Origin: Nitrososphaeria archaeon | GTDB taxonomy: Archaea; Thermoproteota; Nitrososphaeria; Nitrososphaerales; JACAEJ01 | DNA length: 33,972 bases | Direction of reading: 5' to 3' | Assembly (NCBI GenBank): GCA_029775875.1 | Contig: JARVKD010000011.1 | Span: 1-33,972 of the forward strand | Shown: positions 1 to 33,972 of the stretch, piece after piece | Layout of the letters: each line of letters opens with the position of its first letter | How positions within the stretch are numbered: position 1 is the first letter of the stretch | Made by a program: the position numbers and the translations under genes | Notes under the pieces: generated by a model | The model's database searches: none | Told to the model about the DNA's origin: nothing | What the model saw: only the letters and a program-made list of their open reading frames with translations

Positions 1-77
1 GCCCCTATATTTATGGCTGTAGCATCGAGCAACCCTAAAGTTGGCTTTAGCTTAGATCGAACGACTTCTTCATTCAT
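1..77 (-). CDS. APC-family amino acid permease, N-terminal fragment truncated by window edge
   Basis: Minus-strand translation from the ATG at 77: MNEEVVRSKLKPTLGLLDATAINIG...; the 'LK..LGLLDATAINIGA' start is typical of APC permeases. Shorter than the ORF-track cutoff. Confidence 0.6.
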   Translation of the reverse strand, partial: MNEEVVRSKLKPTLGLLDATAINIG

Positions 78-234
78 CCTTTCGAATCAATTTAATTTGA
101 TCTTATTATCTTTTGTTCAGAAATATTTCCTAAGCAAATTCATAATTTTGTGCATTTACCTACTCTCAAAGTAACTTACCCCTAGACCTATATACTTGAA
201 GCTTTTAACCTAATGATCACTTCGGTGCTTATAA

Positions 235-444
235 ATGGACCGTGTCAAACGCATTTCAATGCAGATATTAGAGAAACATGGGAATTTATTCACTGATGAC
301 TTTGAAAAGAACAAATCCATCTTAAGCGAAGTAGCTATAATTAGGTCTAAGCAATTGAGGAATGAGATAGCTGGATATATAACAGACTTTGTCAAGAAGG
401 AAGGTAAGTCCATTTCTGGAGAAGCATCTGCAGAAAAAAGCTAA
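235..444 (+). CDS. rps17e: 30S ribosomal protein eS17 (S17e)
   Basis: 69 aa; DRVKRISMQILEKHGNLFTDDFEKNK..LSEVAIIRSKQLRNEIAGYIT matches the eS17 pattern (F..DFE.NK...E.a.I.SK.LRN.IAGY.T). Confidence 0.9.
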   Translation: MDRVKRISMQILEKHGNLFTDDFEKNKSILSEVAIIRSKQLRNEIAGYITDFVKKEGKSISGEASAEKS

Positions 445-489
445 GAATAGTAAAACTTGTAAATCCCTTTAGATTAAACTATAGAGAGA

Positions 490-744
490 ATGATCAGGGT
501 TAAAGCCTATGGGCATTTAATAAAAGCATTGGGGAAAGCAGAGTTAGAAATAGACAAGAGTGAAATTAAGGTCAAAGACATCTTAGCCTTGATTACATCA
601 TCAGATACTAGCAAATCTAGGTTTTCTCCCCTTACTATGCTCATAGCAGTCAATGGTGTAGAAATATCTGCTTTAAATCGAGAAGATACTGTTGTGAAAT
701 CAGGTGATGAACTCACCTTAATACCCATTACCCATGGAGGTTAA
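490..744 (+). CDS. MoaD/ThiS/SAMP-like ubiquitin-fold sulfur-carrier protein
   Basis: 84 aa beta-grasp-like sequence ending in ...LIPITHGG, with the C-terminal Gly-Gly required for adenylation/conjugation. Confidence 0.8.
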   Translation: MIRVKAYGHLIKALGKAELEIDKSEIKVKDILALITSSDTSKSRFSPLTMLIAVNGVEISALNREDTVVKSGDELTLIPITHGG

Positions 745-1309
745 AGGAAATAATCATGGCGTGAAGAGATTGCGCTTCATCAAACTTGATGATAAAACAG
801 AATCATTAATTTTAGGAATTAAAGAAGTGGTTATAAACGATCCTAATGAATTTTTAAGAAGTTTAAGAGATAAGTTCTCAAATCTTGTTATTCAGGCTCT
901 AGATGCAAATTTTATCGCTGGTTATGAGCATTTGAAGATGATCTTGCAGCAATCTTGGATGGCATTCAATAGAAAGGTCTCCTACACAAAAAAGTTGGAT
1001 CTAGAGATTATAGTTAGAATGGCTTGTGACTCTCAGATAGAAAGGGCATTAAAGACTTTAGGATTGAAATCTGGCAAGATGGATATAGCCTTAATAGTTA
1101 TAGGAGAGACGAGAAATCTAAGACTTTTTGCTGAAAATATTAAGAATCTTGGAGAAATATCAGACGACGTTATAAAGCTAAATCGCGAAAAGGAAAAGTT
1201 CTTGATAAAGCATCATAATATTTCTAATGAACTAATAAAAGCAACTATAGCTGATAAGAACAAATTAGCGATGATACTATCTGAAAGAGCGAATTTGCTT
1301 AGAGCTTGA
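734..1309 (+). CDS. cgi121: KEOPS complex subunit Cgi121/TPRKB homolog
   Basis: 191 aa; 'QALDANFIAGYEHLKMILQQSWMAFNRKVSYTKKLDLEIIVRMACDSQIERALKTLGLKSGKMDIALIVIG' is characteristic of Cgi121. Confidence 0.85.
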   Translation: MEVKGNNHGVKRLRFIKLDDKTESLILGIKEVVINDPNEFLRSLRDKFSNLVIQALDANFIAGYEHLKMILQQSWMAFNRKVSYTKKLDLEIIVRMACDSQIERALKTLGLKSGKMDIALIVIGETRNLRLFAENIKNLGEISDDVIKLNREKEKFLIKHHNISNELIKATIADKNKLAMILSERANLLRA

Positions 1310-1348
1310 TTATATATCAGGTTATCGGAAAATGGTAGCCCATAGAGG

Positions 1349-2392
1349 TCAAGCAAGCCAGCATCCAGGATCTGAGGCTAGCATGTTACCTGTTTCTTCG
1401 TAGGCTCTGCCTCGGCATCCGACGCAAATATCTTTATAAGAGCATCTTCCACACTCGCCCTCTAAAAGGCTTCTCAATCGAAGTTTTGATAAGATCGGTG
1501 ATTCATTCCAAATATTAATGACACTTTTCTCTCTAATATTGCCCAATCTTATCTGTAGAAGCATACATGGTATTACGTCACCGTTTGGAAGTATAGTGAT
1601 ATAACCATTAGGTATCCCAGCAGCGCATCCCCGATCATAATACGGGATTCTTCGCAGTACGTGGGGTGGGAAATGTTTTGGCTGAATTCTTCTCTCCTTG
1701 AGTATTAAAGGATACATTGGGCACCCTGGTACTCTAATCACTATTGGGCATTCTTTTTGGGCTTCAGCCAACCATTCCATAATACTTTTTCTTTCATCTT
1801 TACTCAAAATTTCTTCAGGGCAATTTTGTTTAACTCTTGGAACTTGTACGAGGTCGAAGAACTCCGCAGCACTTGCCCCACTCTCAACCGCTAATCTGAG
1901 CATGTCTGGAATTTCGGGGAGAGACTGCTTTCTAATAACCATACCAAACTGAAAAGGCAGACCTACCTCTTTACATGCCTTGATTCCTTGCATAGCTTTA
2001 TAAAAAGCTCCATCCTCACCACGGAATGAGTCATGAGTTTCGGGCTTGGCACCATCGATGGAGATTTGCACCATTTGAATGCCAGCATTCTTCATTCTAT
2101 TAGCCATCTCGATATCAATAAGAACCCCGTTACTTCCTACCACGGTTCTCATGCCCTTCTCTGAAGCATACTTAGCAATCTCGAAGAAGTCATCTCTACA
2201 GAGAGGCTCGCCACCATCAAAAATTAAAAGTTTTATACCCCATTTTGCAAGGTTATCTAAGAGCCCTTTTGCTTCTATTGTAGAAAGTTCATCATATGCC
2301 TGTGTATCCGTGGCATCGCTATAGCAATGCTTACATTTTAGATTACACTTTCTAGTGATAGAATATGAGACTAAATATGGAGGCGCTATCAC
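1349..2392 (-). CDS. Radical SAM/SPASM protein, AhbC/AhbD/NirJ-like
   Basis: CNLKCKHC radical SAM motif; C-terminal SPASM cysteines 'CGRCSYKDICVGCRGRAYEETGNMLASDPGCW' as in alternative heme-biosynthesis radical SAM enzymes. Confidence 0.8.
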   Translation of the reverse strand: MIAPPYLVSYSITRKCNLKCKHCYSDATDTQAYDELSTIEAKGLLDNLAKWGIKLLIFDGGEPLCRDDFFEIAKYASEKGMRTVVGSNGVLIDIEMANRMKNAGIQMVQISIDGAKPETHDSFRGEDGAFYKAMQGIKACKEVGLPFQFGMVIRKQSLPEIPDMLRLAVESGASAAEFFDLVQVPRVKQNCPEEILSKDERKSIMEWLAEAQKECPIVIRVPGCPMYPLILKERRIQPKHFPPHVLRRIPYYDRGCAAGIPNGYITILPNGDVIPCMLLQIRLGNIREKSVINIWNESPILSKLRLRSLLEGECGRCSYKDICVGCRGRAYEETGNMLASDPGCWLA

Positions 2393-2462
2393 AGTCCCAT
2401 CATCTATCTTCTATAATTTTTATCCTTTACTGAAGGCGAAGGTCGGTTAGAGAATTATATTA

Positions 2463-3749
2463 TTAAAGTTGCACCTCTGACTCCATCTCTTTAAGAAGCT
2501 CTTTCGCTCTGTCCATTCTAACTTTTCTTTCTTCTACCATCTTCGATGCTATCTTGTCTATCAAATCTCCTTTTGCACCTGCCATTATTGCAATATTTCT
2601 TGCATGAAGCTTCATATGCCCTCTCTGTATTCCTTCACTTACCAATGCTCTTAAGGCTGCAAAGTTCTGAGCAAGTCCAACTGAAGCCATGACCTCAGCA
2701 AGCTCCAAAGCACTTTTAACACCAAGAATCTTTACGCTTATCTTCGCTATAGGATGGACAGCGGTTGCTCCTCCCACTAGACCTACAGCTATAGGCAATT
2801 CTATAGTGCCTACTAAGTCTCCCTCTTCGTTCTTCTCCCAAGTTGTCAACGGGCTATAATGACCAGTCCTTGCAGCATAGGCGTGAGCCCCAGCTTCCAA
2901 AGCTCTAGTATCGTTACCAGTCGCTAACGCTACAGCTATGATTCCATTCATGATTCCTTTGTTATGAGTTGCGCATCTGTAAGGGTCTGCAGAAGCAAAG
3001 GCAAAGGCATTTACTATGCCATCTACTATTTCCTCTCCTCCAATAGCCTCCTTATCCATTACAACTTTTGCTCTAGCAAGCCTTTTTGTTGCAAGGTTTG
3101 AAATTATTCTTAAAAGTACTCTTCCTTTTGTTATCCTCTCTACTACTGGAGCTATTGCTTCTGCCATCGTATTCACCGCATTTGCACCCATGGCATCTCT
3201 ACAATCCACAAACAATTCTGTGATTACCATAGGTCCCTTGATGGTATCAATAACCTTCACATCTAGGTCCTTTGCTCCTCCTCCAAGAGATACCAGAATC
3301 GGGTCTTGATCATTGGCTTTAGCTATGATTTCATCCTTTGCCGATATTATGCTCATCTTTGCTCCGTAGGGATCTTTCACATCTATAACTTGTATTTGAC
3401 CTATCATTATAGGATTGGTGCAATGAGCAGAGAATCCTCCCTTTACTCTAGCCATCTTTGCTGCGTTGCTGGCAGCCGCAATCACTGAAGGTTCTTCTAT
3501 AGCCATGGGGATCAAGTAATCTTTTCCATTTATGAGAAAATTAACTGCAACTCCTAAAGGCACTGGAATGGCTCCTATAACATTCTCTACCATTCTATTT
3601 GCCAATTCTAGCTTTAAACCACCCATAGATTGAACCAAATTTACTTCATCATCGCTAAGCCCTGCAAATTCCTTTACTATCTTCATCCTATCCTCTGGAC
3701 TCAACTTATAAAAGCCAGAAATCTCAGATGTCTTGCTCATAAAGATCAT
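2463..3749 (-). CDS. mvaA: Hydroxymethylglutaryl-CoA reductase, class II (MvaA-type)
   Basis: ENVIGAIPVPLGVAVNFLINGKDYLIPMAIEEPSVIAAAS; DCRDAMGANAVNTMAEAIAP; DPYRCATHNKGIMNGI; GLVGGATAVHPIAK; matches the class II (Pseudomonas mevalonii-type) HMGR signature along its length. Confidence 0.93.
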   Translation of the reverse strand: MIFMSKTSEISGFYKLSPEDRMKIVKEFAGLSDDEVNLVQSMGGLKLELANRMVENVIGAIPVPLGVAVNFLINGKDYLIPMAIEEPSVIAAASNAAKMARVKGGFSAHCTNPIMIGQIQVIDVKDPYGAKMSIISAKDEIIAKANDQDPILVSLGGGAKDLDVKVIDTIKGPMVITELFVDCRDAMGANAVNTMAEAIAPVVERITKGRVLLRIISNLATKRLARAKVVMDKEAIGGEEIVDGIVNAFAFASADPYRCATHNKGIMNGIIAVALATGNDTRALEAGAHAYAARTGHYSPLTTWEKNEEGDLVGTIELPIAVGLVGGATAVHPIAKISVKILGVKSALELAEVMASVGLAQNFAALRALVSEGIQRGHMKLHARNIAIMAGAKGDLIDKIASKMVEERKVRMDRAKELLKEMESEVQL

Positions 3750-3837
3750 TAAACAAAATATCTTTTCGATATTTATCTAAATCGGTTTTTTGGGATAAAA
3801 GCAATGTATATTAGATGATAGTCGAAAAACCATAAAG

Positions 3838-3929
3838 GGGCCGGTCGTCTAGCATGGTTAGGACGTCAGTATAATTACCGTCAAGCTCTGACACGGCGAA
3901 GGTCGGTGGTTCAAATCCGCCCCGGCCCA
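3838..3929 (+). tRNA. tRNA-Val(GAC) with a predicted 17-nt intron at 3868..3884
   Basis: Acceptor GGGCCGG/CCGGCCC, discriminator A73, D-stem GTCT/GGAC, T-stem GGTGG/CCGCC with loop TTCAAAT. After removing 17 nt the anticodon arm is TCGCT-CTGACAC-GGCGA, giving anticodon GAC. Without removal no cloverleaf anticodon arm forms. Confidence 0.8.
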
Positions 3930-3974
3930 TTAATTCTGGCTGATGTTTAATATAGCAAATCAAATAATGTATTG

Positions 3975-5168
3975 TTAAACAGGTTTCCAAGAACCTGCAT
4001 TATATTCATGCAAAATAGCCTCGTAGACTCCGATTGTCCATTCAGCTATCTTATCCCAGTTGTAGTTCCATAGGCATTTTTGATACGCATTGTTTACGAT
4101 CCAGTCTTTGAAGCCTACATCTCTTATTATCCTCAAAATACCCCAAGCCAGGGCTTCTGGATTGTTCGGAGGAACTTTTAGACCAGTGCCTTCATGATCC
4201 ACGATTTCGTCTAATCCTCCAATTGAGCTAGCAACTAATGGGCAATGGGCAGCCATGGCTTCTAATGCGACTATCCCAAAGGGTTCAAACCTTGAGGGAA
4301 CAATGGCTACGTCTGCCACACGGTACAACGCTCTTAGAGTCCAATCGTCTATATGTCCAGTGAAGAGTATCTTGTTGCCTAAACCATGATCTTTGGCCAG
4401 TCTTTGATACTCATCTCTCTGCGGACCCTCTCCAACCACAACTATCTTTGCGTTGACACCCTTACCCAAAATTATAGGAAGTGCTTTGATTAAAACATCC
4501 AAGCCCTTCTCTGGCACAAGCCTTCCAACGAATAAGAGGATTTTCTCTGATGCATGTGCAAACCTGTTCCTAATCTCCCAATAGTTAAAAACGAAGTTGA
4601 ACTTTGTTACATCTACTCCATTTGGTATTACACAAACTTTGTTTTCTGGGACTCGGAAACACCAAGAAACATGGTCTCGCATGTAGTATGAACATGTGAT
4701 TATTCGCCAAGACTCATAGCACAGCCAACTCTCGATTTCGTGGATGCAAGCTTGTAGATCGTTGTGAATTCCATTTCTCCTACCGTACTCTGTGCTGTGC
4801 ATAGTTGTGATTAGAGGTTTTCTGTATAGGTGCTTTAATCCAATTCCAGCAACTCCTGAGAGCCAATCATGAGCATGGATTACATCGACGCCTTTGATAA
4901 GGCTGATGAGATCGCAGCCCTTTCTTTCCATGTTCTTCTGCATGCGTAAGGCCCAACTGAGAAAAGAGTCTCCAGCTGCGTAGGCTTCGAACCTGTGCAC
5001 ATTTACGCCTTCCACAATTTCGTACTCTTTTGCGCCTGGAAAGTTACATGTCACTACGTGAATTTCAACTCCCCTACGGGTGAGAGCCCTAGACAGATCA
5101 AAAAGATGAGAAGCTAACCCTCCTATTATTCGAGGTGGGAACTCCCATGAGAGGTGGAGAACGCGCAT
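3975..5168 (-). CDS. GT4 family glycosyltransferase, glycogen-synthase-like (full length)
   Basis: N-term LHLSWEFPPRIIGGLASHLFDLSRAL; C-domain LLFVGRLVPEKGLDVL and EPFGIVALEAMAA (EX7E); C-term YNWDKIAEWTIGVYEAI...GSWKP. Confidence 0.9.
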   Translation of the reverse strand: MRVLHLSWEFPPRIIGGLASHLFDLSRALTRRGVEIHVVTCNFPGAKEYEIVEGVNVHRFEAYAAGDSFLSWALRMQKNMERKGCDLISLIKGVDVIHAHDWLSGVAGIGLKHLYRKPLITTMHSTEYGRRNGIHNDLQACIHEIESWLCYESWRIITCSYYMRDHVSWCFRVPENKVCVIPNGVDVTKFNFVFNYWEIRNRFAHASEKILLFVGRLVPEKGLDVLIKALPIILGKGVNAKIVVVGEGPQRDEYQRLAKDHGLGNKILFTGHIDDWTLRALYRVADVAIVPSRFEPFGIVALEAMAAHCPLVASSIGGLDEIVDHEGTGLKVPPNNPEALAWGILRIIRDVGFKDWIVNNAYQKCLWNYNWDKIAEWTIGVYEAILHEYNAGSWKPV

Positions 5169-5176
5169 TTAGATCA

Positions 5177-5818
5177 CTAAGCTTGTAAGGTTTCTTGAGC
5201 AACTCTCTGATAAACAGAAAACACTTCATCGACCCAGCCCTTGCCCACAGGCCACACTACGTCCATTTTTTTCCTATGACCATCACCATAATACCTCAAA
5301 ATCTCATTTTTCAGCCAATCTGTGTTAGTAATCACCTTGTTAGACTCCCATATTCCAGTGTCCTCGATCTCTTTTATGGCGATGCTGAGCGGACCGAAAC
5401 GGTTGTGAGACCGATGCCCCTCTATTGAGTGAAGGGTTAGGACAAAAGGAATATTAAAAGCATGTTTCAAACTGATCGCTGGAGAAATTGTAAGCCATTC
5501 ATGAGCATGTATGAGATCGATGCTTTTCTGATGCTGTTTGTAAAAGTAAACAATGTTTGAGGCTTCGTTTTCTATTTGCACGGATGCTGTCATAGCATAC
5601 GTTAGCACACTAGCCATTGGATGAGTTTTGACTGGGTTAGCGACTCTGTGGACATGGACGCCGTATACATCCTCAAATCCTGGCCGTAAATCATCTAAAA
5701 CCATAACCTCTACTTCGTTTTCGCGCTTCACGAGTTCATGGGCCAATGTGGAGACGTGGTCAGAGACGTTTCCTAAGCGTTTGGGCGGGTACTCCCATGT
5801 GAGGATTAGGACACGCAT
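5177..5818 (-). CDS. Standalone N-terminal half of a GT4 glycosyltransferase (no C-terminal donor-binding domain)
   Basis: 213 aa; MRVLILTWEYPPKRLGNVSDHVSTLAHELVKR and IDLIHAHEWLTISPAISLKHAFNIPFVLTLHS align with the N-domains of neighbouring GT4s; the ORF ends before any GRL..EKG or EPFG..ALEA motif. Confidence 0.85.
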   Translation of the reverse strand: MRVLILTWEYPPKRLGNVSDHVSTLAHELVKRENEVEVMVLDDLRPGFEDVYGVHVHRVANPVKTHPMASVLTYAMTASVQIENEASNIVYFYKQHQKSIDLIHAHEWLTISPAISLKHAFNIPFVLTLHSIEGHRSHNRFGPLSIAIKEIEDTGIWESNKVITNTDWLKNEILRYYGDGHRKKMDVVWPVGKGWVDEVFSVYQRVAQETLQA

Positions 5819-5843
5819 TAGTAATCCCTAAGATTTTTAGAAT

Positions 5844-6032
5844 TCACGCTGGAGAGAAGTTCTCCTTAATTTGTAAATCTATCATGTTTAAGATATGATA
5901 TCTCAGTAGTTCATCCTCAAATTCTTGCCCTCTAATCCATCCGGTCTCTTCAGCTAGCTCTTTTGGCTTAGCCCTTTCCATTTCATAAATTATCTTTAAG
6001 ATTTTGATGTCGTCTTCTGTTAGTTGGGAAAT
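5844..6032 (-). CDS. Small HTH-like protein (62 aa), possible ATT start
   Basis: Minus-strand reading ISQLTEDDIKILKIIYEMERAKPKELAEETGWIRGQEFEDELLRYHILNMIDLQIKENFSPA*; ATT preceded by SD-like AAGGTGGTT. Alternative ATG start gives ~45 aa. Not in the ORF track. Confidence 0.5.
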   Translation of the reverse strand: MSQLTEDDIKILKIIYEMERAKPKELAEETGWIRGQEFEDELLRYHILNMIDLQIKENFSPA

Positions 6033-6107
6033 AGAACCACCTTACAATTGTTTTAAGTATATGCTTTTATTTTTAGCTTACTTAAACTTAAAGCAAGTGG
6101 TTAGATA

Positions 6108-7322
6108 GTGAAGCCAAAGCTTTATTTTGCAATAGTTTTGCACATGCATCAACCAAGATACAACTTTACTGGACCCACATACGAGTCTGAAATTGCCCGA
6201 GACGTTTTCAATCAAACCCTTCACCCTTACACGTATCCACCTGAGATCATCGAAAAATATGAGAATGCGAAAATAACCTTCAACTTTACAGGAAGTCTTA
6301 TTGAACAGTTGAACGAGCTTATGAAAGCTGACTTTGATCCGAGACTGAAAGGATTATGGGACAGATATCTAAAATCAAAGAAGCTGGAGAGAGTCGAGTT
6401 CACAGGTTGTGGTTACTTTCATCCTATATTTCCCCTAATACCAGAAGATGATCGTCGAAAACAGATTGAGATGCACCTTAAAATCTCTGAAGAGACTTTT
6501 GGGGCGAGACCTAAGGGCTTCTGGCTTCCAGAACTCGCCTTCAGCACTAGAGTTGTTCCTGTTCTGGCAGAGATGGGTCTCAAGTGGACCATCGTAGACG
6601 GTCCTCATATAGTAAATGCCAATAAAGACATGGATAGATTCGATCTTCTTTATCATCCCCACTACGTTGAGTATGAAGGGCACCAAATAATCGTAATTCC
6701 AAGAGACAGAGGTATTAGTAATGCACAACAAAGTGGTTATAATCCTATCTGGCTTAAAAACGAAATCGAAAATTCAATTCAGCCTCACAATGACGGGGAC
6801 TTCTTGCTGACGGTTGCTACAGACGGAGAAAACGGTTGGTTTCGCCATTCTGGTGCGAACGCTGGCTTTTGGGGCTGGTTCTTTGAACCTCTTGCATACT
6901 TGCTGGGTAAAGACCCTGATTTTAATTTCATTGAGCTAATTACTATTGATGAGTATCTTAAAGAACATCCTCCTCATGATACAGTTGTTGTTGAGGATGG
7001 AAGCTGGAATGTACCAGGAACTTTTGACGATGGAAGATTTCTAAAGTGGACTGAGGGAGAACACAGAGAAAAAACATGGACTCAAATTTTGGAAACCAGT
7101 AAGCTCCTTCACGAAGTTGATGAAAGAGTTAAGGCTTTAGCTAATAATTGCCCATTGGAGGCTGTGGAGGCTCTCCAACAAGCTTGGAGGTGGCTTCTTA
7201 TGGCTGAGGCAAGTGATAACTTCTGGTGGGGAAGTGAAGATTGGTTAAACCGATCAACGATCTGTTCTATTAAGGCGAGGGAAAAGATGAAGGAAGTATC
7301 AAGGCTTTGCCATTTTACGTAG
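6108..7322 (+). CDS. Glycoside hydrolase family 57
   Basis: GH57 motifs: HMHQPRY (motif 1), GFWLPELAFS (nucleophile region), TVATDGENGWF (acid region). GTG start. Confidence 0.9.
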   Translation: MKPKLYFAIVLHMHQPRYNFTGPTYESEIARDVFNQTLHPYTYPPEIIEKYENAKITFNFTGSLIEQLNELMKADFDPRLKGLWDRYLKSKKLERVEFTGCGYFHPIFPLIPEDDRRKQIEMHLKISEETFGARPKGFWLPELAFSTRVVPVLAEMGLKWTIVDGPHIVNANKDMDRFDLLYHPHYVEYEGHQIIVIPRDRGISNAQQSGYNPIWLKNEIENSIQPHNDGDFLLTVATDGENGWFRHSGANAGFWGWFFEPLAYLLGKDPDFNFIELITIDEYLKEHPPHDTVVVEDGSWNVPGTFDDGRFLKWTEGEHREKTWTQILETSKLLHEVDERVKALANNCPLEAVEALQQAWRWLLMAEASDNFWWGSEDWLNRSTICSIKAREKMKEVSRLCHFT

Positions 7323-8523
7323 GTTTCCAAGAACCATGCTGATACTCATCACATATCGATTGGTATAAAGCCTTAACCTTCTCTGCTATCTTGCTCCAGT
7401 TATACATTTCTCTAACTTTCCTGTCAGCGTTTGACCTGATCCATTCGGCATAAGATGGGTCGAGTAAGACTCTAGTTATACCCCATGCCAATGACTCTAC
7501 ATTATTTGGATATACTTTTACTCCTGTCTTGTCATGCTCAACTATTTCTGCTAGTCCTCCTGTGTCTGATACTACTACTGGAACCTTTGCTGCCATAGCT
7601 TCTAATGCGACTATTCCAAAAGGCTCATAAAGAGAAGGAACCACACAGACATCAGCGCATTGGTAAAGAAATCTTACGCTCTGCTCGTCTAGAAAACCAG
7701 TGAAAAAGATCTTGTGAGCCAACCTCATATTGTTAACTTGGACCTTAAGGAAGTCTTTCATCCCTCCCTCACCAACGATCACAAGTTTTGCGTTTACTCT
7801 AGCCAAAACCTTGGGCATGGCATTGATCAGCACATGAACTCCTTTTTCATTGACAAGACGTCCCACAAAGAGGATGATCTTTTCATCGGGCTCTGCAAAC
7901 TTGCTTCTAAACTCTTGCTTTTTGAACTCTTGCTTAAACACGTCTGCGTTGACACCGTTCGGAATCATTACCACCTTGTCTTCCGGCAGTCCAAATGCCC
8001 ACCTTGTATGAGAAACCATGTATTGACTGCAACACACAACCTTCCAAGCCTCATGTGCAAGCCATGCCTCTGTCTCATGGATCATCCTCTCATAATTTGT
8101 GTGAAGGCCGTTTCTTCTCCCTATTTCAGTGGAATGTATAGTAGCCAATAAAGGAATCCTAAAGATGTGTTTTAGTCCTATTGCAGCATTGGCTACGAGC
8201 CAGTCGTGAGCATGAATAAGATCAACTTTTCCATTTAAATTACTGATAATAGTCGCAGCTTCCTTTTGCATATTCACATTCATCAGATAGTCCCATGTGG
8301 CGAAGTCTGGAGAAGGAGTCTTGTATGAATCCACTCGAATAACATGGACACCATTCACTTCTTCGTATTCTGGTGCTCCTGGGAAGTCACAAGTCACTAC
8401 GTAAGTATCTACTCCCATGCGGGCTAAGTGACTGGACAAATTGTAGACATGAGGAGAAATTCCTCCAACTGTTCTAGGTGGGAACTCCCAAGAAAGCATT
8501 ATGACTCGAAGTTGACGGTTCAA
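7315..8523 (-). CDS. GT4 family glycosyltransferase, glycogen-synthase-like (full length)
   Basis: LSWEFPPRTVGGISPHVYNLSSHL; ILFVGRLVNEKGVHVLINAMPKV; EPFGIVALEAMAAKVPVVVSDTGGLAEIVEH; C-term YNWSKIAEKVKALYQ...GSWKP. Confidence 0.92.
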   Translation of the reverse strand: MNRQLRVIMLSWEFPPRTVGGISPHVYNLSSHLARMGVDTYVVTCDFPGAPEYEEVNGVHVIRVDSYKTPSPDFATWDYLMNVNMQKEAATIISNLNGKVDLIHAHDWLVANAAIGLKHIFRIPLLATIHSTEIGRRNGLHTNYERMIHETEAWLAHEAWKVVCCSQYMVSHTRWAFGLPEDKVVMIPNGVNADVFKQEFKKQEFRSKFAEPDEKIILFVGRLVNEKGVHVLINAMPKVLARVNAKLVIVGEGGMKDFLKVQVNNMRLAHKIFFTGFLDEQSVRFLYQCADVCVVPSLYEPFGIVALEAMAAKVPVVVSDTGGLAEIVEHDKTGVKVYPNNVESLAWGITRVLLDPSYAEWIRSNADRKVREMYNWSKIAEKVKALYQSICDEYQHGSWKPT

Positions 8524-8546
8524 CTGAAAATCACCCTAATCCAAGC

Positions 8547-9179
8547 TTAAGATGCTAGATTTGGGGAGATGCCTAGCGCTTTTCTATAGGCTATAAGAAT
8601 CTCGTCGATCCAGGCTGGCGAATGGGGCGAGACAACCTCTATCTTTTCAAGGGGCGTTTTATAGATTCGTCTCACCTCTTGTTTCATCCATTCTGATTTG
8701 ACCAAAACTCTCTCAGCTTCATCGACGCCCAACAGTTCTAGACCTTTTATTGAGAGGTTCAAAGGAGCACTAGAGCCATGAGATCGATGATCTTCAAGAC
8801 TGTCTATAGAGAAGACAAACGGGATTCCTAACCCTCTCTTTAAGCTCACTGCAGCTGGAGTGAAATGCCAATCACATACATCGATAAGATCAACTTCACG
8901 TTTGGTCAAGTAAAAAATATCGGCAGCAACCCGTTCAACCTCCTGATTTAGGTTGAGGACCCATGTGAGAATGTTTATCTGGGATTTAACAGGATTTGAA
9001 ACTCTGTAAACTTTGACCCCGTCTACTCCTTGATGATAGCCTATCCAAGAGTCATGATATGTAACAACGTATGTGTCAACACTCTTTTTCACGAGGTCAA
9101 TTGCAAGTTTGTTCACATAATGAGAAAGCTGTCCAACAATTCTCGGTGGAAACTCCCATGTGAAGATTATGACGCGCAA
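8547..9179 (-). CDS. Standalone N-terminal half of a GT4 glycosyltransferase (paralog of 5177..5818)
   Basis: 210 aa; MRVIIFTWEFPPRIVGQLSHYVNKLAIDLVKK aligned to GT4 N-domains; shares DHRSH...APLN..IK..E with the other half-GT (GHRSH...GPLSIAIKEIE); no C-domain. Confidence 0.85.
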   Translation of the reverse strand: MRVIIFTWEFPPRIVGQLSHYVNKLAIDLVKKSVDTYVVTYHDSWIGYHQGVDGVKVYRVSNPVKSQINILTWVLNLNQEVERVAADIFYLTKREVDLIDVCDWHFTPAAVSLKRGLGIPFVFSIDSLEDHRSHGSSAPLNLSIKGLELLGVDEAERVLVKSEWMKQEVRRIYKTPLEKIEVVSPHSPAWIDEILIAYRKALGISPNLAS

Positions 9180-9192
9180 GGTAAAACCTCAA

Positions 9193-9447
9193 TCAAGTGA
9201 AAAGTGAGCAAACCCTAATTATTCCATTGCCTGTCAAATAGTGTCTTATGTTTCCGTCATTATCAGTGAGGCTTATGGTGTATCCTTCAGACTGATACTT
9301 ATTCATGATTTGATTGACTTCATTTACGTCGGTTTGAAGAATCTGCGCTAATTCGTCAGATTTCTTCGCTTTCTCTCGACTCGTAGCACCTAGATTGTGC
9401 AAGATTAGAAGGATTCTCTCAGAAAGTCGATAATCTTTCTCACTCAA
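9193..9447 (-). CDS. Winged-helix (wHTH) protein homologous to the C-terminal domain of the GT4 at 9553..11037
   Basis: 84 aa; ...KSDELAQILQTDVNEVNQIMNKYQSEGYTISLTDNDGNIRHYLTGNGIIRVCSLFT versus ...RSAEELSSILRIKVKEILRLLQKLISSGYIETSIDHLKRLRYHLTKSGIIKACSLFS. TTG start. Confidence 0.8.
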   Translation of the reverse strand: MSEKDYRLSERILLILHNLGATSREKAKKSDELAQILQTDVNEVNQIMNKYQSEGYTISLTDNDGNIRHYLTGNGIIRVCSLFT

Positions 9448-9471
9448 CTCTTTTCATCTCTAGCATCTTTA

Positions 9472-9533
9472 GTTACAAGGTGTAACAGCCAAATAACTTT
9501 TATGGAAGAAATATATATTCAAAAGTGTGAATA
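9472..9533. promoter_or_regulatory. Divergent promoter with two perfect inverted repeats (candidate operators)
   Basis: GTTACA-AGG-TGTAAC at 9472..9486 and TATTCA-AAAGTG-TGAATA at 9516..9533, the latter overlapping an AT-rich TATA-like tract (ATATATATT). Confidence 0.5.
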
Positions 9534-9552
9534 CATTCAAAAGCTGGTATGA

Positions 9553-11037
9553 ATGGTCAAAGATGACTTTAGCGTTCTGATGCTCTCTTGGGAGTTCCCA
9601 CCTAGAATCGTAGGCGGAATATCATCTCACGTTAACGATCTATCCTTAGCCTTAGCGAAGAAAGGTATAAGCGTACACGTAGTCACTTGTGACTTCCCAG
9701 GAGCACCAGAATACGAGGAAATTCAGGGGGTCTGCGTATACCGCTTTGATTCATACAAAATCCCTGCCTACAGCTTTCTCTCATGGGTCCTCTCAATGAA
9801 TCAAAAAATGATTCAGAGAGCCATGGAAGTAATAGATGCACATTATGGAAAAGTTGATCTTATTCATGCTCACGACTGGCTCGTTGCTGATGCAGCGATT
9901 AGGTTGAAGGACTTTTATGGAAAACCTTTGGTGTCTACCATGCATTCTACAGAGGCTGGTCGAAGAGGTGGAATCCGCAACGACTACCAAATGACCATAA
10001 ACGAAGTGGAGAGACGCCTTGTCAATGAAAGCTCAAAAGTAATCTGTTGTAGCAACTATATGGCAAATCAGATTTCTGAGACATTTAACTTTCCAAGAGA
10101 AAAAATCTCCGTGATTCGAAATGGAGTAAACGTTTCTAAATTTAACATCAAAATTGATGCCCAAGCTGTTAAGAGGCGATATGCCGAGCCTAATGAAAAG
10201 ATGGTTGTATATGTTGGAAGGCTGGTTCACGAGAAGGGAGTTCATGTACTGATTGGCGCAGTTCCGAAGGTGTTAGATGTATTGCCGAACGTGAAGTTTG
10301 TGATCGTTGGTGAGGGAGGGATGAAAGAGTATCTGTTAAAAGAGGCTTGGGACTTCGGTGTTTCTGATCACGTTTTCTTTACTGGTTTTGTGGACGAGAG
10401 CATGCTGGTATCGCTTTACAAAGCGAGTGACGTTGCGGTTTTTCCTTCTCTTTATGAGCCCTTCGGTATTACAGCATTAGAAGCCATGGCAGCAAAGGTT
10501 CCAGTAGTAGTATCAGATACAGGAGGTTTATCTGAAATCGTTGAGCATGACAAGACAGGAGTAAAAGTATATCCAGACAACTCTGATTCAGTGGCTTGGG
10601 GAATTCTAAAGGTGCTTAAAGATCAAGCCTTTGCAAACAAGATTCGAGAAAATGCCTATCAAAATGTTGTTGAAAACTATAATTGGGACAAAATCGCAGA
10701 GGAAACAATAAAGGTGTATCGTGAAGGTGTAACTTTGGCTCAACCGAGAATAGTTGCAAAGTATAGGGTAGAGTTTCCTTCTTTTAAATTTGATAGTTAT
10801 CCCGATGAGTTTAGAGTTCTCCTTTCCCTATACACCCTTGGAGCCATTGATAGCGAACATGCAAGGTCGGCTGAGGAACTGTCTAGTATACTGAGAATAA
10901 AGGTTAAGGAAATCCTAAGATTACTTCAAAAACTAATAAGCTCTGGATATATCGAGACTTCTATAGATCACTTGAAAAGACTGAGGTATCATCTTACCAA
11001 ATCTGGGATAATAAAAGCATGTTCACTTTTTTCTTGA
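9553..11037 (+). CDS. GT4 glycogen-synthase-like glycosyltransferase fused to a C-terminal winged-helix domain
   Basis: Complete GT4 (LSWEFPPRIVGGISSHV; VYVGRLVHEKGVHVL; EPFGITALEAMAAKVPVVVSDTGGLSEIVEH; YNWDKIAEETIKVY) followed by a ~100 aa extension homologous to 9193..9447. Confidence 0.9.
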   Translation: MVKDDFSVLMLSWEFPPRIVGGISSHVNDLSLALAKKGISVHVVTCDFPGAPEYEEIQGVCVYRFDSYKIPAYSFLSWVLSMNQKMIQRAMEVIDAHYGKVDLIHAHDWLVADAAIRLKDFYGKPLVSTMHSTEAGRRGGIRNDYQMTINEVERRLVNESSKVICCSNYMANQISETFNFPREKISVIRNGVNVSKFNIKIDAQAVKRRYAEPNEKMVVYVGRLVHEKGVHVLIGAVPKVLDVLPNVKFVIVGEGGMKEYLLKEAWDFGVSDHVFFTGFVDESMLVSLYKASDVAVFPSLYEPFGITALEAMAAKVPVVVSDTGGLSEIVEHDKTGVKVYPDNSDSVAWGILKVLKDQAFANKIRENAYQNVVENYNWDKIAEETIKVYREGVTLAQPRIVAKYRVEFPSFKFDSYPDEFRVLLSLYTLGAIDSEHARSAEELSSILRIKVKEILRLLQKLISSGYIETSIDHLKRLRYHLTKSGIIKACSLFS

Positions 11038-11040
11038 TAG

Positions 11041-12597
11041 TCAAAAACATTGCATTACTGTTTGAGCTAACTTTTTAATCTCTGTAAAACGATGATTGGA
11101 AACCTGAAACAGATCTTGTCTAAGTTTCTCTCCTCGAACTCCTGAAACTTGAACCTCCTTAAACTTCTGAGCTAACTTTTCATCTCTCAGTGAGAAAGCT
11201 GCCCACTTTTCAAAGTCTCCTCTTCGATTGTGAAACTCAATAGACTTTATGTCGACCCTTTGAAGAGCATCACTCATTCCTGCAAGACTCCAGACCTTGA
11301 CTCCAGTGAAGTCTTTCTCCTCTGAGCCCATGTAAAAGAGGAAAGGCTCATTCGCAGCAATAATATATGATCTTACCCTTGACTCGAAATCGAGGATGGC
11401 GCCTTGGGCAGTGACAAAAGCATCTATTGGAGAGTCGTAAGGGTTAAAATAGGTGTGAACTTCGCCTGGCGCCCCACCAGCCGTAAACATATAGTAAAGA
11501 TGATCGCTGGCTAGAAGATATCTCCAGATCTTTAGAAACTCTTCATCTTTGGATTCCTTGACTAGTGGCTCTAGTTCCTTTGTTATAGTGTAGTACGCCC
11601 ACTGCATTGTATTTCCAAGCCAGCAACTTGTGTCTCGTTCAATGTCAGCCCAAGAGACCGTGCCACCAAGTTCAGGGACATCAACTTCTCCAACAACCTT
11701 ATACTTGCTCAGAACCTCTGAGGGTGTTGCCATTTGGAGATTTTCCCACTTCAGAATTTCCTTTGGTAAGTATCTTAAGAAATCATGTATCCCAGTTTCT
11801 GGCCAATGATGTTCGCCAAAGGTCTCATAGTCTGGAAAGATGTTGATGCACTGACCTTGAGTTGCTGCCAACCAAGAGGCATATTTTTCAGCCGTCAGCG
11901 GCCACTCACTCCACTGTCTATCTGAGAATCTAAAACCGATGTCATCTGTGAGTTTATAGTTTCTTAAGAGAACCTTGATCTTCTCACAATTCTTTGCTTT
12001 GTACACGTAGTTAGGTGACCTGCCCTTAAGGACTCTTTCAACTCCTTCGGTGAAGATTCCAATGTAGCCCATTTTCTCCACGACCTTGGCTATAGCGTTA
12101 TTGTAAAGGAGTTCTGTATTCTCAAAAGTTAGTGGTTCAGCGTTAAGAAGGTCTTTCATTACTTGTCTGTGCATCCTGATCTGTTCGACGAATTCATCTC
12201 TGACTGGGTATAATCCAGTTAGAGAATGGTAGTAGGTCTGGTCTAGAAACTCAACACATCTTGTTTCGCTCAGTTGTTTAAACGACTCCAAAAGATCTGG
12301 ACTGTAAGCTTCACACTGTTCAAGAAAAATTCCAGATATACTGAAGGAAATCTTAACCTTTTTCTTTTCTCTTTTGAACTCATCGATAAGTTGAAGCAAG
12401 ATGTTGTTGGACGGGAAGTAGCATTTCTTGCAAGCCCTCTCAAATATCTCCCTATTCTTGGCTTTGTCAAAATAAAAATCAGACAATTCTCCTTTACGTA
12501 AGCGGCGGAACATGTTCCTCTCCCAGAAGAAACCTTTCTTGATTCTGATGGGCTGATGAACCTCGAATACAAAAACCACGTCAGTCAATCCTAGCAC
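11041..12597 (-). CDS. Glycoside hydrolase family 57 (alpha-amylase-like)
   Basis: VFVFEVHQPIRIKKGFFWERNMF; TFENTELLYNNAIAKVVEKMGY; NIFPDYETFGEHHWPETGI; archaeal GH57 alpha-amylase-type motifs. Confidence 0.9.
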   Translation of the reverse strand: MLGLTDVVFVFEVHQPIRIKKGFFWERNMFRRLRKGELSDFYFDKAKNREIFERACKKCYFPSNNILLQLIDEFKREKKKVKISFSISGIFLEQCEAYSPDLLESFKQLSETRCVEFLDQTYYHSLTGLYPVRDEFVEQIRMHRQVMKDLLNAEPLTFENTELLYNNAIAKVVEKMGYIGIFTEGVERVLKGRSPNYVYKAKNCEKIKVLLRNYKLTDDIGFRFSDRQWSEWPLTAEKYASWLAATQGQCINIFPDYETFGEHHWPETGIHDFLRYLPKEILKWENLQMATPSEVLSKYKVVGEVDVPELGGTVSWADIERDTSCWLGNTMQWAYYTITKELEPLVKESKDEEFLKIWRYLLASDHLYYMFTAGGAPGEVHTYFNPYDSPIDAFVTAQGAILDFESRVRSYIIAANEPFLFYMGSEEKDFTGVKVWSLAGMSDALQRVDIKSIEFHNRRGDFEKWAAFSLRDEKLAQKFKEVQVSGVRGEKLRQDLFQVSNHRFTEIKKLAQTVMQCF

Positions 12598-12745
12598 CTA
12601 TATTTACTATATTTAGTGAGTAGAGTTTCTTTAAGCTTTAGGGTCACTATAATAAAAAATAATGCATGGGTAATCGCTGAGCAGAAGTTTTGATCTTCAA
12701 CCTATTTCACAAATAGTTTCTTAGACCTATCTTCTAAGCTCATTC

Positions 12746-13822
12746 CTAAAGGTATCCAAGTTCCTTTGTGGTTATTACAAACATAGAATGGCTCCAACAA
12801 AGAGGGCTGACTGAAACTTGGAGGTCGTTCTCAAAGATTTGTTCTGGAATGAATTTTTGTACTCTGTCCAACACCCAGTTGTAGTATTGAAGAGCTTTCT
12901 CCTTGTGGCCTAATCTTGCATAGTATATGCTCAGCCAAAAGTTGAGGAGGGGCCAGGCTCCAGCGCCCTTCTTTCTATGCATGGTTTTGTAGATCCAACC
13001 ATCATACTCATCATGTTCATATCTATGAAGCCCTCCGTTCACTATAAGTTTCCTCTCCATCTCCTCTACACTTGCAACGATTCTTTTATCATTGGGTGGA
13101 AACACCTCAAAGGGATAGACTAGTCCTAGCATCGAAGCGTCTATTCTCCTGTCACTGAGCTTTCCATAACTCCTAAAGAAATAATTTTCATAATGTTTCT
13201 CAAGTCTTTCCCGCATCTGCTTGGCTACATTCATCCATTTTTCGTTAGGCATGAAAATGTTCGCGCATTCTAGTCCCTTTATGCATGCAGCGAGGGAATA
13301 AGTGAAGTTTTCTTCTAAGTCGGGAAAGGTGAACCTTTCTTCCCAGAGGTCATTGGTGACCTCATCGAAACAGTTTCCTTTCCATTTTTTGCAGATTCCA
13401 TCAGCCGCCATGCAAATGATTTTCTCATATTTTGATGCCTTTTTCAAACCATCTTTGAAGTGATGCCAAATAGCCCACAAAAAGGACCCTGTCTGATCTG
13501 GCTGAAAACTTCCAGATGCCTTTAAACCGTTAACAAAATAATTTTGATAAAAAACTCCATCATCTTGAAAATCCTCTGCCCTATTAATACACCAATCAAA
13601 AAACCTTTCTTGAATGTTTTTGATTCCAAGAATGTCTGCAGCCGCACAGGCAAAGGAGGCATCCCTAGGCCAAACGTAAGTATAGTATTTTGCGTCTTTT
13701 GCGAAATATTCTTTGGAGCAGTTAGCAGCCACAATAGCGCCATTTTCCAAGGCACAGTCCAAGATCACTCGTCTGCTGGTTTCTATCATTCTCCTAACTT
13801 TCATTTTCAAGTTATCACTCAC
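12746..13822 (-). CDS. GH15 family glucoamylase-like protein (catalytic domain only)
   Basis: YVWPRDASFACAAADILGI; NDLWEERF; GAWPLLNFWLSIYYARLG; PEQIFENDLQVSVSPLCWSHSMFV; 358 aa, no N-terminal beta domain. Confidence 0.88.
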   Translation of the reverse strand: MSDNLKMKVRRMIETSRRVILDCALENGAIVAANCSKEYFAKDAKYYTYVWPRDASFACAAADILGIKNIQERFFDWCINRAEDFQDDGVFYQNYFVNGLKASGSFQPDQTGSFLWAIWHHFKDGLKKASKYEKIICMAADGICKKWKGNCFDEVTNDLWEERFTFPDLEENFTYSLAACIKGLECANIFMPNEKWMNVAKQMRERLEKHYENYFFRSYGKLSDRRIDASMLGLVYPFEVFPPNDKRIVASVEEMERKLIVNGGLHRYEHDEYDGWIYKTMHRKKGAGAWPLLNFWLSIYYARLGHKEKALQYYNWVLDRVQKFIPEQIFENDLQVSVSPLCWSHSMFVITTKELGYL

Positions 13823-13921
13823 CTTCCTATTTCACTTTATCAAAATCTTCTTTCAAAAATAACTGATAAATCTATCGCAATTATTCCTTCCCTATCTTTT
13901 GATGAGACGGTAATTAATATC

Positions 13922-15556
13922 TTGTCAAAATTCTTTTTATGTTCTAAAAAATTTGGAGATAACTTTATAAATTTTTCAACGAGAAATTTTCTTGTGGAAG
14001 AAAGTACTGTTGTTTACGTTACACTTGAGACAGACTTAATAGATGGGGGAGGCATTGGTGGGCTAGGCATTTTAACTTCTGACGTTTTTCATGAGGCAAG
14101 GAGAAGGAACTCACCTTTTTACCTATTTTCACCTCTCTACCCAGTAAAATTACATCAAAAAATTAATAATGGCTCTGTAGAAATGGAAAGAATAAAAATC
14201 AACCATAATTCTTTGAAGAAAATTGATAGCTTCGGGTTGGATACCAAATGGTATCCTGTTGAAGTATCTGTTTATCTGCACGAGCTTAGCATAGAAAATA
14301 CTAGAAGTTATTTTATTGAGATGGCTCCAACTGAAGGAAATGGTTGGTTAAAAGAATTAGAACTTTATAATGAAAAGGATGAAGGACAGCAAGTATTTGT
14401 TAGATATACATTCGCAAGGTCTATAGCAAGATTCTTGAGGAGGAATAGTATATTGCCAAAATTGTATCACTTGAACGAAAGTGATACAGCCTTTCTAATT
14501 CTGGCAGTTGATGAAGAAGATATGAAGGGTAGATTCATCGGGAATACACATACACCTCAACTACACGGTCACAAAAGATTCAGAAAAGAAACTTGTGAAT
14601 GTCTGATAGAAGACAAATCTTTAGAGAAGCTAAAAGTAGGAGAAGAGGAGTATGGAGATATAAAATTCATAAACTTTGGGAGAATACTGGCATATTACAG
14701 CGAGAAATTATGTTGTGTCTCAGAACTACATGAAAAAGTGACAAAAGAATGCCTTTATCCTGAATTTAAAGAAAAGATAACTTCGGTAACAAATGGCATC
14801 AGCCTTGACTGGATTAGCCCTCATCTACAAAACTTGTTCAGCCAATATATTATAGGTTGGGAAAATAATAGTGATCTATTGAAGAATCTAGATGCAATTC
14901 CTAACAGTAAACTTCTGGAAGCCCACCATCTCAATAAAAGAGAACTCTCTGAGCAATTTCTTGAATGGAAAAGGAAGCAGGAAGTTATTTCTAATTTTGA
15001 TGAAATTAACATTGATAATACCATATTTACATGCGCCAAAAGGTTAACTGAGTACAAGAGGCTAGACCATTTTCTAAAACTCATCGATTTGTTTCCTGAA
15101 GCGACTTTTGTTTTTGCTGGTAGACCGATAAGGGAATGGGGAGATAAATTTCTCAAAAGTTTGATCGATACTATAAAAAATTCTGAAACATCAATAGCTT
15201 ATGTTTTAAATCATGATAGAGAAAAGGCGAGATATATGGTGGCTGGTTCAGATGTAGGAGTAAACATACCAGTATCGACCAGTGAGGCAAGCGGTACGAG
15301 TTGGATGAAGACGATTGTCAATGGGAATATTTTAGTCTCCACGCCATCTGGAAGTGTGCCTGAAGTAATAACCGATGGCAAGAATGGACTCATAGTACAT
15401 GACGACTTGTCTAATTTAAGGGAGAAATTAGAAGAGGCTGTAAGTTTTGCAAGAAATGGTGAATACGCTGAATGGATTAGAAACTCAATTTCTTCTTCTT
15501 GCTTTGTCTTAGCCCCTCGAATGTTCGATGATTATATATCAAAACTTTACAGTTAA
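13922..15556 (+). CDS. GT35-like alpha-glucan phosphorylase; start uncertain (in-frame TTG at 13922 is one option; ORF is open from 13544)
   Basis: GGGIGGLGILTSDVFHEA; HTPQLHGHKRF; ITSVTNGISLDWISP; CAKRLTEYKRLDHF; SEASGTSWMKTIVNG (phosphorylase PLP-lysine region). The ORF N-terminus overlaps GH15 antisense and is unlikely to be real. Confidence 0.8.
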   Translation: MSKFFLCSKKFGDNFINFSTRNFLVEESTVVYVTLETDLIDGGGIGGLGILTSDVFHEARRRNSPFYLFSPLYPVKLHQKINNGSVEMERIKINHNSLKKIDSFGLDTKWYPVEVSVYLHELSIENTRSYFIEMAPTEGNGWLKELELYNEKDEGQQVFVRYTFARSIARFLRRNSILPKLYHLNESDTAFLILAVDEEDMKGRFIGNTHTPQLHGHKRFRKETCECLIEDKSLEKLKVGEEEYGDIKFINFGRILAYYSEKLCCVSELHEKVTKECLYPEFKEKITSVTNGISLDWISPHLQNLFSQYIIGWENNSDLLKNLDAIPNSKLLEAHHLNKRELSEQFLEWKRKQEVISNFDEINIDNTIFTCAKRLTEYKRLDHFLKLIDLFPEATFVFAGRPIREWGDKFLKSLIDTIKNSETSIAYVLNHDREKARYMVAGSDVGVNIPVSTSEASGTSWMKTIVNGNILVSTPSGSVPEVITDGKNGLIVHDDLSNLREKLEEAVSFARNGEYAEWIRNSISSSCFVLAPRMFDDYISKLYS

Positions 15557-15654
15557 AATCAGTAACGGATGCATGATAAGAAGTATGGCTGGTTGGTATT
15601 GAATCTCCAAAGATTTCCTTTATTCACACAAATCCTGCTCCTGTCACAAATATT

Positions 15655-15761
15655 AAAAATTCTCAAAAATAGGGGTGGGGAATGGCTTAACCCACCCCGA
15701 CCGAGGCTGCTGAGGCGCTTCTCTTGAACCAAAGTTTGCTGTATGGATGGATAATCCATCC
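15655..15761 (-). ncRNA. Candidate structured small RNA with terminator-like hairpin
   Basis: Minus strand: TATA-like TTTATATAT at 15782..15774; hairpin GGATGGATTATCCATCC (15761..15745); GGGGTGGG-N11-CCCACCCC stem (15698..15672) followed by TATTTTTGAGAATTTTT. No credible CDS here. Confidence 0.4.
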
Positions 15762-15934
15762 TACTGGGCGGGGATATATAAATATTACTAATCAGATAGA
15801 AAAAGTTGACCTTTCAAAGACCTTCAACTTTAATTCTATTTCCTCAAAACCCTAAAAAGATTAGCATCAATGCTTAACCAAGAATAAAGCCTATTTTTAT
15901 TAAAGTTCGATTTCTTTCTAATAGGCGCGTTAAG

Positions 15935-16669
15935 ATGCAAAGAAGACGCTCAGAAGAGTTTGACCTTGAGCAGATAGACATAGCCCCTACTATCTCTAAA
16001 ATAATAGATATAAATTTCCAGTCTGATGGAAGACCAATAGAAGAAATCGTTGCTTATGGAAAAAATTGTAATAAAATATTATTGCTCATCATAGACGCTT
16101 TTGGATACTCACACTACATAAAATCAAAGGGCTTCTTTCAAAACATAAGCAAGATGAGTGATAATGGAAGATTCTATAGATGCAAAGCAAACGCTAACAG
16201 GACTACGCCTGCAATAGCCTCAATTCTCTGTGGAAGAAAGCCTGAAGTGCATAGGATTTACAGTACAGGAGACGTCTACAAAAGCCACTTTAAATCAATA
16301 CTTGAGACTGCATCTGAACAAGGCATCAAGTCCGCTATAATTATGGAAGAAAAAGGCGCTTTAACTTTTGAAAAACGCATAGATACTGTCAAATTTGTGA
16401 AGGAAAGAGATAATGTTATAGAGTTCGACGATATTGCTAAGGAAGCTACCATAGAGGCAATAAAAGAAGGATGCAAGCTGATTGTTACGCACCTAAGGTC
16501 TCTTGATAAACTGGACTACACTCTTAAAGCTATTAGGCATATTGATAAGAATGTATTAGAGATTGCCAAGGCTTATGGCACTAACGGCTTGATAATGCTC
16601 TGTGGAGACCATCCACCTCATGAATCTAAGGAGTATCTAGTGCCCTTTATAGTAAGTAAAGTTGTTTAA
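15935..16669 (+). CDS. Alkaline-phosphatase-superfamily (type I phosphodiesterase-like) protein
   Basis: LLLIIDAFGYSHY, RTTPAIASILCGRKPEVHRI, IMLCGDHPPHESKEYLVPFIV are AlkP-superfamily-like. Confidence 0.7.
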   Translation: MQRRRSEEFDLEQIDIAPTISKIIDINFQSDGRPIEEIVAYGKNCNKILLLIIDAFGYSHYIKSKGFFQNISKMSDNGRFYRCKANANRTTPAIASILCGRKPEVHRIYSTGDVYKSHFKSILETASEQGIKSAIIMEEKGALTFEKRIDTVKFVKERDNVIEFDDIAKEATIEAIKEGCKLIVTHLRSLDKLDYTLKAIRHIDKNVLEIAKAYGTNGLIMLCGDHPPHESKEYLVPFIVSKVV

Positions 16670-16728
16670 ACTATGGATGATTGCTTCAGTTCATTTTTTC
16701 CATCAAGAATGAAATGAATTTAATTTTG

Positions 16729-17469
16729 CTATTCGACCTTTTCGAAATCTTTTTTCGTAGCACCACAAGTCGGGCAAACCCAATTTTCAGGCAGATCTTC
16801 GAAGGGAATCCCAGGTGGTATTCCGTTCTCAGGGTCGCCTCTCTCAGGATCATATATGTAGCCACAAACAACGCATTTCCACTTTGAAAAACTTTTGTAC
16901 TGAACCTTCTCAATTTCATCAACTATCTTTTCATATTTTTCATGTATCATTCTTCTATCAAAATCTAAAAATTCTTGAACCATGCTTTCTTGCTCCTGTT
17001 TTGTAAAATATTCCATGCATGGGAAAAAGAATCTCTTGTCTTCTTTCTCGATATGCTTGGAATAAAGTTCAACCAAATCTTTCATTAACTTCAGTATATC
17101 ATTTAATGCTTCAACATCACCTTTGCTATGACTCTCCTTAGCCTTCTCAAGGTTGCCTACTGTATTTCTTGCATAAATATGCTCTTGAATCAATTCTTGC
17201 ATTATCCTATTGTGATCAACAGACATATTCTTTTTTGCAAGGTCTCTGAAAAGAATGTCTTCTTCCTTACCATGATGGCATCTGTCAGCATACGTTCTGA
17301 GAAAGTCTATTACAATATCAATAAAATTTGAATCCACCTCTTTCTTTTCGCCTATTCTACCTAATTCTACCTTCATCAGTTTGATCATGCGTTCAATAAG
17401 CCTATGTTCCCTCATCAAAAGTCCAATGGGTAGCAAGTTCGCACTCTCGAAGATACTTTCAAAGATCAA
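16729..17469 (-). CDS. Hemerythrin-like domain fused to C-terminal rubredoxin
   Basis: [11 protein letters not shown]..., [25 protein letters not shown] (hemerythrin); [47 protein letters not shown] (rubredoxin). Confidence 0.93.
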
Positions 17470-17543
17470 GCATATATTATTTTAGTATACAGGAGAGTCA
17501 CATGACTTAAGTAGAGTAAGAGGAAAAACTGATTAAAAATGCT

Positions 17544-17918
17544 TTAGAGAAGCTTACATGAAACTCTGTTGTATGCCTCGATAAAATCTTGTGCAAACTT
17601 GTCAGCATACTTCTCGGTACCTCTATGCTCATTATCGAAGTTTCTGAGATGGTGGTAAAATTCGTGCAGAATCGTAAAGGGGTCGTAAAGATACTCTCGC
17701 TTGGCAGCCAAAATTTCTTTTCTTTTTCCTGAATAAGCCGCTCTGACTCTTTTCGAACGACCTTTGAACACCCCTATCCCTATCTTAGGCTCATCAACAT
17801 GAAAATGTCTACTAAGAAGCGCTATGGCTTTCTCAGGCTGATAACTCAGTATAGTCGCTACGATCATTGCTTTAAAATAGTCGTTGAATTCTGAGGCCAT
17901 AGAAAATGACAACTGCAC
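17544..17918 (-). CDS. Putative zincin metallopeptidase-like protein
   Basis: HExxH motif in ILHEFYHHLRNFDNEHRGTEKYADKFAQDFI. Confidence 0.55.
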   Translation of the reverse strand: MQLSFSMASEFNDYFKAMIVATILSYQPEKAIALLSRHFHVDEPKIGIGVFKGRSKRVRAAYSGKRKEILAAKREYLYDPFTILHEFYHHLRNFDNEHRGTEKYADKFAQDFIEAYNRVSCKLL

Positions 17919-18055
17919 CCAATATTTTAGTCTATATTGTTAAATTGGTGGCTCTTAATTCGCACAAAAATATTCGAGAATAAAGATAGAATCATGACTA
18001 AGAAGTTTCGTTAATGATACGAAGATATGTGATTTTTAAAGATAATTTTAGATAA

Positions 18056-18286
18056 TTATTCGACTACGATCATGGTCAAGGTGGATCTGACATGAGGCAA
18101 TCGGCGAATCTTCCAAGTCAGGACTTCTTTGAGCTTTTCTGTCGATCCAGCCTGAATCTTGACTACTGTATCGTAGACACCGTAGACACGATGGGCTTCT
18201 AAGACACCCTCTACCTTCTTTAGCTCCTTGAGCAAATCTTCTTCAGAGCCAGGCTCAACATTGATAAGAACGAAAGCTGTGGTCAT
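18056..18286 (-). CDS. Stand-alone Lrp/AsnC ligand-binding (RAM) domain protein
   Basis: 76 aa; AFVLINVEPGSEEDLLKELKKVEGVLEAHRVYGVYDTVVKIQA...; no HTH. Confidence 0.88.
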   Translation of the reverse strand: MTTAFVLINVEPGSEEDLLKELKKVEGVLEAHRVYGVYDTVVKIQAGSTEKLKEVLTWKIRRLPHVRSTLTMIVVE

Positions 18287-18379
18287 TTTCTCACCTATTA
18301 TATGAAAACACGATATTAAAAAATGTTGCCATAAGAAAAGTTTAATTCTTGCCTAACTATTGCTTTTGGGGAGATAAGT

Positions 18380-18790
18380 TTGGTAAGCCTTCCAGAAAAT
18401 GTGATGAAAGTCATAAACGATCCAAAGGCATCAAAAGTCCTTGCAACAAAAACTCCTGAAGGAGTTATACATGCAATTCATGTAGGATCTATAATCGCTC
18501 CTAACCCTAACACAATAGCCTTCGCTGCTGTATTAATGAAGAAAACTAGCGAAAACCTTGAAGCAATGAAGAGAAAAGGCGAGTTAGCTTCTATTCTTGT
18601 AATCTTAGGAATGGAAGCCTATCAGATTAGAGTAAATATAAAAAATTACGAAACTTCAGGTCCCATCTATGAAAAACTAAGCGAAGAAATCGAGAAACTA
18701 GGTCTAAAGGTGAGAGGCGTTTGGATTACAGAACCTGCTGAAATCTGGAATCAGAGTGCATCCTACGAAGCAGGCAAAAGAATCGCATAA
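18380..18790 (+). CDS. Pyridoxamine 5'-phosphate oxidase-like FMN-binding split-barrel protein
   Basis: LPENVMKVINDPKASKVLATKTPEGVIHAIHVGSIIAPNPNTIAFAAVLMKKTSENLEA; split-barrel-like pattern. Confidence 0.65.
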   Translation: MVSLPENVMKVINDPKASKVLATKTPEGVIHAIHVGSIIAPNPNTIAFAAVLMKKTSENLEAMKRKGELASILVILGMEAYQIRVNIKNYETSGPIYEKLSEEIEKLGLKVRGVWITEPAEIWNQSASYEAGKRIA

Positions 18791-18962
18791 AATTGCCTTT
18801 GTTGCAAATTAGAACGTATATTACTCTACTTAGAGTATCAAATATTTATAGCGTTCACATTTAAATAACTCTCCAAATAAGTTATAAAACCACGAGGAGG
18901 CTGAACAGAGGAATCACTCCAGAAATACTTGATGGACTAGAAACTTATTACAATAAAAGGAT

Positions 18963-20432
18963 GTGATTAGTTCTTTGAATACTCAACCATCGTTTAAAGA
19001 AAAGAAAGATGCCCTTACCATCGTCAAGTTTGGTGGAGGTGTCATAAAGCCCTATGGAGAAGGCATTCCTGATATAGTGAAAAGAGTTAGAGAGATAAGG
19101 CAAAAAGATGGCAAAGGTCCAGTTGTAGTAGTGTCTGCACCGAAGGGGGTTACAGACCTTGCCATAGACATAGGAGAAGACTGCGCCAAAACGGGTTTCA
19201 TCAGCAACAAATCTTTCAAGTTAAGAAATCCTTATGAGAGAATTAGAGACTCATACATTAAGGAATTTCATAAAGGCGCTTTCAACGATGAATTGAACAG
19301 ATGCTTTGAGGAAGTGGATGGAGCATTAGAGCAAGTAGCAAGGAATAAGGAGTTTGAGGGTGGGAATAGGGCTATTGTCTTGGCTTATAGCGGTGAACTT
19401 TTGATGGCAAAAACCATGGACTTTGTTTTAAAGAGTAATGGCATAGACTCTTTGAGTATGCCTTTTGAAGAATGGCCTATTATTACTGATAGGAGCTTTG
19501 AGGGAGCCACTTTCTTACTTGATGAGTCTAAAAGAGAATCTAGGCATTTAATAGAATATATAAACGAAGGTAAGGTTCCTATCGTTGGTGGTTTTATAGG
19601 CAAGACCATCTATGGAAGAGAAACTACGTATGAGAGGGGAGGTTCTGATAGAACCGCTGTCGATCTCGGAATAGTTTTGTCTCATGTTTATGATGTAACT
19701 GTTGACTTTGAGAAAGATAGCATGGTTATGAGTGCCAACCCAAAGGTAGAAGGCATAAGCAAAAACGAATTGGACCCTGTTTGGAGTTTATCGTATAATG
19801 AGGCTACTCTTGGTGCCCAGTATGGTATGGACATAGTTGACTACGTTGCTTTGATGGACATACAGCATGCAAATTTGAATCTATTGCTTACAGTAACTGA
19901 CATAAAAGACCCAAAGAGATTTACGAAAATCCAAAGAGAAGCATCACATGAAGATAGCAACCCTATCAAAATAGTAACTGGCAAGAAGGATTGTATCATC
20001 CTAAAGATAAGAGAAAGAAATAAACTGTCTCTGAGAGATTATTTGGGGAAGAATAGAAGGTTCGAGGGCTTTACTGAATTAAGACCTTACAAAAAAGATG
20101 ACGAGTGGGTATCCAAGCTATTGTTTCTCGATGGAGAATTCTTCAGAAAGAATGAAGAGATAATAAGAAGATACGATGAATCGTCTGAAGTTGAGCGTGA
20201 TTTAGGAGCCATTACATTGATAGGGGATGAGATGTATAGAGTGCCAGACGTTTCTGCTGAAGTCCAAAGCGCCATAAAAGGATACGGGATCAACATTGAG
20301 AATGCTGACGCTCAAAAGGAGACTTCTAGCATACTTATCATAGTCAAGGAAGAGCATGTAGAAAAATGTGTAAGTTTGATTCATAAGAGAAGAGCAGAGT
20401 TGAACGTAAAAGCGAACAAGAACAAATTCTAG
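18963..20432 (+). CDS. lysC: Aspartate kinase
   Basis: TIVKFGGGVIKPYGEGI; YERGGSDRTAVDLGIVLSH; VDFEKDSMVMSANPKVEG; C-terminal ACT-like region. GTG start. Confidence 0.88.
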   Translation: MISSLNTQPSFKEKKDALTIVKFGGGVIKPYGEGIPDIVKRVREIRQKDGKGPVVVVSAPKGVTDLAIDIGEDCAKTGFISNKSFKLRNPYERIRDSYIKEFHKGAFNDELNRCFEEVDGALEQVARNKEFEGGNRAIVLAYSGELLMAKTMDFVLKSNGIDSLSMPFEEWPIITDRSFEGATFLLDESKRESRHLIEYINEGKVPIVGGFIGKTIYGRETTYERGGSDRTAVDLGIVLSHVYDVTVDFEKDSMVMSANPKVEGISKNELDPVWSLSYNEATLGAQYGMDIVDYVALMDIQHANLNLLLTVTDIKDPKRFTKIQREASHEDSNPIKIVTGKKDCIILKIRERNKLSLRDYLGKNRRFEGFTELRPYKKDDEWVSKLLFLDGEFFRKNEEIIRRYDESSEVERDLGAITLIGDEMYRVPDVSAEVQSAIKGYGINIENADAQKETSSILIIVKEEHVEKCVSLIHKRRAELNVKANKNKF

Positions 20433-20600
20433 ACGATCTCTTTAAAAAACTGAATGACAAGAGAGTTTCTTAAATATAGGAATACGATCCCCATTAACCA
20501 ATTATACATTATAAACAATATATACTTCTCTTACTATTTTGGTAAAGGATAAAAAGGTGAAATAACTGAAGGTTGAACATGTAAATTAGGTGAAAAATAG

Positions 20601-21428
20601 ATGGGAACAATTTTGTTAAAACTTAAAAACAAAGTGGAAAGGCCTCTTGACGCTTCTGTTATAAGCCCTGATGTCTTTGCAGGAAAGTCTCTAAAAGAAA
20701 GAGAGAGCTTAGAGTTATGGAGAGGAAACAAGAAGATAAAATTGGGAGAAGTCTTCGAAGTTTCAGGAGAATCAGGTCAAAAACCTGAGGATATTACGAT
20801 AACAATAGAAGGCGATCTATCAAAGGCTAGGAGAATAGGCAAGCAGATGACTTCTGGCAAGATAATCGTAAATGGAAACGCTGGTTTTTACGTAGGGGAT
20901 AACATGAAAGGTGGAGAGATTCATGTTCATGGTAATGTTGACTCTTGGCTTGGCTTTGAGATGAAAGGAGGAAACATAGAGGTTGATGGTGATGCAGGAG
21001 ATTTCATAGGCTCAGCTTATAGAGGCTCAAAAAATGGAATGAGCGGGGGCACTATTATCGTAAAGGGGAACGCTGGGAGTGAAGTTGGCTGCTTTATGAA
21101 GGATGGTCTAATAAGAATAGGGGGAGATGTAGGATTATATGCAGGGGTTCATATGCAAGGCGGTACTATATTCGTCTCTGGAAGCTCTCTCGGTAGGCTT
21201 GGCGCTGAAATGACAGGAGGAAAGGTAATAGTGATGGGAAAGGTTCCTGATGTTCTGCCAAGCTTTATAATAGATGAAGTCAGACCAAACATAAAAGTGG
21301 GAGCAGACAAGATAACAGGTCCCTTCTACTCCTTCTCAGGAGATATGACAGAAGGCGGAAACGGAAAGATCTTCATATCAGTCCCAAATAATGAACATTT
21401 CAAAAAGAAGGAGGCATACATTCTCTAA
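20601..21428 (+). CDS. fwdC: Formylmethanofuran dehydrogenase subunit C
   Basis: GltS-C-like beta-helix repeats (GKIIVNGNAGFYVGDNMKGGEIHVHGNVDSWLGFEMKGG...; GGTIIVKGNAGSEVGCFMKDG). Confidence 0.9.
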   Translation: MGTILLKLKNKVERPLDASVISPDVFAGKSLKERESLELWRGNKKIKLGEVFEVSGESGQKPEDITITIEGDLSKARRIGKQMTSGKIIVNGNAGFYVGDNMKGGEIHVHGNVDSWLGFEMKGGNIEVDGDAGDFIGSAYRGSKNGMSGGTIIVKGNAGSEVGCFMKDGLIRIGGDVGLYAGVHMQGGTIFVSGSSLGRLGAEMTGGKVIVMGKVPDVLPSFIIDEVRPNIKVGADKITGPFYSFSGDMTEGGNGKIFISVPNNEHFKKKEAYIL

Positions 21429-21432
21429 GGCG

Positions 21433-22395
21433 ATGAAATTGGCTATAAGTGTAAACTTGAGAGCTTTGAATATAGTAAAAGAGATGATAGAAAAGAAGGA
21501 TGAATTGGCTATAGCAGTTACAAAGGCTGAGAATGGAGCAACCATCATAGATGCAGGGATAAAAGCCAAAGGAGGTTTCATGGCTGGAAAGTATATCACA
21601 GAAATATGCTTAGGAGGATATGGTAAAGCATCTTTATGCTACTTTGATCATGATGGACTATCTTTACCTAAGATCTTTGTCTCAACAGATCATCCAGCTA
21701 TTTCACTATTAGGTTCACAGTTTGCTGGCTGGAGGATAAGTGTAGAGAAATATTTTGCCATGGGCTCTGGTCCTGCTAGAGCCATACCCATGAAGCCTAA
21801 AGAACTATATGCAAAGATAAAGTATCAGGATTCAGCAGACTCAGCAGTCATAGTCTTAGAAACCTCTGAGGAACCTCCTGTAGATGCATTGAATTACATT
21901 TCAAAAGAATGCAAAGTCAGTCCAGATAAATTATATGCAATACTCACACCAACATCAAGTGTTGCTGGCTCCACTCAGATTTCAGGAAGAATAGTGGAGA
22001 CTGGGCTGCATAGATTGGTAGAGTTAGGGTTTGATCCTCTAAAGGTTCTGTATGGTTGTGGTCAAGCGCCAATTGCTCCATCACATCCAAAGGCTACAAA
22101 AGCCATGGGAAGAACTAATGATATGCTCATGTATGGAGGCGAGACCTTCTTCATGATAGATGATGAGGATGATCAAGAGATTACAAAACTGCTTGAAAAG
22201 GCTCCATCATCATCTTCACCAGCCTATGGTCAACCTTTTTACGAAATCTTCAAGGCTGCAAACTTTGACTTTTACAAGATAGACCCTGCTCTATTCGCAC
22301 CAGCATCTATTACCATTAATAACATGAGGACTGGCAATACCTTTACTGCAGGAAAGATCAACCCAGATATTGTGAAAAAGTCTGTAGGACTCTGA
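21433..22395 (+). CDS. mch: Methenyltetrahydromethanopterin cyclohydrolase
   Basis: MKLAISVNLRALNIVKEMIEK...GGFMAGKYITEICLGGYG...; ILTPTSSVAGSTQISGRIVETGLH; APIAPSHPK. Start chosen at 21433 (after fwdC stop) instead of 21391. Confidence 0.95.
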   Translation: MKLAISVNLRALNIVKEMIEKKDELAIAVTKAENGATIIDAGIKAKGGFMAGKYITEICLGGYGKASLCYFDHDGLSLPKIFVSTDHPAISLLGSQFAGWRISVEKYFAMGSGPARAIPMKPKELYAKIKYQDSADSAVIVLETSEEPPVDALNYISKECKVSPDKLYAILTPTSSVAGSTQISGRIVETGLHRLVELGFDPLKVLYGCGQAPIAPSHPKATKAMGRTNDMLMYGGETFFMIDDEDDQEITKLLEKAPSSSSPAYGQPFYEIFKAANFDFYKIDPALFAPASITINNMRTGNTFTAGKINPDIVKKSVGL

Positions 22396-22511
22396 ATAGT
22401 CCTTTTTACATTTTTATCATGCTCGACACACTTACACGAAGACTGTTTAAAATATTAACGAAGCGGTACTTTGAGAAAGGATATTAGTTAAGAAAAAATA
22501 GATTTTAATGA

Positions 22512-23405
22512 TTGAACTTGCCCCAAAGGATAGGATTACTTACAAGAGATCCTGAATCATGGTGCTCCAATCAGTTGCTAAAGTCTATGGTTAAGAAAGG
22601 TATCGATCCAGTATGCTTTAGCCTACCAGATTTAGTTGCCAGAGTAGCCATCAAGCCTTATGTTACAACAAAGGAAGGAATAGACTTGCTCAAGGAATTA
22701 AGTGCTATTCTAGTTCGACCTATAGGTAGAGGATCTTTAGAAGAGATCATCTTTAGATTGGATGTTCTTCGTGGATTAGAGAGAAAAGGTTTACTCATAA
22801 TCAACCCACCAAGAGCCATAGAAATCTCTGCTGATAAACATCGTTCATTGACTCTGATGGAAGAGCAGGGCATAAAAGTTCCTCCGACCATAGCTACTGA
22901 AGATACTGAAGCTGCGATGAGAGCCTTTGAAGAGTTAGGAGGAGATGTAGTAATAAAACCTATATTTGGCTCTAGAGGAATAGGCATAGGTAGAGTCAAC
23001 GATCCAGAGACTGCTTGGAGAATCTTTCATGCCTTGAGCTATACTAGACATGTATTATACATTCAAAAATTCATCCCTCACGGTACTAGAGATATAAGGC
23101 TCTTCGTGATTGGGGATAGAGTTATAGCTGCCATGTATAGAGAGGCTGATAGCTGGAAGACGAATATAGACAGAGGTGCAAAGCCAGTTCCTTTTGAACC
23201 ATCCAAAGAGCTTGAAGAATTAGCAATAAAAGTTGCCAAGACGATAGGTTGCAAAGTTGCAGGAGTGGATGTGATGGAGAGCCAAGAAGGATACATGGTG
23301 AATGAGATAAACAGCCAGCCAGGCTTTAGAGGATTACAGCTTGTAACTAAAGTCAATATTGCAGATGAGATCATAGACTATATCCTTGAGAATATACGAC
23401 GTTGA
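22512..23405 (+). CDS. RimK-family ATP-grasp ligase; probable tetrahydromethanopterin:glutamate ligase (MptN-like)
   Basis: ATP-grasp: GGDVVIKPIFGSRGIGIGRV; IPHGTRDIRLFVIGDRVIAAMYR; VAGVDVMESQEGYMVNEINSQPGFRGL; adjacent to mch. Confidence 0.8.
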   Translation: MNLPQRIGLLTRDPESWCSNQLLKSMVKKGIDPVCFSLPDLVARVAIKPYVTTKEGIDLLKELSAILVRPIGRGSLEEIIFRLDVLRGLERKGLLIINPPRAIEISADKHRSLTLMEEQGIKVPPTIATEDTEAAMRAFEELGGDVVIKPIFGSRGIGIGRVNDPETAWRIFHALSYTRHVLYIQKFIPHGTRDIRLFVIGDRVIAAMYREADSWKTNIDRGAKPVPFEPSKELEELAIKVAKTIGCKVAGVDVMESQEGYMVNEINSQPGFRGLQLVTKVNIADEIIDYILENIRR

Positions 23406-23431
23406 TACTTCTTTTCTGAAAATTAATTTTA

Positions 23432-23680
23432 TTAACTAGTTTTCTTTGTTTTTCTCGCTTTTTCCATGAACGTGAAGATCAGCCATGCTATCACTCCATA
23501 GATTACCCCATTAAACACTGCGGACACCAAGGTTGTTGCAGGTACCCCAAGTACTAAGTACTCAGTTCCTGGAACGCCTAATAAGCTGTAAAGCTGTATT
23601 CCCGGAGGTAGATAAACATACACTAAGGTGGCTAACAAGAATACTATGAAGACTATTAAGAACACTATTGCCCCTCTCAT
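23432..23680 (-). CDS. Small membrane protein (two predicted hydrophobic segments)
   Basis: MRGAIVFLIVFIVFLLATLVYVYLPP... and ATTLVSAVFNGVIYGVIAWLIFTFM. Confidence 0.55.
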   Translation of the reverse strand: MRGAIVFLIVFIVFLLATLVYVYLPPGIQLYSLLGVPGTEYLVLGVPATTLVSAVFNGVIYGVIAWLIFTFMEKARKTKKTS

Positions 23681-23753
23681 TTCATCCCCTCATCAGCTTG
23701 GTCGATGAGCCGGATAATAACTTTTCCATAAATATTTTACCTTATCTCGCTAT

Positions 23754-24659
23754 TTAATACATCTCCAGAGCTTCTTTTAGTTTGATCTGGTATGGACCGA
23801 GTTTGCCTCCAAAGTTCACTGCAGATATCTTGACTACACCAGGCACATTCATGGCTGCCTTTACTCCTGCTGCTGTGGCTTTTTTGACAATATCTTCTGT
23901 CAAACCATTGAAGACAAGTTCGTATATGCTGTTCACATTTGGAGGGACTTTTGAGTCAGGAATAACTCCTCTCAATACAGGACAGAAAGGATGATTTGTC
24001 GATGCAGGTAGCTTATACTTCGTGGAGCCAACCTTTGACCCTGAGCGACAAATTCCACCTGGGAAGGTTAGAACAACTCCCTCGACCTTGCCCATGGCTT
24101 CAACAGCATCCTCTGATGCTTTTAGAGCAGATTTTTGACTTTCAGCCATTATTAGAAAGTTTCCACCAGCCACCGCTTTTTTCAATCCGAATCTATCCTC
24201 GATTATGAATTCTCCTTCCATGACCGGGATTCTCCATACCTTCTTTCCAAAGACCTTATCTAACTTTTCAAAGCCATCGCCAAACATTCGAATGGATTTG
24301 CCCAGTCTTGTGTATTTCTTAGCATCGGGTATACCATTGAATATTGCTGTAGTTGGGCAGGTTAGTATGCACTGACCTATTCTTGCCAGCATCTGAAACT
24401 TTAGCATAGGTAAAGTTCTATGGTAGATCTGAACGTAAACACCAGGTCTTCCATCTGGAGTCTTTTCTGGAGGCACTATCGTTCCTTCTACACCTGCCTC
24501 TGCTGGAGACATGATTATGGAAGAGGCAAAGCCTGTGGCAGTCCTACCTGCAGTCAGAGCCCATTTCTCGTTTTCAGCAGTCACTAGCATTCTACCAGCG
24601 ATCATAGGAAAGGCTTCAGCAAAAGTATCTTCAACTTCTACTTCAGGCATTTTATTCAA
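23754..24659 (-). CDS. ftr: Formylmethanofuran:tetrahydromethanopterin formyltransferase
   Basis: VEVEDTFAEAFPMIAGRMLVTAENEKWALTAGRTATGFASSIIMSPAEAGVEG; LTFPGGICRSGSKVGSTKYKLPASTNHPFCP. Confidence 0.95.
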   Translation of the reverse strand: MNKMPEVEVEDTFAEAFPMIAGRMLVTAENEKWALTAGRTATGFASSIIMSPAEAGVEGTIVPPEKTPDGRPGVYVQIYHRTLPMLKFQMLARIGQCILTCPTTAIFNGIPDAKKYTRLGKSIRMFGDGFEKLDKVFGKKVWRIPVMEGEFIIEDRFGLKKAVAGGNFLIMAESQKSALKASEDAVEAMGKVEGVVLTFPGGICRSGSKVGSTKYKLPASTNHPFCPVLRGVIPDSKVPPNVNSIYELVFNGLTEDIVKKATAAGVKAAMNVPGVVKISAVNFGGKLGPYQIKLKEALEMY

Positions 24660-24710
24660 ACCTCACCTTTAAGTGACTAATGATGGCATTTAAAATATTT
24701 TCTAATAAAT

Positions 24711-25052
24711 ATGAGTAAAGCAATTAAATACTTTGAGATTCAAAATAGAAAAATAATTATAAATGCGATAAGAATGCTTAAGTTGGGGAGAAATTTGGTA
24801 GATTTTGATAAAATCGTGAGAGGAATCCCTCAAGGTTCTCTTGAAAAAGTTTCAGACGAATTGGTCAAGATTCTTCTTGGCTCTCCAAATACTGACAAGA
24901 TGCCCGAAGGGTTGGCAAAAGCTATGTTGCGTCATTGGCAGTGTGACGAACTATCATCGCCTACAGGAGTCAAAGTCCTTTTAGAAGCGTCCATGACTTT
25001 GGAGGAAGAGAAGACGAAGGCTTCTCTTCAAGCCCTGGGAGTTCAATTGTAA
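24711..25052 (+). CDS. Hypothetical protein immediately upstream of mer
   Basis: 113 aa ORF ending 6 nt before mer; no family recognised. Confidence 0.65.
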   Translation: MSKAIKYFEIQNRKIIINAIRMLKLGRNLVDFDKIVRGIPQGSLEKVSDELVKILLGSPNTDKMPEGLAKAMLRHWQCDELSSPTGVKVLLEASMTLEEEKTKASLQALGVQL

Positions 25053-25058
25053 GGAGGT

Positions 25059-26057
25059 TTGAAAATGCCAAAATTTGGAATAGAGTTCGTGCCAACAGAT
25101 GCGTATTGGAAGGTAGTCTATCATGCAATACAGGCTGAAAAGGCTGGCTATGATTACGTATGGATTACAGATCATTTCAACAATCGCAACGTCTACGTTT
25201 TGCTAACAAACATAGCCATCTACACAAATAGAATCAGGTTTGGACCTGGTGTTACAAATCCATACATGCTTCATCCCATAATGACGGCTCAATCCATGGC
25301 TTCTTTGAACGAAATGGCTCCAGGGAGAGTAGTATGTGGTCTAGGAACAGGTGATAAGACAACTTTAGATATGGTAGGCATTGAAAGGGCTAAGCCATTA
25401 TCTGCTGTGAAAGAGGCTGTCCAGATAATTCGAGAGATAACAGCAGGGAAGACTGTAAAGCTGGCTGGAGAAGTCTTTAAAGTGGCTGGAGCGAGGATGA
25501 ACTTCAAATCTATAAGTCGAATTCCTATATTCATTGGAGCTCAAGGACCGAAGATGCTATCTCTTGCCGCTGAAATCGGTGATGGAGTTCTCATTAATGC
25601 ATCGAACAAGAAGGATTTTGAAGATGCCATGAAATACATAAAGGAAGGCGTTGAGAAGGCTGGTAAGAAATTGCAAGACGTTGAAGTCGTTGCTGCAACT
25701 TCCTTTTCTGCGCATGAAGACATAGCGAAGGCTCAAAAGGCTGCCATTCCAGTAGTAGCATTCATAGTTGCAGGAAGCCCTGAATTGATCTTGCAGAGGC
25801 ATGGCATACCTATAGAATCAGCCAATAAGATAAGAGAAGCAATATCAAAAGGAATGTTCAAGGATGCCTTCGGAAGTGTTACACCAGAGATGATAGAAGC
25901 CTTCTCCATATCTGGCACTCCTAGTATGTGTATAGAGAAGATTGCTGAATTGGCAAAGATAGGTGTAACATTATTCATAACTGGCTCGCCCATAGGTCCC
26001 AACGTAAGAAATTCGATAAACCTCATCAGTAAAGAGATAATACCACACTTCAAATAG
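25059..26057 (+). CDS. mer: F420-dependent 5,10-methylenetetrahydromethanopterin reductase (luciferase-like)
   Basis: KFGIEFVPTDAYWKVVYHAIQAEKAGYDYVWITDHFNNRNVYVLLT; RIRFGPGVTNPYMLHPIMTAQSMASLNEMAPGRVVCGLGTGD. Confidence 0.9.
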   Translation: MKMPKFGIEFVPTDAYWKVVYHAIQAEKAGYDYVWITDHFNNRNVYVLLTNIAIYTNRIRFGPGVTNPYMLHPIMTAQSMASLNEMAPGRVVCGLGTGDKTTLDMVGIERAKPLSAVKEAVQIIREITAGKTVKLAGEVFKVAGARMNFKSISRIPIFIGAQGPKMLSLAAEIGDGVLINASNKKDFEDAMKYIKEGVEKAGKKLQDVEVVAATSFSAHEDIAKAQKAAIPVVAFIVAGSPELILQRHGIPIESANKIREAISKGMFKDAFGSVTPEMIEAFSISGTPSMCIEKIAELAKIGVTLFITGSPIGPNVRNSINLISKEIIPHFK

Positions 26058-26138
26058 TAAGAACTCATAATACTGATGGTATTTTTGAGTAATCCTATCG
26101 GAGGATATCGAAAATTCATAACAAAGGGCAATCTTTTG

Positions 26139-26181
26139 GTTGAACATAAGACTTATGTAGTACTTTCAGTCTAAGTTCAAC
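26139..26181. promoter_or_regulatory. Nested inverted repeats upstream of vapBC (candidate operator)
   Basis: GTTGAAC (26139..26145)...GTTCAAC (26175..26181), plus inner CATAAG-A-CTTATG (26145..26157). Confidence 0.4.
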
Positions 26182-26190
26182 TGAATATAT

Positions 26191-26427
26191 TTGTCGGAAG
26201 AAAAGGTCAAAGTGACTAGAAAAGGACAGATAACCATACCTGTAGAATATAGAAGAAAGTATAACATAAGAGAAGGGATGAGAGTAATAGTAAAAGAAGG
26301 AGTCGATGGTATCGTCTTAAAACCAATAACTCCATTAGAAGACCTTGCTGGTATCGATGCTGGTAAGGTTAAGCTTGATGAAGCGAAAAGAAGACTTGAT
26401 AAAATGAGGGAAGAAGATAGGTATTAG
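26191..26427 (+). CDS. vapB: AbrB/SpoVT-type antitoxin (VapB)
   Basis: KVKVTRKGQITIPVEYRRKYNIREGMRVIVKEGVDGIVLKPI; TTG start; next to a PIN-domain gene. Confidence 0.88.
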   Translation: MSEEKVKVTRKGQITIPVEYRRKYNIREGMRVIVKEGVDGIVLKPITPLEDLAGIDAGKVKLDEAKRRLDKMREEDRY

Positions 26428-26429
26428 AC

Positions 26430-26828
26430 ATGACTCTAACCATAGATACTCGCTTTTTCCTTACACATCTCTTGGCCGACTCAGAGGAGCTTAGAAGAAG
26501 CACAAAGGAGAGGCTCATTCAACTTAAAAAGGTTGGTGGGATCGTGCCGACAATAGTATTGCACGAAGTCTACAACTTCGTTTGCCAGCATGTAGGTAAA
26601 GATGTAGCTGAGATGCGGGTGAAATCTATCTTAGGAGAAGAGTTTAGAATTGTAGAGCTAAATACTAGCATAGCCATAAACTCCGCCCGCCTTAAATACA
26701 AGTATAGAGGTTTGCCTACTGCTGACGCAATAATTGCAGCAACATCTATTGAGCTAAAATCTACACGCATAATTTCAGACGATCCACATTTTGAGCAGAT
26801 CAAGGAAGTTAAGACTGAATGGATATGA
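26430..26828 (+). CDS. vapC: PIN-domain ribonuclease toxin (VapC)
   Basis: LTIDTRFFLTHLL; IVPTIVLHEVYNFV; GLPTADAIIAATSIELKSTRIISDDPHFEQI; acidic PIN residues retained. Confidence 0.9.
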   Translation: MTLTIDTRFFLTHLLADSEELRRSTKERLIQLKKVGGIVPTIVLHEVYNFVCQHVGKDVAEMRVKSILGEEFRIVELNTSIAINSARLKYKYRGLPTADAIIAATSIELKSTRIISDDPHFEQIKEVKTEWI

Positions 26829-26899
26829 TAAGAATAAAACACGCTTTAAGTAATGACAGACATCCAGAAAAATATAATCTGATCAATTCTTTCGACGAA

Positions 26900-27433
26900 T
26901 CAAAAGATTTCGGGTAGCCTATGTCCTATCTCAGGATGAGGGATTTTACTACTTTGTGGCACAAAAATCTTTGCAGGGTCGAAGATGTATAAATATATAT
27001 TATGCCCTATAGGATCATCTTTAACTATCTTTGTTGGCTTCCAGCCTCTTATTTCATAGTCATGGGATACAACGCGAGTACCTATTTTCAACTCTTTCTC
27101 AAGTTTCGGTCTTAACTTTTCATTAGCTAAAACATTCAGGTAAAGAGTGACAATGTCAGCGTTGGATATGTTCACATTGAAGAAGTCTTCGTTTATTATC
27201 TTTATCCTGCTTTCCAAGTTTAACCTCTTTACTTCATCCATGGATCTTTTGAAAAGGTCTTGACGAATCTCTATCCCTATACATCTCAACTGAAATTCTT
27301 TTGCTGCCATGATGAGTATCCTACCATCCCCTGAACCCAGATCGTAAAGAATTTCGTCAGGCTTAGGCTCAGCCAATTGAAGCATCTTTCTGACTACATA
27401 GGTAGGGGATTCAACGAAGGGCGATACGTTCAT
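26900..27433 (-). CDS. Class I SAM methyltransferase, aKMT-like (archaeal protein lysine methyltransferase)
   Basis: SPTYVVRKMLQLAEPKPDEILYDLGSGDGRILIMAAKEF...; LRPKLEKELKIGTRVVSHDYEIRGWKPTKIV..HNIYLYIF resembles crenarchaeal aKMT. Confidence 0.75.
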   Translation of the reverse strand: MNVSPFVESPTYVVRKMLQLAEPKPDEILYDLGSGDGRILIMAAKEFQLRCIGIEIRQDLFKRSMDEVKRLNLESRIKIINEDFFNVNISNADIVTLYLNVLANEKLRPKLEKELKIGTRVVSHDYEIRGWKPTKIVKDDPIGHNIYLYIFDPAKIFVPQSSKIPHPEIGHRLPEIF

Positions 27434-27575
27434 AAATGGAACTTTAATACATCATATATAAGAATTTTAATTTCAAGGCGAAGCTTCAAGGAGAATTCTT
27501 TGTAGTCAAGTATGACTCATAGGTTAGAGAGAATCCTCGAATTACTCGATCAGATTTAAAATTAAATAAAGAGAT

Positions 27576-28685
27576 TTAGGTCTGCCTTAAACGCCTATCC
27601 AACTTTTCACAAATCTCGTCAAAGACTGTTAGGAGAGACCAGCCTTCTGCAGTGACTGCCATCATACTCGAAGGAGCATACGCTCTCGCCTTCACTGTGA
27701 ATCTCTTTCTCTCCCCTGTTACTGAACTTACCTTTCCATGCACTACAATTTCTTGCAGGTCTGGGTGCATCTTCCATCCTCTTCTTGCAACTCTCTCAAT
27801 CTTTCTTTTGGCTGATTGCATCAGTCCTTCATCTTGATCCTTGAACCCAACGATATAGACTGGTATCTGAATCATGGGTCTGAATTCTAACAAAAGAGAT
27901 ATGATATCTCTTGGAGTTATTATCCCAATAGGCTTATGCCTTTCTACAACCAAGGAATAGCTCTTTTTACGATTTATCATCTCATGAACTACATCCAGTA
28001 TGGGTGTTCTTCTTGTCACGTGAAGAGGATTACTATCTGTAAGTCCTTTTATTCCCATCTCTAGGAGTTTAATCCTCTTTCCTACCTTCTCTCCAATCTT
28101 CATGCTTTCACGTGGCTTGACAAAATACCAAACCAGATCTTTGGCTGTAATCAATCCCTTGAGCTTCCCTTCTTGATCAACCAGAGGGACGTGGCTAATT
28201 CCATTTCTGAGCATTATACTTCTTACTACTCCTATTGAAGAATCTGGGCTAACAGTAACTAGGTTTTCGACCATCAAATCCTCTGATAAGAATATCTTCA
28301 AATCGTCACAATCCGCCATCTTCTCCAAGATCTTTGTTTGCCTAACAACGCCCACAACAGACTCATTCTCCACAACTGGCAGTATCCTAATCCTATTGTG
28401 CACCAACTTTGATGAAGCATCATAGATAGGAGTACTAGAAGTTATGCTAGGAGGCCTAAATGAGATTTTGGAAACAGAAGTCCTTTCAGGATGAGTTACT
28501 TTTAACACATCCCTTACAGTTACAAGTTTTGGAGGATGATCATTTGTGACAAGAGCTTCATAGCTTCCAGAATTCTGAAGAAGGGATATTAGCTTCGATA
28601 TAATATCAGAATGTAAAACACTTGGATAATCTACTTCAATGACTTCTATGACAGGAGAATGTGCAAACGCTTTAAGGTCAGGCAT
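27576..28685 (-). CDS. Multi-CBS-domain protein with a C-terminal HPF/RaiA-like domain
   Basis: CBS-type repeats (e.g. VSPDSSIGVVRSIMLRNGISHVPLVDQEGKLKGLITAKDLV); C-term ...AKRKIERVARRGWKMHPDLQEIVVHGKVSSVTGERKRFTVKARAYAPSSMMAVTAEGWSLLTVFDEICEKLDRRLRQ. Confidence 0.75.
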   Translation of the reverse strand: MPDLKAFAHSPVIEVIEVDYPSVLHSDIISKLISLLQNSGSYEALVTNDHPPKLVTVRDVLKVTHPERTSVSKISFRPPSITSSTPIYDASSKLVHNRIRILPVVENESVVGVVRQTKILEKMADCDDLKIFLSEDLMVENLVTVSPDSSIGVVRSIMLRNGISHVPLVDQEGKLKGLITAKDLVWYFVKPRESMKIGEKVGKRIKLLEMGIKGLTDSNPLHVTRRTPILDVVHEMINRKKSYSLVVERHKPIGIITPRDIISLLLEFRPMIQIPVYIVGFKDQDEGLMQSAKRKIERVARRGWKMHPDLQEIVVHGKVSSVTGERKRFTVKARAYAPSSMMAVTAEGWSLLTVFDEICEKLDRRLRQT

Positions 28686-28836
28686 ACTTCTTTAACAGAC
28701 TGCTAATCTCATAAATGTTGCTGATTTTGATGCTCACTTCATCTTTGATATATGGCTTTGACTATAGATATGAATTGGCTTAACGAGTTACATCAATATT
28801 TTTCATATATAAATCATTGAATTCTTGATGATCACT

Positions 28837-30438
28837 TCATCCTTGATTTCCAATACGAAAATTTTTTATTTTTTCTACTATTAATCTATAAGCATAGCCA
28901 CCTATTAGAGCCATGGCACTAGCGTCTATTATATTATCAGACACAGCAGTTGTAGCCCATTGAAAACTATTATCCTTGAACTCTATGAAAACTCTAACAG
29001 TTGATGCTGTACCACTGGCGCTATCGACAACTGTTACTTTATAGTTGATAAGGTTGACACTTTTTAGCTGAGGAAAGCACTTTAATAGAGCTTTTCTTAA
29101 AGCTTGATCCAAAGCATGAACAGGACCGACTCCTATTGAAGCCTCATATAATACTTCATCATCGACCTTTACCATGACTTCGCCACTAGTGAATTTGAAA
29201 TTGTTCTTCATAGTAGAAACTCTCCAAAGCTGGACTTGAAAGGGATAGAGATTGTAACCTAGAGCTTTTAAGAAGATCAAATGAACAGTAGCATTGGCAT
29301 CCTCAAAATGATAGCCTTGGGCTTCCATATTCTTTATTTCATTTAGAACTTTATCCACTACCTCGCTTTGTTTATCCAATTTTATTCCTAACCTTAAAGC
29401 CATATTCATCACACCCGCTCTTCCTGATAACTCTGAAATAGAAAGTTCTCTGCGATTACCTACTAAAGAAGGTTCTATATGCTCGTAAGCCCTTGGTTGC
29501 TTCAATATGGCATCTATGTGCACGCCACCTTTATGGGCAAAGGCGTTCTTTCCAACATAAGGCTGATAAGGATTTGGAGGCAAGTTTGTCAATTCATATA
29601 CATACTTTGAAAGATCCGATAAATCCTTTAACTGCTCATTTATCGGTTTATTATTAACTAAAGCTCTAAGACCCATCTTCAATTGGAGAGTCGGTAATAA
29701 TTGGCAAAGGTCAGCATTGCCGCATCTCTCTCCAAGACCATTTATCGTAGTTTGAACATGATTTACACCTTTTAATATAGCTATGAGAGTATTGGCTATT
29801 GCAAGCCCAGAATCGTTATGGCAATGAATCCCAATAGGCGCTTTTAATTCAGCCTTTGTTCTCTCAACTATACTTTGAACATCTGTAATTAAAGCCCCTC
29901 CATTTGTATCACAGAGCACTATAACCTTTGCTCCAGCTTCTTCTGCCTTCTTTACCACCTTTAATGCGTACTCATGATTATCCTTAAAACCATCAAAAAA
30001 ATGCTCAGCATCAAATATAACATCGAGGTTGTGATTTTTAAGATACTCTATAGAATCTTCGACCATTCTTAAATTTTCATCTAATGTAGTTTGCAATACC
30101 TCAGTGACATGCAAATTCCAAGCCTTGCCAAATATAACTGCAGTCTTTACTTCTGTCTCAAGAAGAGCATTAAGCATAGAATCCTTGCCAGGTTTGACAT
30201 CTTTCTTCCTCGTGCTACCGAAGGCAACTATCTCCGAATTTTTTAAGGATATATTCTTGATGACTTTGAAGAACTCCATATCCTTAGGATTAGAGCCAGG
30301 CCATCCTCCCTCAATGTATCTTACTCCTAATTCATCTAATCTTTGAGCTATGCTTAGTTTATCTTGTAGGGAGAAGCTTATCCCATAGGTCTGAGCTCCA
30401 TCTCTAAGAGTAGTATCAAGAATCTCTATGTAATCCAA
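28837..30438 (-). CDS. cimA: (R)-citramalate synthase (CimA-type alpha-isopropylmalate synthase family)
   Basis: IEILDTTLRDGAQTYGISFSLQDKLSIAQRLDELGVRYIEGGWPGSNPKD; GIHCHNDSGLAIANTL; C-terminal LeuA dimer-like domain with SASGTASTVRVFIEF. Confidence 0.87.
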   Translation of the reverse strand: MDYIEILDTTLRDGAQTYGISFSLQDKLSIAQRLDELGVRYIEGGWPGSNPKDMEFFKVIKNISLKNSEIVAFGSTRKKDVKPGKDSMLNALLETEVKTAVIFGKAWNLHVTEVLQTTLDENLRMVEDSIEYLKNHNLDVIFDAEHFFDGFKDNHEYALKVVKKAEEAGAKVIVLCDTNGGALITDVQSIVERTKAELKAPIGIHCHNDSGLAIANTLIAILKGVNHVQTTINGLGERCGNADLCQLLPTLQLKMGLRALVNNKPINEQLKDLSDLSKYVYELTNLPPNPYQPYVGKNAFAHKGGVHIDAILKQPRAYEHIEPSLVGNRRELSISELSGRAGVMNMALRLGIKLDKQSEVVDKVLNEIKNMEAQGYHFEDANATVHLIFLKALGYNLYPFQVQLWRVSTMKNNFKFTSGEVMVKVDDEVLYEASIGVGPVHALDQALRKALLKCFPQLKSVNLINYKVTVVDSASGTASTVRVFIEFKDNSFQWATTAVSDNIIDASAMALIGGYAYRLIVEKIKNFRIGNQG

Positions 30439-30660
30439 ATCTATGACCTCCTTAGCAAGTCTTGAACAATATTAGTAATATAAGGATAACTAAAAGAAAA
30501 TTTTTCATTAATACTCTTTTCCCATTACTTCATCATTCAGAGATATGAATTTTTATCATGGATGAAGTTCTTATTTTTATTGAAATTTTATACTCTCTTT
30601 CACTTCATTTTACTATAGCAAGGAAGAATTGGCAAAAGGGTTAAGATAGGGAGAGCAACC

Positions 30661-30783
30661 ATGTATAGAATAGATAGAGAGCATCCATTGGTTAAAAGAT
30701 TGAATGAAATCATTAACGAAATTTCTTTACAAATGGCTGAGCAAGAATTGGAAAAGATGAAGAGAGAAGTTTCTGTAACCTAG
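30661..30783 (+). CDS. Small ORF (40 aa), unknown
   Basis: MYRIDREHPLVKRLNEIINEISLQMAEQELEKMKREVSVT*, directly upstream of the R-M gene; too short for the ORF track. Confidence 0.35.
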   Translation: MYRIDREHPLVKRLNEIINEISLQMAEQELEKMKREVSVT

Positions 30784-30853
30784 AAGATCAGGTGTTAACA
30801 ATACGTTAGGAAGTTTTTTAAGATAGAAAGGACGAATTAAGAAAGGAATTATA

Positions 30854-33760
30854 TTGACGACTCAAATGTCAAGTCGCTTTGTTTCAGAACGCGACTTTGT
30901 AGCTAATTACATATTGCCTAAGTTGAAAGAGGCAAGTAGGATTATTGGAAAAGCGGATGTCGTTGAATTTCACGTTGAGAAATCTATCGACGGCATAGCC
31001 GATTTGACTGCTGAGAAAGGCGGTAAAGGTCTTTTTGTGTTAGAGGCAAAGTTCAAGAAGAAGATCGGTAAAGTCGAGCATGATATAGAGCCTCGTGACC
31101 CAGATGTAATAAACCAAGCCGTGAATTATGCAGTTTTTGGTGGCTTTCCTTATTATCTAACTTGCAACGCTAAAAGAATAGTTCTATTTCAATTAAGACC
31201 AGGAATTAAAGCCTATGAGAGTGAAATAGCATCGTATGAATATGATGTTCATCCAAATTGGGCTGAAGAGATTCTAAAAGCAACTCTCGAATTAATTCCT
31301 ATTCGCCTTAAGCCTTTAGATGATACTCTTGTTGATACCCTTCATGAGGCATTTAATGATCTTTACCCAGAATTTCTATCATCGCTAAAGGATAGACTGA
31401 AGGATAAAAGATTTCATGATAAGTATGTCGATTGGCTTGAAAGTCAAGGTATTGAGTTTAATGATGAGAATAATAGGCTGATAGCGGAGCAGTCCACATA
31501 TTTACAGATTAACAAACTTCTATTCTATCAAGTCATTAGAGTAATTTACCCCAATAGGTTAAGCCCGCTTAAGATTAAAGAGGATGAAGATGTTTCTGAT
31601 GCTTTGAATAGATTTTATGCTGAGGCTAGAGCAATAGATTATGCTCCAATTTATGAGAGCGATATTATAAGTGAAATTCCTTTCACAATAAGGGCTAAGG
31701 AGCGAATAAGAACGCTCCTTGATACATTAAATGAATTTGACTTTTCAAAGATGGAGAGTGACTTCCTTGGTAGAGTTTATGAGAAACTCATCACACCTAT
31801 TGAAAGGAAGAGGCTCGGACAATTCTATACTCCTCCAGGTATAGTCGATTTTATAATTCAACTCACATTAAGGCAACCTAATGCAATAGTTTTAGACCCA
31901 GGTTGTGGTTCAGGTTCATTTCTTGTTAAAGCGTATCATAAATTGCGTGAACTTAATGGCATACCTAAGTATGCTTCTGGAGCCCTTGGAGAAACATTCC
32001 ATAAGCAGTTATTGGAGCAAATATATGGTGTTGATATTAATCAGTTTCCAGCCCATCTATCAGTGATTAGCCTTGCAATTCAGAATCCTAAGGCTAAGAT
32101 TGATAAAGTGAACGTTATTGTAAATGATTTCTTTAACGTTAAGCCTGGTCAAGCCACTCTATCGGGCTTTGAGAGTATAACGACTGAAGGCAAGAGAACT
32201 TTGATTGAATTGCCACCATATTTTGATGTGGTCGTTGCTAATCCACCTTACATAAGGCAAGAACTCTTAGGTGATAAAGAGAAGCGTAAGATTAAGGAAT
32301 TAATTGAAGGAGAATACAAAGGCAAGGTGTTTATAGGAGCCCCAATAAAGAAGGTTTCAGATGCTATAATTCTCGACAAGCAGAGCGATATTTACATTTA
32401 CTTCTTTATTCATGGAATAAGGCTCCTAAGGAACAATGGCTACTTAGGTTTTATATCTTCAAACAAGTGGCTTGAGGTAGGCTATGGAGAACCTTTCCAA
32501 AAATTTCTACTTGATTATACGAAAATACACTATGTCATTGAGTTTGATAGAGCCGTATTCCCTGATGCTGAGGTAGATACTGCTGTGACAATTTTGGAAA
32601 AAGAGGGTAATAAAGCAAAGCGGAACAATAACCTAGTAAAATTTGTAAGGCTTAAGCAAAAGATGGATTTGAATACGCAATTAAGACTTATTAGTGAAGT
32701 TAAAGAGAGTTTTGAGGACGAAAGAATCAGAATCAATTTAGTTAATCAAGGCGATCTTAAGCCTAGTAAATGGAATGTATATCTAAGGGCTCCACCCGTC
32801 TACTTTAAGTTGATTAATAATCCACTTCTCAAGCCAGCCAATGAATTACCAATCGAAATATACCGAGGTCCTACACCAGGTTGTAATGAATATTTTATCT
32901 TAGACAAAGAATATGCTAAAGAATGGGAGATAGAATCTGATTATTTATGCCCTGTTATCACTTCACCTAAAGATATTTACGGTCTAATAGTTAAGAAGAA
33001 TACGATTAACACTTACTTCTTCTGGTGCCATAAACATAAAAATCAATTAAAAGGCACTAATGCCCTAAAATATATCGAGTATGGAGAGAAACTGAAGGTT
33101 CAGGTGGGAAGGAAGTCTGAAAGAAGTGATAGAAATGTCAGACTTTTGCCACAATTAGAGACTATTAAGAACCGTGACCCATGGTATGGTTTACCAGAAC
33201 AAGAACCAGGTCATTTATTAGTTCCAAGAATGGTGAGGAAAAAATTCAGAGTATATTACAATGCTGATCATGTGCAAGCCAAAGACACATTTAACTGTAT
33301 AAAATTAAGAGAAGGTAACCCAAAGGCTTTAGCAGGGTATCTCAATTCCTCAACGGGACGATTTTTGGTCGAATTGGCTTCGAGGGCATATACGGGAATG
33401 CTCGAACTGCAAACCTATGAACTTAAACAATTACCACTGTTGGATGTCACCAAGATTAAACCGGATGATATTGAAAAGATATCTAGGAAGTTTGATGAAC
33501 TCTCAAACGCTGTGCAGAATTTAGTTCTAGCAGAAGAAGAACTAGAAAAATCAAAATCCAAGACAAAGAAAGAGCGAGGATTATTCGAAGATGAAATCCG
33601 CCAAAAACTCGATTCAGCGATCGAGAACGAAAGAAAAGCGCAAAAAGAACTTGATGAAACTATCTATGACATCCTTAATCTAAAACCAAGTGAGAGAAAG
33701 CAAATCGAACATGGATTATTAGAATTACAAGAAATACGAAGGCTCAGAACTCAAGTATAG
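30854..33760 (+). CDS. Type IIG-like (Eco57I-type) restriction-modification protein: N-terminal nuclease-like domain, N6-adenine methylase, C-terminal specificity region
   Basis: PD-(D/E)xK-like IDGIADLTAEKGGKGLFVLEAKFKKK; GQFYTPPGIVDFI; VLDPGCGSGSFLVKAYHKL; VVANPPYIRQEL (NPPY). TTG start. Confidence 0.88.
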   Translation: MTTQMSSRFVSERDFVANYILPKLKEASRIIGKADVVEFHVEKSIDGIADLTAEKGGKGLFVLEAKFKKKIGKVEHDIEPRDPDVINQAVNYAVFGGFPYYLTCNAKRIVLFQLRPGIKAYESEIASYEYDVHPNWAEEILKATLELIPIRLKPLDDTLVDTLHEAFNDLYPEFLSSLKDRLKDKRFHDKYVDWLESQGIEFNDENNRLIAEQSTYLQINKLLFYQVIRVIYPNRLSPLKIKEDEDVSDALNRFYAEARAIDYAPIYESDIISEIPFTIRAKERIRTLLDTLNEFDFSKMESDFLGRVYEKLITPIERKRLGQFYTPPGIVDFIIQLTLRQPNAIVLDPGCGSGSFLVKAYHKLRELNGIPKYASGALGETFHKQLLEQIYGVDINQFPAHLSVISLAIQNPKAKIDKVNVIVNDFFNVKPGQATLSGFESITTEGKRTLIELPPYFDVVVANPPYIRQELLGDKEKRKIKELIEGEYKGKVFIGAPIKKVSDAIILDKQSDIYIYFFIHGIRLLRNNGYLGFISSNKWLEVGYGEPFQKFLLDYTKIHYVIEFDRAVFPDAEVDTAVTILEKEGNKAKRNNNLVKFVRLKQKMDLNTQLRLISEVKESFEDERIRINLVNQGDLKPSKWNVYLRAPPVYFKLINNPLLKPANELPIEIYRGPTPGCNEYFILDKEYAKEWEIESDYLCPVITSPKDIYGLIVKKNTINTYFFWCHKHKNQLKGTNALKYIEYGEKLKVQVGRKSERSDRNVRLLPQLETIKNRDPWYGLPEQEPGHLLVPRMVRKKFRVYYNADHVQAKDTFNCIKLREGNPKALAGYLNSSTGRFLVELASRAYTGMLELQTYELKQLPLLDVTKIKPDDIEKISRKFDELSNAVQNLVLAEEELEKSKSKTKKERGLFEDEIRQKLDSAIENERKAQKELDETIYDILNLKPSERKQIEHGLLELQEIRRLRTQV

Positions 33761-33868
33761 AAGACTCTTCGAAGGTAAGAAAGAATAGATTATTTTGTCT
33801 ATTTCTTGTCTCTTTTAGTAAAAAGGAATACTTCTGGCACTTGCTTTGAATATTCATTCCATTTTAAA

Positions 33869-33972
33869 TCATATTATTTTGTTCAAATCCAGAATCTCTA
33901 AAGCAACTATATCTTTGCCATCATCATAGAAGAATATTACAAAACCGTCTTCTGTAGGCTCGCCTATTGGCT
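33869..33972 (-). CDS. DUF2283-like protein, C-terminal fragment truncated by window edge
   Basis: Minus-strand ...PIGEPTEDGFVIFFYDDGKDIVALEILDLNKII*, resembling the DUF2283 ending (..Y...G..vg.EIL.as). Confidence 0.55.
   Translation of the reverse strand, partial: PIGEPTEDGFVIFFYDDGKDIVALEILDLNKII

Follow-up and report, generated by a model that had tools for sequence, protein, structure and literature searches.

The half-glycosyltransferase (half-GT) encoded twice in this archaeal contig is, in our judgement and with fair though not high confidence, a non-catalytic (pseudoenzyme) subunit or regulator of a full-length GT4 alpha-glucan synthase, with a small winged-helix protein (wHTH) as its adaptor. 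The evidence for this reading includes the loss of catalytic parts from the half-GT, its near-invariant place beside a complete GT4, its single origin and purifying selection, and natural fusions that join the parts of the module.

The window, by which we mean the whole stretch of 33,972 nucleotides analysed, is a single contig; the genome it belongs to measures 1.23 Mb and is 94% complete. Within it, the frames of the glycosyltransferase ORFs, wHTH A and the GH57 are intact at the coordinates given by the first-pass annotation. Module A lies on the minus strand and comprises wHTH A (9193–9447, 84 aa, TTG start), a small acidic winged-helix partner; half-GT A (8547–9179, 210 aa), characterized by Pfam, AlphaFold2 and PDB fold search as a putatively non-catalytic GT-B N-domain plus terminal helix; and full GT4 A (7315–8523, 402 aa), which has its catalytic residues intact and its closest kin in Bathyarchaeia (61–70% identity). 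Module B, on the same strand, comprises a small HTH-like ORF (5844–6032, 62 aa); half-GT B (5177–5818, 213 aa), by sequence comparison a divergent member of the half-GT A family; and full GT4 B (3975–5168, 397 aa), with catalytic residues intact according to Pfam and motif alignment. The two full GT4s share 52% identity, both carry the Pfam domains Glycos_transf_1 and Glyco_transf_4, and the gaps within modules are 8–25 nt, as tight as originally described. A second GH57 gene (6108–7322, 404 aa) was correctly placed between the modules; it is divergently transcribed and lies on the plus strand.

The first-pass annotation had read this arrangement as one order of HTH protein, half-GT and full GT4 retained in two diverged copies. 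For the half-GT/GT4 pairs and for wHTH A this holds; for the HTH position of module B it does not. The ORF there starts at ATT, with no ATG, GTG or TTG at that end; it could not be aligned to wHTH A and scored only 1.4 bits against the wHTH profile, and its HTH matches in Pfam stayed below threshold. For the HTH, duplication is therefore unsupported, the idea of a diverged wHTH was dropped, and we regard the ORF as a doubtful gene without homology to the wHTH. Missing from the earlier gene list was a third full GT4, GT4 C (9553–11037, plus strand), whose C-terminus (residues about 421–494) is a wHTH domain, making it a natural GT4-wHTH fusion. Next to it lies a GH57 of alpha-amylase type (11041–12597, minus strand) with a C-terminal DUF5752 and the motifs EVHQP, ENTEL and FPDYETFGEH. 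Nucleophile and proton donor are present, and the protein shows the features that mark the GH57 alpha-amylase subgroup: a Glu nucleophile in CSR-3, an Asp donor in CSR-4, Glu or Gln opening CSR-1, and Arg or Glu opening CSR-3 (PMC6037648). Together with a GH15-type gene (12746–13822, minus strand) and a phosphorylase-like gene, these GT4s and GH57s form what is, by the families encoded, an alpha-glucan cluster.

To place the modules in context, we built a profile from 14 half-GTs, which in genomes of the same order separates halves (> 220 bits) from full GT4s (< 160 bits). Three sets of genomes were searched with it: 300 from the order, 398 from the phylum and 257 from the class to which genome G300 belongs (apparently Bathyarchaeia). 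Halves were present in about 90 genomes, from which 95 half-GTs were collected, on contigs named as Bathyarchaeota, Bathycorpusculum, Thaumarchaeota, Nitrososphaeria and Calditenuaceae; same-order relatives include Nitrososphaeria and Thaumarchaeota archaeon (L072, L074), and the matches next below the named archaeal contigs are full-length bacterial GT4s. The count of 39 of 398 phylum genomes at E ≤ 1e-50 is an undercount, with distant halves scoring 1e-20 to 1e-41. A full GT4 lies immediately downstream of the half-GT at 94 of 95 loci, the one exception being a contig end, and the wHTH immediately upstream at 91 of 95. An ortholog of the GH57 at 11041–12597 is found upstream in 63 of the 95, a figure that includes one locus (L278) resting on undetermined bases. 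Across about 90 genomes, the gene-neighbourhood comparison proposed by the first-pass annotation thus finds the half-GT in a fixed rather than random position. The standard operon of Bathyarchaeia reads GH57, wHTH, half-GT, GT4, with the GH57 directly preceding the wHTH, and module A is, judged by gene order, one instance of this conserved operon; the window differs in that GT4 C sits between the GH57 and wHTH A.

When the wHTH alone was used as query, 106 of 300 phylum genomes were positive, and 20 of the neighbourhoods were examined for layout. The order wHTH, half, GT4 recurs in six families (f20, f22, f31, f33, f42, f49), while in about ten further families the half is missing and the wHTH still adjoins a GT4, in the order GT4, wHTH. 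Some same-order genomes likewise have GT4 and wHTH without a half, and the half is therefore not universally needed. Family f43 joins half and GT4 in a single protein, about 570 aa long and preceded by the wHTH; three genomes showed such fusion frames. In genus g3 of the window's own family (L053–L055) there is a third version of the module, a more distant one, and distant versions are also found in further families of the phylum. The proposed link between the half-GT and a full GT4 is thus borne out: the GT4 is a near-obligate neighbour, and the fusions (half to GT4 in f43, GT4 to wHTH in GT4 C) join the parts.

The wHTH had been described as an HTH sensor; a conserved wHTH partner is confirmed, and the sensor role has weakened. 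In a related rival reading, the half-GT itself would be a ligand sensor, for glucan or a nucleotide sugar, and would regulate transcription of the glucan genes together with the wHTH, outside the synthase; we consider this unlikely while still taking it seriously. Such a role would suit the wHTH sequence profile, which is similar to DNA-binding winged helices such as TubR and MarR, the position of the wHTH as first gene in many modules, and family f38, where in the two genomes examined wHTH and half stay together, adjoining a GH57, and the GT4 lies elsewhere. It sits poorly with the charge of the protein: the family is acidic (median pI 5.4) and the putative recognition helix carries a net charge of about −3. 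Moreover, wHTH A matches the C-terminal 74 residues of GT4 C with 41% identity (E = 8e-18), so that what was called the HTH partner recurs as part of a GT4 enzyme; in many half-less genomes the wHTH lies downstream of the GT4; and the f43 fusion ties the half to the GT4. Being acidic and a fused domain of GT4 C, the wHTH looks more like a protein-protein module or adaptor, the role we favour. Its family also has a conserved C-terminal end, G-I-I-K/R-V-C-S-x-F-T.

A different partner for the half-GT and wHTH would be the GH57, to which they might present or tether glucan for hydrolysis or branching, with the GT4 merely co-operonic. The GH57 upstream in many loci is consistent with this, as are two loci (L324, L325) in which wHTH and half adjoin a GH57 with no GT4 there; a further f38 locus (L326) has a wHTH without GH57 or half neighbours of that sort. 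However, the near-invariant neighbour is the GT4, not the GH57, and every fusion found involves a GT4. We had considered a GH57-wHTH fusion at L278 as a Rosetta stone, but its frame runs through undetermined bases and is an assembly artefact; a 294-aa frame at L283 likewise proved to be merely an open frame upstream of the wHTH. On balance we judge it improbable that the GH57 is the main beneficiary, and return to the GT4 as the partner of the half-GT.

Whether the half-GT could itself contribute catalysis was addressed by aligning the 95 halves with 93 partner GT4s. The second Gly of the donor GG loop is found in none of the 95 halves (mostly Q, K, E or D instead) and in all 93 partners, and the active-site His in 13 of 95 against 93 of 93; in half-GT B the loop reads GN and the His is kept. 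The halves also lack the NG hinge and the entire C-domain, whose motifs (R/K and E-x7-E) are present in 92 of 93 partners, the exception being one truncated row. Because the donor-loop Gly, mostly the His, the NG hinge and the C-domain have been lost, the half-GT cannot be an enzyme, and on its sequence it is non-catalytic. Catalytic GT-B proteins have two Rossmann domains; at 190–250 aa, the halves match N-terminal GT4 domains alone in Pfam. In the same vein, they do not carry the catalytic residues of GT4 enzymes, and GT4 A and B do. Half-GTs have instead signature residues of their own (W8, E9, G16, P120, S127, E129, R132, I144, E148 and the terminal Y198).

AlphaFold2 predicted half-GT A, from a 22-row alignment, as a lone GT-B N-domain with good scores (pLDDT 93.2, pTM 0.90), in which an ordered last helix (190–201) closes the domain. 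Its fold matches in the PDB are the N-domains of MshA (3c48), the mycobacterial GlgM (6tvp) and the P. abyssi glycogen synthase (3fro/2bis), all of them, unlike the half-GT, full two-domain catalytic enzymes. The entry 6ldq, a laboratory construct engineered from a cyanobacterial sucrose-phosphate synthase and made up of the N-domain and the C-terminal helix, matches over its length (TMt 0.78) and shares this minimal architecture with the half-GT, which is natural. A recent review describes the N-domain of GT-B enzymes as completed by the C-terminal helix (PMC11046441). Given the fold and the conserved W and Y positions, helix 190–201 may be the counterpart of that helix. We also asked whether conservation is focused on the cleft face of the half-GT, an idea we set aside: cleft-facing loops are only slightly more conserved than other loops (p = 0.04), and helices are equally conserved.

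A clean GT-B N-domain raises the question of a split enzyme, in which the half-GT, as acceptor-binding N-domain, would act in trans with a separate C-domain. Natural and engineered split GT-B enzymes are known, and in Alg13/Alg14 (a split GT28) the GT-B domains likewise occur as separate proteins (PMC10937113). There, however, each subunit is half of one active site, and the partner of an N-domain subunit would lack an N-domain of its own and supply the C-domain. In our modules the GT4 beside the half possesses an intact N-domain and, in 92 of 93 cases, all catalytic residues, so that the half is something added to a whole enzyme; the half lacks the donor-loop Gly and usually the His that a composite site would need; and the modules hold no lone C-domain gene. 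Taken strictly, the comparison with Alg13/Alg14 drawn in the first-pass annotation is accordingly not supported, and we consider a split enzyme very improbable.

The half-GT has a long history of its own. Half-GT A and half-GT B are 36–38% identical to each other and 30–34% identical to GT4 N-domains, the halves being nearer to one another than to any full GT4. In trees, they form one clade apart from all GT4 N-domains (support 100/99, and 100/100 with distant members included), and the half-GT is, on this topology, of single origin. Many groupings in the N-domain trees are common to halves and GT4s, and evolutionary distances are correlated among half, GT4 and wHTH (r = 0.89–0.95, a level reached by 0 of 2000 permutations), part of which could come from shared species history. 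Omega is 0.05–0.16 across 14 related half pairs, values at which the half-GTs are, as estimated here, under purifying selection. For the genus pair it is 0.04–0.06 for wHTH A, GT4 A and the GH57, and 0.51 for half-GT A and its same-genus ortholog, the latter on very few substitutions (dS 0.065). The earlier view of the half-GT as a functional conserved gene, for which a dN/dS near 1 would have signalled a pseudogene, is thereby upheld. That it is a functionless, decaying duplicate of a GT4 N-terminus we find scarcely credible: lost catalytic residues, the 0.51 of that genus pair and a higher evolutionary rate than that of the partner (median distance 0.59 vs 0.37) would fit, but intact ORFs, single origin, a fixed position across many families, low omega in the other pairs and invariant signature residues of its own already contradict it.

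The same trees separate the histories of the two modules. In both the half and the GT4 tree, a Bathyarchaeia clade is the sister group of module A, and GT4 A is closer to its Bathyarchaeia partners (61–70% identity) than to those of most same-order genomes (53–58%), which suggests that the operon moved as a unit by transfer. GT4 B falls together with GT4 C, half-GT B is basal, and module B is, as the trees place it, an old divergent pair. For these reasons, modules A and B are not a recent local duplication. As the trio has been co-inherited since deep archaeal history, the half-GT is probably a built-in non-catalytic subunit.

We therefore return to the half-GT as a subunit or regulator of the GT4, a reading in which we infer the physical complex, glucan binding, the direction of regulation and the identity of the polymer. 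The half-GT would have arisen once from the N-domain of a related GT4 by losing the donor-binding C-domain, its terminal helix presumably still closing the domain. The full GT4 would do the chemistry. In GT-B enzymes the N-domain is the acceptor-binding part, and the half-GT would most likely dock onto the GT4, may also hold the acceptor glucan, and could in this way control acceptor capture, initiation or activity. The acidic wHTH may tie GT4, half-GT and possibly the operon GH57, an amylase or branching-type enzyme, together as a protein-protein adaptor. We also folded a locus (L063) in which half and GT4 share a reading frame interrupted by a single stop codon, which was read as Gly. Mixed alignments put halves onto the GT4, and the alignment was thinned to 13 rows; the resulting model (pTM 0.63, pLDDT 77) shows no fixed interface and, with so few rows, says little either way.

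Known systems offer partial parallels. In the GtfA/GtfB-type GT4 complexes of accessory Sec systems, a catalytic GT4 needs a related non-catalytic partner. There, GtfB shows the complete GT-B fold and a protein serves as acceptor; compared by description, the two systems have in common a catalytic GT4 with non-catalytic kin. Arabidopsis STARCH SYNTHASE 5 (SS5), a non-enzymatic starch synthase in granule initiation (PMC10801857, PMC11772324), is similarly a non-catalytic relative of glucan synthases that acts with catalytic partners. This likeness, also set by description, is one of working principle: SS5 belongs to the plant GT5 lineage, whereas the half-GT is archaeal, consists solely of a GT4-type N-domain and is genetically linked to a single GT4 and a wHTH. 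In EryCIII/EryCII (PMC3391682), a GT-B enzyme is complexed with an activating partner that is not a glycosyltransferase and is a P450 homolog.

As to the product, TIGR02149 (glycogen synthase) is the best-ranked family for these GT4s, at 162–186 bits against a cut-off of 302.4; because the score falls below the cut-off, the product is read from the neighbouring genes, which suggest that the GT4 probably builds a glycogen-like storage sugar. More tentatively, the module could represent a phylum-wide archaeal glucan synthase complex, with the half as initiation or acceptor subunit and the wHTH as scaffold joining GT4, half and GH57. In that wider and doubtful reading, the half would do in archaea what glycogenin or SS5 does elsewhere, and the GH57 would be the suspected missing branching enzyme of the TACK group, for which no such enzyme is known (PMC11046441).

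According to the same 2024 review, archaeal glycogen metabolism and its regulation are mainly unexplored, the role of GT4 in it needs clarifying, and a GH57-amylase null mutant of Sulfolobus acidocaldarius shows a dramatic decrease in glycogen (PMC11046441). In the open-access literature, neither the half-GT nor its wHTH turned up in any paper, nor did a truncated or non-catalytic partner of an archaeal glycogen synthase, an absence that weighs little given that scope. The operon unites an alpha-amylase-type GH57, a GT4, a non-catalytic half-GT and a wHTH, and thereby the parts flagged by that review (PMC11046441). With four named proteins to reconstitute, the start, extension and branching of an archaeal glucan would become directly testable, and the half-GT would stand as a natural, deeply conserved case of a GT-B N-domain living alone.

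In the window, the third full GT4 gene (GT4 C, 9553-11037, plus strand), a fusion to a C-terminal wHTH (winged-helix) domain, has an intact frame. Its ortholog in G001, a genome of the same genus, is broken into two frames (L038, 1911-3436), a split that reflects either a MAG indel or decay. A candidate GH57-wHTH fusion in another genome (L278, 2367-4157) proved to be an artefact, its frame running across undetermined bases.

Within the remaining glucan cluster, the GH15 gene (12746-13822) matches the oligosaccharide amylase model TIGR01577 over positions 267-612 of 616 only, and therefore lacks the usual N-terminal region. The phosphorylase-like protein (13844-15556) was matched by both the Phosphorylase and Glycos_transf_1 models. 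Adjoining the cluster is a 244-aa protein (15935-16669) for which no Pfam match was found, and whose G001 counterpart is 93% identical. Farther downstream lie tetrahydromethanopterin C1 genes (20601-26057), encoding MCH, FTR, a GXGXG-motif protein and a luciferase-like monooxygenase. Directly downstream of GT4 B (3975-5168, minus strand) is a tRNA-like gene (3838-3929) of ambiguous anticodon, possibly intron-bearing. Elsewhere, in Bathyarchaeia, genes for GAPDH and phosphoglycerate kinase (L057, 287-2564) precede the GH57-wHTH-half-GT4 operon.

The half-GT, a lone non-catalytic GT-B N-domain, is strongly diverged in three genomes of genus g3 (L053, L054 and L055), which belongs to the same family as the window genome. 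All three proteins have lost the PPR-G donor loop region and, in a tree of N-domains, they cluster with the distant version (L336) from f49, another family of the phylum, rather than with the half-GT of the window.

Follow-up and report, generated by a model that had tools for sequence, protein, structure and literature searches.

The window, that is, the whole stretch of DNA from a Nitrososphaeria archaeon which was analyzed here (33,972 nucleotides), carries on its complementary strand an intact frame, complement(5177..5818), running from ATG to TAG. It specifies a protein of 213 amino acids made up of the acceptor domain of a GT-B glycosyltransferase and its crossover helix, without the donor domain, which we refer to as half-GT #1. 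The complete glycosyltransferase GT4a (3975..5168, complementary strand), its partner, starts 8 nt past the stop codon. A paralog, half-GT #2 (8547..9179, complementary strand, 210 amino acids), is 38% identical to half-GT #1 and nearer to the family consensus. It is followed after 23 nt by its own complete partner, GT4b (7315..8523, complementary strand), an ortholog of the half-GT partners in other genomes, and stands behind a gene for an 84-residue winged-helix (wHTH) mini-protein (9193..9447, complementary strand), the first gene of a wHTH - half-GT - GT4 module. The third complete enzyme, GT4c (9553..11037, forward strand), has no half-GT, and its C-terminal ~75-95 residues are a fused winged-helix domain.

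Next to GT4c lies a gene for a GH57 protein with a DUF5752 domain (11041..12597, complementary strand), orthologs of which are found upstream of the module at other loci (25 of 29 in the phylum sample described below). In family f25 the gene order is GH57(+DUF5752) - wHTH - half-GT - GT4. The neighbours in the window are alpha-glucan enzymes, namely two GH57 proteins, one GH15 protein and a phosphorylase-like protein. The genome (assembly 94% complete) has no copy of the GT5 synthase GlgA over the NCBIfam cut-off, which makes the GT4s candidate glucan synthases. PADLOC gave no match to the feature.

Half-GT #1 was identified as possessing three N-domain families, PF13439 [E 5e-16, 59.6 bits against a cut-off of 28.5], PF13579 and PF08323. 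As to whether the domain is of the GT4 or the GT5 kind, PF13439 (59.6 bits) and PF08323 (46.6 bits) both score above their cut-offs. Neither of the C-domain families PF00534 and PF13692 was matched in Pfam; PF00534 is hit by all three complete GT4s in the window, in addition to the N-domain families. Pfam, AlphaFold and PDB matches agree that the acceptor Rossmann domain of GT-B enzymes is present; it takes up residues 1-188 (5255..5818, complementary strand; PF13439 at 20-188). The donor domain with its E-x7-E and GR..K motifs is absent. An earlier note, made from the sequence, had taken the gene for the N-domain of a GT4 whose donor loop is degraded and whose donor-binding domain is missing, and on both counts our results agree with it, the second Gly of the loop being lost and the protein ending at 213 residues. 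The motifs are likewise as it described them: LTWEYPPKRLGNVSDH, the replaced motif LHSIEGHRSH, and the tail WVDEVFSVYQRV. By the features tested half-GT #1 lies outside the catalytic GT4 enzymes. A frameshift concealing a C-domain, which the note had named as a finding that would overturn its reading, was rejected, since the 8 nt before the complete GT4a leave no room for such a domain; no remnant of one is left between the two genes.

The AlphaFold2 model of half-GT #1, based on 16 sequences, has a pLDDT of 89.3 and a pTM of 0.88, and ends in a helix comprising residues 195-212 (5183..5236, complementary strand; mean pLDDT about 94 in the block 201-210) which includes the invariant Tyr203. 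Its best structural match in the PDB is MshA [3C48, 3C4Q; Z 25.0, 2.3 Å, 198 residues aligned, model 1..210 on chain 1..409], a GT4 enzyme which, unlike half-GT #1, is complete; it functions in mycothiol synthesis and shares 19% identity with our protein. GlgM [6TVP] is the best PDB match by sequence and the third by structure [Z 23.6, 2.4 Å, 187 residues, model 1..208 on 1..387]. It has the same N-domain and crossover helix, but is complete and includes the donor domain; the half-GT lacks this domain and has lost the donor residues. Sucrose-phosphate synthase (SPS) is also among the best structural matches; the most telling match is an engineered Thermosynechococcus A-domain of SPS with its a6 helix [6LDQ; Z 21.4, 2.4 Å, 178 residues]. 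Because the alignments begin at the N-terminus and end at the C-terminus of enzymes of 390-400 residues, the tail occupies the position of the C-terminal crossover helix, and helix 195-212 aligns with the last helix of both the full-length GT-B enzymes and 6LDQ. The structure prediction and comparison with GT-B enzymes which the earlier note had proposed confirmed the fold, and of the two identities it had offered for the tail, linker or crossover helix, the AlphaFold model and the PDB alignment favour the helix. As modelled, the half-GT is an N-domain plus crossover helix from which the C-domain has been excised.

In 6LDQ, SPS residues 27-220 are joined to residues 406-426; the A-domain crystallized with the a6 helix only, and a version without the helix did not (PMC7264703). 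The construct resembles the half-GT in that its N-domain is joined straight to the crossover helix, and differs in being a laboratory product derived from an active enzyme. The half-GT is a natural gene in which a GT-B enzyme has been cut to one domain and its crossover helix, the same arrangement that crystallographers built by hand.

When half-GT #1 was used as the query in a scan of genome contigs, full GT4s were returned. A search of 60 relatives revealed further frames of 206-223 amino acids adjoining full GT4s, and an 11-member profile detected halves in a number of families within the window's order and class. Among 398 genomes drawn from the window's phylum, 39 carry halves at E <= 1e-47, as open frames of 206-257 amino acids. 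In family f25 they are present in 74 of 90 genomes (47 of 53 among those of good quality). A diverged wHTH - half-GT - GT4 run occurs at two of the loci returned by the scan with half-GT #1, L046 and L047 (Candidatus Methanomethylicota WYZ-LMO10 and Methanomethyliaceae SKW203). No halves were found at E <= 1e-44, a threshold which more distant forms would escape, in 121 bacterial genomes of the phylum of L049 or in 199 of the phylum of L038. Fusions of a half-GT with a GT4 were not seen in the match lists. In the tree the 26 halves sampled group together (99/97 support, all 200 bootstrap trees), and by this phylogeny the half-GTs are a single protein family with a single origin.

The orthologs which the earlier note had asked for thus exist at the level of the family, which is found in many genomes. 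Within the main group of the tree no single member has diverged further than half-GT #1 (end branch 1.07); its best identity to other members is 43%, and the genomes searched yielded no close ortholog, so that conservation is shown for the family and not for this copy. It retains His130 and His106, and at these two positions looks less altered than most members.

Residues were counted over 44 half-GT/GT4 pairs. The GG loop has lost its second Gly, Gly17, in every one of the halves and retains it in all 44 partners. His130, which in our alignment corresponds to His109 of GlgM, a residue contacting the donor (PMC7137382), is kept in 10 halves, half-GT #1 among them, and in every partner. The PNG loop is lost in the halves and present in 44/44 partners. 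In place of these the halves have residues of their own: N61 (39 of 44), P62 (41), V63 (40), H66 (38), R84 (41), Y91 (42), D104 (38), L132 (42), H135 (38), S137 (38) and G155 (41). The acceptor-side residues E133 and R136, shared with the full enzymes, are kept in 43/44 halves. The two motifs whose conservation the earlier note had proposed to check are conserved in part. In HRSH the H-R-S portion is conserved (38, 43 and 38 of 44) and the second H is not (12/44); in the W[VI]DE tail W195 is conserved (37/44), together with Y203 (44/44), and V-D-E is not.

The half-GT immediately precedes a complete GT4 on its own strand in each of the 44 distinct pairs examined. Most of the frames overlap or abut. 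Measured from the starts of the longest ORFs, the spacing ranges from -148 to +23 nt; an overlap of 4 nt is the commonest value, which suggests translational coupling. Duplicates occur as pairs: the window's own genome, G593 and G798 each have two halves and two partners, and each half is adjacent to its partner. Across the 90 genomes of f25, 72 have both a half-GT and a GT4b ortholog, 14 have neither and four are discordant (Fisher p 1.5e-12 with the four counted as such); in all four the missing gene falls at a contig end. The tree of the halves broadly mirrors that of the partners, with the exception of the G004-G006 set, the partners of which are placed elsewhere among the GT4s.

We propose, with a probability of roughly 0.7, that the half-GT is a non-catalytic subunit of the GT4 encoded immediately downstream; it most resembles a non-catalytic subunit or a pseudoenzyme. 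The acceptor domain of a GT-B enzyme, its donor domain removed and its crossover helix kept, would fold alone and bind its own GT4. This would plausibly occur through helices of the N-domain, in the manner of the GlgM homodimer, where three N-domain helices form the interface (PMC7137382). The product would be a pseudo-dimer with one active site, in which the free N-domain replaces one GlgM-like protomer. More tentatively, the exposed acceptor wall (S-L-E-x-H-R-S and NPV..H) might hold or orient an alpha-glucan chain, or prime its synthesis, a role suggested by the residue pattern, the gene neighbourhood and the precedent of plant SS5. Adjacency and co-loss can also result from membership of one operon, without the proteins touching. 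The divergence of half-GT #1, its want of a close ortholog and of the canonical wHTH, and the high dN/dS of half-GT #2 given below likewise count against the proposal.

The same acceptor wall permits another explanation, in which the half-GT is an independent glucan-binding or priming protein, a primer holder or granule nucleator, which forms no stable complex with the GT4. E133 and R136 of the wall are kept in nearly all halves, and the gene is set among GH57, GH15 and phosphorylase genes. Plant SS5 offers a parallel: it is a non-catalytic relative of glucan synthases, found beside an active paralog, which functions in granule initiation (PMC11772324, PMC8494965), and in Arabidopsis it is truncated (PMC6013586). 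SS5 is, however, a eukaryotic GT5 without a tight gene pair, and that of maize keeps a GT1-like region. The strict one-to-one pairing, the paired duplication and the translational overlap go beyond what an independent binder would need, and we regard this explanation as rather unlikely.

The wHTH gene lies directly upstream of 51 of the 53 halves which could be tested. Its product is 84-86 amino acids long across members, has a conserved C-terminus (YLTGxGIIxVCSLFT) and has no match above cut-off in Pfam or NCBIfam. It is modelled as a winged helix (pLDDT 92.8) with AspA, TubR and MarR as the nearest folds. Residues 421-494 of GT4c match the wHTH HMM (E 4e-18), so that here the domain is fused to the C-terminus of a glycosyltransferase, which suggests that the wHTH works in contact with GT4s. 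At L059-L063, where lone GT4s occur without a half-GT, a wHTH gene stands directly downstream rather than upstream (L059 9133-9384, L061 9302-9550, L062 10596-10964, L063 11407-11643); its presence beside such GT4s ties the wHTH to the GT4 and not to the half. The wHTH is probably the third member of the half-GT/GT4 module.

Two halves lack a canonical wHTH gene, and half-GT #1 is among them. Upstream of it we noted a weak candidate, a winged-helix-like frame of 62 amino acids (5844..6032, complementary strand). It has an apparent ATT start after GGTGG and none of the usual start codons before residue 18, and from its first ATG only 45 amino acids are left. Its similarity to HTH_24 (E 0.006) and MarR (E 0.01) is weak, both being below the cut-offs. 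In G593 the second of the two half-GT/GT4 pairs (L117, 1476-2111) is without a wHTH gene, as half-GT #1 is.

The nearly constant presence of the wHTH before the halves, its AspA/TubR/MarR-like fold and its fusion to GT4c could also mean that the half-GT is a regulatory subunit acting with the wHTH, sensing a sugar or nucleotide and controlling the GT4 or the transcription of the cluster. Such a role is compatible with its being a GT4 subunit. Since the wHTH, a putative DNA-binding protein, also accompanies GT4s which have no half-GT, we think it unlikely that regulation is the function of the half. As a tentative extension of the subunit proposal, one we hold possible but doubtful, the GT4, the half-GT as acceptor subunit and the wHTH might together form an obligate hetero-oligomeric alpha-glucan synthase of archaea which replaces the classical GT5 enzyme GlgA. 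If so, the acceptor subunit would grip the chain, providing processivity or priming, and the wHTH would tie the synthase to regulation or to a scaffold.

In Alg13/Alg14 a GT-B fold is split over two polypeptides, each supplying the domain that the other is missing. A comparable division, in which the half-GT would supply an acceptor site in trans and switch acceptor specificity, might be imagined from its retention of the acceptor side of the cleft next to a gene encoding a donor domain. The partner, however, is already complete: every N- and C-domain motif checked is intact in 44/44 partners, E-x7-E and GR..KG included, so that each of them owns a complete N-domain. In SPS, moreover, the A and B domains, made separately and mixed, were inactive (PMC7264703). 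A split active site therefore appears very improbable.

In measurable pairs of f25 halves dN/dS is 0.08-0.12, about twice that of the partners, and the f25 halves are under purifying selection. Between half-GT #2 and its counterpart in the sister genome the value is 0.51, at a dS of only 0.065 and hence few synonymous changes, versus 0.06 for the partner, which indicates that this lineage may evolve under looser constraint. A decaying duplicate, a pseudogene, or an assembly or frameshift artefact would agree with this last value, with the lost donor loop and fast evolution, and with the long branch of half-GT #1, but scarcely with at least 44 distinct pairs whose frames are all intact, the wide occurrence and dN/dS of about 0.1 in f25, the half-specific residues, and the lack of any C-domain remnant downstream. 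The earlier note had argued from the intact frame against simple decay, and the family-level orthologs with their conserved half-specific residues bear this out. A chance ORF or pseudogene is ruled out for the family by the pairs, the residues and the distribution.

What GT4 enzymes do in the glycogen metabolism of archaea still needs clarifying, according to a 2024 review (PMC11046441), and the half-GT/GT4 module offers a concrete and widely conserved candidate. In the open-access papers we found no description of a pseudoenzyme or N-domain-only partner of a GT-B enzyme. Annotation pipelines would label the half-GTs as glycosyltransferases, though binding of a donor sugar is not expected of them.

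Several further observations concern the neighbouring genes. At its 5' end the phosphorylase-like ORF shares 13544-13822 with the divergently oriented GH15 gene, and its true start is therefore probably further downstream. In the sister genome G001 (L051) the phosphorylase-like gene is broken into three frames (6064-7919) and GT4c into two (1911-3436); these breaks are either real frameshifts or assembly errors. Elsewhere in the window, between 20601 and 26057, several ORFs resemble by eye what we take to be genes of the tetrahydromethanopterin C1 pathway.

Follow-up and report, generated by a model that had tools for sequence, protein, structure and literature searches.

A winged-helix protein encoded with GT4 glycosyltransferases in Thermoproteota is a probable enzyme subunit rather than a DNA-binding regulator

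The data suggest that a small standalone winged-helix protein (sWH), found beside GT4 glycosyltransferases in many Thermoproteota, is probably an accessory, and probably regulatory, protein subunit of an alpha-glucan-elongating GT4 and not a DNA-binding regulator. In the window (the whole 33,972 nt stretch of DNA analysed here, from an archaeal genome of 1.23 Mb in 54 contigs), sWH is an 84 aa MarR-like protein (9193..9447, minus strand, with a TTG start) and the first gene of a sWH - half-GT - GT4 triad. On the plus strand, GT4_C-WHC (9553..11037, 494 aa) encodes a GT4 with its catalytic residues retained and a C-terminal winged-helix domain, WHC (residues ~418-494, 10804..11034, plus strand), which ends in CSLFS-COOH. 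The two proteins align without gaps over residues 11-84 of sWH and 421-494 of GT4_C, with 30/74 identities (41%, BLASTP E 8e-18), and GII.(V/A)CSLF[ST] is present at both C-termini. When the family profile was run across the genome, only the sWH and GT4_C loci scored strongly (6.6e-30 and 1.8e-25; the next match was at 0.003). Judged from the sequences, this homology is not due to chance. The preliminary description of this DNA, which had reported the homology, the shared terminal GIIxxCSLF[ST] and a Rosetta-stone fusion, is therefore borne out on these points; of the C-terminal extension of ~95 aa that it had assigned to the domain, the length is nearly right (~100 aa follow the GT4 core), but the winged helix takes up only ~75 aa of it. 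The rest includes a linker (~residues 392-417) that AlphaFold2 predicts to be partly disordered (pLDDT < 50 at 398-411), followed by WHC in the order H-H-H-E-E-H with pLDDT blocks mostly at 91-98.

Structure prediction and Foldseek also agree with the winged-helix fold that had been expected from sequence; a model of another fold was not obtained. AlphaFold2, run on an 80-row alignment, gives sWH a classical winged-helix topology at pLDDT 90.3 (DSSP: H8-18, H30-37, H41-54, E57-61, E67-71, H73-82), containing the H1-S1-H2-H3-wing core. The solved winged helices matched in the PDB are TubR, MepR, AspA and MarR, at Foldseek E values between 2e-4 and 1e-3 and Z of about 12, with TubR 4asn at E 2e-4 and TMq 0.79 and MepR and AspA at Z about 12. 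At their cut-offs, the models of Pfam and NCBIfam leave the sWH family without a name: PF01047 scores GT4_C at 12.7 bits against a cut-off of 24.6, does not match the sWH of the window, and matches weakly 6 of 25 family members (best E 3.7e-5). The likeness to MarR, TubR and AspA is one of core fold. Unlike these proteins, sWH lacks the N- and C-terminal dimerisation helices of MarR (it aligns to MepR residues 30-106 only) and ends with a helix of ~10 residues; its recognition helix is acidic and variable, its C-terminus is free and fixed, and it is paired with a glycosyltransferase. Since sWH fails on three features that define MarR regulators, we do not class it among them despite its MarR core fold.

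Evidence for a functional link to GT4 comes from gene neighbourhood. Among 398 genomes of Thermoproteota, the phylum of the window, the sWH profile finds matches at E <= 3e-10 in 127, nearly all of them short standalone frames of 75-110 aa. A GT4 or half-GT on the same strand adjoins sWH in 129 of 134 distinct loci: the neighbour is a half-GT downstream (83 loci), a GT4 upstream (42) or a GT4 downstream (4). Two arrangements are thus seen, the triad sWH-half-GT-GT4 and the dyad GT4-sWH, with gaps of mostly a few bases and several 4 nt overlaps. In a maximum-likelihood tree, the GT4s form two deep clades corresponding to dyads and triads (support 98/100), indicating that the association of sWH with GT4 outlived both a deep split and a change in gene order. 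The link would then either predate the dyad/triad split or have arisen twice. The five exceptions are three loci without an adjacent same-strand GT4 and two loci of family f38 (possibly Thermocladiaceae), where the sWH homologues stand alone (L174:4928-5215 and L179:5214-5447); the one in L179 is flanked by a YaaH-type gene on one side and an amino-acid permease gene on the other, with RNA polymerase genes in the vicinity and no GT4 nearby. Two other apparent fusions were rejected: a GH57-sWH frame in L133 crosses undetermined bases, and a 294 aa frame containing sWH (L137/L199) is an open frame extended upstream rather than a domain fusion.

The partner that most often follows sWH is a degenerate glycosyltransferase. 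The half-GT of the window triad, half_B (8547..9179, minus strand, 210 aa), consists of the N-terminal, acceptor-side domain of a GT-B enzyme without the nucleotide-binding domain, with G22 changed to Q and H131 to D, and precedes a full GT4, GT4_B (7315..8523, minus strand), which ends in GSWKPT. A second half-GT, half_A (5177..5818, minus strand), has no adjacent sWH, lacks the second Gly of the GG loop although His131 is retained, and is followed by a full GT4, GT4_A (3975..5168, minus strand). GT4_A, GT4_B and GT4_C all carry the two GT-B domains (PF13439 and PF00534) above cut-off, and the GT4s retain the GG loop, the His, the R/K pair and EX7E: in GT4_C numbering, G22, H131, R223, K228, E302 and E310 are invariant (45-46 rows with a letter at the position). 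G22, in contrast, is kept in 0/84 half-GTs (45/45 GT4s) and H131 in 12/84 (46/46 GT4s), while E134 and R137, which are structural residues, persist in 83/84 half-GTs. In GT-B enzymes, G22 and H131 fall in the nucleotide-sugar-binding loop and close to the transferred sugar, so the half-GT is most likely not catalytic and looks like a pseudoenzyme. The three GT4s of the window carry complementary partner sets, since half_A and GT4_A have no sWH and GT4_C has a winged helix and no half-GT. In four genomes of family f43, a degenerate half-GT is fused to the N-terminus of the GT4 (567-588 aa; L186:5608-7311, L221:623-2356, L222:562-2280, L223:698-2464) with sWH immediately upstream, here ending in Cys and not Ser/Thr. 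The same three parts are therefore tied together by two independent fusions, sWH-GT4 in one genus and half-GT-GT4 in f43.

The likely product of these enzymes, an alpha-glucan, is suggested by their neighbours. The window also encodes a GH57 of the alpha-glucan-active type (6108..7322, plus strand), a GH57 with a C-terminal DUF5752 (11041..12597, minus strand), which is syntenic with sWH-half-GT-GT4 in Bathyarchaeia (e.g. L128), a GH15 of the oligosaccharide amylase/glucoamylase type (12746..13822, minus strand) and an alpha-glucan phosphorylase-like protein (13850..15556, plus strand; its start is uncertain, the frame being open from 13544). With three GT4s, two half-GTs, two GH57s, a GH15 and a phosphorylase-like protein, the region is an alpha-glucan cluster. 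Likewise, 52 of the 69 sWH loci of at least 8 kb contain another alpha-glucan enzyme (GH57, GH15, debranching enzyme or phosphorylase), GH57 relatives being present in 49 of them, and some sWH loci carry NDP-sugar pyrophosphorylase/phosphoglucomutase genes. The best subfamily model for the window GT4s is TIGR02149 (glgA_Coryne), which scores below cut-off (186.2 vs 302.4 bits), so that the substrate can only be deduced; TIGR02095 also falls short (104.9 vs 328.45 bits). The nearest solved chains to GT4_C (6tvp, 6kih) are those of Tll1590 and alpha-maltose-1-phosphate synthase. The window GT4s share the GG loop, His, R/K and EX7E with these glycogen/maltose-1-phosphate synthase-like enzymes and differ from them in carrying or pairing with a winged helix and a half-GT. 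At L084:8839-11334 and in its relatives (family f9), a nucleotidyltransferase-phosphoglucomutase/phosphomannomutase fusion (831 aa) lies directly upstream of a GT4-sWH dyad and is a candidate for NDP-glucose supply in one protein.

How much weight should the GT4_C-WHC gene itself bear? By homology it is a true fusion, although in the Thermoproteota genomes searched it is found only in the genus of the window. In the sister species (G001), the closest relative carrying the cluster, a 1-nt deletion around codon 113, outside any homopolymer, interrupts the GT4_C frame, and the terminal CSLFS is replaced as a result of a 2-nt deletion close to the end; these deletions may be errors of the metagenome-assembled genome. 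Between the two species, standalone sWH and GT4_B are tightly constrained (pN/pS 0.04 and 0.06), the GT part of the fusion less so (0.15), and WHC (0.5) or linker plus WHC (0.9) little, the last two values being from very few changes. The fusion could accordingly be a lineage-specific, nearly neutral accident heading for a pseudogene, with only the standalone cassette of importance, as the single genus, the sister deletions and the weak constraint on WHC would have it. We think this rather unlikely, given that the window frame is intact over 494 aa with all GT4 catalytic residues and the terminal motif and that its GT part is still constrained, and in any case it would leave the cassette untouched. 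Confined to one genus and frameshifted in the sister species, the fusion is weaker evidence than gene neighbourhood; with the weak constraint on WHC, the Rosetta-stone argument leans more on the cassette than on the GT4_C gene. GT4_C belongs to the triad clade, and we therefore rejected simple read-through of a GT4-sWH dyad as the origin of the fusion; the source of WHC cannot be read from the winged-helix tree, which is too short. The sister species also has its alpha-glucan phosphorylase-like gene split into three frames (L064:6064-7919), a possible sign of partial decay of the glucan cluster or of assembly error.

Nearly all fold neighbours of sWH are DNA-binding proteins, and the preliminary description had left open whether the domain binds DNA, perhaps in a trigger enzyme, or is a protein-protein module. 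An acidic and variable recognition helix and missing dimer helices tell against the first and, with a conserved free C-terminus, favour the second. The recognition helix of sWH (residues 41-54) has a mean net charge of -1.45 (n=80 sequences) against +1.33 for MarR-family controls from the same phylum aligned to the same profile (n=21; p 8e-8, Mann-Whitney). Variability is among the highest at its exposed helix-3 positions (entropy about 3), the wing is shortened in 24/80 sequences and the family median pI is 5.7; sWH thus lacks the basic, conserved recognition helix and wing of a DNA contact. Taken from sequence, the charge argument against DNA binding is circumstantial. Conservation is strongest at L13, L16, H17, N18, A27, G55, Y56, Y70, L71, G75, S81, F83 and T84 and defines a patch that the end of helix 1 (HNLGA) forms together with the free C-terminus, G-I-I-[KR]-V-x-S-x-[FY]-[ST]-COOH. 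The proteins end at one and the same column in 116/116 distinct cases, with T, S or C as the last residue, and the penultimate residue is F or Y in 111/116. For 41 loci, which came from a collection scan with a pattern (alignment A2) covering the C-terminal motif, there is a bias toward having the motif, not toward ending there. Both the acidic helix 3 and the free C-terminus at its fixed position suggest that the domain binds protein, and the fusion leaves the C-terminus of WHC free (CSLFS), as that idea predicts. We therefore favour a protein partner over DNA.

An ordinary local transcription regulator of the MarR/TrmB type, acting on the glucan operon and brought to the enzyme as a DNA-binding domain by the fusion, is an unlikely identity for sWH. 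The MarR/TubR/AspA fold, the position of sWH as first operon gene in triads and, in the window, beside a divergent promoter would suit such a role, as would the fact that TrmB-type sugar regulators are winged-helix proteins and that sWH has weak TrmB/MarR matches. Besides the recognition helix and the MepR alignment limited to residues 30-106, what speaks against it is that an adjacent sWH is always on the strand of the GT4, often as the second gene after it, and that in GT4_C the winged helix is fused to an enzyme. The divergent intergenic region (9448..9552, 105 bp) contains an AT-rich TATA-like stretch; a search of it for operators turned up no convincing candidate, the one hit being a weak inverted repeat of 9 nt (9513-9536). 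Less probable still is that sWH tethers the glycosyltransferase to the ribosome, the nucleoid, RNA or a glucan granule without regulating it: winged-helix domains do act as adaptors in other systems and sWH has weak PCI and eS10 similarities, but those matches are at chance level and there is no direct evidence for a tether. Most improbable is a trigger enzyme in which GT4_C-WHC senses glucan or an NDP-sugar and acts on the 9448-9552 promoter, for which the covalent fusion, the shortness of the spacer, the 159/161 identical positions in the sister species over the stretch surrounding it and the inverted repeat could be cited, since WHC comes from a family with an acidic recognition helix, the GT4 would have to dimerise before the fusion could form a dimeric DNA-binding unit, and the sister copy is frameshifted.

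With sWH as a probable subunit of the GT4, a physical complex of sWH, GT4 and half-GT may be envisaged. The C-terminal tail and the helix-1 patch of sWH would dock either on the GT4 itself or on its pair with the half-GT, which would give an extra acceptor-binding surface, and sWH would stabilise or gate the complex; in GT4_C, an sWH-type subunit would be covalently attached with its C-terminus still free. AlphaFold2 modelling of the fusion, with paired rows supplied by in-frame GT4-sWH dyads in which the stop was read as a residue (alignment A5), did not yield a confident docking interface of WHC on GT4_C: it gave two good domains at pTM 0.77 and a disordered linker, as expected from two undocked domains. 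It is tempting to speculate, and we do so tentatively, that Thermoproteota possess a three-part alpha-glucan synthase composed of a GT4, a degenerate half-GT serving as second acceptor site and a non-DNA-binding MarR-fold subunit that gates the enzyme through its free [FY][ST] tail.

Two known systems resemble this arrangement in part. In bacterial GtfA-GtfB, which acts on adhesins, a catalytic glycosyltransferase works with an acceptor-binding, GT-like partner that acts as a chaperone (PMC6973325). The cassette would similarly combine a catalytic enzyme with an acceptor-side partner, but this partner amounts to no more than the N-terminal half of a glycosyltransferase, and a winged helix is added. 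In the TPSP-GT trehalose synthase of Thermoproteus tenax, a member of the same phylum, a sugar enzyme becomes activated when it forms a complex with its operon partner (PMC3634074); the principle of the operon partner is shared, whereas the enzymes differ and TPSP-GT has no winged helix. The cassette belongs to neither system: an enzyme with a degenerate partner is of a known kind, and the added winged-helix subunit is what is new. In the open literature, where archaeal glycogen regulation is described as unexplored, we found no description of a glycosyltransferase with such a winged-helix partner. If the three-part synthase is real, it would represent a phylum-wide mode of controlling glycogen-type synthesis and a clear example of how the fold of a transcription factor became an enzyme subunit, here in a family without a name in Pfam or NCBIfam. 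The cassette is a concrete and testable candidate, its three proteins being small, co-encoded and suited to joint expression.

Two further features of the window may be recorded. A 92 nt tRNA gene (3838-3929, plus strand; Rfam RF00005), to which ARAGORN assigns no anticodon, looks intron-containing, with a possible GTC anticodon (tRNA-Asp). At the end of the window lies a gene for an Eco57I/MmeI-type restriction-modification methylase of 968 aa (30854-33760, plus strand).
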